A DNA stretch of 64,000 nt from Sinorhizobium fredii USDA 257 (lineage in GTDB: Bacteria; Pseudomonadota; Alphaproteobacteria; Rhizobiales; Rhizobiaceae), in the NCBI RefSeq assembly GCF_000265205.3, contig NC_018000.1, forward strand, positions 2,108,001 through 2,172,000, read 5' to 3'. A model generated the notes under the pieces. The model did not search any database. It had not been told where the DNA came from and saw only the letters and a list, made by a program, of their open reading frames with translations. The translations under genes and the position numbers were made by a program. Shown piece after piece: positions 1 through 64,000 of this stretch (position 1 is its first letter; every line of letters begins with the position of its first letter).

Positions 1-572
1 ATCGCCTTGTAATCGGCGCCGAGGACGAACCGGGCGACATCGAACTCGTGGGGGGCAGAGTTGGTGATAGCCATCTGGCCCGTGAAGTTCGCAGGCGCTT
101 CCACGTTCCGGTGGAAGTTGTGCATCATGATCGCGGCCCCGAGCGAGCCGTCGTCCAAGGCCGCCTTCATGTCGCGATAGGACGGATCGAAGCGACGCAT
201 GAAGCCTAGTTGGACGAACTGCCGGCCGCGGGACACTTCCGCCGCGATGACGTTCTGGCACTCCTTCGAACTTTGCGAGAGTGGCTTCTCGCAAAGCACC
301 GGCTTTCCGGCTTCGATGGCTGCAAGCGCAAGCGGCGCATGGGTTTCGTCGGGGCTGGCAATCAGAATGGCATCAACGTCATCGCGTCTGATGGTGGCAA
401 GCGGATCGTCCGAGACGTCACCTGCCCCGTATTCGTCGGCCGCCTCGCGCGCGCGCTCCTGCGAGGCGTCGCACACAACCTGCAGCGAGGCTCCCGGAAG
501 ATCTTCAGCGACAATGCGGGCGTGATCGGCCCCCATGATACCCGCGCCTATGATCGCTACTCTGACAGACAT
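1..572 (-). CDS. Gfo/Idh/MocA-family NAD(P)-dependent oxidoreductase, partial
   Basis: Reading leftward from the ATG at 572, 190 codons are visible before the window edge, so the C-terminus is missing. The N-terminus is a Rossmann fold with a GAGIMG loop (residues 9-14), and the family's EKP motif sits at residues 95-97, followed by the start of the substrate-binding half (HEFDVARF). The family oxidises sugars or cyclitols such as myo-inositol. It lies 10 bp after the stop of a sugar ABC permease on the same strand, so it is probably the last or a middle gene of that operon and the first catabolic step for the imported sugar. The exact substrate is not visible. The start fits the conserved beta strand, which begins at residue 3. 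Confidence 0.88.
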   Translation of the reverse strand, partial: MSVRVAIIGAGIMGADHARIVAEDLPGASLQVVCDASQERAREAADEYGAGDVSDDPLATIRRDDVDAILIASPDETHAPLALAAIEAGKPVLCEKPLSQSSKECQNVIAAEVSRGRQFVQLGFMRRFDPSYRDMKAALDDGSLGAAIMMHNFHRNVEAPANFTGQMAITNSAPHEFDVARFVLGADYKA

Positions 573-582
573 TTTTAACCCT

Positions 583-1557
583 CTACTTGCGAAGCGCCCA
601 TTGCCGCAGCGATCGGTCGCCGTAGGCGGCGAGTACCACGATGAGACCAAGGACGAGGATGAACCATTGTGGACGGACGCCCGTAACCACGAGATAGGAT
701 TGGATGGAGGATAGAACGAAGGCCCCCATCAGCGCACCTGGCAGCGAGATCCTGCCGCCGGCGAGCAGGCAGCCGCCAAGCACGCAGGAGGCAATTGCCT
801 GCAGTTCCATCAGGCGTCCCATCGAGCCGTCTGCGAAGCCAAGCTTGCCGGCCTCGAGCGTGCCAGCGAAACCCGCCAACATGCCGCATAGGACAAAAGC
901 GGACAGTTTGATGCGATCAACGCGAACGCCACGCGAATGCGCGCTTTCGGCAGACCCGCCAACGGCGAGAAGGCGGTTGCCGAAAGGCGTTGCTTTCAAC
1001 GCCACCAGGAGAATGACGGTCAAGCTCATGAGCCAGTAAAGCGCGGTGTTAAAGCCCAGGAAGTCACCGCCGCCGAGGACGAAGTAGGTCCAGCCCTTGC
1101 GCGCTGCATAGGGAATAGAGAATGAAAATCCCTCGGTCAGAGCGATGGCGATGCCGCGGAAGATCATCAGCGTCCCAAGCGTGATGATGAGGGATGGCGT
1201 GCCGGTTCGGGTGATTAGAAAACCGTTGAACAGTCCGATCGCGGCGCCGACCAACACCGCAGCAACTGCGGCGATCGACGGGTCAACCTGAGCCGCAAGC
1301 CAGAGGTAGGCCAGCGCCCCCATGCCGAAAGTCGAACCGACTGAGATGTCGATCTCGCCCGTCCCGATCACCAGAGCGACGCCGAGGCTCATCAAACCCA
1401 ACGTTGCCGTCACCTGCAGGATGGTGCCAATATTGTAGAGATTGGCCCACCGACCGTCCGATGTTGAGGCGAAGATGACGATCAGAACGGCGCCGATCAG
1501 GAAGATCCCGATCTCCGCGTGACGCCGAATGAGAGGCTTGGCGGAGGAGAGAGCCAT
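583..1557 (-). CDS. Sugar ABC transporter permease (RbsC/FrcC type)
   Basis: A 324-residue hydrophobic protein with about 8-10 membrane segments and the features of the BPD_transp_2 family used by ribose/fructose/inositol importers, including the GTGEIDISVGS segment and GVRVDRIKLSAFVLCG near the C-terminal part. It forms half of the inner-membrane channel. Its ATG overlaps the stop of the ATPase gene (TGATG at 1555-1559), which indicates translational coupling. A second permease lies on the other side of the ATPase, so the channel is probably a heterodimer. The length is normal for the family. Confidence 0.92.
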   Translation of the reverse strand: MALSSAKPLIRRHAEIGIFLIGAVLIVIFASTSDGRWANLYNIGTILQVTATLGLMSLGVALVIGTGEIDISVGSTFGMGALAYLWLAAQVDPSIAAVAAVLVGAAIGLFNGFLITRTGTPSLIITLGTLMIFRGIAIALTEGFSFSIPYAARKGWTYFVLGGGDFLGFNTALYWLMSLTVILLVALKATPFGNRLLAVGGSAESAHSRGVRVDRIKLSAFVLCGMLAGFAGTLEAGKLGFADGSMGRLMELQAIASCVLGGCLLAGGRISLPGALMGAFVLSSIQSYLVVTGVRPQWFILVLGLIVVLAAYGDRSLRQWALRK

Positions 1558-2327
1558 CAGACCGCCTCCCGCTTTTCCACGACGCGCCCGCCCTGGCGGA
1601 TAACCTCTTCGAGTTCTTCCGCCGTCATGGAATTCGTCGTTGCGTCCGCGACCTTTTCGCCATTCTCCATGATCACAATTCGGTCGGCGAGCTTGTGCAC
1701 CTGGAAGATGTCGTGGGTGATGTAGATGACCAGCAGGCCTTGCTCCTTGAGCTGGACGGCGAGCTCGTTGACGTGCTCGCGTTCGCGTACCGACAGATGG
1801 TTCGTCGGCTCGTCCATGATGACGACCCTGTTCTTGAATTCGACCGCGCGACCGATCTTCACGGACTGACGTTCTCCGCCTGACAGGCGTTCCACCTCGT
1901 CGTCCGCGGAGACATTTCCACGCAAGCCGAATTGCCGGATCACGCGTGTAGACTTCTCTCGCATCTTGCCCATATCGAGGAAGGGGATGCCGAGAACACG
2001 CTTGACCGGCTCGCGTCCGAGATAGAAATTGCGCGCGATCGACAGGTTGTCGCAGAGGCCGACGGACTGCTGGATCGTCTCGATCCCCTGGTCGATCGCG
2101 AGCTTCGGGTGAAATTTCTCCACCTTATTGCCATCGAAAAAGACCTCGCCCGAGGTCGGGGCGTAAATGCCGCAAAGGACGCGGATCAGCGTCGTCTTGC
2201 CCGCACCGTTGTCGCCGACCAGGCCAATCATCTCGCCGGCGTGGAAGTCCACCGAGACGTTCTTGAGGGCGTGGAAAGCTCCGAAGTGGAGATCAAGGTT
2301 CTTCACCTGAATGAGGGGGTTCGCCAT
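1557..2327 (-). CDS. Sugar ABC transporter ATP-binding protein (single-domain, FrcA type)
   Basis: A 256-residue ABC ATPase with Walker A GDNGAGKT at residues 38-45, signature LSGGE at 148-152 and Walker B ending in MDEP around 171-174. It has only one nucleotide-binding domain, unlike the duplicated 500-residue RbsA type, so it resembles FrcA-like half-size ATPases. I chose the ATG at 2327 because GGAGG lies 8 bases upstream; an in-frame start at 2348 would add seven residues without a better ribosome binding site. It lies between two permease genes in the same operon and powers uptake of the unknown sugar. Confidence 0.92.
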   Translation of the reverse strand: MANPLIQVKNLDLHFGAFHALKNVSVDFHAGEMIGLVGDNGAGKTTLIRVLCGIYAPTSGEVFFDGNKVEKFHPKLAIDQGIETIQQSVGLCDNLSIARNFYLGREPVKRVLGIPFLDMGKMREKSTRVIRQFGLRGNVSADDEVERLSGGERQSVKIGRAVEFKNRVVIMDEPTNHLSVREREHVNELAVQLKEQGLLVIYITHDIFQVHKLADRIVIMENGEKVADATTNSMTAEELEEVIRQGGRVVEKREAV

Positions 2328-2344
2328 TTTGATGTCCTCCCGCG

Positions 2345-3301
2345 TCAAACGCTGTGTCCGAGGAAACGGGCCAGTTTCTGATTGAAGATGACCGCCACGA
2401 TGAGCACGACACCAACGAAGGTGATGTACCAGGACGAGGGCGCGCCAAGAGCGATTAGTTCGTAGCGGAAGCTAACGACGATCAGAGCTCCAAGTACGGC
2501 TCCAATGATCGAGCCGCGTCCGCCAGTCAGCAGGCAGCCGCCGATGACCGCGGCAGATATGGCCTCGAGCTCCATATTTTCGCCGAGCGTGACATGGGTT
2601 TGCGGCTGGTTGCATAGGGTCAGGATGCCGGCGAATCCGGCGAGCAGCGAGCAAAGGACGAAGGCCCAGATCTTCACTCGGTCGGTACGGACGCCGCGCG
2701 ATTCCGCGCTTTCACGGCTTCCCCCGGTGGCCAGAAGGCGATTTCCGAAGGGTGTGGCCCAGAGGACGATACCGAGAACGGCCGCGACCACGACAAGCCA
2801 GAATATGGCCGCTTCGACACCGAACAGTTCGCCGCCGAAGAGACGGGTCACCGGATGGGTGCGTGCATCGGCTGAGAAATTGTGGACCGAGCCACCCGTC
2901 CAGACATAGATGATCCCGCGGACCGCAAAGAGGCCGCCGAGCGTCACGATCATCGACGGCAAGTGCCCCTTCACCACGGCAAACGCCTGAAGAAGGCCGA
3001 CGAAGGCAGCCATGACCAGCGCTATGACGAGCGAGCCGGGCACGCCGAAACTCGGTTCCAGCGTGATGAAGGCAACGCCAGCCAGCCCGTAGACGGAGCC
3101 GACGGACAGGTCGATTTCCTTCGTCATGATGACAAGGGCCTGGCCCAAGGCGACGAAGGACAAGATGGCTGTGAACTGCGTGACATTGGTGATGGTCTGG
3201 GCGGTCCACCAGCCGGAAAAGTCGATGAGGGAAAACACGACAAGCATGACGACGACGCCGATGATCGCGCCGAAGCCCTGGCTTCGCACAAGCTGTTTCA
3301 T
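2345..3301 (-). CDS. Sugar ABC transporter permease (second, RbsC/FrcC type)
   Basis: A 318-residue polytopic protein homologous in layout to the permease at 583-1557: both carry a GEIDISVGS/KEIDLSVGS segment and a SRGVRTDRVKIWAF-like segment, so they are paralogues within one operon. It is the inner-membrane channel partner. The frame can be extended to a GTG at 3343, but no ribosome binding site is seen there; the ATG at 3301 is preferred, with only moderate certainty. A strong stem-loop at 3354-3388 separates it from the upstream binding-protein gene and may lower its expression relative to that gene. Confidence 0.9.
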   Translation of the reverse strand: MKQLVRSQGFGAIIGVVVMLVVFSLIDFSGWWTAQTITNVTQFTAILSFVALGQALVIMTKEIDLSVGSVYGLAGVAFITLEPSFGVPGSLVIALVMAAFVGLLQAFAVVKGHLPSMIVTLGGLFAVRGIIYVWTGGSVHNFSADARTHPVTRLFGGELFGVEAAIFWLVVVAAVLGIVLWATPFGNRLLATGGSRESAESRGVRTDRVKIWAFVLCSLLAGFAGILTLCNQPQTHVTLGENMELEAISAAVIGGCLLTGGRGSIIGAVLGALIVVSFRYELIALGAPSSWYITFVGVVLIVAVIFNQKLARFLGHSV

Positions 3302-3353
3302 GACACTCTGCTCGCTGGTTTCAATGCGCGATCTCAGGCGCACAAAGAAGTAA

Positions 3354-3388
3354 GGGCAGCCGGCGCTTCTCGTCGCAGCCGGCCGCCC
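3354..3388 (-). promoter_or_regulatory. Intercistronic stem-loop between binding protein and permease genes
   Basis: GGGC-a-GCCGGC at 3354-3364 pairs with GCCGGC-c-GCCC at 3378-3388, giving ten base pairs with one mismatch and a 13-base loop. There is no U-tract, so it is not a standard intrinsic terminator. In binding-protein-dependent transport operons such hairpins often stabilise the upstream mRNA or partly terminate transcription, so that binding protein is made in excess. That role is inferred from position. Confidence 0.6.
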
Positions 3389-3403
3389 CTCCGGGAGGAA
3401 CCC

Positions 3404-4435
3404 TTACCAGGTGTTCTGCTCGTCGTAGGCCTTGTCGCCAAAGACGCCGCGGACCAGTTCGGCCCACTTGTCTGCATTGTCCTTGTTGATGATCACGGGA
3501 CCGGTCAGGATATTCGACTGCGGCGCGTAGCCGAACTCCTTGTTCCAGTAGAGCCATTCCATCGGCGCGTAACCCTGCAGCCAGAAGCCCTGGCTGTTCG
3601 TCGCCAGCACATGCCCGGCGCGCACGCCCTCGATCGAGACCGGACCCTCGTCAACCGTCAGGACGGTCATGCCCTTGTCGTCGACATCCGGCTCGAGCTT
3701 CATCTCATTGGCGACACCCCATGCCCAGGGGGAAGACCAGCCAGCAACCGTGAAGATGTAGTTGGTATCCGGGTTGGCCTGCAGGAAGGACTGCAAGGTG
3801 TTGCGCGCCGTCGCCGGTTCGGCGCCGATGAAGAGTTCATCGACCTTGGTGCCGGCCTTCTCCATTGCGTCCTTCATGCCGGCGCAACGAGCCTTGAGAC
3901 CCTGGTGGGCGGAGTCATGGCTTGCGCAGACGACATGGGTCGGTTTCGGAATTTCGCCGGCTTCGGCCTTTTCGAGCGCGTATTCGCCGAGCTTCTTGCC
4001 GGTCAGATATTCATCGCCGCCAACATAGGTCAGGTAGGGAATGCGCTCGCCCTCAGGCCGGCCGTCCGGAATATTGAAGGCGACGACCGGAATGCCGGCT
4101 TCGATGGCCTTGCGCAGCGGCCCTTCAAAGGCGTCGGAACTGACGATCGGGACGGCGATGCCATCAGGTTGAGTCGAGATAGCCTGCTCGAGAAGGCGAA
4201 CGTGTTCCTGGACCGAATAGTTGTTGGTGGAGATGTATTCGGTTTTGACGTTCGGATATTTCTTTTCGAACTCCTCCATCGACTTCGTCAGCCAACCCAT
4301 GTTCGGATCGTTCGACCCGATGTGAGAGACCATGACGAAGCGATATTGCTTTTCGCCGTCCTGCGCATTGGCTATGCCTCCGAGAGCGGTGGCGGCCATC
4401 AAGGCAGAAAGCAGGATTGAATTTCGGAATTTCAT
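3404..4435 (-). CDS. Periplasmic sugar-binding protein of ABC transporter (peripla_BP_4 type)
   Basis: A 343-residue protein with an N-terminal signal peptide (hydrophobic stretch ending near ALGGIANAQD) followed by a type I periplasmic-binding fold: an SHIGSNDPNMGWL first strand, then ISTQPDGIAVPIVSSDAFEG and VAFNIPDGRPEGERIPYLTYVGGDE motifs. It would capture a sugar in the periplasm and deliver it to the two permeases. The ATG is preceded by GGAGGAGG. It is the first gene of the operon and is transcribed divergently from the LacI-type regulator, which probably controls it through the palindromes at 4456-4618. The specific sugar cannot be read from the sequence. Confidence 0.92.
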   Translation of the reverse strand: MKFRNSILLSALMAATALGGIANAQDGEKQYRFVMVSHIGSNDPNMGWLTKSMEEFEKKYPNVKTEYISTNNYSVQEHVRLLEQAISTQPDGIAVPIVSSDAFEGPLRKAIEAGIPVVAFNIPDGRPEGERIPYLTYVGGDEYLTGKKLGEYALEKAEAGEIPKPTHVVCASHDSAHQGLKARCAGMKDAMEKAGTKVDELFIGAEPATARNTLQSFLQANPDTNYIFTVAGWSSPWAWGVANEMKLEPDVDDKGMTVLTVDEGPVSIEGVRAGHVLATNSQGFWLQGYAPMEWLYWNKEFGYAPQSNILTGPVIINKDNADKWAELVRGVFGDKAYDEQNTW

Positions 4436-4455
4436 GGGGTTCCTCCTCCGTTGAC

Positions 4456-4618
4456 GATGTGATTATCTGGATTAGAATCACATCAGACAAGGAAGATGTA
4501 GGCCGATTTCTGATGCGAAATACATCAGAAAGACGATGTGACGCAACATAGCGGCAAGCCGTTCAAGAATCTGGCGTTGCATCGAGCAGCAACATAGCGG
4601 ATGATGTGATTGACATCA
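4456..4618. promoter_or_regulatory. Divergent control region with three TGATGT/ACATCA palindromes
   Basis: Between the binding-protein gene and the LacI-type gene lie three inverted repeats built from one word. GATGTGATT (4456-4464) faces AATCACATC (4476-4484); TTTCTGATG (4507-4515) faces CATCAGAAA (4523-4531); TGATGT (4602-4607) faces ACATCA (4613-4618). An extra GATGTGA half-site lies at 4535-4541. The arms are exact. The shared half-site and the divergent regulator suggest LacI-family operators allowing looping or co-operative repression, and the last palindrome lies next to the regulator start, compatible with autoregulation. Which site controls which promoter is not known. Confidence 0.7.
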
Positions 4619-4634
4619 CGTTGGGGAGGGGAAA

Positions 4635-5672
4635 TTGGCGAAAGCTGTGGTCGATCACCTACAAAATCGGATATGGAAAGGCCCCACGGTCCAGGAGATC
4701 GCCCAGCTCGCAGGCGTCGGTCCTGCGACGGTCGACAGGGTCCTCAACAACCGCAGCGGCGTCCGAGAACGAACGAGAGCCCGCGTCCTGGGGGCGCTCG
4801 AAAAGCTGAAGAACGAAAGCGCGGACCGCGACATCGCTTTGCATATTCGTCTATTTTGTGACTCTGGCGAAACCTTCAATGCAGCAATGGCGGCCGCTGT
4901 AACCGAGGTCAATCGAACCGTTGCCGGCATCGAGATCGAGGGAGATTACGTAACCACGAGCGAAGTCGAGCCCTCATCGTTTGCGCGCCGGATCGAGCAG
5001 CAAGGCAGCGCCGCGGATGGCGTCGTGGTTATCGCTCGCGAGCATCCGGCGATCAACCGCGCGATACGAAAGCTGCGGACCATGGAAATTCCCGTCGTCT
5101 GCCTAACGACGGATCTGCCGAGTTCCCGTCGCAGCACCTACATAGGCAATGACCAGTATGCCGCCGGCAGTGTGGCCGCTCTGTTGATCGGCAATGCGCT
5201 TCCAAAGGAGCGCAGCAATATCCTGATCGTCATGAGCGTGGCATTCCGCTGCCAGCAGGAGCGTGAGATGGGCTTCCGGAGGGTGCTGCGCTCCGATTTT
5301 TCATATTTGAAGATCGAGGAACGTGTGATTTCGGACGACAGGCCGGAGAGCACTTGTGAGCAGTTAACCCGCTATTTCGAGGCACATGGTCACCCGGCCG
5401 CGATCTACAATGTCGCCGGCGCCAATCGGGGCGTGGCAAAGGCACTGGAGCACGCCGGAAGGGCCCGCGACACGGTCTTCGTCGGCCACGAGCTGACCAA
5501 CCATTCGCGAAACCTGCTGGAATCCGGCGTCATGGACTATGTCATTTCGCACGACTCCAGCGGCGAGCTGGCGGCAGCCGCCAAATGGATCCGTGACAAC
5601 GTCGGGGGCGTAACCGTGGAGCCGTCCTATTCGCAAATCCTGGTGCACACCCGATACAATTGCGGTCTGTGA
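4635..5672 (+). CDS. LacI-family transcriptional regulator
   Basis: A 345-residue protein with an N-terminal LacI helix-turn-helix (TVQEIAQLAGVGPATVDRVL, about residues 18-37) and a hinge-like segment, then a periplasmic-binding-type effector domain containing YIGNDQYAAGSVAA. The start is a TTG at 4635 placed 3 bases after a GGGGAGGGG ribosome binding site; no ATG fits the frame. It is divergent from the sugar ABC operon and is its likely repressor, with the imported sugar or a derivative as inducer. The operators proposed in the intergenic region sit directly upstream. Confidence 0.9.
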   Translation: MAKAVVDHLQNRIWKGPTVQEIAQLAGVGPATVDRVLNNRSGVRERTRARVLGALEKLKNESADRDIALHIRLFCDSGETFNAAMAAAVTEVNRTVAGIEIEGDYVTTSEVEPSSFARRIEQQGSAADGVVVIAREHPAINRAIRKLRTMEIPVVCLTTDLPSSRRSTYIGNDQYAAGSVAALLIGNALPKERSNILIVMSVAFRCQQEREMGFRRVLRSDFSYLKIEERVISDDRPESTCEQLTRYFEAHGHPAAIYNVAGANRGVAKALEHAGRARDTVFVGHELTNHSRNLLESGVMDYVISHDSSGELAAAAKWIRDNVGGVTVEPSYSQILVHTRYNCGL

Positions 5673-6130
5673 GCAAAAAGACCCCCGGTAATGGCGGAAA
5701 TCTGGACAGGGGTGGAATCGCCTCACCTGCGTATCGTTTGAGCGAACGTCTCCGAAGAGCTCCAATCGAGCCATTCATGGCATCTGCCTTCGCTGACCGT
5801 TTTGGCTCGCAGCATGCCGTCCACGCGGTGCCCTACCACCGTGGTATGGCGGAAACCGGCCATATCCCCTCGTGTGAACGTTGCCATGGCGCTTTAGGGT
5901 GTCATTTCGCCCCCTACCGGAATCGCCCCCCTCAACGCAACGATAGTTTGCGCCACAAGCGGGCCATCCACTGATTCATGCCGTGTTTGGCCTTAGCCGT
6001 GACGCCCTGAGACCGGAGCGACTTCGCCGATTGAGCTGACCGCGGATATCGCAGGACCCTCCACGCCGGCCGAGATCGCAAGACGGCAACGCGGCTGGTT
6101 TCAACCTCAAAAAATAGCTTTGCGAGGCGG
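5673..6130. other. Intergenic stretch without a supported gene
   Basis: This 458-base region lies between the LacI-type gene and the convergently read thiolase gene. Open frames here have no ribosome binding site, recognisable domain or conserved motif. I see no clear terminator, RNA gene or repeat. Confidence 0.5.
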
Positions 6131-7315
6131 CTATAGCGCCTCCAGCGCTAGTGCAATGCCTTGTCCTCCGCCGATGCAAAGTGTCACGATCGCGCGGCGC
6201 AATCCCTCACGCTTCATCGCATGCAGGAGCCGCGTGGTCAGGATGGCGCCGGTCGCGCCGATCGGGTGGCCATGCGCAATTGCGCCGCCGTCGACATTGA
6301 CGATGTCTTCCGGCAGGCCGAGCTCGCGGGCGACCGCGATGGGCACGGCGGCGAAGGCCTCGTTGATCTCGATACGCTCGATATCGGAAAGGCTCCAGCC
6401 TGCCCTTGCCAGCGCCTTGCGCACGGCGGGAACAGGGCCGAGCCCGAACATGCCCGGTTCCACTCCGGCGAGACCATAACCCGCAAGCCGACCCATCGGC
6501 GCGATGCCCCTTGCCTCGGCAAGGCCGCGCTCGGCGACGATCATCGCCGCTGCCGCGCTGTTCAGCCCCGGCGCGTTGCCGGCCGTGATCGTACCTTCGG
6601 GCCGAAAGGCTGGGCGTAAACGGGCAAGCGACTCGACCGTCGTATCGGAGCGCGGCGCTTCGTCGGTGGCAAAGCTTTCCGTTCCCTTGCGGCCCTTTAC
6701 CTCGACCGCGACGATTTCAACGTCAAAATGACCGGCATCTCGCGCGGCCGCAAAGCTCTGCTGTGAGCGCGCAGCGAAGGCGTCCTGATCGGCACGCGTG
6801 ATCTGCATCTTTTCGACGAGATCTTCGGTGTGCCATCCCGAATGCTGGCCCGAGAAAGCGTCGTTAAGCCCGTCGCTCAGCATGCTGTCGAGGATCTGGG
6901 CTGGTCCCATGCGATAGCCCCAACGCCCGCCGTCCATGAGATAGGGTGCGCGGTCCATGTTCTCCATCCCACCGGCGATGGCCACATTATAGTCGCCCGC
7001 TGCGATCTCCTGCGCGGCGCTCAGGATCGCCTGCGCGCCCGAGCCGCAGACCCGATTGACGGTCATCGCCGGCACCTCGACCGGAAGCCCGCCACCAATT
7101 GCAGCCTGCCGCGCCGGGTTCATGCGGTTTCCCGCCTGGATGACATTGCCCATAACCACACTGCCGACCACGTCTGCCTCGATACCGGCGCGGCGCAGGG
7201 TCTCTCGCACTGCAATGGCTCCAAGTTCGGTTGCCGGAATGCCTTTCAGCGTGCCGTTGAAAGCGCCGATCGCAGTGCGGACGGGGTGGGCTAGGATGAT
7301 GTCGCGTGTGCTCAT
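6131..7315 (-). CDS. Thiolase (acetyl-CoA acetyltransferase family)
   Basis: A 394-residue thiolase with all three catalytic elements: nucleophilic Cys90 (RVCGSGAQA), His350 (GHPIGATGA) and Cys380 (CIGGGQG). The family condenses or cleaves acyl-CoA, as in acetoacetyl-CoA synthesis or beta-oxidation. The start at 7315 ([14 protein letters not shown]) follows AGGGAG; an upstream in-frame start at 7405 would add 30 residues unlike any thiolase. It is alone or loosely linked to the reductase gene upstream (gap about 130 bp, same strand). Which direction of the reaction it serves is unclear. Confidence 0.93.
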
Positions 7316-7445
7316 GATAATCTCCCTTTCGATAAGCGGGCGACGACCCTCGGGCTTCCTCCATCGAAAGCCCTGGGCAAGGGCGTTCTCAGCTCTGTTT
7401 CCCATTCAATCGTTTGGGACCGCGCGATAAGCGCGCCCCGATGGG

Positions 7446-8540
7446 TCAGGCGCGGATCGAGGCGGCGATGGAGGGATAGTCGGTATATCCTTCGGCGCCG
7501 CCGCCATAAATGGTAGCCGGGTTCAACTCCGCCAGAGGGGCAGCGGCTTTCAGCCTCTCCACCAGATCAGGATTGGCAATAAATGGGCGGCCGAAGGCAA
7601 ACAGGTCTGCCTTGCCCTCCGTCAATTGCGACGTCGCAAGTTCAAGGTTGTAGCCGTTATTTGCGATGTAAGTGTTCTTGAAGCGACGACGGAGTGAACT
7701 GAAGTCGAACGGTGCGATATCGCGCGGTCCGCCTGTCGCGCCCTCGACGACGTGAAGATAGACGATTCCCAATTGATCGAGTTGCTCGACGATGTAGTCG
7801 AACTGCGCCTGGGGATCGCTGGTCGAAACACCATTGGCCGGCGAGACCGGCGAGATCCGGATCCCTGTTCGCTCAGCGCCGATCTCATCCACCACCGCAG
7901 CCGTGACCTCCAGCATCAACCGAGCGCGGTTTTCGATCGATCCTCCATAGGCATCTGTGCGGACGTTGGATCCATCCTTGGCAAACTGGTCGAGCAGGTA
8001 GCCGTTGGCTCCATGAACCTCGACGCCGTCGAACCCCGCGGCGATGGCATTCGCGGCCGCTCGCCGGAAGTCAACGACGATGCCGGCAATCTCGTCCAGA
8101 GCGAGCGCTCGGGGTTCGGATACGTCAACAAAGGCATTGTTCACGAATGTTTTGGTCTCGGCTCGAATGGCTGAAGGGGCCACCGGCGCCTGTCCATTCG
8201 GCTGCAGGTCGACGTGGGAGACCCGGCCTACATGCCAGAGCTGCAGAAAGATGTGACCACCCTTGGCGTGAACAGCATCCGTAACCTTGCGCCAGCCATC
8301 AATCTGCGCCTGCGAATAGATGCCGGGCGTATCCTGATAGCCCTGGCCTTGCTGCGAAATCTGTGTGGCCTCGGAGACCAGCAGGCCGGCTGAGGCGCGC
8401 TGGCTGTAATACTCCGCCGCAAGATCGCCTGGGACGAACTCCCGACCAGCGCGATTTCGCGTGAGGGGCGCCATGACGACGCGATTGGCGAGAGTCATCG
8501 AGCCAAGTGAATAGGGCTCAAAGAGTGTTTTGCTGGTCAT
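7446..8540 (-). CDS. Old yellow enzyme family alkene reductase (NemA-like)
   Basis: A 364-residue FMN enzyme of the OYE class: N-terminal NRVVMAPLTRNRA, LQLWHVGRVSH and the substrate-binding pair in VHGANGYLLDQF (His-Asn instead of His-His), then YGGSIENRARL and the phosphate-binding FGRPFIANPDL near the C-terminus. Such enzymes reduce activated C=C bonds, nitro compounds or N-ethylmaleimide with NADPH. Length is typical. It is followed downstream by the thiolase and preceded by an SDR gene on the same strand; a detoxification role in a TetR-controlled cluster is plausible but inferred. Confidence 0.93.
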   Translation of the reverse strand: MTSKTLFEPYSLGSMTLANRVVMAPLTRNRAGREFVPGDLAAEYYSQRASAGLLVSEATQISQQGQGYQDTPGIYSQAQIDGWRKVTDAVHAKGGHIFLQLWHVGRVSHVDLQPNGQAPVAPSAIRAETKTFVNNAFVDVSEPRALALDEIAGIVVDFRRAAANAIAAGFDGVEVHGANGYLLDQFAKDGSNVRTDAYGGSIENRARLMLEVTAAVVDEIGAERTGIRISPVSPANGVSTSDPQAQFDYIVEQLDQLGIVYLHVVEGATGGPRDIAPFDFSSLRRRFKNTYIANNGYNLELATSQLTEGKADLFAFGRPFIANPDLVERLKAAAPLAELNPATIYGGGAEGYTDYPSIAASIRA

Positions 8541-8631
8541 GTGTCACCTTTTCATCTGCGTTGCGGCGGAAGCGCCGGAAATGTCTTGCGCGCCATTATC
8601 TTGCGTCCGTGGAGGTAGGCTTCGAAGTCTT

Positions 8632-9420
8632 TCAGAGGGCTGCCAGGTAACGCTCGGCAGCGCGACTTTGTCCGAAGCCCGGAAGCATGGCTTGTCGCGC
8701 TGCCTGATAGGCGTCCCACTGGGCAGCATCGTGAAGTGGAGGGATGGTCACGGCTTCGCGACGGTCGAAACCAGCCAGCGCCGCATCCACCAGTTCGCCC
8801 ACTTCCATCATTGCGGGAATGGAATTGATGTCGACGCCCGAGCGCTCCCAGATTTCGGTGCGTGTCGCAGCAGGGAGCACCGCCTGAACGTAGACGCCCT
8901 TGGGGATAAGCTCGAGGCTGAGGCCCTGGGACAGGAACAAGACGAACGCCTTTGTCGCGCCATAGACTGTCATGCCGAACTCCGGCGCAACTCCGACCAC
9001 CGAGCCGATATTGATGATCGCCCCTTCGCCAGCGCCGGTGAGACGCGGAGCAACGGCGCTGGCAAGCCTGACGAGCGCGGTGGTGTTGAGAGAGACAATC
9101 CGCTCGACATCGTCGGTTGCCTGCTCGACAAAGCTTCCGCCAACGCTAGCTCCAGCGTTGTTCACCAAGATCCCGATACGGCGGTCGTCGCGCAGTCGCG
9201 CTTCCACCGTCGCGAGTTCGACGGGCTTGGTGAGGTCGGCTTGAAGCACATCGACGGCAACACCGGTCTCGTTGCGCAATCGTGCGGCAATCACTTCCAG
9301 CCGCTCCTTGTCGCGCGCGACCAGCACAAGGTTGTGTCCGCGTCGGGCGAAACGGTCGGCATACGTAGCGCCGATGCCAGAGGATGCTCCGGTGATGAGG
9401 ACCGAGGGATTTTCAGCCAT
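8632..9420 (-). CDS. Short-chain dehydrogenase/reductase
   Basis: A 262-residue SDR with the cofactor motif GASSGIG (residues 10-16), NNAG, and the catalytic YxxxK as YGATK, preceded by the serine-containing NIGSVVG strand. It acts on an unidentified carbonyl or alcohol with NAD(P)H. It is divergent from a TetR regulator; the 111-bp gap contains a perfect palindrome, so it is the likely target of that regulator. The OYE reductase lies about 90 bp downstream on the same strand and may be co-transcribed. Confidence 0.92.
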   Translation of the reverse strand: MAENPSVLITGASSGIGATYADRFARRGHNLVLVARDKERLEVIAARLRNETGVAVDVLQADLTKPVELATVEARLRDDRRIGILVNNAGASVGGSFVEQATDDVERIVSLNTTALVRLASAVAPRLTGAGEGAIINIGSVVGVAPEFGMTVYGATKAFVLFLSQGLSLELIPKGVYVQAVLPAATRTEIWERSGVDINSIPAMMEVGELVDAALAGFDRREAVTIPPLHDAAQWDAYQAARQAMLPGFGQSRAAERYLAAL

Positions 9421-9454
9421 GATCTTGTTCTCTTTCGAAGTACTGTTATATTCA

Positions 9455-9497
9455 TGATGACAATAATGATTGCTATCTTAACATGATGGACATCATG
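9455..9497. promoter_or_regulatory. Candidate TetR operators between SDR and TetR genes
   Basis: CATGATG (9482-9488) and CATCATG (9491-9497) form a perfect 16-bp palindrome with a 2-bp centre. A second element with the word TGATGACAAT lies at 9455-9464. The same ten-base word and the word ACATGAT recur upstream of the alpha/beta hydrolase gene (12200-12209 and 12226-12232). The arrangement suggests that the TetR protein at 9532 represses both itself and these two leftward units. Confidence 0.6.
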
Positions 9498-9531
9498 AAA
9501 AAGTCAACAGCCCCGATGGAGAATTTTTGAA

Positions 9532-10110
9532 ATGAAAGTGAGCCGAGAACAGATGGCCGAGAACCGCCAAAGGATCCTGGAGGTCGCGAGTCGGCTGTTC
9601 CGCGAGAAGGGCTTCGAGGCCGTCAGTGTCGCAGAGGTCATGAAGGCTGCGGGACTGACGCACGGCGGATTTTACGGTCACTTCGATTCCAAAGATGACT
9701 TGATCGTGCATGCTCTCGGCCACGCAATCGATACTCGCAAGGGCGCCTCGCTCGATCTTCGCGCCTTCCTGGATGAGTATCTGTCGCCGCGCCACCGGGA
9801 CAATGCCGCCGGTGGCTGCCCCATTGCCGGGCTTGCGGCGGACACGCTTCGCCAGGCATCAGAGGCCCGTTCGGCAGTAACGGATGGCGTGCGTGCCCAG
9901 ATAGACTGGATATTCGAGAAGCTGGCTGGGTTGGACGAGACCGATCGGCGCCGCGAGGCCATCGGAAGCTGTGCTGCAATGGTCGGAGCGATGATTCTCG
10001 CTCGAACGACCACAGATCCCGCATTTTCGGACGAAATTCTGAAGGAGACCCGAGCATGGATCGATGACGGGCTGAACCGATCCACTGCCGCGATCCCGGA
10101 AACAGCATAG
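9532..10110 (+). CDS. TetR/AcrR-family transcriptional regulator
   Basis: A 192-residue repressor with an N-terminal TetR helix-turn-helix (VSVAEVMKAAGLTHGGFYGHF, about residues 33-53) and a C-terminal ligand domain containing GGCPIAGLAADTLRQ, a hallmark of the AcrR subgroup with a conserved GCP segment. It is divergent from the SDR gene and likely regulates it, possibly together with the oxidoreductase/hydrolase pair at 10228-12128, whose promoter shares operator-like words. The inducer is unknown but may be an electrophile, given the OYE and quinone-oxidoreductase-like neighbours. Confidence 0.92.
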   Translation: MKVSREQMAENRQRILEVASRLFREKGFEAVSVAEVMKAAGLTHGGFYGHFDSKDDLIVHALGHAIDTRKGASLDLRAFLDEYLSPRHRDNAAGGCPIAGLAADTLRQASEARSAVTDGVRAQIDWIFEKLAGLDETDRRREAIGSCAAMVGAMILARTTTDPAFSDEILKETRAWIDDGLNRSTAAIPETA

Positions 10111-10227
10111 GGGCGTTCCTCTGAACCTTCCCCTATGCTCCGTCGATTCCTGCCCCGCCGCCAGCATCGCATCCGTAGGCTGCGATGCCGCGATATGGCA
10201 TCGCTCGTCGGGTAAGGTTTATGAGAT

Positions 10228-11232
10228 CTATTCCCCCACCGTGATAACAACCTTGCCCTTCGCACGCCCGGTCTCCACATAGGCCAAGGCGTCCCCGGTC
10301 TTCTCAAACGGGAAAATCCTGTCGACCACTGGACGGATTACGCCAGATTCGATCAGGGAGGTGATCTCGCTCAAGTGTTCACCCTGCGCTCGCATGAACA
10401 GGAACGAGTAACGGATGCCAAGGCTCTTGGCTCTTTTTCGGACCCTTCGGCTCAGCAGGCGCATCACAAGCTTCAGGAACAGATTCAATCTCAGTTCCTT
10501 GGCAAACTCCGCGTCTGGTGGACCTGATATCGAAATCAGGTGGCCACCCGGCTTCAAGACACGAAGGGATTTTTCGAGCGTCTTGGTGTCCTGGCTGTTC
10601 AGGACGAGATCATAGCCCGAGAGAACCTTCTCGAAATTCTGCGTCTTGTAGTCGATGACCAGGTCCGCGCCGAGGCTTTTGACCAGATCAACATTCTTCG
10701 CACTCGTCGTCGTCGCAACCGTCGCACCCAGATGCTTGGCGAGTTGAATCGCAAAAGTTCCCACTCCACCGGAGCCGGCCTGAATGAAGACCTTCTGGCC
10801 GGGCTTCACCTTGCCCATCTCGACCAGCGCCTGCCATGCGGTCAGACCGACCAGCGGAATGGAGGCGGCCTCTTCCATGCTGAGGTTTGTAGGCTTCAGC
10901 GCCACGTCGGCTTCATTCATCGCAATGAACTCTGCGAATGTCCCGACCCTGTGGTCGCGCGGCCGGGCATAGACCTCGTCGCCCGGCTTGTATCGCCGGA
11001 CCTTCGAGCCGACTCGGACAACGCTTCCGGCCACGTCGTGACCCAGGACGAAGGGCGGCCGATAGGGCAGAATGAGCTTGAATTCTCCATCTCTGACCTT
11101 GGAGTCCAGCAGATTCACGCCGGTCGCATGAACGCGAACCAGAACGTCATTGTCGCGCAGCTCCGGCTCCGGCACGTCGGCCAGGCGCAAGGCGCCTTTC
11201 TTTTTGTATTTATCGACAACGAATGCCTTCAT
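10228..11232 (-). CDS. NADP-dependent MDR-family oxidoreductase (quinone-oxidoreductase-like)
   Basis: A 334-residue medium-chain dehydrogenase/reductase: GroES-like N-terminal domain (LGHDVAGSVVRVG) and Rossmann domain with GSGGVGTFAIQLAK. The structural and catalytic zinc ligands of alcohol dehydrogenases are absent, as in quinone oxidoreductases and enoyl reductases. The start at 11232 (MKAFVVDKYKKKG) is the family's usual N-terminus; the frame runs further upstream but overlaps the hydrolase gene. Its start overlaps the frameshifted hydrolase stop by 23 bp, so the two form an operon. It probably reduces quinones or enones. Confidence 0.92.
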   Translation of the reverse strand: MKAFVVDKYKKKGALRLADVPEPELRDNDVLVRVHATGVNLLDSKVRDGEFKLILPYRPPFVLGHDVAGSVVRVGSKVRRYKPGDEVYARPRDHRVGTFAEFIAMNEADVALKPTNLSMEEAASIPLVGLTAWQALVEMGKVKPGQKVFIQAGSGGVGTFAIQLAKHLGATVATTTSAKNVDLVKSLGADLVIDYKTQNFEKVLSGYDLVLNSQDTKTLEKSLRVLKPGGHLISISGPPDAEFAKELRLNLFLKLVMRLLSRRVRKRAKSLGIRYSFLFMRAQGEHLSEITSLIESGVIRPVVDRIFPFEKTGDALAYVETGRAKGKVVITVGE

Positions 11233-12128
11233 CGGTTCTCTCCAATGTGAAGTCTGTGGTGACGTCAGTGCCGAGGAACGACAGAACCTTCCGCACGAAA
11301 TCGGCGTGGTTCTGGAAAATCCCGCCATGCCCGGCGTCTTCGTAGATCACCAACTGCGAGCCCGAGATACGCCTGGCGAGGTCGTAGGTATTGCTGCTCG
11401 GAACCATCTTGTCCTGATCACCATTCGCAATCAGCACCGGGATCCGAATGCTTCCGAGATCTTGAGGCGCCTGCCGTCCCCATGCAGTGATCGCCTTGAG
11501 CTGTCTCAGGAAAGCACGGGGGAGTCGGCCCCTTGTCTCTGCCCGTTTTGCGTTCCTTCAGCCGACTCAGGAAGGCTTCCGCGGCGCGGCGACCATTGGC
11601 CGTGGAAGTGAAAAACAGATAGGTTTTCGGATCGCGCAGTGTCAGCAGACCTTTGATAATAAGAGGCCAAGACACCGCCCCCACCTTCTCGATGCCTTTG
11701 CCGCCCGCCGGTCCGGTGCCGGTAAGGATGAGTTTTCGCACGAGGTCCGGTGCTTTGAGCGCAATATCCTGCGCCACAAAGCCCCCGAGGGAAAAGCCGA
11801 GCAGATCGACCTTCTCGAATCCCAGCGCCCGGATCAGGGCAATCGCGTCGCGCGCCATTTCGTCGATGGTCACAGGCGCCGTTCCGCCCGACGCACCAAT
11901 ACCGCGGTAGTTGGTCGCGATCACGCGATGCTTGGTGGCGAGGCCATCAACAATCCGGGGATCGAAATTGTCCAGCACTGCCCCCCAGTGGTTGAGGAGA
12001 ATGAGCGGCACGCCACCCAGGGGGCCAAGGTCACGATAGGCAAAAACCGTTCCCCCCACCTTGATGGAGAAATTGGGCGCGTCGATATAGCGCGCAGCCG
12101 ATCCGACGTTGCGCAGAGGACTTGTCAT
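11210..12128 (-). pseudogene. Alpha/beta hydrolase, frameshifted
   Basis: Two overlapping leftward frames encode successive parts of one hydrolase of about 305 residues. The first, from ATG 12128 (GGAG 7 bases upstream), carries the oxyanion region LLNHWG and the nucleophile elbow GFSLGG. The second carries the catalytic acid region (VLIANGDQDKMVP) and the histidine motif DAGHGG. They are joined if one base is removed from the five-G run at 11518-11522. The gene is otherwise uninterrupted, so this may be a sequencing error or a recent mutation. It is the first gene of the unit with the MDR oxidoreductase. Substrate unknown. Confidence 0.85.
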
Positions 12129-12395
12129 TGGTTGCTCCATCGTCCGGCTCGGACCCGATGTTGAGACAGAGAAGTGGACTTTAGTCGCTTCGGGTTTTTT
12201 GATGACAATCATCATGTAAATTGATACATGATAGCCGTCATAAAAAATGTCAAGTGTAATTTTGCTGGATCGAACAAGGCGCGATCACAAGACCAAAGAT
12301 TGGTACCCGACCAATTCGCGTTATAACGCCCGAATAGCATCAGTCTATCGAGGATCACCACTCCGAGTCAGACAACATCTGCCACCGGCAGGAGA

Positions 12396-13865
12396 TCAGA
12401 CGGGCATCGCGATCGCGAGCGCCGGACTAGCCGGAACAAAAGCCGCACTGGGGCCACCATTTCCATGAAGGGAGGGTAAGCCGGGCTGTTCCTGGTCGGA
12501 CCGAGGAACAATCCAGACTTGGACCGGCTCGTCGCGACCACGCACGGTCACCGCACCGCGGCCGACGATGCCGCGAAGCGCGCTTTCGTTTCCCGTGCCG
12601 CGCACCGCATCGATGAAGTCGCTGCCGAAGCAGATCTCCGCGTCGAGTTCCCGACAGAGCGCCTGCAGCCGGCTCGCCACGTTGCAGGTGTCGCCGACGA
12701 CCGCGATCGACAGCTTGCGTTCGCTGCCGACGGCGCCGAGCACGACCGGTCCGTACTGGCAGCCGATTCGAACGTCGACTGGCTCGAGACCAACGACGGC
12801 GCGGCGCGCGTTCCATTGCCGGACCGAAGCACCCATCGCCTGCGTGCAGCGCAGCGCCCTCACGGCGTCGTCGTCAGCCGGCCGCGGTACACCGAACGTC
12901 GCCATGATGCAGTCACCGATGTAATTGTCGACAGTGCCGCCGTGGTCGAACACCACCTGCTCCATGCGCCGATGGAACTCCCTCAATAACTCAAAGACTT
13001 CCTCGGCTGGATGGTTCTCCGAATAGGCGGTGAAGCCAACAATGTCGGCAAACAGGACTGCAACGTGCTGGCGTCGGACCGGCCCGAACGGTTCGTCGGT
13101 CGACGCCAGCTCGTCGACGACGTTGGGCGAGAAATGCCGCGCTAGGTTGATCCGCGCGCGCTCGGCCGCGATGTAGTCGTCCGCCAACCGCCGCGAGCGC
13201 GCGACGACCGCGGCGACGATGCCGGTGATGACCAGGATGAGCACGACATTCGCACTCTGCTCGACGATGTCGACGAACCTCGGATCGAGATGGAGCCGGA
13301 GCCGCTCGGCGACCGGCATGTCGATCGCGCGCGCATTGCCGACAAGCGTTCCCGGCTGCGCGATCACCCAGGCGACCGCCGCACTCCACGAGACGGCCGC
13401 GGAAACGCCAACCCAGAGCGCGAGGCGCGGCGACAGCGTGAGCGCGGCGAGGCAAACGGAGATCAGGAGATAAGCGAAGGAGCCCTCGCGCAGTTGCATC
13501 GCCAGCGGCATCTCGGCTCCTTCAAACGGATTGGTGCCGACGATAAGGCAAATAAGCAGCACGATGTCGAGTGTCCCGACCACAAAGCTCAGCCAGGATG
13601 GATTGAACTCGAGCTTCACCAGCCTGTTGTGGCAGAAGCCGAGCAGGTAAAAGACGACTAGGCCTGAGAGCGTCAAAGCGAGGGCCGCGGTCCACTCGGC
13701 GAAGAGGGTGAAAAAGAGACCGACTGCAACCAGCGACGCCGAGCGCGCCCAGTATTGCAGCCTGGCGCCGTCGCGCTCGGCGCGGGCGAGCATGATGCCG
13801 AGCCGCTGCCGCCGCATCCGCTCGTCAGCCGGAGGTCCGAAGAGGTTGGGAGCGGGACGAGACAT
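12396..13865 (-). CDS. Class III adenylate/guanylate cyclase, membrane anchored
   Basis: A 489-residue protein. The N-terminal half has about five to six hydrophobic segments; the C-terminal half is a class III cyclase domain with the metal-binding aspartates in VLFADIVGFT and DNYIGDCIMATFG, and the later segment SIAVVGDTCNVASRL. It makes cAMP or cGMP in the cytoplasm from a membrane-anchored dimer. The start at 13865 lies 4 bp after the stop of the fabF-like gene; an upstream start at 13958 would overlap that gene by 89 bp. Tight spacing implies co-transcription with the ketosynthase, an unusual pairing. Confidence 0.9.
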   Translation of the reverse strand: MSRPAPNLFGPPADERMRRQRLGIMLARAERDGARLQYWARSASLVAVGLFFTLFAEWTAALALTLSGLVVFYLLGFCHNRLVKLEFNPSWLSFVVGTLDIVLLICLIVGTNPFEGAEMPLAMQLREGSFAYLLISVCLAALTLSPRLALWVGVSAAVSWSAAVAWVIAQPGTLVGNARAIDMPVAERLRLHLDPRFVDIVEQSANVVLILVITGIVAAVVARSRRLADDYIAAERARINLARHFSPNVVDELASTDEPFGPVRRQHVAVLFADIVGFTAYSENHPAEEVFELLREFHRRMEQVVFDHGGTVDNYIGDCIMATFGVPRPADDDAVRALRCTQAMGASVRQWNARRAVVGLEPVDVRIGCQYGPVVLGAVGSERKLSIAVVGDTCNVASRLQALCRELDAEICFGSDFIDAVRGTGNESALRGIVGRGAVTVRGRDEPVQVWIVPRSDQEQPGLPSLHGNGGPSAAFVPASPALAIAMPV

Positions 13866-13869
13866 CGCT

Positions 13870-15174
13870 TCAATCACCGAATCCTCCGGCACTCGCGCCG
13901 GCCAGCTTGTCCTTCCAGCGTCGGAGTACCGCGCTCGCGTTGACGCCTCCGAAGCCAAAGCCGTTGGAGATCGCGTAGTCCATCTCCAATGGCCGGGCCT
14001 GTGTCGCCACGAAGTCGATTCCGTCGCCGGCCGGATCAGGAGCGCTCAAGTTGAGCGTCGGCGGGGCTATCTGATCCCTAAGCGCCAGGATCGTGAAGAT
14101 GGCTTCAAGCCCGCCGGCAGCTCCGAGCAGGTGTCCGGTCGCCGACTTCGTTCCGCTGACGGCTACGGCGGAGTCTGTACCGAAGACCCTCTTGATCGCC
14201 GCGATTTCCCCCAGGTCGCCGACTGGCGTCGAGGTCGCGTGCGCATTGAGGTGGCGGATCTCGCGCGGCGAAATTCCGGCCTGGGCAATGGCGATCTCCA
14301 TGGCGCGACGCGCACCGTCGCCGTCCTCGGGACCGGACGTGACATGGTGAGCGTCCCCAGTCGTGCCGTAGCCGACGAGCTCGGCGAGCGGTTTCGCGCC
14401 GCGCGCAAGCGCGTGGCTCAATGCCTCGATGACCAGGATGCCGGCGCCTTCGCCCATGACGAAGCCGTCGCGCAACATATCGAAGGGGCGCGAGGCCCGA
14501 TCAGGCGTTTCATTGAAGCCGGTCGAAAGAGAGCGTGCCGCAGCAAAACCACCGAGGCTGACGACATTCATGCAGGCTTCCGTGCCGCCGCACACCGCGA
14601 TGTCGGCTTCATTGGCGCGGATAAGACGGGCCGCATCGCCGATCGCCTGAATGCCGGCCGCACACGCCGTCACCGGTGCGCCGATCGGCCCTTTGAAGCA
14701 GTAACGGATGGAAATCTGTCCCGCTGCCAGGTTCACCAGGAAAGACGGCACAGTGAAGGGTGAAAGACGCCGGACACCGCGCTGATCGACCGTTCGCACC
14801 GCCTCGGTGATGGCGGGGAACCCGCCGATGCCCGAAGCGATGATCGTCGCGGTGCGGGCGCGGCCATCCTCCGAGACCGGCTTCCATCTCGCCTGGGCAA
14901 GCGCCTCTTCCGCCGCCGCCAGCGCGAAGAGAATGAAGCGATCCACTTTGCGCTGGTCCTTCGGAGCAAAAACCTTGTCAGGATCGAAGCCAGCCTCCGC
15001 ATCTTCTTCCAGGGAGGGAACGACGCCGCCGATCTTCGCCGGAAGGTCTCCGACCACATCGTCCGAAAGCCGCCGGATTCCCGAGCGGCCAGACAAGAGC
15101 CTAGACCAGGAAGTCGCCACATTGGCCCCGAGCGGGCTAACTGCTCCCATGCCTGTAACAACGATACGACGCAT
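13870..15174 (-). CDS. fabF: Beta-ketoacyl-ACP synthase II
   Basis: A 434-residue condensing enzyme with the Cys-His-His triad: Cys171 (TACAAG), His312 (NAHATSTP) and His348 (SATGHLLGA), plus GFGGVNAS near the end. It elongates acyl-ACP with malonyl-ACP. No acyl carrier protein, FabG or FabZ gene is nearby, so it is probably a secondary copy rather than the housekeeping gene. It is followed after 4 bp by a membrane-anchored class III cyclase, hinting at lipid-linked signalling. NodE-like proteins have the same fold, but no nod gene context is visible. Confidence 0.92.
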   Translation of the reverse strand: MRRIVVTGMGAVSPLGANVATSWSRLLSGRSGIRRLSDDVVGDLPAKIGGVVPSLEEDAEAGFDPDKVFAPKDQRKVDRFILFALAAAEEALAQARWKPVSEDGRARTATIIASGIGGFPAITEAVRTVDQRGVRRLSPFTVPSFLVNLAAGQISIRYCFKGPIGAPVTACAAGIQAIGDAARLIRANEADIAVCGGTEACMNVVSLGGFAAARSLSTGFNETPDRASRPFDMLRDGFVMGEGAGILVIEALSHALARGAKPLAELVGYGTTGDAHHVTSGPEDGDGARRAMEIAIAQAGISPREIRHLNAHATSTPVGDLGEIAAIKRVFGTDSAVAVSGTKSATGHLLGAAGGLEAIFTILALRDQIAPPTLNLSAPDPAGDGIDFVATQARPLEMDYAISNGFGFGGVNASAVLRRWKDKLAGASAGGFGD

Positions 15175-15399
15175 GTGTGCTCCAGATGTTATCTTGATCG
15201 ATCGGTGCGCGCGATCGCGCCGTGCGGACGCTCAACGTGCGATCGCCATTTATTCACTTCGGCAAGAGTCTCGTCTCAAACCCAATTCAGGCCGAACGGG
15301 CAACTTCGGTACTAACGCGTCGGTGGCGAGGTCACCGAAATCCGGCAAGGCAGTGTGCGAGCGGCTACTGCTATGACGCCGCTACGGATGGCGGGGATC

Positions 15400-15984
15400 T
15401 CATGCTTTCCCGGCGGAGGCCATCCGGCGAACTTCGTCGGCAGCCGCGTTGAGAAAACGGTGCGACATCTCTTCATCCTTCAAGATACGGGAGATGGTAA
15501 CGGCACCCACCATCAGTGACAGCATCGCCATGGCTTTGTCATAGGTTTTTGGACTTTCCGCCGCCGGCATCGATTCGTCGAGAATTTGAAGATGAGCCTG
15601 AATGCCGTGCTGGAATGGGAGTCTCACCTCCTCACTTTGACGCGCCGCATCAGAGCCAAGCGCTGCCAGCGGACAACCGTCGCTCTTCTCTTCGCGATGT
15701 CCGATCGAAAGGTAGAGCTCAATCAAGGCCTCAAGCGGATCAGGGCTTGCGGCAGCAACAGCCGACCATCTGCGGGTCGCGTGCTCCATCGCTCGCCTCG
15801 ATGCCTGTGCCGCAAGATCCTCCTTGGATTCGAACTGCTTATAGAATCCACCTTGGGTCAGGCCGGCCCCCTTCATCAGATCCTTCAGCCCGATGCCATC
15901 AAAGCCGTGCTCTCGAAACAGCCGGCTCGCTGCATTGATGACCGCTTCTCGATTTGCTTCCGCCTGTGCGCGACTGACTCTCAT
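15400..15984 (-). CDS. TetR/AcrR-family regulator of the RND efflux operon
   Basis: A 194-residue regulator with a TetR helix-turn-helix (GLKDLMKGAGLTQGGFYKQF) and the C-terminal GCPLAAL segment of the AcrR group. I prefer the ATG at 15984, preceded by AGAGG; an ATG at 16008 is also in frame. It is divergent from an RND efflux operon and probably represses it by binding the palindrome at 16033-16048. It is similar in design to the TetR at 9532 but not identical. Confidence 0.91.
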   Translation of the reverse strand: MRVSRAQAEANREAVINAASRLFREHGFDGIGLKDLMKGAGLTQGGFYKQFESKEDLAAQASRRAMEHATRRWSAVAAASPDPLEALIELYLSIGHREEKSDGCPLAALGSDAARQSEEVRLPFQHGIQAHLQILDESMPAAESPKTYDKAMAMLSLMVGAVTISRILKDEEMSHRFLNAAADEVRRMASAGKA

Positions 15985-16008
15985 AATCGACCTCTTAATA
16001 GATTTCAC

Positions 16009-16048
16009 TTGACATATATAGCATGGTTAGAGTTAGATCGCAATCTAA
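16009..16048 (+). promoter_or_regulatory. Promoter and TetR operator upstream of the RND efflux genes
   Basis: TTGACA at 16009-16014 matches a -35 box. Eighteen bases later, TTAGAT (16033-16038) is the only possible -10-like hexamer and is also the left arm of a perfect inverted repeat, TTAGAT-cgca-ATCTAA (16033-16048). An operator overlapping the promoter is the usual way TetR repressors silence efflux pumps. The divergent TetR gene begins at 15984. Confidence 0.6.
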
Positions 16049-16083
16049 TTAGAGGCAGCACCCGTCAACAAGGGTCATCTGAA

Positions 16084-17199
16084 ATGAACCGCAAATTTCT
16101 TCTCACATCGATCGGCCTTGTGGCTGCAGCCGGGGGCGCGGCGTTTGCGTTCGTTTTCGAAACGCCTGGACGGGACGCGGAGGCCGCAGATCCCCGCGTC
16201 GCGGCGCCACTTGTGAAATTGGTGGAAGCCACAAAACCGGAAAGAGCTGAGCGCGCCTTCACCGGTACAATCGCCGCACGGGTGCAGAGCAACCTTGGCT
16301 TTCGCGTGCCTGGCAAGATCGTTGAGCGACTGGTCGACGTCGGTCAGCAGGTCAAGGCGGGGCAGGCCCTAATGCGCATCGATGAAACCGATTTGCGTCT
16401 CGCGCTGACTGCCAAGCGCAATGCGGCTGCCGCGGCCCGCGCGGTCCTCGTTCAGGCAAGCGCCGACGAGAGGCGCTATGCCGCTCTTGTCAAAGGCGGA
16501 GTCGCCGCTACTCCCCAACGTTACGAGCAGGCCAAGGCGGCGTTGGATACGGCCGAGGCGCAGCTTGCCGCCGCGGAAGCGGAAGCCAAAGTTGCAGAAA
16601 ACGAAGCGACCTACTCGGTCCTGGTGGCCGATGCGGACGGAACGGTGGTCGCGACGCTCGGCGAACCCGGACAGGTCGTCGCGGCGGGACAGACGGTGGT
16701 TCAACTGGCGCATGCCGGCCCCCGCGAGGCCTTGGTCGCGCTTCCCGAAACCGTTCGTCCCGCAATCGGGTCGGAAGCCGAAGCAAGTGTCTATGGAAGT
16801 GACGGGCGGCGCGGAAAAGCGCGCCTGCGACAGATCTCGGATGCCGCTGATCCTCAGAGCCGCACCTACGAAGCGCGTTACGTGCTCGACGGCGACGCCG
16901 CCTCGGCGCCGCTCGGTTCGACGGTAACGATCAGAATCCTCAACGGAGAAAGGCAGTCGGAGGTCGCGGTGCCGGTCGGCGCCGTGTTGAATGACGGCAG
17001 CCGCACGGGGATTTGGGTTGTTGACCAAGCTTCTTCCACCGTACGCTTTGTTCCGATTGAGATCAAACGGCTCGGTGAAGAAACCGCGTCTGTCACCGGC
17101 ATCAAGATTGGAGATCAGGTCGTCGCCCTCGGAGCCCATCTTCTCAAAGATGGCGCGCCCGTCAGGACCGAGCTTCAGGCAGAGGTAGCCAACCAATGA
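16084..17199 (+). CDS. RND efflux periplasmic adaptor (membrane fusion protein)
   Basis: A 371-residue HlyD/AcrA-type adaptor: N-terminal signal/anchor (LLTSIGLVAAAGGAAFAFVF), lipoyl/barrel-hybrid segment (NLGFRVPGKIVERLVDVGQQVKAGQ), alpha-helical hairpin rich in Ala/Glu (about residues 100-175) and C-terminal membrane-proximal domain. The ATG at 16084 is preferred over far-upstream starts in the same frame, which would run into the divergent TetR gene. Its last codons overlap the RND permease start by 4 bp (ATGA), showing translational coupling. The outer-membrane partner is not encoded here. Confidence 0.93.
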   Translation: MNRKFLLTSIGLVAAAGGAAFAFVFETPGRDAEAADPRVAAPLVKLVEATKPERAERAFTGTIAARVQSNLGFRVPGKIVERLVDVGQQVKAGQALMRIDETDLRLALTAKRNAAAAARAVLVQASADERRYAALVKGGVAATPQRYEQAKAALDTAEAQLAAAEAEAKVAENEATYSVLVADADGTVVATLGEPGQVVAAGQTVVQLAHAGPREALVALPETVRPAIGSEAEASVYGSDGRRGKARLRQISDAADPQSRTYEARYVLDGDAASAPLGSTVTIRILNGERQSEVAVPVGAVLNDGSRTGIWVVDQASSTVRFVPIEIKRLGEETASVTGIKIGDQVVALGAHLLKDGAPVRTELQAEVANQ

Positions 17200-20100
17200 A
17201 CTTCAACCTTTCCGCACTCGCGGTTCGCGAGCGAGCCGTCACCCTGTTCTTCATCGTTCTGCTGGCTGCCGCAGGCGTCTATGCCTTCGTCAAGCTGGGA
17301 CGTGCAGAGGATCCCTCCTTCACCATCAAGACGCTGACGGTCACGGCGGTGTGGCCGGGCGCCACGGCGCGCGAAATGCAGGATCTTGTCGCCGAGCCGC
17401 TCGAGAAGCGCATCCAGGAACTGACCTGGTATGACCGTGTCGAGACAATGACCCGACCCGGCTACGCCTTTCTGACCGTCACGCTGAAAGACAGCACGCC
17501 GGCCACGGCTGTCGAAGAGGAGTTCTATCAGGCTCGAAAGAAGTTGGGGGACGAAGCCCGAAACCTGCCTTCTGGCGTCTTCGGTCCCTTCGTCAACGAT
17601 GAATATTCGGACGTGAGCTTCGCCCTTTATGCGCTAAAGGCCAAGGGTATGCCCATGCGCGAGCTTGTGCGGCAGGCAGAGGTGATCCGCCAGGATCTTC
17701 TGCATGTGCCCGGCGTCAAGAAGATCAACATCCTCGGTGAACGGCCGGAACAGATCTTCGTCGAGTTCTCGTATGCCAAGCTCGCCACTCTCGGCGTATC
17801 GGCACAGGACATCGCTGCCGCTTTGCAGAGACAGAACACCGTCACACCGGCAGGCTCGATCGATACGCGCGGCCCGCAGGTCTTCATTCGGTTCGATGGC
17901 GCCTACAATAGTGTGCAGGCGATCGCCGACACACCGATCGTCGCTGCCGGCCGCACGTTGAGGCTCTCCGATTTCGCTAAGGTGCGGCGCGGTTACGAAG
18001 ACCCCGCGACGTACATCATCCGCCATGAAGGCGAGCCCGCCATCATGCTGGGCGCGGTGATGCAGCAGGGCTGGAACGGTCTGGAACTCGGAAAGGCGCT
18101 GGAGGACAGGACTGCGGCCATCGCACAGACGCTGCCGCTCGGTATGACGCTCGCCAAGGTCAGCGACCAGGCCGTGAACATCGATGCTGCGGTCGGCGAG
18201 TTCATGATGAAATTCGCCATGGCGCTTGGCGTGGTGTTGCTCGTCAGCCTGCTCAGTCTCGGTTGGCGTGTCGGTATCGTCGTGGCGCTGGCCGTTCCGC
18301 TGACGCTTGCCGTCGTGTTCCTCATCATGCTGGAAACCGGCCGGTTCTTCGACCGCATCACCCTGGGCGCCCTCATCCTGGCGCTCGGTCTTCTCGTCGA
18401 CGACGCCATCATCGCCATCGAGGTGATGGTGGTGAAGATGGAAGAGGGCATGGACCGCATCAAGGCGGCCGCCTATGCCTGGAGCCATACGGCAGCGCCC
18501 ATGCTTTCCGGCACGCTCGTGACCATCATAGGGCTCATGCCGGTTGGCTTTGCCAGGTCGACCGCCGGCGAGTACGCCGGCAACATCTTCTGGGTCGTGG
18601 GTTTTGCGCTAATCGTTTCATGGGTCGTCGCAGTGATCTTCACGCCGTATCTCGGCGTCAAGATGCTCCCGGACATCAAGCCGGTCGAGGGGGGCCACCA
18701 CGCCATCTACGACACGCCGAATTACCGGCGCCTGCGGGGTCTCATTAAGTTTGCCGTGCGCCACAAGTACATGACATGCGCTGTCGTCGGCATCGTCATG
18801 GCGCTTTCCGTCGTTGGGATGGGCGGGGTGAAACAGCAATTCTTCCCGACGTCGGATCGTCCCGAGGTGTTGGTCGAAGTCCGCATGCCCGAAGGCACCA
18901 GTATCGAGACGACGACCGCCACGGTCAAGAAACTCGAACGCTGGCTGCAGGAACAGCCCGAGGCAAACATCGTCACCAGCTATGTCGGACAGGGCGCTCC
19001 CCGCTTCTTTTTCGCGATGGCGCCGGAATTGCCTGATCCCGCCTTCGCCAAGATCGTCGTGCTCACTCCTGACTCGCACGCGCGCGAGGCTTTGAAGCAG
19101 CGCCTTCGGGGTGCCGTATCCGACGGACTGGTTCCCGAAGCCTACGTCCGTGTCACCCAGTTGGTGTTCGGTCCGTATACGCCGTTTCCGGTCGAGTTTC
19201 GCATCATGGGGCCGGATCCTGCGCAATTGTACCAGCTCTCCGAGAAGGCCCTCGACATCATGAAAGGCGTGCCGGACGTCCGTCAGGCAAACCGCGACTG
19301 GGGCAATCGTACGCCTGTGCTTCGTTTCATCCCGGACCAGGATCGGCTGAACCTCATCGGCCTTTCGCCGGCCGAGGCAGCCCAGCAGATGCAGTTGCTG
19401 CTGAGCGGCATTCCGGTGACGCAGGTTCGCGAGAACATCCGCAACGTGCCTGTCGTCGCACGCAGTGCTGGCGAGAGTCGCCTCGATCCGGCGAAGCTGG
19501 CCGATTTCTCGCTGATGAGCAGGGACGGCCGACAGGTTCCGCTCGATCAGATCGGCCATTCCGAAATCCGCTTTGAGGAACCGATTCTGAAACGTCGCGA
19601 TCGCACTCCGGTCATCACGATCCGATCGGATATCAATGAGGCGACGCAGCCCCCGGAGGTCTCACAGCAGGTCATGACGGCGCTTCAGCCGCTGATTGCC
19701 TCGCTTCCGGTCGGATATCGTATCGAAATGGGCGGAAACATCGAGGAATCGCTCAAGGCCAATGTCGCGCTGGTCAAAATCTTCCCGGCCATGATTGCCG
19801 CCATGCTGATCGTCATCATCCTCCAGGTCCGCAGCCTGTCAACGATGACCATGGTCATGTTGACGGCGCCGCTCGGTCTTGCCGGGGCGGTTCCAGTGTT
19901 GCTCCTCTTCAATCAGCCCTTCGGCTTCAATGCCATTCTCGGACTGATAGGGCTGGCCGGCATCCTGATGCGCAACACGCTGATCCTGACGGAGCAGATC
20001 AAGGAGAACCAGGCAGCCGGTCTCGACGATTATCATGCGGTCATCGAGGCGACTGTGCAGCGGACACGCCCGGTTATCCTCACCGCGCTCGCAGCCGTGC

Positions 20101-20300
20101 TGGCGTTCATTCCGCTGACCCATTCGGTGTTCTGGGGATCGATGGCCTATACGCTGATCGGCGGAACGGCGGTGGGCACGGTGCTGGTCCTGCTCTTCCT
20201 GCCGGCGCTGTACGCCGCGTGGTTCCGGATCAACCCGACTGAGCTCCATGAGGAGCCGACGGAAAAACCGGAAGGGCGCATAGCAATGGCTGCCGAGTAG
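17196..20300 (+). CDS. RND-family efflux transporter permease
   Basis: A 1034-residue inner-membrane pump with the two-fold RND layout: one transmembrane helix, a large periplasmic loop, a bundle of about six helices (around residues 330-530), a second large loop and a second bundle (around 855-1015). LGLLVDDAIIAIEVMVVKME in helix 4 contains the conserved aspartate pair used for proton relay. Length is typical for HAE1/HME-like pumps. It is coupled to the adaptor gene and controlled by the divergent TetR. Likely exports hydrophobic or amphipathic toxicants; the substrate is unknown. Confidence 0.94.
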   Translation: MNFNLSALAVRERAVTLFFIVLLAAAGVYAFVKLGRAEDPSFTIKTLTVTAVWPGATAREMQDLVAEPLEKRIQELTWYDRVETMTRPGYAFLTVTLKDSTPATAVEEEFYQARKKLGDEARNLPSGVFGPFVNDEYSDVSFALYALKAKGMPMRELVRQAEVIRQDLLHVPGVKKINILGERPEQIFVEFSYAKLATLGVSAQDIAAALQRQNTVTPAGSIDTRGPQVFIRFDGAYNSVQAIADTPIVAAGRTLRLSDFAKVRRGYEDPATYIIRHEGEPAIMLGAVMQQGWNGLELGKALEDRTAAIAQTLPLGMTLAKVSDQAVNIDAAVGEFMMKFAMALGVVLLVSLLSLGWRVGIVVALAVPLTLAVVFLIMLETGRFFDRITLGALILALGLLVDDAIIAIEVMVVKMEEGMDRIKAAAYAWSHTAAPMLSGTLVTIIGLMPVGFARSTAGEYAGNIFWVVGFALIVSWVVAVIFTPYLGVKMLPDIKPVEGGHHAIYDTPNYRRLRGLIKFAVRHKYMTCAVVGIVMALSVVGMGGVKQQFFPTSDRPEVLVEVRMPEGTSIETTTATVKKLERWLQEQPEANIVTSYVGQGAPRFFFAMAPELPDPAFAKIVVLTPDSHAREALKQRLRGAVSDGLVPEAYVRVTQLVFGPYTPFPVEFRIMGPDPAQLYQLSEKALDIMKGVPDVRQANRDWGNRTPVLRFIPDQDRLNLIGLSPAEAAQQMQLLLSGIPVTQVRENIRNVPVVARSAGESRLDPAKLADFSLMSRDGRQVPLDQIGHSEIRFEEPILKRRDRTPVITIRSDINEATQPPEVSQQVMTALQPLIASLPVGYRIEMGGNIEESLKANVALVKIFPAMIAAMLIVIILQVRSLSTMTMVMLTAPLGLAGAVPVLLLFNQPFGFNAILGLIGLAGILMRNTLILTEQIKENQAAGLDDYHAVIEATVQRTRPVILTALAAVLAFIPLTHSVFWGSMAYTLIGGTAVGTVLVLLFLPALYAAWFRINPTELHEEPTEKPEGRIAMAAE

Positions 20301-20444
20301 GGCTCGGTTGTCGGGCGGAGACGGTTCGAGTACTCGCCCGCTGGCCTAGCTGAACACGAGGCCGGGCCAGCCATGCGATCTTAGCGCTTGCGGATGATCG
20401 CCGGGCGAGCCCGGCCGATCGTTCCATCCAATCTGGAGGCATCC

Positions 20445-21098
20445 ATGGATTATCCGGGCCGACCGGGGACATTTACCGACATGGTGCGCGCGCGCATCCT
20501 GGAGGTGGCGGAGGAGCATTTCCGCCGCATCGGTCATCATAAGACATCGGTGGCCGACATCGCCTCCGAGCTCGGCATGAGTCGAGCCAACATCTACCGC
20601 TTCTTCTCTTCCAAAGATGCGATCAGCGAGTCCGTCTGCGGCCGGGTTGTGAACCGGGCCACAGACGTGGCCGTTGCGAGCGCGAGCAGGAACGTGCCTG
20701 CCTTGGAGAAGCTCGAGCAGATCCTGAGCGCGGTTCACCACTACAACAAGATGCAGTTGGCCGAGGAAAAGCACATGCATGACCTTGTTGCCACGGCCGT
20801 GCGGGAAAACTGGGCGCATGACAAGCGAATGATGACGATCCTTGAGGCTATCATCCGCGAGGGCATGGAGGCGGACGAGTTCGAGGTCAAAGATCCCGCC
20901 GAGACAGCGCGTGCGGTCAACACCGCGTTCACGCCGTTCTTCCACCCGATTCTGATCGAGCACTCCGTTCGACGCGGCGAAGACACTGAAGCGGGCCTGC
21001 GCGAGCAGTTCCGCTTTGTCCAGAAGGCTCTCGGCAACAGGGCAGAATCCGGAAGTCGGACGACGAGAACTGACCGGGTACGATGCGGACAAAGCTGA
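20445..21098 (+). CDS. TetR-family transcriptional regulator
   Basis: A 217-residue regulator with N-terminal TetR helix-turn-helix (TSVADIASELGMSRANIYRFF) and a C-terminal domain resembling TetR_C_7-like regulators (KMQLAEEKHMHDLVATAV). The start at 20445 follows GGAGG at a proper distance. It lies 144 bp after the RND gene on the same strand and just upstream of a GST-like gene, so it could regulate either; a 6-bp hairpin (20312-20340) lies between it and the pump. Target unknown. Confidence 0.9.
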   Translation: MDYPGRPGTFTDMVRARILEVAEEHFRRIGHHKTSVADIASELGMSRANIYRFFSSKDAISESVCGRVVNRATDVAVASASRNVPALEKLEQILSAVHHYNKMQLAEEKHMHDLVATAVRENWAHDKRMMTILEAIIREGMEADEFEVKDPAETARAVNTAFTPFFHPILIEHSVRRGEDTEAGLREQFRFVQKALGNRAESGSRTTRTDRVRCGQS

Positions 21099-21194
21099 GC
21101 TGTATTTGATCTGAGCGCGAGAATTACCTCGAGCATGGGTGTCGGAATCTCGTCTAGCCGGGCGTCTTCCCGTCGCAAAACATGGAGAGCAACA

Positions 21195-21842
21195 TTGACC
21201 ATTACCATTACCGCCTTCGAACGGTCGCCCGATCGCGGCAAGGGTCTGACGCGCGACATGCGCGTTCGCTGGGCGCTCGAAGAAGTGGGCCAGCCTTACG
21301 ACGTTCGTCTTCTTTCGTTCAAGACGATGAAGGAACCCGCACATCTCGCCCTTCATCCTTTCGGGCAGATCCCGACCTATGAAGAAGGCGATCTCGCTTT
21401 GTTTGAGTCGGGGGCTATCGTGTTCCATATCGCCGAGCGTCATGCGGGCCTGCTGCCAGACGACGGGAATGCCCGAGCGCGCGCGATCGCATGGATGTTT
21501 GCCGCGCTTAACACGGTGGAGCCTCCGATCTTCGACCGCGACGTCGCCAGGATTCTGGAGCGCGACGAGCCTTGGTACCAGCACCGTCTGCGTGTCCTCG
21601 AGGACAACATCCGGAAACGGCTGAGCGGCCTTTCCAACCGCCTTGGCGATACCGACTGGCTCGAGGGCGCTTTCAGCGCCGGTGACTTGCTGATGGTTTC
21701 GGTGCTGCTCAGGTTGAAAGGATCGGCTCTACTGGACGAATATCCGAACCTCTCCGCCTATGTCGCCCGCGGCGAAGCGCGGCCCGCATACAAGCGGGCT
21801 TTCGGCGCTCAGTTGGCGGTTTTCGCCGCATCGGCCGGCTGA
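21195..21842 (+). CDS. Glutathione S-transferase family protein
   Basis: A 215-residue two-domain GST: thioredoxin-like N-terminal domain with HPFGQIPTYEEGD (cis-proline) and LFESGAIVFHIAERH (glutathione-binding Glu-Ser), then an all-helical C-terminal domain with DWLEGAFSAGDLLMVSVLLR. The best start is TTG at 21195 with GGAGA 6 bases upstream; an ATG at 21135 in the same frame lacks a ribosome binding site and adds 20 basic residues atypical for the family. Probably cytoplasmic conjugation of glutathione to electrophiles, fitting the neighbouring efflux pump. Confidence 0.88.
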   Translation: MTITITAFERSPDRGKGLTRDMRVRWALEEVGQPYDVRLLSFKTMKEPAHLALHPFGQIPTYEEGDLALFESGAIVFHIAERHAGLLPDDGNARARAIAWMFAALNTVEPPIFDRDVARILERDEPWYQHRLRVLEDNIRKRLSGLSNRLGDTDWLEGAFSAGDLLMVSVLLRLKGSALLDEYPNLSAYVARGEARPAYKRAFGAQLAVFAASAG

Positions 21843-22196
21843 CCAAGGTCCGCTCTGGCGGTTCGAAGCGGTTTTTGATCCGTCGCCTAGCGTATGCCGG
21901 CTTTGGGTCCGAACTCGTCCCTACCAGCCGCCAATCCGAACGTCTTGAAAGTCCGCATAATCGCCCATCGAGACGATAACGGCGGCCGGCTCGATTGAGC
22001 CCGGTTCAGCCGTTCCCGCCACGCCTCTCCAACGGCCGCTTTGCGCCCCCAAGACGGTCGTTGGACCACCCGGGTTGTCTTTCTCAAAGCTGCCGGTCGG
22101 CTACGATAGTGACAACGCCCAGTGGCCGGTTCAAGCGGCTTCGGTTTTCCCGCAATAATCGGGGTGTCCCTTTCCGATCACAATTGCTGCAAGGGT
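21843..22196. other. Intergenic stretch without a supported gene
   Basis: About 350 bases between convergent genes (GST forward, kinase-like gene reverse). Short open frames here lack ribosome binding sites and recognisable motifs. No repeat or RNA gene was seen. Confidence 0.5.
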
Positions 22197-22702
22197 TCAA
22201 GTGAGGTTAGCGAGGATATCGTCGACAACACGTGCGACGGTATTCGCCGTGTCGATGGTGATGCCGGCAGGGAGATGTTCCCGAGTATGATGGTAGTGGA
22301 GTACCAGTGCCCGCTCAGCCGGTTCGAAGCCAGGCTCATTCGGCCGTCCATCTAATCTTCGGTTCAACGTCTCAGCGTCGATGTCGAGCACGAATACCTT
22401 GTCGAATAGGTGCAGGAATTTTTGGAAATTGCGCGAGCCGCCACAGAAGAATGTGGCAGGATGGGTGGTGTCGGCAGCAATGGTCCGGACCTTGTCGGCG
22501 GGCCAGATCCAGTGCGCGTATCCCCAAGCGATGCGGTCTGCGCCTTTGGGAGGGCCTGCGAGTGCCTGGCCTGTCTCGGGGTCACCGACATAAGCTAAGA
22601 CCCGATCACCATGGATGACATGGTAGCCCCGCCGCTCCAGTTAGCGACAGACGTTTTTCCAGTGCCGGAACCGCCTTCGATCAGATAGTTCTTGATGCCC
22701 AT
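22197..22702 (-). pseudogene. P-loop AAA/nucleoside-kinase-like protein, frameshifted
   Basis: From the ATG at 22702 the frame starts MGIKNYLIEGGSGTGKTSVA, a clear Walker A (GGSGTGKTS), then breaks. In a neighbouring frame the sequence continues as LERRGYHVIHGDRVLAYVGD, then WPADKVRTIAADTTHPATFF and ends LDIDAETLNRRLDGRPNE to the stop at 22197. Adding one base at about 22638-22642 restores a protein of about 168 residues. It resembles small rhizobial ATPases of the AAA_18/adenylate-kinase-like fold. Because the rest is intact, a sequencing error is as likely as real inactivation. Function unknown. Confidence 0.8.
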
Positions 22703-22900
22703 AGGTCTATCATGGCTTCCAATCGGGTGAGAAGACAGCCTACCTCAGAGTGCTCAGGTCACAAGCTGAGCGATCAGGGTCAGCTGTCCGTCCGCTACGT
22801 TAGTGCAGCCACGCCCAGAACGCGCCCTCAAATACGTTATTCAGGACGACTTGCCACCATCTTGAAAGCAGTCATCCGTTCAGCCGCCGCCGCGCGATGT

Positions 22901-23680
22901 TCAGCGGCGCGCGACACCGATCAGTGCGGTAGATGGTATCGGCAGAACCGCTCGATCGGCAGCAATTCTGCGGACCTCGGCGACGACTGCCGCTTTCTCC
23001 TGATCGGAAAGGCTAGTCCAATCCGGAGACATGCCAAACAATGTGTCGGGCTCATTGAGTGTCGCGACCTCAAGTTCATATTCATACATGACTTGATCGA
23101 TCTGCGGATCCCGATAGCCTGCATCGATCAGTTCCCGCGCGAAATCCTTCGGATCGTTTAGCGCCTGGACGGCTTCCGGCATCGCCATGCTCTGAAGGTC
23201 AGGAAACAGCGTCTGGCGGATCTGGCCCAGCAGCAGAAACGTCGCCGCGCCACGACTCTGCCAGGTTGCGACCACACCATATCCACCCGGACGCGTCACT
23301 CGCGCCATCTCGGCGAGGCCTTTGCGCCAGTCGGGGAACATGATCACGCCGAATATCGAGAAGACTGCGTCGAAACCGGCGTCAGGAAGGTCGAGCTTCT
23401 GCCCATCCATGACGCGCGCCTCCACATTGGGCAGTCGGGCAGCCGCGATGCGGGTGACCATGCCGGGCGAGAAGTCGGTCGCGAGCACCTGAGCGCCCGT
23501 GCGCGCCGCAGCCAGTGCCAATGCGCCAGTGCCGGCCGCGACATCCAGGACTCGAGCCTCCGGGGTCAGCGGCACGCGTGCCAACGCCGCTTCGGCATAG
23601 CGCGCAGTGAAGGGGTGCGCGGTCTTCTCGTAGTGCAGAGCGGCAGTATCCCAATGATCGGGGTTCTCAAATTCACGCAT
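22901..23680 (-). CDS. Class I SAM-dependent methyltransferase
   Basis: A 259-residue methyltransferase of the UbiE/Methyltransf_11 type: SAM-binding motif I VLDVAAGTGALALAAA (residues 44-59), acidic motif II LATDFSPGM, and MARVTRPGGYGVVATW for motif III. The C-terminal third is a substrate cap. It is divergent from an Rrf2-family regulator, with a near-perfect palindrome in the 85-bp gap, so it is probably that regulator's target. Substrate unknown. Confidence 0.92.
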   Translation of the reverse strand: MREFENPDHWDTAALHYEKTAHPFTARYAEAALARVPLTPEARVLDVAAGTGALALAAARTGAQVLATDFSPGMVTRIAAARLPNVEARVMDGQKLDLPDAGFDAVFSIFGVIMFPDWRKGLAEMARVTRPGGYGVVATWQSRGAATFLLLGQIRQTLFPDLQSMAMPEAVQALNDPKDFARELIDAGYRDPQIDQVMYEYELEVATLNEPDTLFGMSPDWTSLSDQEKAAVVAEVRRIAADRAVLPIPSTALIGVARR

Positions 23681-23700
23681 GTCACGCCTCTACGAATCAT

Positions 23701-23717
23701 GTAACATTTAATGTAAC
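23701..23717. promoter_or_regulatory. Candidate Rrf2 operator
   Basis: GTAACATT-t-AATGTAAC is a 17-bp inverted repeat with a single mismatched pair, located between the divergent methyltransferase (start 23680) and Rrf2-type regulator (start 23766) genes. Rrf2 proteins bind such AT-rich dyads; the position suits control of both promoters. Assignment is inferred from location. Confidence 0.55.
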
Positions 23718-23765
23718 GTGAATTGCCGATGCTGCCAATCCACTCCACCGTGCAAGGATGAAACC

Positions 23766-24221
23766 GTGCGCAACGACAGCCGCCTTTCCCGCATGCTCCA
23801 TGTGTTGCTCCACATGGCACGCCACGATGGACCTATGACGTCCGAGGTGGTCGCGCGCATGCTTGGGACCAACCCGGTGGTTGTACGCCGTACGATGGCA
23901 GGCCTGCGTAAAGCGGGTTATGTGCGATCGGAGAAAGGGCATGGCGGCGGTTGGTCGATCGCCATGGACCTGACGAAAGTGTCGCTGCTCGATGTTCATC
24001 GGGCAGTGGGAGGTCCGCGCATCTTCGCCATCGGTAGCGAGCATCCCAACCCCGACTGCGCCGTCGAGAAGATCGTCAACGAGGCGGTCGAAGGCGCCAT
24101 GCGTGAGGCTGAGGCATTGTTGATCAGCCGTCTCGGGGAGGTCAGCCTGGCGGAACTCGCCAAACGCTTCGACATGCGTTGTACTCGGGCGATTGAGGCG
24201 CGGGCGCCGAAGCAAACCTAA
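23766..24221 (+). CDS. Rrf2-family transcriptional regulator
   Basis: A 151-residue winged-helix regulator: SRLSRMLHVLLHMARHDGPM, recognition region EVVARMLGTNPVVVRRTMAGLR, then wing KGHGGGWSIAMDL and LLDVHRAVGG typical of Rrf2. The conserved three-cysteine Fe-S cluster of IscR/NsrR is absent: after the wing only NPDCAV has a cysteine, so it is probably a non-Fe-S member such as a YwnA type. Start is the GTG at 23766 with AAGGA upstream; a longer frame from 23718 would cover the operator. Divergent from the methyltransferase. Confidence 0.88.
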   Translation: MRNDSRLSRMLHVLLHMARHDGPMTSEVVARMLGTNPVVVRRTMAGLRKAGYVRSEKGHGGGWSIAMDLTKVSLLDVHRAVGGPRIFAIGSEHPNPDCAVEKIVNEAVEGAMREAEALLISRLGEVSLAELAKRFDMRCTRAIEARAPKQT

Positions 24222-24394
24222 GCATACTAGCAGGCGGGATACACTTTACGCGTGTCCGCAATGCGCCTTCATTTCGGAAGTTCGAATGCTGGGTATCGCC
24301 GCCTGATAGCGGTCATTCATTCCGCAGGTGAGCCCGTATAGGTCCTTCGCCTAACCCACCTCCTGCTGAATCGCTTCACCGATCCGCGATAGCA

Positions 24395-24530
24395 TTCCTG
24401 CGGCAGTGAAAGGTCGGCCGCGGCCAGGCTCTCGCGCAGCTGTACGGGGCTCGAGGTGCCCGGCATCGATAAGATGCTGGGCGAGCGGGGCGAGGAGCCA
24501 TGCCAGCGCTATCTGCATCGGCGAGACGCC
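24395..24530 (-). pseudogene. Aldo/keto reductase C-terminal remnant
   Basis: Read leftward, one frame gives GVSPMQIALAWLLAPLAQ and a second frame one base away continues MPGTSSPVQLRESLAAADLSL, together the final helices of an aldo/keto reductase (cofactor-phosphate binding PGTSS). The NADPH barrel and catalytic Tyr/Lys are absent, so this is a truncated and frameshifted relic. It sits 26 bp beyond the 3' end of the metallo-beta-lactamase-fold gene, whose operon may once have included it. Confidence 0.75.
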
Positions 24531-24555
24531 ATTCCCTTGTTACAGCAGTTGCTGA

Positions 24556-25554
24556 TTAGGCTCTCTGCTGAAAGTATCGGAGTGCTGGCGAAATGAACTC
24601 CGGATTCTCCCATGTTGCATAACGCGCGCGAAGGAGCGACGGAAGCTTGGCGGTCTGGGGACCGGCCTCGGCGGGCATTCCACGCACCGTTTGGAAATAG
24701 CCAAGCACGGCCTCAGGAAGCTCGGCGCCGCCGAGATTTCCGTGTCCCGGCACAATGAGGCGCGGCTGCAACCGCATCATATCGTTGAGAGCGGTTTCCC
24801 ACTTTGCAACGTCAATGTCGCCGGCACCGATCATAGGCGGGAAGAACGGGACGATCGGAAACATCCGCTCTTCGAGAAGGTCTCCCGCGAACAGGATGCG
24901 CTCCTGGGGCAGGAAGAGGATCTGATCCCCCGGAGAATGGGCGGTGCCCCAAGTCCGAAACCGGACTTCACGACCACCGAGATCGATCACGGTCTCCGCG
25001 GTGTCGTATGTCTCATGCGGTGGCGTCAGTTTAATCCCGTCAAGCAGATGCTTCTGCCCTTCCGGCAGAATGCCCGCTCTGAAGCCGTCCAACAAGGTTT
25101 GACCTGAGCGCTGCAAATAGTCCCGTTGCGCGCTGTTGTAGTAGATGCGTGCGTCGTTCCTGAACACTTGGGCACCGAAGCCGTGTTCCGGATGGGCGTG
25201 GGTGACCGTCAGGATGATCCGGCGTCCCGGTGCGAGTTCTCGCGCCAAGCGCAGGACGTTCTCGGCGCTCTCGATACCAAGACCGCAATCAATCACCATC
25301 ACGCTTTCCGTGCCGACGATGATCCCGATATTCGGAACGAGCGGGATGCGCTTGTCGGGCACAAGAAAGACACCTGGCGCCATCTCCGCCGGAAAACGTG
25401 TATCCACGGTTGGCAGGGGCCGCGCGGGCGGTTGCAAGATGTCCTGCCCTTGGGCGCTTGCGCGGATCGGAACCATTCCCGCCAGTCCAGCCAAGACCGT
25501 CAGCTTCAGCAAATCGCGTCTGTCTGTGTATCCTGTCTTTTCAGTCTCCATCAC
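24556..25554 (-). CDS. Metallo-beta-lactamase-fold hydrolase with Tat-like signal
   Basis: A 332-residue protein. The N-terminus has DRRDLLKLTVLAGLAGMVP, resembling a twin-arginine signal, so it is probably exported folded. The core has the metal motif HAHPEHGFG (Glu replacing the usual Asp of HxHxDH), AGDLLEE and PGHGN, all metal-ligand positions of the fold. It lies 38 bp downstream of a tautomerase gene... with the SDR gene before that, all on one strand, divergent from a LysR regulator. Probably a quinoprotein-relay or SoxH-like hydrolase; the substrate is not visible. Confidence 0.88.
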   Translation of the reverse strand: MMETEKTGYTDRRDLLKLTVLAGLAGMVPIRASAQGQDILQPPARPLPTVDTRFPAEMAPGVFLVPDKRIPLVPNIGIIVGTESVMVIDCGLGIESAENVLRLARELAPGRRIILTVTHAHPEHGFGAQVFRNDARIYYNSAQRDYLQRSGQTLLDGFRAGILPEGQKHLLDGIKLTPPHETYDTAETVIDLGGREVRFRTWGTAHSPGDQILFLPQERILFAGDLLEERMFPIVPFFPPMIGAGDIDVAKWETALNDMMRLQPRLIVPGHGNLGGAELPEAVLGYFQTVRGMPAEAGPQTAKLPSLLRARYATWENPEFISPALRYFQQRA

Positions 25555-25593
25555 ATGTCTCCCTGTGTTCAGCAGCTCTCTATCGATACGGCG

Positions 25594-25806
25594 TCAGTCC
25601 TTTGCCCGGTACTCGTCCGGCATGACGAAGACTTCGTCCGCACGTCCGTATCCGCCATCGGACACTTCCTCGATCAGGACCATCGTGGTCGGACGCACGA
25701 CCTCCCCGAAATAGCCGACCATGAGTTCGGTCGTCTTGTGGATCAGGTCTTCCTTCTGCGCCGTCGAAAGCGAGGCCTGGGGCAGTTTGTAGTTCGCGAA
25801 AGGCAT
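25594..25806 (-). CDS. Tautomerase-superfamily protein (4-oxalocrotonate tautomerase type)
   Basis: A 70-residue protein beginning Met-Pro, where Pro1 becomes the catalytic base after methionine removal. The following LIHKTTELMVGYFGEVVRPT and VLIEEV segments fit the beta-alpha-beta tautomerase fold. It lies between an SDR and a metallo-beta-lactamase-fold gene in one leftward unit, 29 bp after the SDR stop. Members isomerise enol/keto acids in aromatic degradation, but no ring-cleavage gene is seen here. Confidence 0.88.
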   Translation of the reverse strand: MPFANYKLPQASLSTAQKEDLIHKTTELMVGYFGEVVRPTTMVLIEEVSDGGYGRADEVFVMPDEYRAKD

Positions 25807-25835
25807 GGTGTGTTCCTTGGATTTGAGGGTTGCGA

Positions 25836-26573
25836 TTAGACCGCGCCGCCATTGGCGCGGATGGTTTGACCGTTGATCCAGCCGCTTTCCGGCCCAGCCA
25901 GGAAAGCGACGGCGTTGGCGATGTCGTCGGGACGGCCGAGGCGGCCGAGCGGGATCATCCGCGTGATGCTGGCGACCAGTTCCTCAGACTTGCCGCGCAT
26001 GAAGAAATCGGTCTCGACCGGGCCGGGCGCGATTGCGTTCACGGTGATCCCGCGTGGGCCCAACTCCTTGGCAAGCACGTGCGTCACCGCCTCGATCCCC
26101 GCTTTCGTCGCGGCATACAATCCGTAACCGGGCTGGTAGAAGCCCACCACGCTTGAGGACACGCTGATGATCCGCCCGCCATCGCGCAGCCGCTTGGCGC
26201 CTTCGCGCATGCCGCGGAACGTGCCGGCGAGATTGATGCTGCAGTGGTCTTCGATGTCCGCGTCCGTCGCGTCGGCTACAGGTGAGAGCCGCATCATGCC
26301 TGCATTGTTGACCAGTAGATCGACCGGGCCGAACGCGGCTTCAGCCGCATCGAACAGCGCGGGCATGCCGGCCGGATCGCCGACGTCAGCCTGTACCGCA
26401 ACCGCCTTGCCGTCCGCCTGCTCGATGTCCTGCACGACCTGACGGGCAGCAGCCTCATCGCGCGCATAGTTCACCGCAACAGCACAACCCTCATGGGCAA
26501 ACCGTCGTGCGATTGCCGCGCCGATGCCCTTGCCGGCGCCGGTCACGATTGCGGTTTTGTCTTTCAGCCTCAT
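25836..26573 (-). CDS. Short-chain dehydrogenase/reductase
   Basis: A 245-residue classical SDR: GAGKGIGAAIA cofactor loop, NNAGMM, catalytic Ser in SVSSSVVGFYQ, YAATKAG for YxxxK, and C-terminal GPESGWINGQTIRANGG typical of FabG-like enzymes. The ATG at 26573 follows GGAGGT; an earlier start at 26597 has none. First gene of a leftward unit with a tautomerase and a metallo-beta-lactamase-fold protein, divergent from a LysR gene that probably controls it. Confidence 0.93.
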   Translation of the reverse strand: MRLKDKTAIVTGAGKGIGAAIARRFAHEGCAVAVNYARDEAAARQVVQDIEQADGKAVAVQADVGDPAGMPALFDAAEAAFGPVDLLVNNAGMMRLSPVADATDADIEDHCSINLAGTFRGMREGAKRLRDGGRIISVSSSVVGFYQPGYGLYAATKAGIEAVTHVLAKELGPRGITVNAIAPGPVETDFFMRGKSEELVASITRMIPLGRLGRPDDIANAVAFLAGPESGWINGQTIRANGGAV

Positions 26574-26669
26574 TTCTTGACCTCCGTTGCTAGGCAAGGA
26601 AGTAGCGAAACTTGGAGGCGGGATAATCCCCCTTTCGCGGGCAATAAAATTCGGCTATCCCGAACAAAC

Positions 26670-27563
26670 ATGGATCGCCTCGATGGAATGCGTCTTTTCG
26701 TGCGGGTCATCGACCGTCGCAGCTTCACGGCCGCGGCGGCCGATCTTGGCATTCCGCGTTCGACGGCCACCGAAGCGATCAGGCGGCTCGAGCGCCATCT
26801 CGGCAGCCGGCTGCTGGAACGCACCACCCGGCATGTGGCGCCCACGCCGGATGGCGAAGCCTATTACCGGCGGTGCCTGTCGATCCTCGCCGATATCGAC
26901 GAAGCGGAGGGCGCCTTGCGGGGCGGTGAACCCTCGGGGGTGCTCCGCATCGACGCGCACGGCGCACTGACGCGGGCTTTCCTACTGCCGCGTCTGCCGG
27001 ACTTCCTGGAAGCGTACCCACAGATCAGGTTGCAGATCGGCCAGGGCGACAGGCTGGTCGATCTGGTGCGCGAGGGGGTGGATTGCGTCATCCGGGCGGG
27101 CGAACCGGATGACAGCGGCCTGATCATGCGCAGGCTCCCCGATATTCCGGAGCAGACCTGCGCCAGCCCGCAATATCTCGAGCATTACGGGATGCCCGCT
27201 TCGGTCGATGATCTCGACCGACACAAGATGATCGGCTTCGTGTCGTCACGCACGGGCCGTGTGATGCCGATGGAGTTCCAGACCGCCGAGGGAATCAGGG
27301 AGGTGACACTTCCCTGCCGCGTGACCGCCAACGAGGCGGAGACAGCGCATCATCTCGCACGGATGGGCTACGGGCTGATTCAGGCGCCCCGCTATCGCTT
27401 CCGGGAGGATCTGGCGCGAGGCGACCTTGTAGAGGTCCTGCCGGCCCAGCCGCCGCCGCCACTGCCGCTCGCTGCCTATTATCCGCAGAACCGTCAGCTA
27501 TCGCCACGTGTGCGGGTTTTCCTCGACTGGGTGGCGGCGGTTTTCGATGCGACAGATTTGTAG
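26670..27563 (+). CDS. LysR-family transcriptional regulator
   Basis: A 297-residue LTTR: N-terminal winged helix (RSFTAAAADLGIPRSTATEAIRRLE, residues 16-40) then a substrate-binding effector domain. I chose MDRLDGMRLFVRVID as the start (26670) since this is the family's usual N-terminus; the open frame extends to 26493 but into the divergent SDR gene. It probably activates the SDR-tautomerase-hydrolase unit in response to an unknown ligand. The gap of 96 bp holds both promoters. Confidence 0.92.
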   Translation: MDRLDGMRLFVRVIDRRSFTAAAADLGIPRSTATEAIRRLERHLGSRLLERTTRHVAPTPDGEAYYRRCLSILADIDEAEGALRGGEPSGVLRIDAHGALTRAFLLPRLPDFLEAYPQIRLQIGQGDRLVDLVREGVDCVIRAGEPDDSGLIMRRLPDIPEQTCASPQYLEHYGMPASVDDLDRHKMIGFVSSRTGRVMPMEFQTAEGIREVTLPCRVTANEAETAHHLARMGYGLIQAPRYRFREDLARGDLVEVLPAQPPPPLPLAAYYPQNRQLSPRVRVFLDWVAAVFDATDL

Positions 27564-27901
27564 TTTGATGTACTTGCCTGCGCCCGAGGCTCGGGCGTCC
27601 GCCCCCGCTGCCAGTCGTGACGCTTTGCCCCAACCGAACGACGCCGTAGAGTAGGCACTTTCGCGACAGTCGCAACGTCTTGACGCAACCTGCTCCTTAT
27701 AGGACGAACAACGGTCTTCCACTCTTCTGCGACCGCGGTGAATGCGGAGAAACGACCCTGTGCGGCCGTCTGATATGCAATGGGGCAAAGACTGCTTCGA
27801 GCCCAATCCGGTCCTTCGAGGTGTCGCCGTCAGCGGCACAGGCGGGTGATGGCGTGGACGCCCCCCGACGGCATCGCTGTGCCAGAATGGCGGTGTTGCA
27901 A
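27564..27901. other. Intergenic stretch upstream of IS110 remnant
   Basis: About 340 bases with no intact gene. The part just left of 27902 may be further decayed transposase sequence, since the recognisable IS110 homology begins abruptly, but no continuous frame can be followed. Confidence 0.4.
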
Positions 27902-28224
27902 CCATTCAAGAACGGCCGCCAGTTCGCGGCCTGGCTTGGCCTGGTGCCGAAGAAGCGATCCAGTGGAGGGCGAGCCCGTTTGTTCGGCATCAGCAACCGC
28001 GGCGATCGCTATCTGCGCACACTGATGATTCACGGCGCTCGCGCCGCTTTAAGCCGGGCTAGCGGCAAGCAGGACCACGAAGCCTCTGGCTCGGCAAGAT
28101 GCGGCAACGGCGGCATCCCAACGTCGCGGCCGTTGCGCTTGCCAACAAAAATGCGCGGATCGTGTGGGCCATGCTCTCGGACGACACCGCTTACGAGCCC
28201 GCGCTGTCGGTGAAGGCGGCCTGA
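27902..28224 (+). pseudogene. IS110-family transposase, C-terminal remnant
   Basis: The frame FKNGRQFAAWLGLVPKKRSS, then LFGISNRGDRYLRTLMIHGARAA, is the conserved transposase_20 domain of IS110/IS1111 elements. After a one-base frameshift near 28080 it continues as WLGKMRQRRHPNVAAVALAN and ends at TGA 28222-28224. The DEDD catalytic N-terminal half is missing, so it cannot be active. It differs clearly from the intact IS110 transposase at 61386-62501, so it belongs to another subgroup. It marks an old insertion between the LysR cluster and the lipoprotein gene. Confidence 0.85.
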
Positions 28225-28842
28225 GCCCAAGCCGCGAATAAGCAAAGGAGGTCTCACCCCGGCAATTGCAGCAAATGCCAGGAGATGGAAAAACGGTCAC
28301 CCCGTCGCTTCCCGAACCTGATCTGTGGACCGGCATGGCGGTAGCCAATGTCACCGGGGCTTTGAGGTGGAAGCGGGCGAAAACCCATCGAGGCTCGCGG
28401 CGAAGACGTTGTCCAGCCGCATCACGAAGCCGGATATACGTCAGCAGTTGTGACCAATGATCCTGATCCAGCCGACTGTTGCAATCGGGCGGGTCCATAT
28501 ACGTCCACAGATGGAGAGCGGAAGCTGAAGAGCGAAGCGCTGAGTGAGGGCAATGCGCGCCAAAGCCGCCGTTCAGCCGATGAGCAGTCAAGTGATGTCG
28601 TGTGCCGAACGGAAACGCCCCACCCAGTCTTCCTTTGCCTTGTCGGCGGCTTCGCGACACCGGGCCACGCCGCTGAATTCAAGCCGGTAACGTACGCTTC
28701 GAATGGCGCGGGTGAACGGAGCACGGCTGGTGCCGGCCACCGCTACTGGCGGAACGGCTGGGAGGGTCCGCTCGTCGCCGTTCCTGCAGTCAGGCGTTTT
28801 GCATTGGCTCCGGAGAGACTCTGCGGCGTGCGCAAGGGCAAT
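28225..28842. other. Non-coding or decayed IS-flanking sequence
   Basis: About 620 bases after the IS110 remnant. The first 200 bases probably include the right end of the former element, because IS1111-type elements carry a non-coding tail after the transposase. Open frames further right lack ribosome binding sites and recognisable domains. No inverted terminal repeat could be paired by eye. Confidence 0.4.
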
Positions 28843-29700
28843 TCAATGCGTCGCGATCGACTTTAGCTGCCTATCAGTCCATTCCGGCGGTGCACCGACC
28901 TTACTTGCCACAACGCCGGCGAGGCCGGGCGCTCGGCCGAACGCGTCGCATGCCGCATATTTCGGTTTGCCTCCCAGCCAAGACTTCATCCTCTGCCCCG
29001 AAGGCAGCGATAAGTCTAATCCCTTTGGCTCCTTGCGGGCGATCAGTACTCGAGAAAAATCGCTCCCGAACTTGGAAGCCAGGCTGTACGCGTCCCCGAC
29101 CGCGGAAACGCGCGGGCTGTTCTGGATGGAGTTGGCGCCCCGCGCCCACACCATGGCCGCACGTTGCACGCCGCTCCTGTCGAGAGCCTCCGCCTCGACG
29201 GCCAATCCCCCAAGGCCAACGGGGAGCCGTGGCACGCTGACAGGAAGCACAGCGCCGCTGCCCAGCGTTACCGCGGTCGAGACACCCGCCATCGCCTTGT
29301 TTGTCGGCACCACTTCGGTAACGACTGATCGGATCGTCAGGTCCGCCGGCTGGCCGGCTGAGACCATTTGGTACTTGTCGCTGAGTGCGACACAGAGCGC
29401 CCGGTCCAGTGCGTTCGAAACCAATGCCCGATCCGTGTCTGATTTAATGCGCGATGCGGCGCTGAACGCGAAGCTCGTCGGCACGATGCTTACCGTCTTC
29501 ACCGCGGCCAAACCTTGGCCGTCCACATAAGTGCGAGATTTGGCGAGCTTTCCATTTACCGCGCCAAGATTGCCGTAGGAGGTCAGCGTGCCGCCTTCTT
29601 TGAGCGGGACTGAGGCGCAGGCCGTTATTGCTGCCAAAGGAAGAGGGAACACGGCGGCCCTAAGCAGGTGGATTGATTTGGATGTCGGATTGTTGCGCAC
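28843..29700 (-). CDS. DUF3313-like lipoprotein
   Basis: A 285-residue secreted protein. The N-terminus has a basic stretch, a hydrophobic core and the lipobox ITAC (Cys at about residue 28), so it should be lipidated in the inner or outer membrane. The body contains TVSIVPTSFAF, LVSNALDRALCVALSDKYQM and ADLTIRSVVTEVVPTNKAMA, the pattern of DUF3313 family lipoproteins. No enzymatic motif is visible. It lies 3' of a two-component system on the same strand (gap 119 bp). Confidence 0.8.
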   Translation of the reverse strand: MRNNPTSKSIHLLRAAVFPLPLAAITACASVPLKEGGTLTSYGNLGAVNGKLAKSRTYVDGQGLAAVKTVSIVPTSFAFSAASRIKSDTDRALVSNALDRALCVALSDKYQMVSAGQPADLTIRSVVTEVVPTNKAMAGVSTAVTLGSGAVLPVSVPRLPVGLGGLAVEAEALDRSGVQRAAMVWARGANSIQNSPRVSAVGDAYSLASKFGSDFSRVLIARKEPKGLDLSLPSGQRMKSWLGGKPKYAACDAFGRAPGLAGVVASKVGAPPEWTDRQLKSIATH

Positions 29701-29819
29701 GTCCCACGAGCCTCCGTTGCGGATGAATTTGCCGGACGTTGCGAAGGAAGGATTGCAGCAGCATTACACATGGCATTGGATAATGCGCAGATCGTGCGTT
29801 CCCGGCAAATCAGCCGGGC

Positions 29820-31160
29820 TTAGACCTTTAGCTTCACCTGCGTTCCGCCCGGTCCGCTGACGAGCGTGATCTGGCCGCGATGGTTTGCGGCAACCTGCTT
29901 CGCCAGGCTCAAACCAAGACCCGCGCCAGTGCTTCGCGGCGTGACACGATAGAAGGGTTCGAAAACAAGCTCTTGATGCTCGGGAGGAATACCCGGCCCT
30001 TCATCGGTCACCGACACTGCGCCGTCCGCCGAGACCGAAACCGAAATCATCCCCGTATTGCCGCCGTGATCGATCGCATTGCGAACCAAATTGCCGATCG
30101 CTCTTGGCAAAGCGGAAGGGCAGCCCCTGCGTTCGAGACTTTCCACCCCGCTTTGAAAGGAAATCTCGTAACCCGCCGCGATCGCTAGCGGTGCGAAGTT
30201 GGCAACGACCATGCGTGCGACATCGACGAGATCAAGCGTCTCATGCAGGTCGGTCACCTGATCGTTCCGCTCGAAATCGAGCAGCTGCTCGGCCGTTTCC
30301 CCGAGCCGCGCCACGTCGTCCAGCAGTCGCCGGCGATCCTGCCCTTCAGGCATTCCGTCGATCCGGGTCTGCATGATGGCGATCGGTGTTCTGAGCTCAT
30401 GCGCCGCATCGATCAGGAAGCGCTGGCGTTTCTTAAACTCGTTCTCAAGCCGCTCAAGCGTTCCGTTGAAGGCAATCACCAGCGGAGCCACTTCTTTGGG
30501 AATGCCGTCCGCCGAAAGGCGCGCCCCGTGGTGGCGCGGTTCGATTTCCGATGCTTCGCGAGCGACCTCGCTCACCCTTGCAAGAGCGCGCCGCACAATT
30601 CGGGGAACGGTAAGGAAGATCGCAGGCAAGGCAAGGGCGATCAAAGGGATATAGATCGGGTAGGTGCCGGCCAGAAGAGCGAGAACGGGCCAGCCTTTGT
30701 CAGCGAAGCCACCGAACAGAATTCGGACTTCACCCACCGCAGTCTCGACGCGTTCGATCGTTGCAATCTCATTCGTGCCGGTCGATCCCCGTATGTCCGC
30801 GTCGTGGAACAGGTACGCCAGATGCGCAAGCTCGGCATAGGGCGCAGGTACGGTGCCATATGATACCGAGGCGCCGTCTGTCGTGGCCGCGACATACCAA
30901 AGCCCCTTGTTCAGCGCTTTAAGCGATTGCAGTTCCGGCGTATCGCGGAGTTGAAACTTTCCTTGCGCATCGCGTTCCACTGCCTTCGCCACCGCGGCGC
31001 TGATTTTGTCCTCCACGGCGACGTTCGGAGAGAGGATCATCACTCCGTAGACGCTAAGCCCGATGATCACCGCGGCAACCACAGCGACAATGACGAGACT
31101 GAGTTGCCAGCTCAGCTTCCACCAAAGCGACGGGGTCGGCTTGTTCGCCTCGGGCATCAT
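29820..31160 (-). CDS. Sensor histidine kinase
   Basis: A 446-residue transmembrane kinase: helix at about residues 15-40, periplasmic sensor of about 120 residues, second helix near 165-190, HAMP linker, H-box FLIDAAHELRTPIAIMQTRI, then N-box NLVRNAIDHGG, G1 box DEGPGIPPE and G2 GAGLGLSLAK. It overlaps the response-regulator gene by 4 bp, so the two are translationally coupled. It resembles QseC/TctE-type kinases. The stimulus is not evident; no transport gene is attached. Confidence 0.93.
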   Translation of the reverse strand: MMPEANKPTPSLWWKLSWQLSLVIVAVVAAVIIGLSVYGVMILSPNVAVEDKISAAVAKAVERDAQGKFQLRDTPELQSLKALNKGLWYVAATTDGASVSYGTVPAPYAELAHLAYLFHDADIRGSTGTNEIATIERVETAVGEVRILFGGFADKGWPVLALLAGTYPIYIPLIALALPAIFLTVPRIVRRALARVSEVAREASEIEPRHHGARLSADGIPKEVAPLVIAFNGTLERLENEFKKRQRFLIDAAHELRTPIAIMQTRIDGMPEGQDRRRLLDDVARLGETAEQLLDFERNDQVTDLHETLDLVDVARMVVANFAPLAIAAGYEISFQSGVESLERRGCPSALPRAIGNLVRNAIDHGGNTGMISVSVSADGAVSVTDEGPGIPPEHQELVFEPFYRVTPRSTGAGLGLSLAKQVAANHRGQITLVSGPGGTQVKLKV

Positions 31161-31828
31161 TCTTCCTTCAGAAGATATCCGACACCTCGGATGTTGTGGA
31201 TGGCGACGCCGGCGGCGGCGTCCAGCAGTCGTTTGCGCAGCCTGGAGATATGCGCATCGAGGGCATTGGATTGGATCTCATCCTCGTAGTTGTAAACCGC
31301 CGTCTCAAGCGTCGATCGAAGCACCGTTTTGCCTTTCCGCTTGGCAAGCGCCACAAGGACAAGAAGCTCTCGTCTGGGAAGATCGAGGGGAGCGGCATCG
31401 ATAGCAACATTGAGATGCAGCGGATCGATCACCATACGACCCGCAACAATCCGCTGTTCAGTCAGGTTGGACGGCCGTCGAAGCACCGCGCGAACGCGCG
31501 CCATCAGCTCTTCGACGAGGAAAGGCTTGCCCAGATAATCGTCAGCGCCGATATCCAGGCCCTCGACCCGCTCCAATGGCTCATTGCGCGCCGTCAGCAC
31601 GATAATGGGGGTGTCGTTCCCGGCCCGCCTCAACGTCGGAATGAACGTCAATCCTTCACCGTCAGGCAAACGTCGGTCCAGAAGGATCGCGTCATAGGCA
31701 TTCTGGCGCGTCAGCTCGAAGGCGTCTGCGAGATGCATCGTGTGGTCGGTGACGATGCCGAGTTTGCTCAGCGCCACCGATAGCGCGGTCGCCAGCTCCC
31801 TCTCATCTTCAATCAACAACAGTCTCAT
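31157..31828 (-). CDS. OmpR-family response regulator
   Basis: A 223-residue regulator: receiver domain with acidic pocket (LLIEDERE), phosphoacceptor aspartate in AILLDRRLPDGEG, the T/S switch in IIVLTARNE and lysine in YLGKPF; then a winged-helix DNA-binding domain with SNALDAHISRLRKRL. The start at 31828 (MRLLLIEDE) has a GA-rich site upstream (GAGGGAGCGAAGG). Precedes and overlaps its cognate kinase. Targets unknown; the adjacent lipoprotein is a candidate. Confidence 0.93.
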   Translation of the reverse strand: MRLLLIEDERELATALSVALSKLGIVTDHTMHLADAFELTRQNAYDAILLDRRLPDGEGLTFIPTLRRAGNDTPIIVLTARNEPLERVEGLDIGADDYLGKPFLVEELMARVRAVLRRPSNLTEQRIVAGRMVIDPLHLNVAIDAAPLDLPRRELLVLVALAKRKGKTVLRSTLETAVYNYEDEIQSNALDAHISRLRKRLLDAAAGVAIHNIRGVGYLLKEE

Positions 31829-31967
31829 CGACCCTTCGCTCCCTCGCCCGTCCTTTGTCTGCCGCAAAACATTGCGGCAGCATTACGGGAATGGAAGGGC
31901 CGACCCGTCATCCTGCTGCAATTCTAAGACGCTGACCCTGAGAACATCCGGTCGCGAAAACAGCGTG

Positions 31968-32066
31968 ATGAACTATCTCAGACCCATACTGCGCAGGTAC
32001 CTCTTATCCGCCATCGTCCTCGGATCACTGGTGGGAGGACCACTCGTTATCCTGCTGGTCAGATAG
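31968..32066 (+). CDS. Possible 32-residue membrane microprotein
   Basis: An ORF of 32 codons encodes MNYLRPILRRYLLSAIVLGS followed by a short hydrophobic tail ending at 32066. It has a basic amphipathic start and one membrane-spanning segment, the look of a small membrane protein. It is divergent from the response-regulator gene. The ribosome binding site is weak, and no homologue can be recalled, so this is speculative. Confidence 0.3.
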   Translation: MNYLRPILRRYLLSAIVLGSLVGGPLVILLVR

Positions 32067-32164
32067 AACTGCGGAAACGCCGAGAACCAGCGGTACGCCG
32101 ATCGCGCAAACAACGATCACGACGACCGATAGCCGACCGCTTTGGGGCAGTCATCGCACGATGT

Positions 32165-33088
32165 CTAAGCTTCGGCACCCTGCTTTTGACGGCGGGCATA
32201 TAGACGGGGCGATTGCCCCGTAACACGTTTGAATGCCGTGTTGAAAGCCTGATCAGACGAGTATCCGAGCGACATCGAAATTTGGGTGATCGTATCCTGC
32301 TCCCGCACGAGCTTCGCGGCTGCTGACATCATCCGCCAGCGGGTTAGATAGGAAATGGGCGTCTCGCCGACGCGGTCCCGGAAGTGCTGCGCGAAGCTGG
32401 TCCGGGACATTCCCGCAATCCGGGCGAGTTCTTCCACCGTCCATGAATGGGCGGGGGCGGAGTGCATCGCCTTTAGGCACGGTCCAAGTTTGGGATCAGC
32501 CAGTGCGGCGAGCCAGCCAACCTCACCTTCCGGCAAGCCCTCGATATACAAGCGCAGCGTCTGTGCAAGCATCATGTGGGAGAGGTTCTGCGCCATCTGA
32601 AAAGCGCCGGGCCTGCCTCCGCGAAGCTCATCCATCATGAGGTCTATGTAAAGTCGCAGCTTGGCTCTGTCATTCGATGCTTCGACGCGTATGAGAGGGG
32701 GTAGTGTCTGCAGCATCACCTCCGCATGCCGGCCCTCTACCTCAAACCGACTCCCGACAAGGAAGACGTCTCCGCCGCCATTGTAGGTCACCCCTCACCG
32801 CTGCGGTTCGGATCAAGCGTTTCGCTTGCCAGCTTCGGCTCTGCTCCCAAGTCGCTGGCAATCAGAGCCCGGCACCCTGTCGGGAGGACGAAGCAGTCGC
32901 CGGCCTTGAGCCGGATTGGAGCCGCTATCTTCTCTATCGAAAGCCAGCACTCTCCCTTCATCACCGCATAGCATTTGATGCGCCCGGCGAGGTCATCCAG
33001 CACGCGCCCAGGATCCGCCCGCGTCAAAGCCGGCAGTAATGTAGCTCCGAGGCTGAAGAAGAGCGAGCAACTCAGAAAGCGGGTCCAT
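32165..33088 (-). pseudogene. AraC-family regulator with cupin domain, doubly frameshifted
   Basis: Three leftward frames join into one AraC regulator of about 305 residues. The start at 33088 gives MDPLSELLALLQPRSYITAG; after an extra base near 33000 the cupin continues as AGRIKCYAVMKGECWLSIE; after a missing base in the four-C run 32791-32794 the rest follows (GGGDVFLVGSRFEVEG) to a C-terminal double helix-turn-helix (WTVEELARIAGMSRTSFAQH and ITQISMSLGYSSDQAF). Both shifts are one base and cancel. The pattern fits sequencing error or decay. It is divergent from the MDR oxidoreductase, its likely target. Confidence 0.85.
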
Positions 33089-33192
33089 CAGTCACTTTGA
33101 ACGATCACGAACAAATATCGTACACTCAAGGATAGATCGTGCAGACGCAGCTGTCTATCTAACGTCCGATCCGCAGAATTGGAGTTGATGAC

Positions 33193-34140
33193 ATGAAGGC
33201 TGCAGTTGTGAATTCGTTTGACGCACCTCCGTCCTTCCAGGACTTCCGAGAGCCGGAAGCCGGGGAAGGCGATACCGTGGTGAAGGTGGAGGCGGCGGCT
33301 CTAAGCCCTATCGTCAAGGCGCTGGCTTCAGGACGGCATTATGCAAGCGGTGCCACCGCAGGATTTGTTCCTGGGGTCGACGGAGTGGGCATCGATGCCA
33401 ATGGACACCGAGTTTATTTTCTCTTTCCGAAGGCGCCGTTCGGCTCCATGGCCGAGAAGTCCCTCGCAGCGAGCCGCATGACGGTGCCCGTCCCGGATGC
33501 CCTTGCCAGTGATCGTGCAGCGGCGATAGTCACGGCCGCGCTTGCTTCGTGGGTTGCGTTCACGCGAAGGGCAAAGCTTCAGAAGGACGAGAAGGTCCTC
33601 ATCGTCGGAGCGACGGGGTCTTCCGGGAGCATGGCCATTCAGACCGCTAGGCACTTCGGCGCGAGCAAGATCGTCGCGGTCGGCCGAAACAAGGAGAAGC
33701 TGGATCGCCTCGACGCCGATGTGAGCATCGCTCTGGGCAATGAAGCGGATGCGGCGCTGCGTGGTCAGTTCGATGAAGGCATCGATGTCGTCCTCGACTT
33801 CGTTTGGGGTGATGCCGCTGCCCGCGTGCTCAGGGCGGCGACCCGGAATCGGGGATCAAGGACCGGAGAGCCGCGTCTGCGTTACGTCCAGCTCGGGACG
33901 ATGGCCGGCGACGAAATCGCATTGCGTGGAGATATGCTCCGCAGCTCGGGCCTCGAACTGATGGGAAGCGGTATTGGAAGCGTTGCTGTTGCCGATCTTG
34001 TCGCTGGAGCAGGTGAGCTGTTGGCAGCGGCGCCAGAGGCGGGCTTCGACACGAACTTCAAGAGCGTGCGGCTGCAAGCGATTGCAGAGGCTTGGAACGG
34101 CGACACTGATACCCGGTATGTATTGATGCCCGGTTTGTGA
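33193..34140 (+). CDS. Quinone-oxidoreductase-like MDR protein
   Basis: A 315-residue MDR protein without zinc ligands: GroES-like half (KVEAAALSPIVKALASGRHY) and Rossmann half with VGATGSSGSMAIQTARHFGA. It probably reduces quinones, enones or related electrophiles using NADPH. The ATG at 33193 follows GGAG. It is divergent from the AraC-type regulator with about 100 bp between, consistent with that regulator controlling it. Confidence 0.9.
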   Translation: MKAAVVNSFDAPPSFQDFREPEAGEGDTVVKVEAAALSPIVKALASGRHYASGATAGFVPGVDGVGIDANGHRVYFLFPKAPFGSMAEKSLAASRMTVPVPDALASDRAAAIVTAALASWVAFTRRAKLQKDEKVLIVGATGSSGSMAIQTARHFGASKIVAVGRNKEKLDRLDADVSIALGNEADAALRGQFDEGIDVVLDFVWGDAAARVLRAATRNRGSRTGEPRLRYVQLGTMAGDEIALRGDMLRSSGLELMGSGIGSVAVADLVAGAGELLAAAPEAGFDTNFKSVRLQAIAEAWNGDTDTRYVLMPGL

Positions 34141-34357
34141 TTTACTTGATCATCATCGGCCCACTGCATGACCGCAATGGGCTCGAAGCAGTCTTAGCCC
34201 CATTGCGTATCAGACGGGCGCACAGGGGCGATCTTTGTCGCAGTTATGAGACCGACCGCAAATTGTGGTGAGCAGTCGCCCGCTGCGGCCAGCACGAATG
34301 ACGGCCATGCGGACAAAGCCGTCGTTTAATCGTGGCGCCGACGGCGTGCCCAGAGGA

Positions 34358-34748
34358 CTATGCTGGCGGTAAGTCGAGCCCGTTCGGTAGTGAAATCCAG
34401 ATAACAGTCTGCGCCTCTGGGGAATGGCGTGACAGATGGCCCTTACCGTGGGTGTCCTCCACTAACACGAAGCTACCCGCCTGAACGTGGCGCACCTCTC
34501 CGTCGCTCGTCTCGTGTTCTACCGAACCATCCAGCCTGACCGTAAGCACCGGCTCTGGGACCTTATGCCACGCCACCTCGCGCATGCCAGCTGGGATGTG
34601 GGTTGATGCGGACGCGGGACGCCGGATAGCTGCCCGTAACGTCGAACGTCACGGCATCGGGGTGCACCGACCTCTTCGTTGTCGGCAATTCGATTTCGTC
34701 GAAATGCGACTCGCCATCCGGGGTGGCATAGATGCGAAGGCACTTCAT
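34358..34748 (-). pseudogene. Cupin-domain protein, frameshifted
   Basis: The first frame from ATG 34748 (AGGAG upstream) reads MKCLRIYATPDGESHFDEIE, ending shortly after VRINPHPSWHA; a frame one base away continues REVAWHKVPEPVLTVRLDGS and QAGSFVLVEDTHGKGHLSRH to the stop at 34358. Removing one base near 34580-34585 gives a protein of about 130 residues, a small cupin often annotated as cupin domain-containing protein. No metal-ligand assignment is attempted. Confidence 0.75.
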
Positions 34749-35044
34749 GCGGCTAGCTCCTTTTAGTTCGCCATACCGGAACCGATCCCTGCCTACCATG
34801 AAGAAGAGAGGTAACACCACGGGTCTGGTGTGAGCGGTTTGGGCTCAAGCGGGATGTTGCGGGCGACAGTCCTTTGACCATCTCCCGGACTTTTGAGACG
34901 TTCGTTCAACCGACACTTCCGACCCGTGCAGACATCGGGCTTCACATACGGAATGACAAAAAAGAGTACGCTCTGCAGACGTCCGACGATAGCACCTGAG
35001 CATTGCACCCCTTGCGCTTTGTGCCGGAGCTCTGATGGCCGCGG

Positions 35045-35863
35045 CTAGACTATTCTGCCTCCGCAAAAAAACGACAGCACAAGCGCTGAAACCCTCTGCG
35101 GGTCTTCCCAATGCGGATTATGTCCATACCCGTCGAGTGTGATGGATCGGACCGAGGGGAATGCCTCGGCAAGCGCCTTGGGGTGCGAGCTATCAAAGAG
35201 CGTATCCGCCGAACCACCGATACAGAGCACCGGCGCGGTGACCTGCCTGGCGCTATGCCGGAGATCGGTTTCGGCAAAGCCCTCCAGGATGCCATGCCAG
35301 ACGGCGGCCGGCATTGCCGCTGCGTCCACCCTCATCTTCGCCAGGAATTCGGGGTCGACGGGTCGGCTGCAGCAATACCAGTCACGGAGAAATTGCCCCG
35401 CGGGGTCGATCGGGTCGCGGAGCGCGCGGATCCCGCGCGAAAACGGGCTCCTGCTGCCGAAATCTGGCCTCAGGCTTGCAGACAGAAGTACGAGCGCGCT
35501 CACGTCTTCGCGACGCCGAGCGGCAAGCTCGATCGCGGTCATGGCACCCATGGAATGGCCGATGACAGCAATCGGCGAAATACCGAGAAACGCCAGCAAC
35601 CGGTCAATGGTGGCGGCAAAGTCACTGATGCGCATGCCGTCGCCCATAGCGGATGCACCATGTCCGGGAAGATCGGGAATGATCAGACGGTAGCCGACAA
35701 GAAAGGGCTCAAGCGCAGAAAAGCTGCGGCTGGTGTCAGAATAGCCATGCAGTAGCAGAAGCGGCGGCCCGCTTCCGCCGCTGTCGACGAAAGCGATCGG
35801 CCTCCCCCCCGGTAATTCGACGCGCCGCTTGCGACGATGCCATTCGTCCTCGATGCTGCACAT
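35045..35863 (-). CDS. Alpha/beta hydrolase, coupled to ChoX-like binding protein
   Basis: A 272-residue hydrolase: oxyanion LLLLHGYSDTS, nucleophile elbow GHSMGAM, acid region GGSADTLFDSS, and catalytic histidine in DGYGHNPHWEDP. The ATG at 35863 overlaps the stop of the binding-protein gene (TGATG), so the two are translated together. The long upstream extension of this open frame is a shadow of that gene. Coupling to a quaternary-amine binding protein suggests an esterase or amidase releasing choline or a betaine from a conjugate, but that is inference. Confidence 0.88.
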   Translation of the reverse strand: MCSIEDEWHRRKRRVELPGGRPIAFVDSGGSGPPLLLLHGYSDTSRSFSALEPFLVGYRLIIPDLPGHGASAMGDGMRISDFAATIDRLLAFLGISPIAVIGHSMGAMTAIELAARRREDVSALVLLSASLRPDFGSRSPFSRGIRALRDPIDPAGQFLRDWYCCSRPVDPEFLAKMRVDAAAMPAAVWHGILEGFAETDLRHSARQVTAPVLCIGGSADTLFDSSHPKALAEAFPSVRSITLDGYGHNPHWEDPQRVSALVLSFFCGGRIV

Positions 35864-36798
35864 CACAGGCCGAGCGCCGCCTTTACCGCGCTGAGACCCG
35901 ATTGACCGTCGAAAGTCGACACCCCGGCCAGCCAGGTTTCCAGCCGCTTCGGCTCGTCCTTTATGGATTTCAGAGCGGCTTCTTCCGGTTCCATTCCATC
36001 GTTCATGATGTAGGACATGCCGCGATTCTCGTAGTCGATATCGAAAACGAGATTGTTCAAGAGCTTCGCGACATTGGGGCACTCCTGCAGGTAGCCCTTG
36101 CGCACTTGGGTGGAGACCGTTGCCGCACCGAAGTTCGGGCCATAGAACTTGTCGCCGCCAGTCAGATACTTCATGTCGAAGACGGTGTTCATCGGATGGG
36201 GCGCCCAACCCTGGAAAACGATGAACGACTTGTCGCGTGTCCGGCGGGTCACTTCCGAGAGCATGCCTTGCTCGCTCGACTCCACCACCTCCCATTCCTC
36301 GAGGCCGAGGGCCGGGTCCTTGATCGCATCGAGCATCAATTGGTTCGAACCCGGCTCGATGGAGAGCTTCCGTTCGAATTTGTCGGCAAATTTCTGCAGG
36401 TCGGAAAAGTCCCTGACGCCAGCCTCCCAGGCGTAAGTGGGAACGGCGAAGGTGTATTTGGCTCCCTCGAGATTGGTCCGAACCGTCTCGACCGAGTCAT
36501 CCTCTTTGTACGGCTTGTAGTAGGCCACCATGGCAGGGTCCCAGTAGCCAAGGAAGACGTCGAGGTCCTTGCTCTTCAAGCTCGTGTAGATGACGTCGAT
36601 ACCGAGAAGCTGGCTCTTCGCCTCGTATCCCAGCGCCTTCAGCAAGGTCAGACCGACCCCGGTGGTGAAGGCAAGATCATTCCACCCCGGCTCAGCCAAC
36701 CGCACAGTTTTGCAGCTTTCCGGCTCTCCCGCGAACGCGGGACCAGCAATGGCAATGAGGGCAAGCGCCGAAGCCCCGGCTTTCAGAGATCGCTTCAT
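35863..36798 (-). CDS. ChoX-like quaternary-amine ABC binding protein
   Basis: A 311-residue periplasmic protein: signal peptide ending AFAGEPES, then the OpuAC/ChoX fold. Aromatic residues at the positions used by choline/betaine boxes are visible: Trp39 (EPGWND), Trp86 (GYWDP), Tyr122/Trp124 (TYAWE), Trp198 (FQGWAPH). The family binds choline, acetylcholine or glycine betaine by cation-pi contacts. No permease or ATPase gene is in the window, so this is an orphan subunit that may dock to a ChoVW-type transporter elsewhere. Divergent from a BetI-like TetR; a palindrome lies between. Confidence 0.88.
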   Translation of the reverse strand: MKRSLKAGASALALIAIAGPAFAGEPESCKTVRLAEPGWNDLAFTTGVGLTLLKALGYEAKSQLLGIDVIYTSLKSKDLDVFLGYWDPAMVAYYKPYKEDDSVETVRTNLEGAKYTFAVPTYAWEAGVRDFSDLQKFADKFERKLSIEPGSNQLMLDAIKDPALGLEEWEVVESSEQGMLSEVTRRTRDKSFIVFQGWAPHPMNTVFDMKYLTGGDKFYGPNFGAATVSTQVRKGYLQECPNVAKLLNNLVFDIDYENRGMSYIMNDGMEPEEAALKSIKDEPKRLETWLAGVSTFDGQSGLSAVKAALGL

Positions 36799-36827
36799 TC
36801 GTATTCCCCTTTATCCGCTTGGTCATT

Positions 36828-36866
36828 TTATTGTCCCGTGGGTCAATTATTGATCTTTCCGGAAAG
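36828..36866. promoter_or_regulatory. Candidate BetI-type operators
   Basis: TTATTGTCCC (36828-36837) faces GGGTCAATTA (36840-36849) around a 2-bp centre with 8 of 10 arm positions paired. A perfect 12-bp palindrome CTTTCCGGAAAG follows at 36855-36866. Both are between the binding-protein gene (start 36798) and the BetI-like gene (start 36901). The position and dyad shape fit TetR-type repression of both directions. Confidence 0.55.
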
Positions 36867-36900
36867 TTTGTCAAATGTGGGTGAAACCGAGGGCGTGCAA

Positions 36901-37509
36901 ATGAGACTGACCAGGATCAGCGATATCCGGAAACGGGAACTCAGGCGGGCGGCATTCGAGGTCCTTCAGCGCGAAGGCATGGTGGGGGCAACGCTGGAGA
37001 AAGTCGCCGCTCAAGCAGGCGCATCGAAGGGCATCGTCCTGCACTACTTCGCCAACAAGCAGGAGTTGTTCGAGCATGCGATGCGCGAGGCGAATGCGGC
37101 GCTGAAGGATGCCGTGGTGGCGCGCTTGAACCGGGCCACCACCCCGTTACAGCGACTGGAAGCGATCATTGAAGGCAACTTCGAGGACCGCTTCTTCCAG
37201 CCGTCCATCTGCCATGCTTGGCTATCGCTCTGCGCCGAGGTGCCGCGGGAACCGCAGCTAGCGCGCATCCAAAAAGTAATTCATGCGCGGATGCGATCAA
37301 ATCTCATGTCGGCACTGGTCCACCTTCTGCCAGAGGACCAATGCGAGGCTGCCGTTCTAGGCATCACCGCACTGATTGACGGGCTGTGGCTGCGCCTCGG
37401 TCTGCAGTCGGAGGGTCTGACGCGTGAAGATGCGCTTCGCCAGATGCGCGACTACCTCTCTCATCGACTGCCCTCCGCCCGCGTACAAGCATCGGTCGCC
37501 GACCTCTAA
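36901..37509 (+). CDS. BetI-like TetR-family regulator
   Basis: A 202-residue regulator: helix-turn-helix ATLEKVAAQAGASKGIVLHYF and C-terminal segment FFQPSICHAWLSLCAEVPRE followed by LPEDQCEAAVLGITALIDGLWLRLGL, the layout of choline-responsive BetI repressors. I chose the ATG at 36901, with GAGGG 8 bases before it; the open frame upstream overlaps the divergent gene. It probably senses choline or a related quaternary amine and represses the binding-protein/hydrolase genes and perhaps the rightward catabolic genes. Confidence 0.85.
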   Translation: MRLTRISDIRKRELRRAAFEVLQREGMVGATLEKVAAQAGASKGIVLHYFANKQELFEHAMREANAALKDAVVARLNRATTPLQRLEAIIEGNFEDRFFQPSICHAWLSLCAEVPREPQLARIQKVIHARMRSNLMSALVHLLPEDQCEAAVLGITALIDGLWLRLGLQSEGLTREDALRQMRDYLSHRLPSARVQASVADL

Positions 37510-37784
37510 GCCTGTACGAGAAGGCGGAAGGTTCAGGGTCGTCTGCGACTCTTGTGCAGCGCCGCTCACGTGAAAAATCGACCCTGCGCGGCCATTCACC
37601 GATACCGACGGGAATGTGCAGTGCTGGTCCAAAAAGCGGACAATGAGGCAATGAGGCAGCGGGTGGATGCACGCTTCCCGGAGAGTGCCACCGTCGATGA
37701 AGCTCCGCTGCTGGCGTTGTTGATCAGGAAGTTAATTGGCCCGAAGGCCTGCTCTGGACCGCTGAAAACGGGCAAACCGCTGGC

Positions 37785-38489
37785 CTACCTTTGCGCATTT
37801 TCCTGAACGCGGGAGCGCACATCCAGTGCGGAGGACATGTGCAGCACGCCGAGTTCAGGGCTAGTAAGTACTGGCACCGATATCTCGCCTATTTCGTTCA
37901 GGGCATTTGCCATTGATGCTTGAGCAAGAACAACCACGTCGACGCTGTCCACGAGCGAAGCAAGGCCTTCACGTACCATCGCATCATGCGCCGCCCTGTC
38001 CCCGTTTCGCAATTTATCGAAGGCTCCCTCACAAAGACGGGTGGTGACGGAAACGCTACGATCCATTCTTTGCGCATGGCGTTCAATCAACCGGGTTGTA
38101 GGCTCCATTGTTGTAGCCAGGGTCGCAAGGACGCCAATTCGGTTCCCGCGGTTGATCGCCTCGATCGCCATCCCGTCATCGATACGGAAGAGGGGGACGG
38201 GGCAGAGTGGCATTGCCGCATCCACTGCAGGGCCGAGCGAGGAACAGGTGACGAGGACCGCCGAAGCCCCCGCATCCACCGCCGACCAGATGTGAGTCGC
38301 AAGCCGCCGCATGGTCTGACGTGACAGCGTGCCTTCGCGGATCGTGTTCCCCAGCAGGCTCTCATCCAACATGTTGAACGGCCGCCAACCGGGCAGATGG
38401 CGGCCGACGAGATCGTTGAACGCGGGGATGATCCCGGGGACCGTATGGATCATGGCAAGCGCGGGGGACTCGTGAGTGCCTGTAGTCAT
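37785..38489 (-). CDS. Asp/Glu/hydantoin racemase family protein
   Basis: A 234-residue protein with the racemase fold: VPGIIPAFNDLV at the start, first catalytic cysteine region LVTCSSLGPAVDAA, and RIGVLATLATTMEPT. In classical members a second cysteine lies in a -(A/G)C(A/T)G- loop; here the equivalent segment is VVVLAQASMANAL with no cysteine. The protein may therefore be a one-cysteine isomerase or decarboxylase-like member rather than a racemase. It lies between BetI-like and flavoenzyme genes, on the opposite strand. Confidence 0.85.
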   Translation of the reverse strand: MTTGTHESPALAMIHTVPGIIPAFNDLVGRHLPGWRPFNMLDESLLGNTIREGTLSRQTMRRLATHIWSAVDAGASAVLVTCSSLGPAVDAAMPLCPVPLFRIDDGMAIEAINRGNRIGVLATLATTMEPTTRLIERHAQRMDRSVSVTTRLCEGAFDKLRNGDRAAHDAMVREGLASLVDSVDVVVLAQASMANALNEIGEISVPVLTSPELGVLHMSSALDVRSRVQENAQR

Positions 38490-38895
38490 GGCTTAAATCT
38501 CTGTTTTCGATTGTGCACGCTCTTCAATTCGAACCTGTGGCAGCAGCGGTGCCGTGAACCCGATCGCGGCATCTGTCGTGCTCGACCGGAAGCCGATTCA
38601 ACAACCATTACTGTCGTCAGACGATGCTCTGTAGCTTACCCGTGCGAAGGCCGCAGATTTGGCCGTCGCGCCGCCGGAAACGGAACTTTCGGCCGTCCCT
38701 CTGTCTCCAGTCGATGCATGCTGCTCGCTTTCCTCCGGTAGCCTCCTATGAGCTCAATTCGAGGACGCGCGACGACAAGCTTTGAGAGAGTCTTCCCCTG
38801 CCCGGCGGGAATTTCATCGGCGAGGGAGTGCGCTGTCAGAGGGGCGGAAAATAGCGCCGTACAGATCAGCCGCCAATAATGCCAGGTCAGCCCCC
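38490..38895. other. Divergent promoter region, no supported gene
   Basis: About 400 bases between the racemase-family gene (reverse) and the first DAO gene (forward); it should hold both promoters. Open frames here have no motif or ribosome binding site. No strong palindrome was found by eye. Confidence 0.4.
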
Positions 38896-40218
38896 ATGTC
38901 TCCAAATGTCAAACGCATACACAGCGATCAAGAGCTTCCTGCCAAGGCGGATGTCGTCGTCATCGGCGGCGGCATTATTGGTGCAACGGCAGCTTTCTTT
39001 CTCGCGGAGCGGGGACTGTCCGTCGCCCTGGTCGAAAAAGGCCATGTCGGCTGCGAGCAGTCGAGCCGCAACTGGGGTTGGTGCCGCCAACAGAACCGGG
39101 ATGAGCGCGAGCTGCCGCTTTCGGGTGTCGCCCTACGGCTATGGGGTGAGTTTGAATCCAAAATCGGAGAGGACGTCGGCTTCCGTCGCTGCGGTCTGCT
39201 TTACGCTACCGATAATCCCCGACAGCTTGCGGAGTGGGAAGCATGGCGTGATACGGCCCGGCAGTTCAACGTCAATACGAAGATGCTGAGCGCCAAGGAA
39301 GCGGCTGCCACGATTCCGGCGAACGGCCGCCGATGGCTGGGCGGAGTGCATTCGATCGATGACGGCAAGGCCGAACCCGCCATTGCCGCGCCGACGATCG
39401 CGAACGGCGCTCGCAAATTTGGGGCGACAATCCACCAGGAGTGCGCTGCCCGAGGCCTCGACCTGGTCAATGAAGCGGTGGCCGGGGTGATCACCGAAAA
39501 GGGGGCCATCCGGACACAAGCCGTTCTCTGCGCCGGCGGTGCCTGGACGTCGATGTTTTGTCGCCAGCACGGAGTTCTGTTTCCGCAGGCGAGCGTGCGC
39601 CAGACGGCGCTGCGTACGCGGCCCACAGCGAATCTGGGCGAGGCGATCTATACGCCGGAGTGCGCGTTGACCCGCCGGTTAGATGGCAGCTACACCCTTG
39701 CGATCAGCGGCAGGGCGATGCTCGATATCACCCCACAAGGCATTCGCTACGCCCGCTGGTTCATGCCGATGTTCATGAAGCGTCTGAAAGCAGTGCAGTT
39801 CGGCATCGGCAAATCCTTCCTCCAAGGTCCGGAGGCATTCGGAAGCTTGAACAAGAGCAAACGGACGGCCTTCGAGCGGATGCGCGTTCTCGACCCGCCG
39901 CCGAGCCGCCGCACCATCGCGGCTATCTTGAAACGGGTCACGGAGCAGTTTCCTACGTTGGCGGGGGTCGAAGTCGCCGACAGCTGGGGGGCCTACGTGG
40001 ATTTCACGCCGGACGCGGTGCCGGTCATCTCGCCGGCCGACGGTGTGAAGGGGCTTTACCTGGCCGCGGGCGCCTCCGGCCACGGCTTCGGCCTAGGCCC
40101 CGGCATCGGCCGCCTGGCGTCCGACCTGGTTGCCAATGACACACCCTGTGTCGACCCCACCCCCTTCCGGCTGTCGCGCCTCCTTGATGGTTCGAAGGTC
40201 AAGGTCGGCGCAATCTGA
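38896..40218 (+). CDS. FAD-dependent oxidoreductase (DAO family)
   Basis: A 440-residue D-amino-acid-oxidase/glycine-oxidase fold: FAD-binding VVVIGGGIIGATAAFFLAER near the N-terminus, SSRNWGWCRQQ after it, and C-terminal GLYLAAGASGHGFGLGPGIG closing the FAD site. The start at 38896 (MSPNVKRIHSDQ) is preferred because the upstream extension is basic and unrelated. It oxidises an amine or N-methyl amino acid. First gene of a rightward run of oxidoreductases; it is followed by a second DAO gene 39 bp on. No FAD-covalent histidine motif could be assigned. Confidence 0.9.
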   Translation: MSPNVKRIHSDQELPAKADVVVIGGGIIGATAAFFLAERGLSVALVEKGHVGCEQSSRNWGWCRQQNRDERELPLSGVALRLWGEFESKIGEDVGFRRCGLLYATDNPRQLAEWEAWRDTARQFNVNTKMLSAKEAAATIPANGRRWLGGVHSIDDGKAEPAIAAPTIANGARKFGATIHQECAARGLDLVNEAVAGVITEKGAIRTQAVLCAGGAWTSMFCRQHGVLFPQASVRQTALRTRPTANLGEAIYTPECALTRRLDGSYTLAISGRAMLDITPQGIRYARWFMPMFMKRLKAVQFGIGKSFLQGPEAFGSLNKSKRTAFERMRVLDPPPSRRTIAAILKRVTEQFPTLAGVEVADSWGAYVDFTPDAVPVISPADGVKGLYLAAGASGHGFGLGPGIGRLASDLVANDTPCVDPTPFRLSRLLDGSKVKVGAI

Positions 40219-40257
40219 TCGTGTGGCCCGATCCGGAGAAGGCCGTGGGGATACGGA

Positions 40258-41385
40258 ATGGATTACGACGTAATCGTCATCGGCGGCGGGCTGGTAGGGG
40301 TATCGATAGCCTGGGGGCTGGCGAGATGCGGACAAAAGGTTGCGATCCTCGACGAAGGCGATCTGGCAAACAGGGCCGCCCGGGCGAATTTCGGTCTCGT
40401 ATGGAGCTCAAGCAAGGGCCTCGGCAACGCCGCCTATTCGCGGTGGTCGCGAACCTCGACGGCGAACTGGCACCGGCTGGCAGCCGAACTCAAGGCCGAA
40501 ACCGGTATCGACACCGGCTTTGTCCAGTCGGGCGGCTTCTCAATCCGGCTCACGCCAATGGAGCTCCAACGCGGGATCGCATCGATGGCGAGGCTCGCCG
40601 GCCAACCAGGAATGGGCGCGGAAGGAACGCCGCCGCTCGAATATGAGGTACTCGATCAGGCGGAGACGCGCCGCCGCTTGCCCCTCGTCGGCGAGACAGT
40701 GGCAGGCGCGATTTTCAGCCCGCTCGATGGACATGCAAACCCGCTGCGGCTGTTCGCTGCCTTTCATAAGGCGCTGCCGCAGCGTGGCGTTCATTATTTT
40801 CCGCATCGGAAGACGACTGCGATCCGCCATCGCGCCGGCGGCTTCGAAGTGGCTGGAGAAGGCTGGAGGCTCGACGCCGGCAAGATCGTGCTTGCCGCCG
40901 GCATTGGCAATACAGCGCTCGCCCCGATGGTTGGGCTGAGCGTTCCGCTCACCCCGAGCCGCGGCCAGATCATCGTCACCGAGCGGCTGAAACCGTTCCT
41001 CAGCCATGCCACCGGCTATCTGCGGCAGACGGACGAGGGCTCTGTGCTGATCGGCGAGAGCAAGGAGGCGACGATCGATCATCAGCGGCCGCGAGGGCCG
41101 ATCACCGCAGTTCTGGCCGAACGCGCGCTACGCACCTTCCCGCTGCTCAGGGACGCCAGGGCGGTGCGGATCTGGGCGGCGTTCCGTGTGGTGACGCCCG
41201 ACGGCTACCCCATTTACGAGCAATCGGAGCGGTTTCCAGGCGCCTTCGCAGTCGCCTGCCATTCCGGCGTGACGCTGGCGGCGAACCATGCGCTGGTCCT
41301 GCCGCGGCAAATTTCGGCCGGGGCGCTTTCTGCGGATCTTTCCGTATTTCATTCCCGGAGGTTCCATGTTCCGGCGGCTGTCTGA
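40258..41385 (+). CDS. FAD-dependent oxidoreductase (DAO family, HcnC/OoxB-like)
   Basis: A 375-residue DAO protein: VIVIGGGLVGVSIAWGLARC at the N-terminus, ARANFGLVWSSSKG, and C-terminal HSGVTLAANHALVLPR. It overlaps the [2Fe-2S] gene by 20 bp, and the following genes complete an HcnABC/opine-oxidase set, so it is probably the catalytic beta subunit of a membrane-associated heterotrimer. The upstream DAO gene is a different paralogue, not a duplicate. Substrate could be an opine, proline derivative or sarcosine-like amine. Confidence 0.9.
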   Translation: MDYDVIVIGGGLVGVSIAWGLARCGQKVAILDEGDLANRAARANFGLVWSSSKGLGNAAYSRWSRTSTANWHRLAAELKAETGIDTGFVQSGGFSIRLTPMELQRGIASMARLAGQPGMGAEGTPPLEYEVLDQAETRRRLPLVGETVAGAIFSPLDGHANPLRLFAAFHKALPQRGVHYFPHRKTTAIRHRAGGFEVAGEGWRLDAGKIVLAAGIGNTALAPMVGLSVPLTPSRGQIIVTERLKPFLSHATGYLRQTDEGSVLIGESKEATIDHQRPRGPITAVLAERALRTFPLLRDARAVRIWAAFRVVTPDGYPIYEQSERFPGAFAVACHSGVTLAANHALVLPRQISAGALSADLSVFHSRRFHVPAAV

Positions 41386-41668
41386 CCGAAAAGAGAGTTC
41401 GGTCTCATTCACATTCAACGGCGTGCCGACCATGGCCCGCCAGGGCGACAGCGTCGCCGCTGCCCTGTTGGCCGCGGGACATTGCAGCACGCGGCGCACC
41501 CCGGTGTCCGGCGCCGCCCGCGGTCCTTACTGCATGATGGGTGTGTGCTTCGAATGCCTGGTCAAGATCGATGGCCAGCCGAACCGGCAGGCTTGCATGA
41601 CCACCGTCGTGGAGGGCATGCGGGTCGAAACACAGGATGGCGCCGCCATGCCGGGGCAGGAAGAATGA
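41366..41668 (+). CDS. (2Fe-2S)-binding subunit (HcnA/SoxA-N-like)
   Basis: A 100-residue protein with a plant-type ferredoxin-like core: Cys56, Cys61, Cys64 and Cys77 in RGPYCMMGVCFECLVKIDG and NRQACMTT. The start at 41366 has GGAGG upstream. Members of this family (PF13510-type) form the small subunit of hydrogen cyanide synthase, opine oxidases and hydroxyproline dehydrogenases, passing electrons between flavins. It is coupled to both neighbours: 20-bp overlap with the DAO gene and ATGA overlap with the next gene. Confidence 0.92.
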   Translation: MFRRLSDRKESSVSFTFNGVPTMARQGDSVAAALLAAGHCSTRRTPVSGAARGPYCMMGVCFECLVKIDGQPNRQACMTTVVEGMRVETQDGAAMPGQEE

Positions 41669-43185
41669 TAAAAAACCTTCAATCTGCCGCTGATGTCGCG
41701 CCTGCCTATGACCTCGTCGTCGTTGGCGCCGGGCCCGCCGGCCTCTCGGCAGCGATCGAAGCCTCGACCCATGGCCTCGCCGTGTTGCTGGCCGACGAAA
41801 ACGAAGCGCCTGGCGGCCAGATCTATCGCGCGGTCGAGCGCGCTTCGGACGCCGATCTCGCGCGCATGGGGCCGGACTACGCTGTCGGTCGGATGCTCAT
41901 CGAGCGCTTCCGGCGCGCGGACCTGAGCTATGCCCGCCGGGCGACGGTGTGGAGCGTCGGACCCGCTGACGAGGAAACCGGCGATGGCGCCCATGCGCTC
42001 GAGGTCGGGATCTCGCTCGGCGGCATCGCTCGGCCGGTCGCCGCCCATCGCGTCATTCTCGCAACCGGCGCGCTCGAGCGTCCGTTCCCGTTCCCGGGGT
42101 GGACCATGCCCGGCGTCATGGCGGCAGGCGCGGCGCAGATCTTGATGAAGTCGTCGGGCCTGGTGCCCTCCAGACGGACCATCCTCGCCGGGACCGGGCC
42201 GCTTTTGTACTTGCTGGCGAGCCAACTCCTGCGGGCAGGCGTGTCCGTGACAGCGGTCGTCGATACCACGCCGGTCGGGAACTGGCGCTCGGCCCTGCCT
42301 TATCTGCTTGGTTTTGCCGCGTCGCCCTATGCCCTTAAGGGCTTGAAGCTCCTCTTGGACGTTCACCGTCGAACCCGCGTCATTCGCGGGGTGACCGCGC
42401 TCGAGGCGGTCGGTTCCGGACAATTCAGCGCCTTGCGGGTCCATCGCGGCAACAAGTCCCTGCACATCGAAGGCGACCTGCTCCTTCTGCACCAGGGGAT
42501 CGCGCCGAACCTCAATCTCACGCTCGCAGCCGGGTGCGACTACATCTGGGACGAGCGCCTGGCGGCCTTCCGCCCGGCCGTCGACGGTCGCGGCGCGAGT
42601 TCCGTCCCGGGGGTCTCGATCGCCGGTGATGCGGCGGGAATTGTCGGGGCGGTCGCCTCCGCTCACCAAGGAGAGCTCGCGGGCCTGTCTGCGGCGCTCG
42701 ACCTAAATCGCCTTGGCCAGGCTGCCTACGAACAGCGCCGGGACCAATATGCGCAAAAGCTCGCGCGAGCCCTGAGGGGCAGGACTTTCATCGAACATCG
42801 GTTCCGACCCGGCAAAAGGTTTCGGGTACCCGAGGACGACGGCACCATCGTCTGCCGCTGCGAGGAAATTACAGCCGGCAAGCTGCGTGAAGTCGCGGCG
42901 CTCGGCGTGCCGGGCCCTAACCAGATGAAGGCGTTCACCCGATGCGGAATGGGACCCTGTCAGGGCCGGCTGTGCGGTCCGACCGCGGTTGAACTGCTGT
43001 CGCAATGCCGTGGCGTTGCGCCCGGCGACGTCGGTTACTATCGGCTACGCCCACCCATCAAACCGCTGACGCTGGGCGAGCTCGCCGCTTTGCCGCACAC
43101 GGAGGCAGCCATCATCGCTGTCGCCGGATTCGTGGAACGCGCCCCAGATGGGGCGCAGGACGCCATAGAGGGGAGCCAGCAATGA
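41665..43185 (+). CDS. FAD/NAD-binding oxidoreductase with BFD-like [2Fe-2S] domain (HcnB/OoxA-like)
   Basis: A 506-residue alpha subunit: N-terminal FAD site VVVGAGPAGLSAAIEAS, PGGQIYR, a second dinucleotide motif ILAGTGPLLYLLASQLL, and a C-terminal BFD-like cluster with Cys397, Cys399, Cys427 and Cys432 (VCRCEE and TRCGMGPCQGRLCG). This is the architecture of HcnB and opine-oxidase A subunits. Start codon ATG at 41665 overlaps the ferredoxin-like gene's stop (ATGA). It probably relays electrons from the DAO subunit to the respiratory chain rather than making HCN, since the neighbours are catabolic. Confidence 0.92.
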   Translation: MIKNLQSAADVAPAYDLVVVGAGPAGLSAAIEASTHGLAVLLADENEAPGGQIYRAVERASDADLARMGPDYAVGRMLIERFRRADLSYARRATVWSVGPADEETGDGAHALEVGISLGGIARPVAAHRVILATGALERPFPFPGWTMPGVMAAGAAQILMKSSGLVPSRRTILAGTGPLLYLLASQLLRAGVSVTAVVDTTPVGNWRSALPYLLGFAASPYALKGLKLLLDVHRRTRVIRGVTALEAVGSGQFSALRVHRGNKSLHIEGDLLLLHQGIAPNLNLTLAAGCDYIWDERLAAFRPAVDGRGASSVPGVSIAGDAAGIVGAVASAHQGELAGLSAALDLNRLGQAAYEQRRDQYAQKLARALRGRTFIEHRFRPGKRFRVPEDDGTIVCRCEEITAGKLREVAALGVPGPNQMKAFTRCGMGPCQGRLCGPTAVELLSQCRGVAPGDVGYYRLRPPIKPLTLGELAALPHTEAAIIAVAGFVERAPDGAQDAIEGSQQ

Positions 43186-44609
43186 GACAGGCCCGCAAGT
43201 TCTATATCGACGGTGAATGGGTCGAGCCGTCCGTGTCGAGGACGCTTGAGATCATCGATCCCTCGACGGAGCAGCCGATGGGTACGATCGCACTCGGCAG
43301 TGCCGCCGACGCGGAAAAGGCGGTCGCGGCGGCGCGGCGGGCCTTTGCCTCCTATTCGCAGACGTCCAGGCAAGAGCGCGTCGAACTGCTGAAGCGCATT
43401 GTAACGATCCTGAACCGCCGCAATGACGAGCTCGGCGACACCATCTCGCGGGAAATGGGCGCGCCGCTCGCCATGGCCCGGGCCGAGCAGGCCGGCATCG
43501 GCGCTATCCATTTCGAGCAGGCGATCAAGGCCGTCGAGACCTTTGCCCTCGACTACATGCAGGGGACCACGCGCATCGTGCACGAGCCGGTCGGGGTCGT
43601 CGCGATGATCACGCCGTGGAACTGGCCGATCAACCAGATCGCCTGCAAGGTCGCCCCGGCGCTCGCCACGGGATGCACCATGGTGCTGAAGCCTTCGGAG
43701 ATCGCTCCCTTCAACGCCGTGATCTTCGCCGAGATCATGGATGAAGCTGGTGTACCGAAGGGAGTCTTCAACCTCGTCCAGGGCGACGGCCCGACGGTTG
43801 GCACGATGCTCGCCAGCCATCCGGATGTCGACATGGTGTCCTTCACCGGGTCGACCCGTGCCGGCATTGCCGTGGCGCAGGCCGCGGCACCGACGGTCAA
43901 GCGGGTGCATCAGGAGCTCGGCGGCAAGTCGCCGAACATCATCCTGCGTAGCGCCGACTTCCCAGCCGCGGTCGCCGCCGGCGTACGCCGTTGCTTCGGC
44001 AATTCCGGGCAGACCTGTACTGCGCCAACACGGATGCTCGTGCCTGCGGAGCGAGTGGACGAGGCAAGCTCGATCGCCGCGAGGGAAGCGGCTGCGCTCG
44101 TTGTCGGTCCCCCCTCGGATCCGCGCACCGACCTCGGACCGGTCGCAAGCGCCGCCCAGTTCGACAAGATCCAGGCGCTGATCGAACGCGGCATCGCGGA
44201 AGGAGCGGAGCTCGTGGCCGGCGGTCCTGGCCGCCCGTCGCATCTCAATGCAGGCTATTACGCACGCCCGACCGTGTTTGCCCGCGTCACCAATCAGATG
44301 ACGATTGCGCGGGAGGAAATCTTCGGCCCGGTGCTGTCGATCATCGGCTATGACAGCGAAGAGGAAGCAATCACGATCGCCAACGATACGCCCTACGGTC
44401 TGGCAGCCTACATTCAGGGCGATCCGAAAGAAGCGCGGGCGCTCGCAGGCAGGCTGCGCACCGGCACTGTTCGCCTCAACAACTCCGCGTGGGATGGCGC
44501 CGCTCCATTCGGCGGCTACAAGCAATCCGGCAACGGTCGGGAATACGGGAAGTTCGGACTGCACGAGTTTACCGAGATCAAGGGCATCGTCGGCTTCTCG
44601 AGCGAGTGA
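43182..44609 (+). CDS. NAD(P)-dependent aldehyde dehydrogenase
   Basis: A 475-residue ALDH: catalytic Cys279 (GNSGQTCTAP), general base Glu245 (VHQELGGKS), cofactor clamp FTGSTRAG, and NPF-like EEIFGPVL. It overlaps the preceding gene by 4 bp. It would convert the aldehyde released by the flavoenzymes to an acid, for example a betaine aldehyde or semialdehyde product. Similarity class is the broad BetB/GabD superfamily; the exact aldehyde is not readable. Last gene before the IS1182 element, which lies 144 bp downstream. Confidence 0.93.
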   Translation: MRQARKFYIDGEWVEPSVSRTLEIIDPSTEQPMGTIALGSAADAEKAVAAARRAFASYSQTSRQERVELLKRIVTILNRRNDELGDTISREMGAPLAMARAEQAGIGAIHFEQAIKAVETFALDYMQGTTRIVHEPVGVVAMITPWNWPINQIACKVAPALATGCTMVLKPSEIAPFNAVIFAEIMDEAGVPKGVFNLVQGDGPTVGTMLASHPDVDMVSFTGSTRAGIAVAQAAAPTVKRVHQELGGKSPNIILRSADFPAAVAAGVRRCFGNSGQTCTAPTRMLVPAERVDEASSIAAREAAALVVGPPSDPRTDLGPVASAAQFDKIQALIERGIAEGAELVAGGPGRPSHLNAGYYARPTVFARVTNQMTIAREEIFGPVLSIIGYDSEEEAITIANDTPYGLAAYIQGDPKEARALAGRLRTGTVRLNNSAWDGAAPFGGYKQSGNGREYGKFGLHEFTEIKGIVGFSSE

Positions 44610-44753
44610 AATGTGCAAGATAGGTGTGCCCGGCCGGATGGGCGCACGTCGCGCCTGCTATTGGCCCCGGTTTCAGAGTCGCCTCATCCAGAAGTGTTCC
44701 TGTCTGCGAACGCCGCCATTCAGCGCTTTGGCCACCTAATTCCGCTCTCCACC

Positions 44754-46319
44754 GAGGCTGTGTGAAAACTCCCGCTCATGATAGTCTACCTCCAGTTGAG
44801 CGGGGGATTCGGCATGGCGGGTTTCATCGAGGGTAAGGATCGGCGAGAGCAGCTGTTCTTGCCGGAATGCCTCGATGATTATGTCACCGAAGACAACCCG
44901 GCCCGCGTTGTCGATGTCTTCATCGATGAGCTGGATTTGCGTGCAATGGGCTTTGCCGCCGCGGCGGCGACTGGGCGGCCGGGATATAGCCCGGCAACCA
45001 TGCTGAAGCTCTACCTCTATGGCTACCTCAACCAAGTGCAGTCGAGCCGGCGGCTGGAGCGGGAGGCGGGCCGCAACGTCGAACTGATGTGGCTGATGGG
45101 TAAGCTCGCGCCCGACTTCAAAACGATCGCCGATTTCCGGCGTGACAACGGCGAAGCGATCCGTGCGGTCTGCCGCCAATTCGTGCTTCTGTGCCGCAAG
45201 ATCGGCCTCATCGCGGGTGGCACGGTTGCGGTCGACGGCAGCCGATTCAAGGCGGTGAACACACGCGACAAAAACTTCACGCCTGGCGCGATCCGCCGAC
45301 GTATGGAGCAGGTGGATGCCAGCATTGAGCGGTATCTGGGCATGCTCGACACGGCCGACCGGCAGGAGGATGACGTCGCACAGATGCGGGTCAGCCGGCT
45401 GAAGGAACGGCTGGACTCGCTGCGGCGGCAGATGCGCGAGTTGCAGGCGATGGAGCAAGCGGTCCAAGACGCGCCGGACCGCCAGATCTCACTGACCGAT
45501 TCCGATGCGCGGGCCATGGCAACGAGCGGCAAAGGCACCGGCATGGTCGGCTACAACGTGCAAGCGGCGGTCGACGCCGAGCACCATCTGATCGTCGCGC
45601 ATGAGGTCACCAATGTCGGCCACGACCGGTCCCAACTTGCCAACATGGCTCAGCAGGCCAAGGAAGCGACCGGCGTCGAGGAACTGACAGTCCTGGCCGA
45701 TCGCGGCTACTTTCTCCGGTGAGGAAATCGTTGCCTGCGAGGCAGTTGGAGCGACGCCGATCGTGCCCCGACCGTTAACATCCGGGGCGAAGGCGGACGG
45801 TCGTTTCGACAAGCAGGACTTCATCTATCAGCCAGAGACCGACAGCTATCGCTGCCCGGCAGGCGAACAACTGATCTGGCGCTTCACCGCGGTGGAGAAG
45901 GGTCTGATCCTCAGCCGTTACTGGTCGAGCAACTGCGGCAGCTGCGCCATCAAGGCAAAATGCACGCCGAGCAAACAGCGGCGCATCACCCGCTGGGAGC
46001 ATGAGGCAGTCCTGGAGAAGATGCAGCGCAGGCTGGACGAGATGCCGGACGCGATGCGGATCAGGCGCAGCACCGTCGAGCACGTATTTGGCAGCCTCAA
46101 AGACTGGATGGGAAGAGACCACTTCCGGATGCGAAGGCTACGAAATGTCGGAACGGAAATGAGCCTCCACGTCCTCGCCTACAACATCAAGCGAGCCATC
46201 GCCGTCCTCGGCGCTCCCGCGTTGATGGGGTGCAATGAGAGGGTGAGACCGTCTCGACCTCGCACGCCGCAACCTTGAAGATTCATGTCCCGCCCAAAAA
46301 CGCGTTTTCACACGGCCTC
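44754..46319. mobile_element. IS1182-family insertion sequence
   Basis: Left terminal repeat GAGGCTGTGTGAAAAC (44754-44769) matches right repeat GTTTTCACACGGCCTC (46304-46319) with one mismatch. The flanks both carry CACC (44750-44753 and 46320-46323), a likely 4-bp target duplication. The element is 1566 bp and holds one transposase gene that is frameshifted. It inserted just after the aldehyde dehydrogenase gene, so it did not cut that operon. Confidence 0.88.
44814..46278 (+). pseudogene. IS1182-family transposase, frameshifted
   Basis: The first frame gives a DDE transposase N-terminal domain (MAGFIEGKDRREQLFLPECL), the catalytic aspartate region TVAVDGSRFKAVNT and VLADRGYF before it breaks at 45722. 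A frame one base away continues ACEAVGATPIVPRPLTSG and ends in the zinc-like cysteine segment NCGSCAIKAKC and STVEHVFGSLK. One extra T in the TTT at 45712-45714 explains the shift. Start at 44814 follows a G-rich site. If the shift is real, the element is non-autonomous. Confidence 0.88.
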
Positions 46320-46467
46320 CACCCGTTCCAGACGCCCGCCGGACTGGTCGCCGTGTCTGACCGCCCGGAGAGGATTAGAACTGCGGACCCGCACCCTGGA
46401 ACCACTGGCGCGAGCAATCGGGAGCGGAAACGATCGCCCGCTTATGCGATTGCCGCCTGGACAAGCG

Positions 46468-46947
46468 CTACAGAGGTGGAAGCCGCTTCTTGACTGACGT
46501 CCCCTTAATAACGGCGGTGCTGGTGACCGCATGCTCGGAAAGGGCTTCGAGCACGTCGTCCATCTGCTCGATCGACCGAACGACGAGGCGTGCCAGAAAC
46601 GGATCGTCGCCAGTGATCTTGTCGCACTCGATAAATTCGGGGCGATCCTGAATCAGTTTCTCGACGAGGTGCAACTTGCCGGGAAGCGGTCTGATCCGCA
46701 CCATGGCACGTATCTGGTAGCCGATCGCGCGCGTATCGACGTCGAGCGTGAAGCCGCGAATGATGCCGGCACCCTCAAGCCGGCGCACCCGCTCCGAGAC
46801 GCTCGGCGCCGACATGCCGACGACGCTGGCGAGCTCGCGCATAGACAGCCGCGAATCGGCATCCAGCGCCGTCAGTATTCGCGCATCGGTCTCGTCCAAG
46901 GACGATTTTCCGAATTGAAGGTCATTGCGGCCATTTGCTTTCGACAT
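46468..46947 (-). CDS. Lrp/AsnC-family transcriptional regulator
   Basis: A 159-residue regulator: N-terminal winged helix (LDETDARILTALDADSRLSM, then LASVVGMSAPSVSERVRRLE) and a C-terminal RAM domain (AMVRIRPLPGKLHLVEKLIQ). The start at 46947 is a weak choice because the ribosome binding site is poor; a longer frame exists upstream. Divergent from an EamA transporter at 47033, which it probably regulates, as is common for amino-acid exporters. Confidence 0.9.
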   Translation of the reverse strand: MSKANGRNDLQFGKSSLDETDARILTALDADSRLSMRELASVVGMSAPSVSERVRRLEGAGIIRGFTLDVDTRAIGYQIRAMVRIRPLPGKLHLVEKLIQDRPEFIECDKITGDDPFLARLVVRSIEQMDDVLEALSEHAVTSTAVIKGTSVKKRLPPL

Positions 46948-47032
46948 GACATGAAAACTATCCGATCCGGCCACATCCATCCATGGAAATCGACGATCTT
47001 GCCTCGCATGATTGCTGAAAAAGGAGCAATTC

Positions 47033-47977
47033 ATGCCAATCGGTATCATCGCCGGCCTCACGACCTGTGCATTGTGGGGCCTGACTTTCGTCGCGCCGCG
47101 CGCCGTTGAACCCTTCTCGGCCTGGGATCTGACGATTGCGCGCTATTGCGTTTTCGGGATTGCCTGCCTGCTGCTGATGCTGCATCCGCGCTTTCGCCCA
47201 ACCGGCATCGCGTTGCCCCGCAGCGCAATCGGCCTTCTCCTTGGAGGCGTGGGCTATGTCGGCTATTTCGTCAGCGCAGCTTTTGCGGTTCGGCTCGCCG
47301 GCGCCGCGATCCCGCCGCTGATCATCGGCACCATGCCGGTGTTTCTCGCCGTCATCGCGAACCTGCGCGAACGCTCAGTCTCTTGGCGTGCGCTTGCGCT
47401 TCCGCTCGTCCTGATCGCTGTCGGCGTGGCGATCGTGAACATCGCGGCCATCCGAACGGTCCAGTCGGTGGATACCGGCGCGATCCTGCTCGGCATGCTT
47501 TCGGCCTGCGCCGCCCTTTGCATCTGGATTGTCTATGGCATGGTGAATGCGGCGGTCATGAGTGCGCCCGACGCGCCGGATGGCTTGCGCTGGACCGGGC
47601 TCCAAGGCATCGGCGCTGCACTTGGAAGTCTCGTGCTGTTGCCCCTGAGCTCGTTCGGAGCATCAGACGCCCTTCCGGCTTTCGACACGTTTCGGTTTAT
47701 TGCATGGGCACTCCTCATGGGCCTTGCTGGATCATGGTTCGCGACATGGTGCTGGGTCGTCGCCTCGCGCCGCCTTCCGTTGGCGCTCTCGGCTCAGCTG
47801 ATCGTCGCCGAAACAGTGTTCGGTCTTGCCTACGGCTTCGTTTTGGAAGGGCGGTGGCCCACCGCAGCGGAGGCGATCGGGGCCGTCCTACAGTTCATCG
47901 GTGTGATCTCTGCGATCACCGTGTTCAGCAAGCCAGAATCTGTCGGCGTGCCGCAAGCATCGTCCGTGGAGATTTGA
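47033..47977 (+). CDS. EamA/DMT-family transporter
   Basis: A 314-residue protein with ten predicted hydrophobic segments in two EamA halves (ALWGLTFVAPRA in the first; ALLMGLAGSWFATWCWVVAS in the second). It probably exports an amino acid or metabolite at the inner membrane. Start at 47033 has GGAG 8 bases before. The Lrp/AsnC gene is divergent across 85 bp, giving a classic regulator-exporter pair. Confidence 0.92.
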   Translation: MPIGIIAGLTTCALWGLTFVAPRAVEPFSAWDLTIARYCVFGIACLLLMLHPRFRPTGIALPRSAIGLLLGGVGYVGYFVSAAFAVRLAGAAIPPLIIGTMPVFLAVIANLRERSVSWRALALPLVLIAVGVAIVNIAAIRTVQSVDTGAILLGMLSACAALCIWIVYGMVNAAVMSAPDAPDGLRWTGLQGIGAALGSLVLLPLSSFGASDALPAFDTFRFIAWALLMGLAGSWFATWCWVVASRRLPLALSAQLIVAETVFGLAYGFVLEGRWPTAAEAIGAVLQFIGVISAITVFSKPESVGVPQASSVEI

Positions 47978-48179
47978 ACCTTGGGCGCCTTGAACAGATT
48001 CGAGCCTGCGACCCATCGGTTCGCGCACAGACTGGAGAATCTGATTTCGACAATTTCAACCGTTTTCGGCGGTGAACAGATTGGCCTAAAATGACTGCGT
48101 CTTCCTTCGGCATCAACCTTGAGAAGGCCGACCTCTTGCTCTATATGATGCGTGATGATTGATGCGCGATGAGGCGAAT

Positions 48180-48407
48180 ATGAGAACGACCCTGGCAATC
48201 GACGACGATGTCCTGATCGCCGCAAAGGCGATGGCATCCCAGCAGCACCGGAGCGTCGGCGAGGTCATTTCCGAGCTGGCGAGACGTTCTCTGCGCCGAC
48301 CGAGCAGCAGCGGCGAGCGCAATGGAATTCCTCTCCTGTCATCTCGGCCGGATGCGCCGCCAGTGACGCTCGAAATCGTCAACGCCTTGCGTGACGAACT
48401 GCCGTGA
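48180..48407 (+). CDS. vapB: Antitoxin, VapB-like
   Basis: A 75-residue protein with a ribbon-helix-helix N-terminus (MRTTLAIDDDVLIAAKAMAS) and a C-terminal toxin-binding tail (TLEIVNALRDELP). GAGG precedes the ATG at 48180. Its stop overlaps the toxin start (GTGA). It should neutralise the PIN-domain toxin and repress its own promoter. Confidence 0.88.
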   Translation: MRTTLAIDDDVLIAAKAMASQQHRSVGEVISELARRSLRRPSSSGERNGIPLLSSRPDAPPVTLEIVNALRDELP

Positions 48408-48847
48408 CTTTCCTGCTCGACGTCAATGTGCTGATTGCCTTAATCGATCCGGGCCATGTGGCCCATGATGATGCGCACGAATGGTTCGCGGCGGTAGGTC
48501 AGACCGCGTGGGCCACCTGCCCTATAACCGAAAATGGTGTCATCCGGATCGTCGGCAATCCCAAATATCCCAATTCTCCCGGTTCACCGTCACTCGTGAT
48601 GGAGATCGTCGGCAAATTGCGGTCGCTCCCCGGTCATAGTTTTTGGCCGGACAATGTGAGTCTTGTCGGGTCAAGCGATATCGCTCCCACGAAAATCCTA
48701 ACTTCGGGGCAGGTAACTGACACCTATCTGCTTGCGCTTGCCAAGGCGCGTGGCGGGCAGCTGGCGACATTCGATCGCAAGCTATCAGCAGCGGCGGTCA
48801 CAAGGGGCAATTCTGCCTTGCACCTGATCACTGCAAATAGGTCGTGA
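48404..48847 (+). CDS. vapC: PIN-domain ribonuclease toxin, VapC-like
   Basis: A 147-residue PIN protein with acidic residues Asp6 (LLDVNVLIALID), Glu43 (ITENGVIRI), Asp106 (VTDTYLLALA) and Asp124 (ATFDRKL), the expected magnesium-binding set of the fold. It uses a GTG start overlapping the antitoxin stop, so translation is coupled. It would cleave RNA when the antitoxin decays. Small intact toxin-antitoxin pairs of this type are frequent on rhizobial plasmids and genomic islands. Confidence 0.92.
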   Translation: MTFLLDVNVLIALIDPGHVAHDDAHEWFAAVGQTAWATCPITENGVIRIVGNPKYPNSPGSPSLVMEIVGKLRSLPGHSFWPDNVSLVGSSDIAPTKILTSGQVTDTYLLALAKARGGQLATFDRKLSAAAVTRGNSALHLITANRS

Positions 48848-49468
48848 GACACGCTGTCCGACGATCCGTCGTCTCCGTCAATGAGCTCGCTTGTCACGTG
48901 CCTGGCTGCCCGCCAAAGGCGACGGTGGTGCTTGTGATGCAGGGCGCACGAAGGAGGTAGGTCTCGATTCACAAAGCAATGCAGCATCTCACAAAGGCCG
49001 ACATTGCGCTTGCGTTCGCGACCGTAGCAGAAAGACCTGATTGACGATTTTCAAAACCAAACTAAGAGAACACCGCGACCGGAAAGACGCGTCGGCCCGA
49101 TCGGCAGGGCGTTGCCAGTAAATGGAGCCGGCGGATGACATCCGCCTTTCCTTGGAGGCTTGCGCTTTTTAGCTTTTTTGCTTACCGGTACATCGGCTGA
49201 CCACACAGCTGGTGGACTCGCCGGTGCGGCCGGGGCCGCGTTCGGAAGTCGGCCGTTTGTCCCTTAGGGCCACGGCCGTCCAAAACCTCAATGACACTCC
49301 GTCAAATGAATGCTTCGTCCTCCCCAATACAATACCTCGGCACCCAGCATCGCCGGGGCCGACGGTGACCGCCGCATACAAAATCGTAAGACACTGGCAA
49401 AGCACAGTACAGGCGCCACGCTCATTATCTTCTGCGGTTCGATCCTGAACCGCAACATGGAGTTCAAG
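48848..49468. other. Intergenic stretch without a supported gene
   Basis: About 620 bases between vapC and the PepSY gene. Open frames on both strands lack ribosome binding sites and known motifs. It should contain the promoter of the PepSY gene; no palindrome stands out. The low organisation suggests old decayed sequence. Confidence 0.45.
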
Positions 49469-49846
49469 ATGAGTAACATGAGCCTTTTGAGCGTTGCGTT
49501 CGCCGCCAGTGTCGCAACCGCATCGGTCGCCTGCGGCATCGCGTCCGTGAATCCCGCAGCTGCTGCCGAACACCTGCCTGGCACCGACGATGCCACAGAA
49601 TATGCGAGGCTAAGCAGCAGCAAGCTCCGCCTCGCCGATGCGATCGCGGCGGCGGAGAAAAAATTCGGCGGCAAAGCCGTCGATGCCGCGCTGGACGATG
49701 AGCAACAGATTGCCACATTCGAGGTCGAGCTCATGACTGCAACTGGCTCGAAAGAAGTGTCGGTTGACGGTCAGACGGGCGAGGTGAAGGAGGTCACAGA
49801 CGCCGGAGGCCGCGAGGCGGGTAACGGATCGTCAGACGACGAATAG
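49469..49846 (+). CDS. PepSY-domain secreted protein
   Basis: A 125-residue protein: signal peptide (hydrophobic to about AAAAEHLP), then one PepSY-type domain (LADAIAAAEKKFGGKAVDAA, EVELMTATGSKEVSVDGQTG) and an acidic tail. PepSY domains often inhibit proteases or sense periplasmic conditions. Start at 49469 is preferred because GGAG lies 7 bases before it; ATGs at 49457 and 49478 are also in frame. It opens a cluster that includes a two-component system and membrane proteins. Confidence 0.85.
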   Translation: MSNMSLLSVAFAASVATASVACGIASVNPAAAAEHLPGTDDATEYARLSSSKLRLADAIAAAEKKFGGKAVDAALDDEQQIATFEVELMTATGSKEVSVDGQTGEVKEVTDAGGREAGNGSSDDE

Positions 49847-50083
49847 TCGCTTCTTTGTTTTAGCTGTCCTGGATGCGGCCCTGACGATCTTCGGGGCCGT
49901 ATTGGCTTGCGCATGGGACGGCACCGGCCTGATTATGCGTCAAGCGAGACCGGCGAGAAGAAGCCATAGAGAACGCGCGTAGGCGGGTAGACCAACTCCT
50001 GCCCCTGAGTTTCGGTTCGGGTGAGCTCGGGCGGGTTTGATCCCGACCAGGAGGATGCCCCCCGAGCTTGCTCCAGCCAAAGA

Positions 50084-50719
50084 TCAATACATCCTGAGGA
50101 CGGTTGGAACGTATCCCTGGGCATGAAGGTACGCGGATATTTCGGCCAGCGGGAGGACCATGAAAAAGAAGCATGCGTCGCTGAAGGTCCGCCAGATAGC
50201 ATTGGGCGAAAAACTGGTTTCGCGTGGTTCCCGGTATGAAGACAGCCTGGGCCAAAACAAGGGTGTCCTGCCGGCGTACGACTCATATTCGGCGCCAAAT
50301 CGGGCATGCAAGTAGCGCTCCTCTTGTCGCGCCGTCGCGAAAAATACGAGGTACGTCGTCACACCCAACAAAGTCGCGGCGGTGATCGAGCCGAACAGCA
50401 GACCACTCCCGAAAGATCCCAATGTCGAGAAGAGATAAAGCGGATTCCTGCTGACCGAGTAGGGACCGCTGATGACCAATTCCGTATTTTTGCGGCCACC
50501 GACGTAGAGAGTGCTCCAGAGCCGACCGAAGACGCAAAGGAGCACGAGGGCAAGGCCGAGGAGTTCTGTCACCTCATGCATGGGAGACGCCTCGTTCCAG
50601 GCGGGTCGCGTCAGCAACAGCCCGATCAGTCCGAAGGCACCAAGATAACGAAGAAATCGCAGCCTTTTACTTTGATCCACCGGGGGCTGCGTAACAGAAT
50701 GGATAGCGGGTCTTCTCAC
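50084..50719 (-). CDS. Isoprenylcysteine carboxyl methyltransferase-family (ICMT/PEMT-like) membrane protein
   Basis: A 211-residue membrane protein with about four to five helices and the ICMT-like signature GPYSVSRNPLYLFS, plus ARQEERYLHARFGAEYESYA, which together bind SAM. In bacteria such proteins methylate phospholipids or unknown small substrates. The GTG at 50719 is chosen because GGAG is seven bases upstream; an upstream TTG at 50773 is possible but has no site. Same strand as the following COG4705-type gene but separated by a gap. Confidence 0.85.
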   Translation of the reverse strand: MRRPAIHSVTQPPVDQSKRLRFLRYLGAFGLIGLLLTRPAWNEASPMHEVTELLGLALVLLCVFGRLWSTLYVGGRKNTELVISGPYSVSRNPLYLFSTLGSFGSGLLFGSITAATLLGVTTYLVFFATARQEERYLHARFGAEYESYAGRTPLFWPRLSSYREPRETSFSPNAIWRTFSDACFFFMVLPLAEISAYLHAQGYVPTVLRMY

Positions 50720-50835
50720 GTAGCAACTCCGACCAGATGTTGCGCCACGCGGAGAGTCATTCTCGACCAACAAGGTGGCGAATGGTGAACCGCAAATTCA
50801 GGCCCTCGGCCTGCCCCAAGGGCCCGGACAGAGTG

Positions 50836-51621
50836 TCAGGCCAGACCTTTTTCGGGATCGGCCGCCCTCTCGGGCGCGCGGCTAACAGTCATGTAGACGA
50901 CGATCGCGGCGATGATCAGCAGGAACATGAGGCTGGTATAGATCGTACCGAATCCAAGGCCGCCGTAGTCCGACGGTTGCGCCAAGTAGTCGCCGAGCGA
51001 GGCTCCGAGCGGCCGGGTGAAGATATAGCAAAGCCAAAATGTCAGGACAGCGCCCGTCTTCCCCACGGAGTATGCGACCACGATCATGCCGATCACAACC
51101 GCGAAGACGAACCCGGTCGTGAGATACCCGAAGCCGAAGTTCTCGGAGATCAGATCGCCGAGCGCCGTTCCGAGAGCGAATGTAAAGAGAATGCACAGCC
51201 AGTAGAACACCTCGCGTCGCGCCGTCGTGATTGAATGGATGGACAGCGTTCGTTCGCAGGCTTTCCAAACCATGAACGTCATGATGAGGGCGATGCTGAA
51301 GACAACTGTCGAAACCTCCAGCGGCAAATTGAGGTTGTCAGTCAGGTTGTCGGTGACAAGCGTACCGACAATGCTGATAAGCACCACAGCCACCCAGTAA
51401 AAGAACGGCACATAGCGCTTCTGAGCAAATTGGAGCGCAATCGCTGCGACGAGCAAAGCGCTCATGATCATGGATGTGGCGGTCAGGCCGAGTCCCATGT
51501 TCACTGCAAGGTAGTCGGCGGCCGTTTCACCCATGGTGACGGCCATGAGCTTGATCAGCCAGAAATCGACGGTTACGGGTGGAACACGATTGGGGCGCCC
51601 GAGAGCTCTTGCCTGCGTCAT
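50836..51621 (-). CDS. COG4705-type membrane protein
   Basis: A 261-residue protein with about eight membrane segments. It has repeated motifs GETAADYLAVN, LVTDNLTDNLN, LGDLISENFG and LGDYLAQ, spaced by hydrophobic helices, showing an internal duplication typical of the uncharacterised COG4705 group. GGAG precedes the ATG at 51621. The repeated Asp/Glu/Asn within helices suggests ion or metal binding, but no function is assigned. It is read leftward between the ICMT-like gene and a small secreted protein. Confidence 0.85.
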   Translation of the reverse strand: MTQARALGRPNRVPPVTVDFWLIKLMAVTMGETAADYLAVNMGLGLTATSMIMSALLVAAIALQFAQKRYVPFFYWVAVVLISIVGTLVTDNLTDNLNLPLEVSTVVFSIALIMTFMVWKACERTLSIHSITTARREVFYWLCILFTFALGTALGDLISENFGFGYLTTGFVFAVVIGMIVVAYSVGKTGAVLTFWLCYIFTRPLGASLGDYLAQPSDYGGLGFGTIYTSLMFLLIIAAIVVYMTVSRAPERAADPEKGLA

Positions 51622-51632
51622 CACTGTTCTCC

Positions 51633-51902
51633 TCACAGGCTCGATCCAGCTTTTCCCAAAATCTTCATGGCGTCGGAGAGAAACATGTCCGAACGGGTGT
51701 CATCGTCCGCATTGCAACGCTCCACGGCCTTGGCCTCCAGGTCATTGACCCTCGCCATATCGGCGGCGCCAAGCTTCGCCGCGGCCTTCGAGGCCCTCAT
51801 GTCCTTCAGCATAGTCTCACATGGAACAGGGCCACCGGCATGAGCAGGAATGGCGATGAGCGCTGAGGCGACGGTCAGGATTGCGGCAACTGTTGCTTTC
51901 AT
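51633..51902 (-). CDS. Small secreted protein
   Basis: An 89-residue protein with a signal peptide (MKATVAAILTVASALIAIPA) and a mature part with two cysteines (PVPCETML and VERCNADD), likely a disulphide. The ATG at 51902 has GGAGG five bases upstream. It lies 11 bp before the COG4705-type gene on the same strand, so the two are co-transcribed. Function unknown, periplasmic. Confidence 0.8.
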   Translation of the reverse strand: MKATVAAILTVASALIAIPAHAGGPVPCETMLKDMRASKAAAKLGAADMARVNDLEAKAVERCNADDDTRSDMFLSDAMKILGKAGSSL

Positions 51903-52064
51903 TGGAACCTCCATGGGAGCGGCTCTCAGGCCGTTGTTTGGGACGCCGGCGGCGGCGCTGGCACCACCGGTGCAACAGTTGTAGAGAGGCGGCCATACGA
52001 GCGTCTTGCCGCGAGAATACGGTTTCGTAAGGAACTTCTCGGGAAAAGCGCGGCCAAGCCGTGT

Positions 52065-52080
52065 CTTACGGATTTGTAAG
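52065..52080. promoter_or_regulatory. Inverted repeat upstream of the two-component system
   Basis: CTTAC (52065-52069) and GTAAG (52076-52080) form a dyad with a 6-bp spacer; a related TTCGTAAGGAA lies at 52024-52034. It sits between the divergent small secreted protein/COG4705 unit and the response-regulator gene. OmpR-type regulators often bind such repeats, so autoregulation and control of the divergent unit are plausible. Confidence 0.5.
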
Positions 52081-52150
52081 TATTCGAACAGGTTCAGGAC
52101 ACAATACTGCGCCATTCATGGAGCCGAAGGCTTTGAGAGGCGGACCGGCA

Positions 52151-52828
52151 ATGCGCATCCTCGTCGTTGAGGACGACCAAAAGACATCGGGGTACATTTC
52201 CAGGGGGCTTTCCGAAGCGGGCCATGTTTGCGACCTCATCGAGGACGGTCGTGACGCCCTTTTTCAGGCTAGCCGTGAGCCGTACGACGTGATGATCGTG
52301 GACCGCATGCTTCCGGGTCTGGACGGGCTTTCCCTCGTAAAAGTGGTCCGCGCCGCGAAAGTGAAAACTCCCGTGTTGTTTCTGACAGCGGTCGGTGGCG
52401 TCGACGACCGGGTCGAGGGACTTGAGGCGGGCGGCGACGATTACCTGACAAAGCCATTCGCCTTTTCGGAACTGCTCGCCCGTGTCAACGCTCTTTCCCG
52501 GCGCCCTCCTGCGCAGGACCAGAAAACGGTACTTCGCTTTGCCGATCTCGAGATGGACATCGTCAAGCGTCAGGTTACTCGCCGAGGACAGCTAATCGAC
52601 CTGCAGCCGCGGGAATTCACGTTGCTCGAAGTCCTGATGCGCGCGGAAGGGAGGGTGCTGACGCGAACGATGCTTCTCGAACGCGTGTGGGATTTCCACT
52701 TCGACCCTAAGACCAGCGTCGTCGAAACTCATATCAGCCGGCTAAGAGCCAAGATCGACAAACCATTTGACGCGCCGCTGCTCCACACCGTGCGCAATAC
52801 CGGGTATCGCCTTGATGCACGCCGCTAG
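52151..52828 (+). CDS. OmpR-family response regulator
   Basis: A 225-residue regulator: acidic pocket VVEDDQK, phosphoacceptor Asp in VMIVDRMLPGLDG, switch residues in VLFLTAVGG and YLTKPF, then a winged helix ending TSVVETHISRLRAKI. The start at 52151 fits the conserved N-terminus. It overlaps the kinase gene by 14 bp. It resembles the CusR/CopR subgroup in general shape; the copper link is not established. Confidence 0.92.
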   Translation: MRILVVEDDQKTSGYISRGLSEAGHVCDLIEDGRDALFQASREPYDVMIVDRMLPGLDGLSLVKVVRAAKVKTPVLFLTAVGGVDDRVEGLEAGGDDYLTKPFAFSELLARVNALSRRPPAQDQKTVLRFADLEMDIVKRQVTRRGQLIDLQPREFTLLEVLMRAEGRVLTRTMLLERVWDFHFDPKTSVVETHISRLRAKIDKPFDAPLLHTVRNTGYRLDARR

Positions 52829-54182
52829 ACTGCTGCGAAGCACTCCCTTCCGTTTGGCGCTCACGTTTGGCTTCCTCTTCGTGCTGGCGTTCCTCGTCAC
52901 CGGAGCCATCATTTACGCATTGCTGAAGCGGGAATTGGTCGAGGCGCTCGATACCTCCGTGCGCGAGACCTATTCGGTAATGGCATCAACTTACTCAGGT
53001 GGCGATCCGCAGGACCTCATCGCAGCGATCGAAAGCTTCGCCAAGCTCAAGCGGTCGGAGGGTCAGGTGTATCTGCTGATCGATGAACAGGGCGAGCGAC
53101 TGGCCGGCAATCTTGCATCCGCCTCAAGTGATACTGGCCTGGCGACGGTTAGCGCCTCGGACCTGGGGCTGAAAGGCGTCGAGCGTTTTCGGATAGTCGC
53201 TGGCGATGTGGGCAAGTATCGGCTCGTCGTTGGTCATAGTTTCGCCGAAACCGACGAACTCGAGGAAATCGCTTTGGCGAGTTTCGCATGGGCCTCAGGG
53301 GTGATCGTCGCCTTGGCTTTCGCGGGTGGCGCCTTTCTCGCCAACCGCGCTCAGCATCGACTGGAGGGCATTGCGCGCACAATGAGCGAGGTCTCGAACG
53401 GCAATCTCGCTGTGCGCATCCCCGCTGCGCGGGAACGATGACGACATCGACATCGTCTCCAAACATATGAACGAGGCGCTGGATCGCCTCTCGGGGCTGG
53501 TCGAGGGCATGCGTCAGGTCAGCTCCGATATCGGCATGACCTGAAGACGCCGCTCAATCGGTTGCGAGTGACGATCGAGCAGGCAATGCAACGAGCCGAA
53601 CGAAACGAGGACGTCCAGGATTGCCTCGTCGAGGCCTGCGAGGAGAGCGACCGGATCAACTCGACCTTCCAAGCCTTGCTGCGGATATCGCAGATCGAAG
53701 CGGGCGCGCGGAAGACGCGATTCAAGCCCGTCGACCTGTTCGACGTCATGAAGTCGGTTGCGGAGATCTATCGCAGCGTCGCTGAAGATAGCGAACAGGA
53801 GCTCGAGTTCACATCAGAAGTGAAGCCTCCCTGTTTGATCGAGGGTGACCGCGAGTTGCTTACTCAACTTTTCGTCAATCTGGTCGAAAATGCCATCACC
53901 CATTGCCCACCGAAAACACTGATCAGGATGACGCTGACGCAGGATGATGGAAGCTTGCGGGCCACCGTCGCCGACGACGGCCCTGGGATCCCGGCAGGGG
54001 AGCGCGAGCTCGTGTTCCGGCGCCTGTACCGGCTCGACAAGAGTCGAACGACACCCGGCAGCGGCCTCGGTCTTACTCTCGTGAAGGCAATCGCCGATCT
54101 GCACTCGGCCAGCGTCGTGCTCGAGGGGCGACAGCCAGGTCTGCAAGCGGCTATCCATTTTCCTCCGCAACAACTGAGTTAG
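52815..54182 (+). pseudogene. Sensor histidine kinase, doubly frameshifted
   Basis: From ATG 52815 the first frame gives a transmembrane sensor: helix FLFVLAFLVTGAIIYAL, periplasmic domain, second helix and HAMP, stopping at 53441. After an extra base near 53421-53425 the HAMP-dimerisation segment continues (IDIVSKHMNEALDRL), and a missing base near 53535 gives the H-box GHDLKTPLNRLRVTIEQA. The last frame contains the ATPase: VENAITHCP, DDGPGIP and GSGLGLTLVKA. The two single-base shifts cancel. Gene is otherwise intact, so error or recent inactivation. Confidence 0.87.
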
Positions 54183-54184
54183 AT

Positions 54185-54748
54185 ATGAAGAGATTTTTGA
54201 AGGTGATCGCAGGCTCGGCCGGCGCAACTGCGCTCATGTTCGGCGGCTATCTGGGCGTCCTCCAACTCACCGGCAATTTCCACGAGGTGCTGCCGGGGGA
54301 GCTTTACCGATCGGCACAGCCCTCTGCCTCGGACATCGCGAGCTATGCACGGCAATATGGCATCAAAACCATCGTGAATCTGCGGGGCGAGAGCAGGGAA
54401 GCCTGGTATTTGCAGGAGGTGGAGGCGTCCAACCGAGCCGGCATTGCTCATGTCGATTTCCGTCTGTCAGCCTCCCGGCGCGTGTCGCCGCAGCAGGCGC
54501 GACAACTGATCGCGCTGCTGCAGAAGGCACAAAAACCGATACTCGTCCATTGCCAGGCCGGCGCTGACAGAACGGGCCTGGCCTCAATGCTCTACCTTCA
54601 GCAGATCGCGCGGATCGACGAAGAGACCTCGGAACGGCAGCTATCGGCCCGCTACGGCCACATCGGTATCCCATACATTTCCGCCGCCTTTGCCATGGAT
54701 GAGACCTGGGAGAACCTGGAAAAGCTCGTCTTTCATCTGACGAGTTGA
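54185..54748 (+). CDS. Dual-specificity/tyrosine phosphatase-like protein
   Basis: A 187-residue protein with an N-terminal hydrophobic helix (about residues 9-29, signal or anchor) and the CX5R signature VHCQAGADRTG (Cys123, Arg129). The upstream GELYRSAQPS and VNLRGES match bacterial DSPs. The start is 2 bp after the kinase stop, so it shares the operon. It may act in the periplasm because of the N-terminal helix. A lipid-phosphate or protein substrate in the envelope is likely but unproven. Confidence 0.9.
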   Translation: MKRFLKVIAGSAGATALMFGGYLGVLQLTGNFHEVLPGELYRSAQPSASDIASYARQYGIKTIVNLRGESREAWYLQEVEASNRAGIAHVDFRLSASRRVSPQQARQLIALLQKAQKPILVHCQAGADRTGLASMLYLQQIARIDEETSERQLSARYGHIGIPYISAAFAMDETWENLEKLVFHLTS

Positions 54749-54792
54749 AATGCTCTGCGTTTGATCCGCTTCGTGCCCGGCTTCGGCTGCGC

Positions 54793-54843
54793 GACATGCC
54801 ACTGCCGATCGGCTTCAATAAAACCGTGTCGCAGCCCTTCATG
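54793..54843 (+). pseudogene. Protein-L-isoaspartate methyltransferase fragment
   Basis: The segment reads DMPLPIGFNKTVSQPF, which corresponds to the conserved LPIG-QTISQP motif of PCMT proteins, located before the SAM site. Nothing upstream or downstream continues the protein, so it is a short relic. The match is short but specific in pattern. Confidence 0.55.
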
Positions 54844-54844
54844 G

Positions 54845-54922
54845 GAGAGCACCGTGCGGTACCTCGGGATCGAGGTCGACGACGCTTTAGCCATATCTGA
54901 GCAAATCGAGCTGCAGCAATGA
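54845..54922 (+). pseudogene. Phage/plasmid integrase C-terminal remnant
   Basis: Reading ESTVRYLGIEVDDALAISEQ with a stop at 54920-54922, this matches the C-terminus of tyrosine recombinases (the STVRYLGIEVDDAL segment follows the catalytic Tyr region). The catalytic domain is absent. It immediately follows a PCMT-like fragment, suggesting a recombination scar from a past integrated element. Confidence 0.65.
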
Positions 54923-55232
54923 AAAGCGACGCTTCTCACCCGGGAAATCAAGCTGCGAAGATTGGTGAACGAGGTAGCCAGACTGCCGCTTCCCCAAAGC
55001 AGTTGGATCAGATCAACTTCCCCTTTGAGGTCGCCTCGCGACCTTGGGTGCGCGCAGCACACACGTCCGGTGTTGGCGTTCCCGCCCCTTCAGGGGGCAT
55101 CAACGCGAACGTTCCGCCGTCCGAGGCGCTCTGAACTCGCGGCCCCAGAGTGCGGGTCGGCCCTTGACGCCAGGCGATGAAATTACAATCTATGCGGCAA
55201 CCCGTTGGTCCGGGCCCCTCTGGCGAGAGCCT

Positions 55233-55277
55233 CGGCACTCTTGCGATGTCGGACCTTTTTTCCGACAAGCAGTGCCG
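55233..55277 (+). promoter_or_regulatory. Nested stem-loop just upstream of terC
   Basis: Outer stem CGGCACT (55233-55239) pairs with AGTGCCG (55271-55277), and inner stem GTCGGA (55248-55253) pairs with TCCGAC (55261-55266), with internal loop and a U-rich apical loop. It ends 13 bases before the terC ATG, near the AGGG ribosome binding site. Some terC/alx genes are controlled by structured leaders such as the yybP-ykoY manganese riboswitch, but this element does not show that family's consensus loops by eye. A translational control element is plausible. Confidence 0.6.
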
Positions 55278-55290
55278 ATAGGGATCTTCA

Positions 55291-56274
55291 ATGGACCTCT
55301 CTCTTTTGTTCGTCGAGTGGCTGGGAACGCCGCTCTGGATGTGGTCGAGCTTTTTCGTCCTCGTTATCGCCATCCTGTCGTTCGACCTCGGTATTCTCCA
55401 CAAGCAGAACAAGGAAATCGGCGTCCGCGAAAGCGTCAAGCTTTCCGCTCTCTATATTGCGCTCGGCCTCGTCTTTGGTGGCTGGGTGTGGTGGTATCTC
55501 GGCTCCGAGGCCGGCCTTGCCTATCTGACAGGCTTCGTCGTCGAAAAAACGCTGGCGCTCGACAATGTCTTCGTCATCGCCCTGATCTTCTCCTTCTTCG
55601 CCGTGCCGCGCATCTACCAGCACCGGGTGCTCTTCTGGGGCATCCTCGGCGTGATCGTGCTGCGCGCGATCATGATTGGCGTCGGCGCGACGCTGGTCGG
55701 CGAATTCGCCTGGGTGCTTTATATCTTCGCCGCGTTCCTGATCGTCACCGGCATCAAGATGCTGGTGATCAAGGAAGCGGCGCCCGACGTCGCGAAGAAC
55801 GCGCTCGTCCGCTTCATGCGCCAGCGCTTCAACGTCACCGACGAGCACCACGACGAGCGGTTTTTCGTCAAGCAGGCACACCCGAGGACCGGCAAGATGA
55901 GCTGGTTCATCACGCCGCTCTTCATGGCGCTCGTGCTGGTCGAGGTGGCCGACGTCGTCTTTGCGGTGGACTCGGTTCCCGCTATTTTCGCGATCACCAC
56001 GGATCCGTTCATCGTCTACACCTCGAACATCTTCGCGATCCTTGGCCTTCGCGCCCTCTATTTCGCGCTCGCGGCGATGATTCATCGCTTCCGTTATCTG
56101 AAGCCTGCGCTCGCCATCGTCCTGATCTTCATCGGCTCGAAGATCTTCGTCGCCGATCTGATGGGACTTGAGAAATTCCCGGCCGCGCTTTCGCTCGGCA
56201 TCACCTTCGCGATCATCGCTGCCGGCGTGGTCTGGAGCCTGATGAAAACGCGGGGTCAGCAGCAGCCTGCATGA
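55291..56274 (+). CDS. TerC-family integral membrane protein (Alx-like)
   Basis: A 327-residue protein with nine or so helices and the family motif TLALDNVFVIALIF in the first half and its repeat VEVADVVFAVDSVPAIF in the second. TerC/Alx proteins export manganese or other metals and are linked to tellurite and pH stress. A structured leader lies upstream. Genes to the right are a 100-aa orphan and beta-carbonic anhydrase on the same strand. Confidence 0.92.
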   Translation: MDLSLLFVEWLGTPLWMWSSFFVLVIAILSFDLGILHKQNKEIGVRESVKLSALYIALGLVFGGWVWWYLGSEAGLAYLTGFVVEKTLALDNVFVIALIFSFFAVPRIYQHRVLFWGILGVIVLRAIMIGVGATLVGEFAWVLYIFAAFLIVTGIKMLVIKEAAPDVAKNALVRFMRQRFNVTDEHHDERFFVKQAHPRTGKMSWFITPLFMALVLVEVADVVFAVDSVPAIFAITTDPFIVYTSNIFAILGLRALYFALAAMIHRFRYLKPALAIVLIFIGSKIFVADLMGLEKFPAALSLGITFAIIAAGVVWSLMKTRGQQQPA

Positions 56275-56318
56275 CGGGCTCTGCTCCCAGAAACACCGTT
56301 AACTAGAAGGAAACAGAT

Positions 56319-56621
56319 ATGATCTCGGATTTCATCGGCTGGATTTTTGCCCTACTCGTCGTCGATCCGCTGCAAGCCCAGGTTCAGGAGCAAGTCGAGC
56401 GCGCGAGGCTGCCCGTGGAGATCATTCGGCAATCCCAGGCCTGCCTGACCTCCCAGGGGCCGCAACTGATCGAGCGCGCCGCCGGCGACTACGGCTGGGC
56501 GGCGGCCACGGTCGTCAACGTAGCGATCGGCCGCACCGCGCCGGCGGAGCTTCTCGATAACCGGGATCCGCAATGCGCGGCCCTGGTGAGCGTTCTGAGC
56601 GGAGCCGACGAGGACGCGTAA
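56319..56621 (+). CDS. Hypothetical protein, 100 residues
   Basis: A 100-residue protein with AAGGA 8 bases before its ATG. It starts with a hydrophobic helix (FIGWIFALLVVDPL), suggesting export or anchoring, followed by a helical, charged domain (QEQVERARLPVEIIRQSQAC). Two cysteines are present. No family recognised. It lies 44 bp after terC on the same strand and 309 bp before carbonic anhydrase, so it may be part of the terC operon. Confidence 0.65.
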   Translation: MISDFIGWIFALLVVDPLQAQVQEQVERARLPVEIIRQSQACLTSQGPQLIERAAGDYGWAAATVVNVAIGRTAPAELLDNRDPQCAALVSVLSGADEDA

Positions 56622-56930
56622 CGGCTCGTCGGGGTGAAATGGAGGGTGACATGAGCCTTCAACACCATCCTATCTCTGTCGCCGCATGCGCCGCCTCATG
56701 CATCCGAGCCAGGCGGGCAACAAATAGCGGCGGACGTATAAGATATGGCTCACAAACGCTCTTCGCCCTTTCGGAGGAAGCAAGATCGCTGTAACACTTC
56801 GACGGTTTACGGTCCTACGGCGCCGCACGCGTCCAGACGCGAGAAGCTTGCTTTAGTACTTTGAATCGCTGATGTTTTATCCTCAAGTCGAGCAGAACTT
56901 AAGGAATGAATGGAATAGGAGCGATGCAGC
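56622..56930. other. Intergenic region with possible small ORF
   Basis: About 310 bases. The left half contains the small ORF at 56651-56794. The right half probably holds the carbonic anhydrase promoter. No palindrome found. Confidence 0.4.
56651..56794 (+). CDS. Possible 47-residue small protein
   Basis: A 48-codon ORF begins with ATG at 56651, placed right after a strong GGAGGGTGAC ribosome binding site. The protein (MSLQHHPISVAACAASCIRA...) is basic and has no hydrophobic segment. The RBS quality is the main support; no homologue is recalled. Confidence 0.3.
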   Translation: MSLQHHPISVAACAASCIRARRATNSGGRIRYGSQTLFALSEEARSL

Positions 56931-57605
56931 ATGGATGAGCGTGGTGCGGGATTACCCATGGGCGTACAGGGTTTTCCGGAACATCTTCTGTCCGGCTACC
57001 GCAACTTCATGAGCGGTCGTTTCAGCGAGCAGCAGCAACGCTACAAGACGCTTGCCGAGAGCGGACAGAAACCGAAGACAATGGTCATTGCCTGTTGCGA
57101 TTCGCGTGCCGCACCCGAAACGATCTTCGATGCCGGTCCGGGCGAACTCTTCGTCGTCCGCAACGTCGCCAACATGATGCCGCCATACGAACCGGACGGG
57201 CACTATCACTCGACCTCGGCCGCGCTCGAATTCGCGGTCCAGTCCTTGCGCGTCAGCGACATTGTCGTCATGGGGCACGGACGCTGCGGCGGCATCAAGG
57301 CCGCGCTCGATCCAGACGCCGAACCCCTCTCCCCCGGCGATTTCATCGGCCGCTGGATGAACCTGCTGAAGCCCGCCGCCGAGCAAATCCAGAGCAACGA
57401 GCTCATGACCCAGGCGGAGCGCCAGCGGGCGCTCGAGCGCGTGTCGATCCGCAATTCGATCGCCAATCTCCGGACATTCCCTTGCGTGCAGATCCTGGAA
57501 TCGAACGGGAAGCTGAAACTGCACGGCGCTTGGTTCGACATCTCCACCGGCGAACTCTGGGTGATGGACGCGAAGTCCGGCGATTTCGTTCGGCCGGGAA
57601 TCTGA
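56931..57605 (+). CDS. Beta-class carbonic anhydrase
   Basis: A 224-residue zinc enzyme with Cys56-Asp57-Ser58-Arg59 (ACCDSRA) and the distal ligands His116 and Cys119 (GHGRCGG). It interconverts CO2 and bicarbonate. AGGAG precedes the ATG at 56931. Nearby CbbY-type phosphatase and an aminotransferase hint at a link to C1/C2 or carbon-fixation metabolism, but no RuBisCO gene is present. Confidence 0.93.
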   Translation: MDERGAGLPMGVQGFPEHLLSGYRNFMSGRFSEQQQRYKTLAESGQKPKTMVIACCDSRAAPETIFDAGPGELFVVRNVANMMPPYEPDGHYHSTSAALEFAVQSLRVSDIVVMGHGRCGGIKAALDPDAEPLSPGDFIGRWMNLLKPAAEQIQSNELMTQAERQRALERVSIRNSIANLRTFPCVQILESNGKLKLHGAWFDISTGELWVMDAKSGDFVRPGI

Positions 57606-57899
57606 AGCCCGATCGCTTCGAACTGCGCTATCTGGGCAAGTGATCAGATGAAATGGATGAAGAGCTTCGCCGGCCTCGACCAACTCGCGGGGAGAAAACC
57701 GGCCTGCCGTTAGGCGGGGCCGAGACGATCTCACAGCACGTAGTCGACGGCGATCTGGCAGGCTTCTCGATCGCTTCGCGCGGCTTCGACGGCGCGTCCC
57801 CCCTCATCGAGCACGAGGTCACCAACCTCCAACTCGACGCTCCTATGTCACCAGAAACAGCGAATGACACCGTGCATCGCAACTTATTGCCAGCGGAAA
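57606..57899. other. Intergenic stretch without a supported gene
   Basis: About 290 bases between carbonic anhydrase and a reverse-strand lipoprotein gene. One forward ORF (57653-57931) overlaps this region but has no ribosome binding site or known motif and I do not support it. Confidence 0.4.
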
Positions 57900-58142
57900 T
57901 CAAACCGGCAGAGCCGTTTTTGGCACCGTGATGTCGTAGCCGCGCTGCATCTGTGAACGGCCTCTTGACGCCGAGCGGGACGTCTCTAACGGGCGCCCCG
58001 CTCTCGGACATCGTGCTGACGACCCGCTGCACTTGGCCTGCTGAAGCGCCTGTCCACTGGGCCCTTGGATAGTTTCGCCGGACGAAACACAGCCTGAAAG
58101 CGCCGCTGACGCCAGCAGCAACACGAAACCCTTAGCCTTCAT
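57900..58142 (-). CDS. Small lipoprotein
   Basis: An 80-residue protein with a lipobox LSGC (MKAKGFVLLLASAALSGCVS), so Cys18 should be lipidated. GGGGGTG precedes its ATG. The start, SSGETIQGPSGQA, resembles rhizobial outer-envelope lipoproteins I associate with longer proteins; the C-terminal part here is unlike them, so a frameshift or truncation after about residue 40 is possible. Confidence 0.5.
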   Translation of the reverse strand: MKAKGFVLLLASAALSGCVSSGETIQGPSGQALQQAKCSGSSARCPRAGRPLETSRSASRGRSQMQRGYDITVPKTALPV

Positions 58143-58788
58143 GAATCACCCCCATCGATAGGGCATAGATTCACACCTTCCCATTGAAGTGGACCACGCA
58201 GTTTGTTGCGCAGGTGAGCGAGTATTGCGGGGTCATTCATCTTGCGATCCTGCCCGATTGCCAGTTTGCGCCATCGCCCACCTTTTAAGGTCGCGAAGCA
58301 AACGCCGGCAACAGTCCGGGGCTTCCCCGTCCAGCCTTGAAGTCGAGCGCCTCAATGAGCGCCGGAGCGAATTTCTCAGTGCCGCATAGCGATCCACTGC
58401 CACATTGCCGTTTGATTGAGGGCATCGGTGAGGGGTTCCAGGTCGATCAAGGTCGCGCCGGCGTGATGCTGTGTAGCGCTGGGCAGATAGGCAGGAGATG
58501 CGGCCATAACCGGAGCCGTACAAGGCTGTGGCAAAGCCATGCTGGGCAGCCGTCGCAAGTCTTTCGTAGCGAGAAGTCAGAGCCATCGAGTAAACAGGCC
58601 GTCTCAGACCATTGCGGCATGCCAGACGCGGACACGCTGGCGATCTATTTAGCAAGGCTTTGGGCACTCGTGTGATCTGGCCGGCAAGACAGCGTGTCAC
58701 AGGGAGCCGCCCGGATTCCCGATTGAAGGCGGGGGAACTTCGCTTAACCTTGGGCTCGGGGCACCGTTTCTGAAGAGGCCGGTTGGAC
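58143..58788. other. Intergenic stretch without a supported gene
   Basis: About 640 bases. Open frames on the reverse strand are long but have no ribosome binding site or recognisable domain. No repeat, RNA gene or strong palindrome was found. Probably decayed coding sequence. Confidence 0.45.
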
Positions 58789-59550
58789 ATGCCACTCAAG
58801 GGGCTGATTTTCGATGTCGATGGGACGCTCGCCGAAACCGAGGAGCTTCACCGTCTCTGCTTCAACGACGCGTTTGCGAATGCTGGGCATGACTGGGAGT
58901 GGCCCCGTGAGCTTTACTGCCAGCTCCTGAAGGTCACGGGCGGCAAGGAACGCATCCACCACTATCTCGACTGCATGGGCCTTGACCTCGGCACGGACGC
59001 TGCGGCGCGGATCGCCGAGCTGCATGCCGAAAAGAACAGGCTTTATGCGCGCAGAACGGCTTCGGGCGTGGCGCTCCGGCCGGGCGTGAGGCGTCTCATC
59101 GCCGAGGCGCGCGCATGCGGACTAGCGGTGGCGGTTGCCACGACGACCAGCCGAGGCAATCTCGACGCCCTGATTGCGGCGGCGTTCGGGACCGCCGCAG
59201 CGGGTTGGTTCTCGGCCGTTGTGACCGGCGAGGACGTCAGCCGGAAGAAGCCGGACCCCGCAGCCTATCTTCAAGTGCTGGACCAGCTTGGCCTAACGCC
59301 GAGCGAATGCGTTGCCTTTGAGGACTCGCGCAATGGGCTGCTGGCGGCAAAGGCGGCCGGGCTGCCAGTGATACTTACTCCGAGCCTCTACACCCAGGAT
59401 GAGGATCACGGGGAAGGCGATTGCGTCGTTTCTGACTTGGGTGAGCTCGGTCGGCCCCTGCGGCACATCAGTGGCTGGAAGCCGGCGGGCGATGTGATCG
59501 ACCTCGCCGCCCTGCAGGCATTGCTGGAGCATCGCACCTGCGAACGGTGA
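58789..59550 (+). CDS. HAD-IA phosphatase (CbbY/phosphoglycolate-phosphatase type)
   Basis: A 253-residue haloacid-dehalogenase hydrolase: motif I IFDVDGTLAET (nucleophilic Asp), motif II VATTTSRGN, and motifs III/IV around KKPDPAAY and AFEDSRNG. A cap domain lies between. CbbY-type proteins remove xylulose-bisphosphate or phosphoglycolate. The start at 58789 has AGAGG before it; a TTG 6 bases upstream is also possible. It precedes a class V aminotransferase on the same strand. Confidence 0.9.
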   Translation: MPLKGLIFDVDGTLAETEELHRLCFNDAFANAGHDWEWPRELYCQLLKVTGGKERIHHYLDCMGLDLGTDAAARIAELHAEKNRLYARRTASGVALRPGVRRLIAEARACGLAVAVATTTSRGNLDALIAAAFGTAAAGWFSAVVTGEDVSRKKPDPAAYLQVLDQLGLTPSECVAFEDSRNGLLAAKAAGLPVILTPSLYTQDEDHGEGDCVVSDLGELGRPLRHISGWKPAGDVIDLAALQALLEHRTCER

Positions 59551-59565
59551 TGACGGCGGTAAATC

Positions 59566-59602
59566 TTGCTTAGCGCAATGCTAAGCAAAGTAAACTTTAC
59601 TT
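59566..59602. promoter_or_regulatory. Two adjacent palindromes upstream of the class V aminotransferase
   Basis: TTGCTTAGC (59566-59574) faces GCTAAGCAA (59580-59588) with a 5-bp centre, and the overlapping AAGTAAA (59588-59594) faces TTTACTT (59596-59602) with a 1-bp centre. Both are exact. They lie 76 bp upstream of the aminotransferase ATG and 16 bp after the HAD phosphatase. They look like operator sites for a dimeric regulator, but no regulator gene is nearby; part of the first could also act as a weak terminator hairpin. Confidence 0.6.
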
Positions 59603-59677
59603 ATCGCCGCTCGTGCCGTCATCTTTGCTCTGCGCAGCAACAAGCCGGTTGAACCGGCCGGCAGAGGGAATGCCCGA

Positions 59678-60790
59678 ATGAATGCTTTTTCGCCACCGCC
59701 CCGCCTGCTGATGGGCCCCGGTCCGTCCAACGTCGCGCCGGAAGTGCTCGCGGCACAGGCGCGACCGACGATCGGCCATCTCGATCCAAGTTTCGTCGGA
59801 TTGATGGACCTCATCAAGGACCAACTCCGCGTCGCTTTCCGAACAGACAACCGGGTGACCTTCCCCCTCTCGGCCCCGGCCTCGCTCGCCATGGAGATGG
59901 CGTTAGTGACGCTGCTCGAACCGGGCGACACTGCGATCATCGCGCAAAACGGCGTGTTCGGCGGACGCATGGCCGAAATTGCGCGGCGGGCGGGCGCGGA
60001 GGTGCGGCTGGTTTCCGCCGAATGGGGCAAGCCTGTTGATCCCGAGGCGGTCCGCGCATCGATCCTGGAGGCGCCGCAGGCCAAGCTGCTCGCTTTCGTG
60101 CACGCGGAGACCTCGACCGGAGTGCGGTCGGATGCGACCGCGCTCTGCGGCCTGGCGCGCGAGGCGGGCATGCTGTCGGTCGTGGACACCGTGACTGGCC
60201 TCGGCGGCATTCCGGTGCTGGCCGATGACTGGCAGGCGGACGCGGTCTATGCCGGTACGCAGAAATGTCTGTCCGCGCCGCCGGGCCTTGCGCCGATCAC
60301 CTTTTCCGACCGCGCCGTCGCGGCGGTGAAGGCGCGCAATTCGCCGATCCAAAGCTGGTTCCTCGATCTCGGTCTGATGCTTGGCTACTGGGACGGGGAA
60401 GGTGCCCGCTCGTACCACCATACCGCGCCGGTCAATGCGCTGTACGGCCTGCACGAGAGCCTTTCCCGCCTGCTTGGGGAAGGATTGGAGACCGCATGGG
60501 TGCGCCACAGCGCAGCCCATGAACGGCTGGTTGAACGATTGCATGGGCTCGACGTCGCCTTCGTTGTCGACGAGGAGCACCGCCTGCCGCAGCTGAATAC
60601 AGTATGGATCCCGGAAGGCGCGGAGGACGCCCGCGCACGCAGACGTCTGCTCGATGAATTCGGGATCGAGATTGGCGGAGGACTCGGGCCGCTCGCCGGG
60701 CGCATCTGGCGCATCGGCCTGATGGGCGAAACATGCCGAATGGAGAATGTGGACCGTCTGGCCGACGCGATCGCGGCAATTCTGCCGTAG
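59678..60790 (+). CDS. Class V PLP-dependent aminotransferase (alanine/serine-glyoxylate type)
   Basis: A 370-residue aminotransferase of the SGAT/AGAT group: GPGPSNVAPEVL, GIGGG-like end (IGGGLGPLAG), and the PLP lysine in GTQKCLSAPPG. It transfers an amino group to glyoxylate or a related 2-oxo acid, giving glycine. With the preceding HAD phosphatase it could serve C2 (phosphoglycolate to glycine) metabolism. Cytoplasmic homodimer expected. Two palindromes precede it. Confidence 0.92.
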   Translation: MNAFSPPPRLLMGPGPSNVAPEVLAAQARPTIGHLDPSFVGLMDLIKDQLRVAFRTDNRVTFPLSAPASLAMEMALVTLLEPGDTAIIAQNGVFGGRMAEIARRAGAEVRLVSAEWGKPVDPEAVRASILEAPQAKLLAFVHAETSTGVRSDATALCGLAREAGMLSVVDTVTGLGGIPVLADDWQADAVYAGTQKCLSAPPGLAPITFSDRAVAAVKARNSPIQSWFLDLGLMLGYWDGEGARSYHHTAPVNALYGLHESLSRLLGEGLETAWVRHSAAHERLVERLHGLDVAFVVDEEHRLPQLNTVWIPEGAEDARARRRLLDEFGIEIGGGLGPLAGRIWRIGLMGETCRMENVDRLADAIAAILP

Positions 60791-61385
60791 GGAACGCCAG
60801 CTGGTCATGCCGCGCAGGAATCGCCATTTAACGTGTTCGGGAGGCTTCGGCGGTGCGGGGGGCGGCGATAGCGTGCGTGAGTTGTTGGAGTTGAGCAGGT
60901 GCGCGTATTGCTGGACCTTCCGATCAGCCGGATCGGGACTGTATCGAGACGCGCGACACTGCCTAGTCGCATCTTGAAAAAGTCGGGCGGAAGGAGCTTC
61001 GAGCGTTGGAGAAGCCTCTTGCGGCCTTCGTGGAACGCTCCAGCGAACTACCGGTTGCCCAAGCCTGGACTGCTCATCCGCGCATAGCAGCCGCGCAGCA
61101 CCTGCCCAATGGACTTCCGCAGTCCACCCACCTGAGACGATCGATGGATGGCCGATGCGACCGTCGCCCTCGGGAGTCGACTGTGCATCCGTCGCCTTGA
61201 AGGGATTCGAACCGTCGCCCCAGCGATGCCCGATCGCTTAAGCTACTGAATCCTTAGGGCTTGGGACCACTGTCTGGGTGTAAGACCGTATGTCCGTTTT
61301 CGTGCCTGAGGTGGCTCGCCCTACACTGGTCTTCCGAGGGTTGCTCGGATAGGCCGAGCCGATCCTCATCACAGGAGGACGAGCC
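60791..61385. other. Intergenic stretch left of IS110
   Basis: About 600 bases without a supported gene. The right part (from about 61260) belongs to the left non-coding end of the IS110 element. A T-arm-like segment near 61200-61215 (reverse strand) was examined for a tRNA and rejected. Confidence 0.45.
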
Positions 61386-62501
61386 GTGGCAGATTATAGA
61401 GAAGCCTTTGTCGGAATCGATGTCGCCAAGCTGAAGAATGCTATTGCTGTTGCTGAATCCGGCCGGGAGGGAGAGATCCGCTATGTCGGCGAGATCGAAG
61501 CGTCGGATGTCACCATGCGCCGTATCATCCAGCGGATCGCCGCTAAGTTTGATCGCGTGCATTTCTGCTATGAGGCCGGGCCCACCGGTTACGGTCTCCA
61601 CCGGCTCATCGTCTCACTTGGCTACGAATGCATAGTCGTCGCCCCATCCTTGATCCCAAGGAAGCCAGGCGACAGGGTGAAGACGAACCGTCGAGATGCG
61701 CTTGCGCTCGCCCGGCTACTGAGGGCCGGCGAGCTCACGCCGGTGTGGGTTCCAGACCAGGGTCACGAAGCGATGCGAGATCTCGTTCGTGCTCGAGCTG
61801 CCGCAGTCGAGACATTGCGGGTCCATCGGCAACAGATAAGCGCCTTCATGCTCAAACATGGCCGCATCTACCCACGCAAGAAAGGCTGGACAATGCGATA
61901 CTTGCGCTGGCTGCAGGAGCAGCAGTTCAATCATCCGGCACATCAGATCGCACTGCAGGAAATGGCCGAGGCGGTCCGCGTCTCGAAAGAGCGCGTCGAA
62001 CGGTTGGAGAAGGTGATCGAGGAGTTCGTCCCGAATTGGTCTCTCGCCCCTGTTGTTCGAGCGCTGCAGACCCTTCGAGGTGTGGATCTGATTGTCGCCG
62101 TCACCTTCGCCACGGAAGTTGGTGACGTCACTCGATTTGAAAGCCCTCGCCAACTGATGGGGTATCTCGGTTTGGTTCCGGGTGAGCGCTCCACGGGCGA
62201 GACGGTGAGACGAGGCGGAATAACGAAGGCGGGTAACGGTAGGGTCCGGCACCTACTGGTCGAGAGCGCATGGACCTATCGGCATCCGCCAAGGGTCGGC
62301 ACAAGGAAACTCTACCTCATGGAGCATGCGCCCTCGAGAGTTCGAGAGATCGCTTGGAAGGCTCAGAGTCGGCTAACGGCTCGCTATCGCAAGTTGGCTG
62401 GACGGGGTAAACGAACGACGGTGGTTTGCACTGCAATTGCCCGCGAGCTGGCCGGCTTCATGTGGGCGGTTGCAAGGGAGGCGCAGGCGATCAAATCGTA
62501 G
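61386..62501 (+). CDS. IS110-family transposase (intact)
   Basis: A 371-residue transposase with the DEDD catalytic set visible as Asp12 (VGIDVAK), Glu63 (YEAGPTGYG) and Asp104 (TNRRDALALARL), then the C-terminal transposase_20 domain (QLMGYLGLVPGERSTGETV). The GTG at 61386 follows AGGAGG. IS110 elements lack clear inverted repeats, so the ends were not fixed. It is uninterrupted, so it could be active. Confidence 0.92.
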   Translation: MADYREAFVGIDVAKLKNAIAVAESGREGEIRYVGEIEASDVTMRRIIQRIAAKFDRVHFCYEAGPTGYGLHRLIVSLGYECIVVAPSLIPRKPGDRVKTNRRDALALARLLRAGELTPVWVPDQGHEAMRDLVRARAAAVETLRVHRQQISAFMLKHGRIYPRKKGWTMRYLRWLQEQQFNHPAHQIALQEMAEAVRVSKERVERLEKVIEEFVPNWSLAPVVRALQTLRGVDLIVAVTFATEVGDVTRFESPRQLMGYLGLVPGERSTGETVRRGGITKAGNGRVRHLLVESAWTYRHPPRVGTRKLYLMEHAPSRVREIAWKAQSRLTARYRKLAGRGKRTTVVCTAIARELAGFMWAVAREAQAIKS

Positions 62502-62837
62502 GGCATCACCACGAACATACACCTCGCGCATTGGCGGAGGCGGGACAACGGCAGGGGAATATCCGTCACCGCTTTGTGGCCGGCAGCGACCGACGCCCGC
62601 AGTAAGATAGGAACAGCCCCGGACGCACAATCGGGAATGCGGTAGCCAACCCGCGCATCAGAGTTTGATCACCGACGTCCTTGAGTTCCGCCTCCACCAA
62701 TGCGCGACGATCTTTCTCGGCCGTTCGTTCGAACGGGTGCTTACTTGTGCCAAAATCGTTGACAACGGGTGTTTTGCGCCCACCTTCCGGATCACGTCGT
62801 GATTGACGATGTTGAGCCCGAACGAGGGCTTGGACAT
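62502..62837. other. Region between IS110 and IS66 transposase genes
   Basis: About 340 bases that should include the right end of IS110 and the left end of IS66. A reverse ORF (62566-62850) exists but lacks support. The IS66 terminal repeat was not identified. Confidence 0.45.
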
Positions 62838-63281
62838 ATGTCGATTTCACAGCTTACGCTTAAATCTAGCGATGAAGAGCCGGCGCGCCGGTTCGAGGTT
62901 TTCACGGGCAGCGGCCGACGGCGCGAGTGGAGCGACGAGCGCAAGGCGCAGATCGTCGCCGAGAGTTATGAGCCGGGTGTGAAGGTCTGTGCCGTGGCTC
63001 GGCGTCATGGATTGACCCCGCAGCAATTGTTCACCTGGCGTCGGCTCGCCCGCAAGCCGCTCGAAGCTGTGCCGGTCGTCGAGGACGTTCCGATGTTTGC
63101 GCCAGCGGTCCTGGATGTGCCTACGAAGCCTGTGGCGAAAGAGCCCGCGCGTGCATCGAGAAAGAAGTCGAGCAGCGGCGTAATCGAATTGGAGATCGGC
63201 GGCGCGATCGTCAGGATCGCATCCGGCGCGGACGCCGCTACGATTGCCGCCGTCATTCAGGCGGTAAAGGCACAGTCGTGA
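62838..63281 (+). CDS. tnpA: IS66-family accessory protein TnpA
   Basis: A 147-residue protein with a helix-turn-helix N-terminus (WSDERKAQIVAESYEPGVKV followed by CAVARRHGLTPQQLFTWRRL) and a basic linker, matching IS66 OrfA/TnpA. Start at 62838. Its stop overlaps the tnpB start by 4 bp, giving translational coupling as in all IS66 elements. Confidence 0.92.
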   Translation: MSISQLTLKSSDEEPARRFEVFTGSGRRREWSDERKAQIVAESYEPGVKVCAVARRHGLTPQQLFTWRRLARKPLEAVPVVEDVPMFAPAVLDVPTKPVAKEPARASRKKSSSGVIELEIGGAIVRIASGADAATIAAVIQAVKAQS

Positions 63282-63634
63282 TTGGGCCGTCGGGAGCGGT
63301 AAAGGTCATGGTCGCCACCCGGCCTGTCGACTTTCGCAAAGGTGCGGAGGGCCTGGCGGCGTTGGTCAAGGCAGAGATGGGTGCTGACCCGTTCTCCGGC
63401 ACGATCTACGTGTTCAGAGCCAAGCGGGCAGACCGGATCAAGCTCGTCTTCTGGGATGGCAGCGGCGTGTGCCTGGTGTCCAAGCGGCTTGAGGATGGCG
63501 AGTTCCATTGGCCCCGGATGCAGGATGGTGCGATGCGTCTGACGGCCGCTCAGTTCTCAGCATTGTTCGAGGGGCTGGATTGGAAGCGCGTTCATGCACC
63601 AATCGAGGCGCGTGTTCCGGAGAAGGCGGGATAG
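63278..63634 (+). CDS. tnpB: IS66-family accessory protein TnpB
   Basis: A 118-residue IS66 OrfB protein with the signature VATRPVDFRKGAEGLAALV and IYVFRAKRADRIKLVFWDGS. Required for transposition with the DDE transposase TnpC. Overlaps tnpA by 4 bp; start is an alternative GTG. Confidence 0.93.
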   Translation: MIGPSGAVKVMVATRPVDFRKGAEGLAALVKAEMGADPFSGTIYVFRAKRADRIKLVFWDGSGVCLVSKRLEDGEFHWPRMQDGAMRLTAAQFSALFEGLDWKRVHAPIEARVPEKAG

Positions 63635-63706
63635 CCCACCGCGACCAATTGAATCAGGCTCACCCACACCCTCGTCTTGGTCGCTGGATTATGCTGTTGT
63701 CGCTCC

Positions 63707-64000
63707 ATGACGATGACGGCCGACGAGCTTCCCGACGACCTGAACGCGCTCAAGGCCATGGTGCTTTCGCGCGAGGCGGAGAATGCCCGGCTCCGCCAGA
63801 TCATCAAGGAATTGCAGCGCCATCGCTTCGGCCGCCGCGCCGAGACGCTACCCGAGGATCAGCTTCTCCTGGGGCTCGAAGAAGCCGAACAGGTCGAGGC
63901 GGACGGTCTGGAGGAGAAGGAGCAGGCTTCGAGCGATCTGCGCCGGGAGCGGGCTGCAAAGCGGCGAATGAACCGGGGCGCTCTTCCCGCTCATCTGCCG
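63707..64000 (+). CDS. tnpC: IS66-family transposase TnpC, partial
   Basis: From ATG 63707 the first 98 codons of IS66 TnpC are visible: leucine-zipper-like region and the HRFGRRAETLPEDQLLLG motif, then a Lys/Arg-rich stretch. The DDE domain lies beyond the right edge. It begins 72 bp after tnpB, the usual gap for this family. Confidence 0.9.
   Translation, partial: MTMTADELPDDLNALKAMVLSREAENARLRQIIKELQRHRFGRRAETLPEDQLLLGLEEAEQVEADGLEEKEQASSDLRRERAAKRRMNRGALPAHLP

Follow-up and report, generated by a model that had tools for sequence, protein, structure and literature searches.

In ChoX of S. meliloti (structure 2REG), Asn156-Asp157 are reported to hold the choline tail (accessible text of PMC8371380). 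The roles of the ligand residues have also been taken from PMC4125059 and from the available part of PMC5643546, where the tail site consists of two carboxyl groups whose residues are unnamed in the text consulted. A Brucella suis strain whose sole remaining ChoX was ChoX2 showed no uptake of labelled choline (0.04 uM), and Brucella ChoX2 likewise lacks Asn156-Asp157, but it differs in other ways too (same portion of PMC8371380). Orphan ChoX genes can be accompanied by betI2 genes with choline as the effector, and acetylcholine induces the betICBA operon of S. meliloti (both from the accessible text of PMC12442346). Flavin-containing opine dehydrogenases are encoded by beta-gamma-alpha genes with overlapping ends and carry FAD, FMN and [2Fe-2S] motifs (available sections of PMC4575208). 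Relatives of all these systems meet in one stretch of the Sinorhizobium fredii USDA 257 genome, which is analysed here as a window of 64,000 nucleotides.

About 9.6 kb of the window had been described in an earlier note as a single candidate catabolic island. Its nine genes all lie where that note placed them, and profile scores support each family assignment (Table 1); start codons are the analyst's choice. The genes are real and intact, beyond what chance would give, and dN/dS values of 0.05-0.26 over 33 pairwise comparisons (three of them, those that involve L074, with saturated dS) indicate purifying selection on all nine. As judged from sequence comparison, the region is two gene units side by side and not one island. 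We favour, with moderate confidence, the explanation that two catabolic units, each conserved independently of the other, have come together here by chance, with probable choline-ester capture on the left and probable opine-dehydrogenase-type catabolism on the right. One vague pathway is thereby resolved into two testable modules.

Locus layout and the seam

Table 1. Features of the two-unit locus, numbered from the first letter of the window.
Feature	Position	Strand	Basis or remark
Left unit	34917..37585		BetI divergent from ChoX-like + alpha/beta hydrolase; block common to relatives without visible right unit there
Alpha/beta hydrolase (ABH)	35045..35863	-	PF00561, 102 bits
ChoX-like binding protein, orphan	35863..36798	-	TIGR03414, 415 bits (cut-off 379)
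Composite palindrome, candidate BetI operator	36830..36855	+	ATTGTCC-N4-GGTCAAT-N-ATTGATC, in ChoX-BetI gap
BetI-family repressor	36901..37509	+	TIGR03384, 234 bits (cut-off 201)
Seam, left/right	37574..37585		left and right homologies have a few bases in common
Racemase-fold protein (RAC)	37785..38489	-	PF01177, 74 bits
DAO1, FAD oxidoreductase	38896..40218	+	PF01266, 229 bits
DAO2, OoxB/OdhB-like catalytic (beta) subunit	40258..41385	+	PF01266, 190 bits
[2Fe-2S] protein, gamma subunit	41366..41668	+	PF13510, 104 bits
OoxA/OdhA/HcnB-like flavoprotein, alpha subunit, BFD-type [2Fe-2S] site	41665..43185	+	PF07992, 66 bits; Fer2_BFD (PF04324), 35 bits
Aldehyde dehydrogenase (ALDH)	43182..44609	+	PF00171, 515 bits
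Insertion element, IS1182-like by eye, after ALDH	44754..46319	+	16-bp inverted repeats

The right unit (37785-44609) comprises the racemase-fold gene, divergent from DAO1-DAO2-[2Fe-2S]-HcnB/OoxA-ALDH. In the left unit ABH and ChoX overlap by 1 nt, and the divergent ChoX and BetI genes are 102 bp apart. Across the seam BetI and RAC converge over 275 bp; RAC and DAO1 then diverge from a 406-bp gap, which is followed by spacings of +39, -20, -4 and -4 within the operon. Blastn comparison of the window with the loci of relatives locates the seam closely. The left block is homologous over 34917-37585 in L069 and 34966-37585 in L107; eight more loci have its left border within 34918-35069 and its right border within 37477-37529. 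Homology to the right unit begins at 37574 (L078), 37578 (L003, L005 and L097) or 37579 (L079). The idea that the left unit sits in a mobile element was considered and rejected, as the borders carry no terminal inverted repeats and the homology borders vary between relatives. The flanking motif GACCCGTTGCAGACAT was likewise rejected as a recombination site, with no match in the window and one in the genome. The insertion element after ALDH is flanked by CACC on both sides.

Binding protein, hydrolase and repressor of the left unit

The ChoX-like protein scores 324 bits against the S. meliloti ChoX structure and is 55% identical to the choXWV-type copy of its own genome. Like ChoX, it keeps the aromatic box (W43, W90, Y119 and W205) and Asp45, which are retained in all 14 rows of its family, the window included. 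It differs from ChoX in having no adjoining permease or ATPase gene and in lacking Asn156-Asp157: all 14 rows, again with the window, have Ser156 and a gap at 157-158, whereas the canonical ChoX rows have Asn156 in 16 of 16 and Asp157 in 13 of 16. One of the two tail carboxyls of PMC5643546 could be Asp45, which the ChoX-like protein keeps.

The earlier note coupled the hydrolase to the binding protein, and comparison bears this out. Of the 14 rows with the variant ChoX, 13 have a hydrolase next to it, of one of two distant kinds; the ABH-ChoX pairing is kept in nine of nine same-genus orthologues, and a second, distant hydrolase stands beside the ChoX-like protein in another family. The nucleophile elbow of ABH reads GHSMG throughout (window and all 11 relatives); GYGH lies near the C-terminus in the window and 10 of those 11 (not L074), and by eye ABH has no signal peptide. 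BetI was found at 1e-20 in 20 of 240 genomes of the class (the window's own genome included), and 26 loci (L108-L133) were scanned in 1.5-kb flanks for ChoX and ABH. In ten other BetI loci of this sample a ChoX gene lies no more than 1.5 kb away, but the flank shows no match to ABH in any of them. Five BetI places of the class sample were examined in full. Four such ChoX-BetI loci, seen in full, hold a distant hydrolase (L134), a variant ChoX without hydrolase (L135) and canonical ChoX (L136 and L137). A limited literature search, mostly without full texts, found no report of a ChoX-hydrolase pair.

The candidate operator consists of two palindromes with one common flank. It is kept in the ChoX-BetI gap of relatives and is the single match, at up to three mismatches, in both the window and the whole 7.03-Mb genome. 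An operator template, defined after the window had been seen, scores 11-13 of 14 in 11 of 12 ABH-ChoX-BetI rows; the exception, L072, scores 9, a weak value equalled in 185 of 1000 shuffles. Among more distant loci, L112 has the first palindrome only and L113 has neither. The next best BetI match in the same genome has 33% identity, and its neighbour is a betC-like ORF. The BetI2 divergon, as described in the accessible text of PMC12442346, is alike in that a BetI-family repressor and a choline transport gene are divergently oriented, two palindromes have a common flank and the genome has another BetI-like gene. It is unlike the window in that the operator letters differ from the R. pomeroyi boxes and the window operon includes a hydrolase.

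The left unit is best read as BetI-controlled capture of a trimethylammonium compound, and a choline ester is a likely ligand of its ChoX-like protein. From these features we infer the following course. A BetI-type repressor would control the divergent operon of the ChoX-like protein and hydrolase; the aromatic box would grip the trimethylammonium head; the binding protein would probably hand a choline ester or similar compound to a shared ChoWV permease; and the cytoplasmic hydrolase would free choline. Such an uptake route is plausible because acetylcholine induces betICBA, as noted above from the consulted part of PMC12442346. Loss of two ligand-contacting ChoX residues beside a hydrolase gene leads to the prediction that rhizobia take up intact choline esters. 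A fuller version, less likely than not, would make the left unit a cassette for scavenging choline esters, in which a tail-blind ChoX for esterified trimethylammonium compounds (acetylcholine- or sinapine-like) joins a dedicated cytoplasmic esterase and a BetI repressor that senses the freed choline. This cassette would move between replicons of root-nodule bacteria and have a distant-hydrolase counterpart in another alphaproteobacterial lineage.

It is also conceivable, if somewhat unlikely, that the left unit simply scavenges choline, in which case a second BetI and an orphan ChoX would feed glycine betaine and the target of the hydrolase would be incidental. The betI2 genes beside orphan ChoX genes, with choline as effector, would fit such a role (PMC12442346, accessible text), as would the score of the ChoX-like protein above the TIGR03414 cut-off. 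The choline-tail residues that its whole family has lost, set against the Asn156 of every canonical row, and the nearly constant hydrolase neighbour argue against it.

Racemase-fold and flavoenzyme genes of the right unit

The likeness of the right arm to opine oxidases, proposed in the earlier note, finds support in gene order, motifs and the identity of DAO2 to the product of a gene annotated ooxB (47.8% over 96%). DAO2 carries GxGxxG at 9-14 (FAD) and R-X-W at 304-306 (FMN), and the HcnB-like alpha subunit carries GxGxxG at 21-26. In the gamma protein, C-X4-C-X2-C-X12-C from residue 56 fits the C-X4-C-X2-C-X11-12-C of OdhBCA, whose beta-gamma-alpha order is repeated here with overlaps of 20 nt (DAO2/FeS) and 4 nt (FeS/HcnB). 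The alpha subunit has C-X-C-X27-C-X4-C, against a printed range of X15-20 (available part of PMC4575208). Six of seven loci in relatives have this alpha motif, with a spacing of 27 in five and 28 in one; X15-20 may therefore not hold for this branch. Compared with OdhABC and OoxBA-NoxBA, as far as the accessible text of PMC4575208 describes them, order, overlaps, FAD and FMN motifs and the gamma [2Fe-2S] motif are the same. The window trimer differs in being followed by ALDH and preceded by an L-amino-acid-deaminase-like enzyme and the divergent racemase-fold gene. In gene order and in most of its motifs DAO2-FeS-HcnB thus matches flavin-containing opine dehydrogenase, which is its predicted activity.

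DAO1 has an L-amino acid deaminase as its best PDB match (5FJM, 197 bits), and none of its 25 best NCBIfam models reaches its cut-off. Its reading as a second opine-dehydrogenase beta subunit was tried and, though it keeps some probability, is not supported: the second beta subunit of L089 shares 25% identity with DAO1 over 417 residues and is equally close to DAO2, and the best PDB relative of DAO1 is the deaminase. ALDH scores 431.2 bits against the betaine-aldehyde dehydrogenase model TIGR01804, below its equivalog cut-off of 668.6. A cupin gene (cluster C6) lies at the ALDH end of the module in eight of 15 relatives, where the window has the insertion element. Two-cysteine Asp/Glu racemases have one catalytic cysteine in each half. 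In RAC, C82 and C96 are invariant over 29 rows and no invariant or nearly invariant cysteine occurs between 97 and 234, which sets RAC apart from that type; LAQASMA (188-194) is invariant in the same rows. The structure model of RAC has a pLDDT of 93.5, and its 50 listed PDB matches are racemase-fold entries at no more than 20% identity. RAC resembles the Asp/Glu racemase superfamily (PF01177) in predicted fold and in the first-half TCSS cysteine, but its 29 homologues lack an invariant second-half cysteine.

The right unit is best read as an amine-catabolic, opine-dehydrogenase-type module on large rhizobial plasmids. The DAO2-FeS-HcnB complex, as a heterotrimeric flavin-containing dehydrogenase, would oxidise a secondary amine (opine or imino acid) and hand the electrons on to an acceptor, for example the respiratory chain. 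The amino acid and aldehyde set free would be substrates of DAO1 and ALDH; the racemase-fold protein would epimerise or isomerise a substrate or product. A literature search on the right island returned nothing relevant besides PMC4575208. The bean-exudate paper PMC8581550 mentions no opine, aldehyde dehydrogenase, ornithine cyclodeaminase, D-amino acid or choline, and betaine twice.

Two other substrates were weighed. A role of the right unit in the metabolism of polyhydroxylated amino acids (e.g., 4-hydroxythreonine-like), with amine oxidation linked to tetronate kinase and decarboxylase genes, is improbable. OtnK of L013 (524 bits) and OtnC of L009 (313 bits) exceed curated cut-offs, OtnK/OtnC-like genes directly follow RAC in L006 and L009, ltnD-otnI-otnK lies near the right unit in R. 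etli, and a related island has two PdxA-type genes. The tetronate genes near the unit are, however, of two kinds about 56% alike, represent a known self-standing pathway and are not seen beside the right unit in the window. A distinctly low probability is assigned to 4-hydroxyproline degradation, with the trimer as D-hydroxyproline dehydrogenase, RAC as epimerase and ALDH as ketoglutarate-semialdehyde dehydrogenase. D-hydroxyproline dehydrogenase does have the same three-subunit build (PMC4575208, consulted sections), but the 35 features named in a 38.8-kb region of R. etli p42f include neither a proline-racemase-type epimerase nor a dihydrodipicolinate-synthase-like deaminase, and ALDH scores 343 bits on the semialdehyde dehydrogenase model, with a cut-off of 770.

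Distribution and linkage of the two units

Each unit is conserved alone, and their adjacency was found in the USDA 257 window only. Among 32 same-genus genomes, nine have the left unit, seven have a DAO2 orthologue and four have both, with the units 2.3 Mb apart in one of the four and on different contigs in the other three. This co-occurrence compares with about two genomes expected (P = 0.076) and may reflect a loose functional tie. In all 15 genome loci that carry the racemase gene, the examined flanks contain no match to the left unit. Across 385 genomes of the class, the racemase gene has two matches at 1e-50 besides its own, neither beside similar genes. In none of 72,556 plasmid records does a single location match at least 80% of these 9.6 kb; the left unit occurs in four records, the racemase gene in 37, and both in one, 833 kb apart along the record. 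NZ_CP141214 has the left unit and RAC-DAO1 on the same replicon. These counts are not independent, as loci recur between samples (e.g., G011/L004, G013/NC_012586 and G031/NZ_CP141214).

The proposal of one island with one pathway is not supported by this comparison, and gene-order conservation elsewhere, the check that the earlier note itself had set, came out against it, with separate units in relatives and plasmids. A joint pathway, in which a cationic ester or amide is brought in by the binding protein and split by the hydrolase, and the amine so released is oxidised by the flavoenzymes and ALDH, would suit the adjacency in USDA 257, the intact arms under purifying selection and the slight excess of co-occurrence, but is very improbable given no linkage in any of the four genomes with both units, no left unit near the 15 racemase loci, an operator-like site without a second copy in window or genome, and right-unit relatives with their own dipeptide-type ABC importer (8/15) and AsnC-type regulator (5/15). 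Phaseolus vulgaris is given as the source in 31 of the 37 plasmid records with the racemase gene, a sample in which near-identical strains abound, and the compound that the right unit degrades may thus come from the plant or the nodule.

Arrangement and distribution of the two units

The nine genes that the earlier note read as one catabolic island, running from capture through hydrolysis and flavin oxidation to aldehyde oxidation, are present as described and all are intact; the single pathway is not supported, and the region holds two known kinds of system, each in variant form. Gene spacing shows two operons. Each has a divergently transcribed partner, and the two sets converge between the BetI repressor gene and the gene for the racemase-fold protein (RAC). 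The host genome is 7.03 Mb in 20 contigs, with the window inside a 6.48-Mb contig. Across 33 comparisons of the nine genes, dN/dS is 0.05–0.26, with dS saturated in the three that involve locus L074.

Features of the left unit, the right unit and their surroundings (window positions)
Feature	Positions	Strand
Left unit	34917–37585	
Alpha/beta hydrolase (ABH)	35045–35863	−
ChoX-like binding protein	35863–36798	−
Composite palindromic site	36830–36855	
BetI repressor	36901–37509	+
Right unit	37785–44609	
RAC	37785–38489	−
DAO1, DAO2, [2Fe-2S] protein (FeS), HcnB/OoxA-like protein (HcnB), aldehyde dehydrogenase (ALDH)		+
Insertion element, after ALDH	44754–46319	
PIN-domain-like ORF	48404–48847	
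HAD-phosphatase-like ORF	58783–59550	
Class V aminotransferase (PF00266)	59678–60790	
IS110-transposase-like ORF	61386–62501	

Homology to the left unit extends to 37585 in two relatives' loci (L107, L069), and homology to the right unit begins at 37578 (L003 and L097, which are from one genome, and L005), 37574 (L078) or 37579 (L079). The insertion element is 1,566 bp long, has inverted repeats of 16 bp and is flanked on either side by CACC. It lies at the ALDH end of the module, a place taken by a cupin gene in 8 of 15 relatives. These separate borders at the seam and the insertion element after ALDH therefore mark the gene order in the window as a local arrangement and not a conserved island.

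Gene order elsewhere agrees. Scanning genome contigs with the RAC protein gave 15 loci from Sinorhizobium/Ensifer, Rhizobium and one Microvirga. DAO1 adjoins RAC in 14 (in the exception, L005, the contig breaks off), DAO2-FeS-HcnB is present in 13 (absent from L005 and L014), and ALDH was seen within the examined flanks in 10, two of them cut. None of the 15 has ABH, ChoX or BetI at 1e-15 in flanks searched up to 10 kb. In a survey of 119 further genomes besides the window's own (120 in all), ChoX-like orthologues of at least 90% occur in 9 of the 32 that belong to the same genus and DAO2 orthologues of at least 93% in 7. Four genomes have both, against about two expected (P = 0.076); in G011 the two share a contig at a distance of 2.3 Mb, and in G015, G016 and G029 they are on separate contigs, which also speaks against a single island. 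ABH and BetI accompany ChoX in all nine same-genus genomes with the left unit, and also in G070, whose genus is different, and on a plasmid from strain CCBAU 05631. Among 72,556 plasmid records, from which those of this or a very near genome may be missing, the left unit occurs in 4 and RAC in 37, and no single stretch of any record matches 80% or more of the 9.6 kb. One record, NZ_CP141214, carries both units 833 kb apart along the record (about 161 kb if circular), and its long match to the right unit spans RAC and DAO1 only.

Binding protein, hydrolase and candidate operator of the left unit

We infer ligands and reactions for both units. The prediction is sharper for the left unit, whose binding protein would be tuned away from choline and is encoded beside a hydrolase. 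The ChoX-like protein scores above the cut-off of the choline-binding-protein model and reaches 324 bits against S. meliloti ChoX. In an alignment of 14 left-unit-type rows (window included) with 16 canonical ChoX rows, W43, W90, Y119, W205 and D45 are kept throughout. All 14 left-unit-type rows have Ser for Asn156 and lack positions 157–158, whereas all 16 canonical rows have Asn156 and 13 of them have Asp157. Asp45 bridges the head group and Asn156-Asp157 hydrogen-bond the choline tail (PMC8371380). Choline selectivity is made by a tail site with two carboxyl groups (PMC5643546); Asp45, a carboxyl residue that may be one of the two, is retained in the window protein. The reported Kd is 2.3 µM for choline and 100 µM for acetylcholine (PMC2635726). 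A Brucella strain with ChoX2 alone took up no choline at 0.04 µM (PMC8371380); ChoX2 lacks Asn156-Asp157, as the window protein does, although it differs in other respects too. Keeping the box while losing the tail residues fits a ligand whose head is that of choline but whose tail differs.

A hydrolase gene lies downstream of the variant ChoX in 13 of the 14 rows. Two loci of another alphaproteobacterial family have the pair of BetI and variant ChoX: in L134 (G168) the hydrolase is distant by BLAST (25–27% over ~180 residues, E ~1e-5), and L135 (G295) has none beside ChoX. Two observations count against ChoX-hydrolase coupling: in the class sample, 10 further BetI loci have a ChoX within 1.5 kb, all without an ABH match in that flank, and two of four such loci fetched in full (L136, L137) have canonical ChoX. 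Near 4.90 Mb the genome has its one other ChoX (55% identical), with ORFs resembling a permease and an ATPase after it, so the orphan ChoX-like protein could share that permease.

The 102-bp ChoX-BetI gap contains a composite site, ATTGTCC-N4-GGTCAAT-N-ATTGATC, of two palindromes with a common flank. Eleven of 12 ABH-ChoX-BetI rows score 11–13 of 14 paired positions, and no more than 4 of 1000 shuffles of single bases do as well; these counts are generous because the template was set after viewing the window. L072 scores 9 of 14 (185 of 1000 shuffles as good), L112 has the first palindrome only and the gap of L113 has neither. Ruegeria pomeroyi BetI2 likewise binds two palindromes with a common flank, with choline as effector, and betI2 genes adjoining orphan ChoX genes have been noted; its common sequence, AAACTTGAAC, differs from that of the window (PMC12442346). 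With up to three mismatches allowed, the composite palindrome has a single match in the window and in the whole genome, so nothing indicates that the right unit shares this candidate operator. Apart from this BetI, the best match in the genome is 33% identical and adjoins an ORF that reads like betC.

Enzymes and neighbours of the right unit

By its motifs and gene order, the right unit is a predicted opine-dehydrogenase-type module. DAO2-FeS-HcnB corresponds to OdhB-OdhC-OdhA of the flavin-containing opine dehydrogenase in gene order, overlaps and FAD, FMN and gamma-cluster motifs, and differs in its alpha-cluster spacing, 27 in HcnB against the 15–20 printed (PMC4575208). Six of seven relatives' loci examined have the alpha-cluster motif, with a spacing of 27 in five and 28 in one. 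DAO2 is 47.8% identical to the product of a gene annotated ooxB, the nearest solved structure to DAO1 is an L-amino acid deaminase, and ALDH scores below the betaine-aldehyde dehydrogenase cut-off. Two-cysteine racemases require one cysteine in each half. In 29 aligned rows, RAC keeps C82, the TCSS cysteine of its first half; C96, close by, is also invariant, and from residue 97 onward no cysteine is. Its predicted model (pLDDT 93.5) matches racemase-fold entries at no more than 20% identity among the 50 matches listed of 193 at E ≤ 0.001. Locus L089 (9715–14077) has consecutive DAO2-like, HcnB-like, second DAO and RidA-like ORFs, an arrangement that recalls the two-catalytic-subunit opine dehydrogenase cluster of Bradyrhizobium; no gamma gene is among the ORFs called there.

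In relatives the right unit often lies inside a longer island. Across the 15 loci its genes include a dipeptide-type ABC importer (8), cupin (8), HAD (7), class III aminotransferase (7), GNAT (5), AsnC-type regulator (5), threonine-dehydratase-like (4) and ornithine-cyclodeaminase-like (4) genes, labels that agree with NCBIfam names and annotated records. Near 3.13 Mb this genome has an importer, HAD and aminotransferase set 74–85% identical to those island genes. Phaseolus vulgaris is the named source of 31 of the 37 RAC plasmid records, a sample full of closely related strains. Several relatives have 3-oxo-tetronate kinase and decarboxylase genes near the right unit; in L006 and L009 (10777–12785) a kinase-like gene and a decarboxylase gene directly follow RAC, and the decarboxylase is ~56% identical to that near the right unit in R. 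phaseoli. A related island on a R. leguminosarum CB782 plasmid (L104, 588–34602) has several genes annotated as D-amino acid oxidase, two as 4-hydroxythreonine-4-phosphate dehydrogenase, one as alanine racemase and one as threonine aldolase, a composition that suggests shuffling of amine-catabolic parts.

Elsewhere in the window, the class V aminotransferase and the nearby ORF that reads by eye like a HAD phosphatase are a possible small catabolic pair. Also read by eye are the PIN-domain-like ORF, possibly part of a toxin-antitoxin pair, and a 371-aa ORF resembling an IS110-family transposase.
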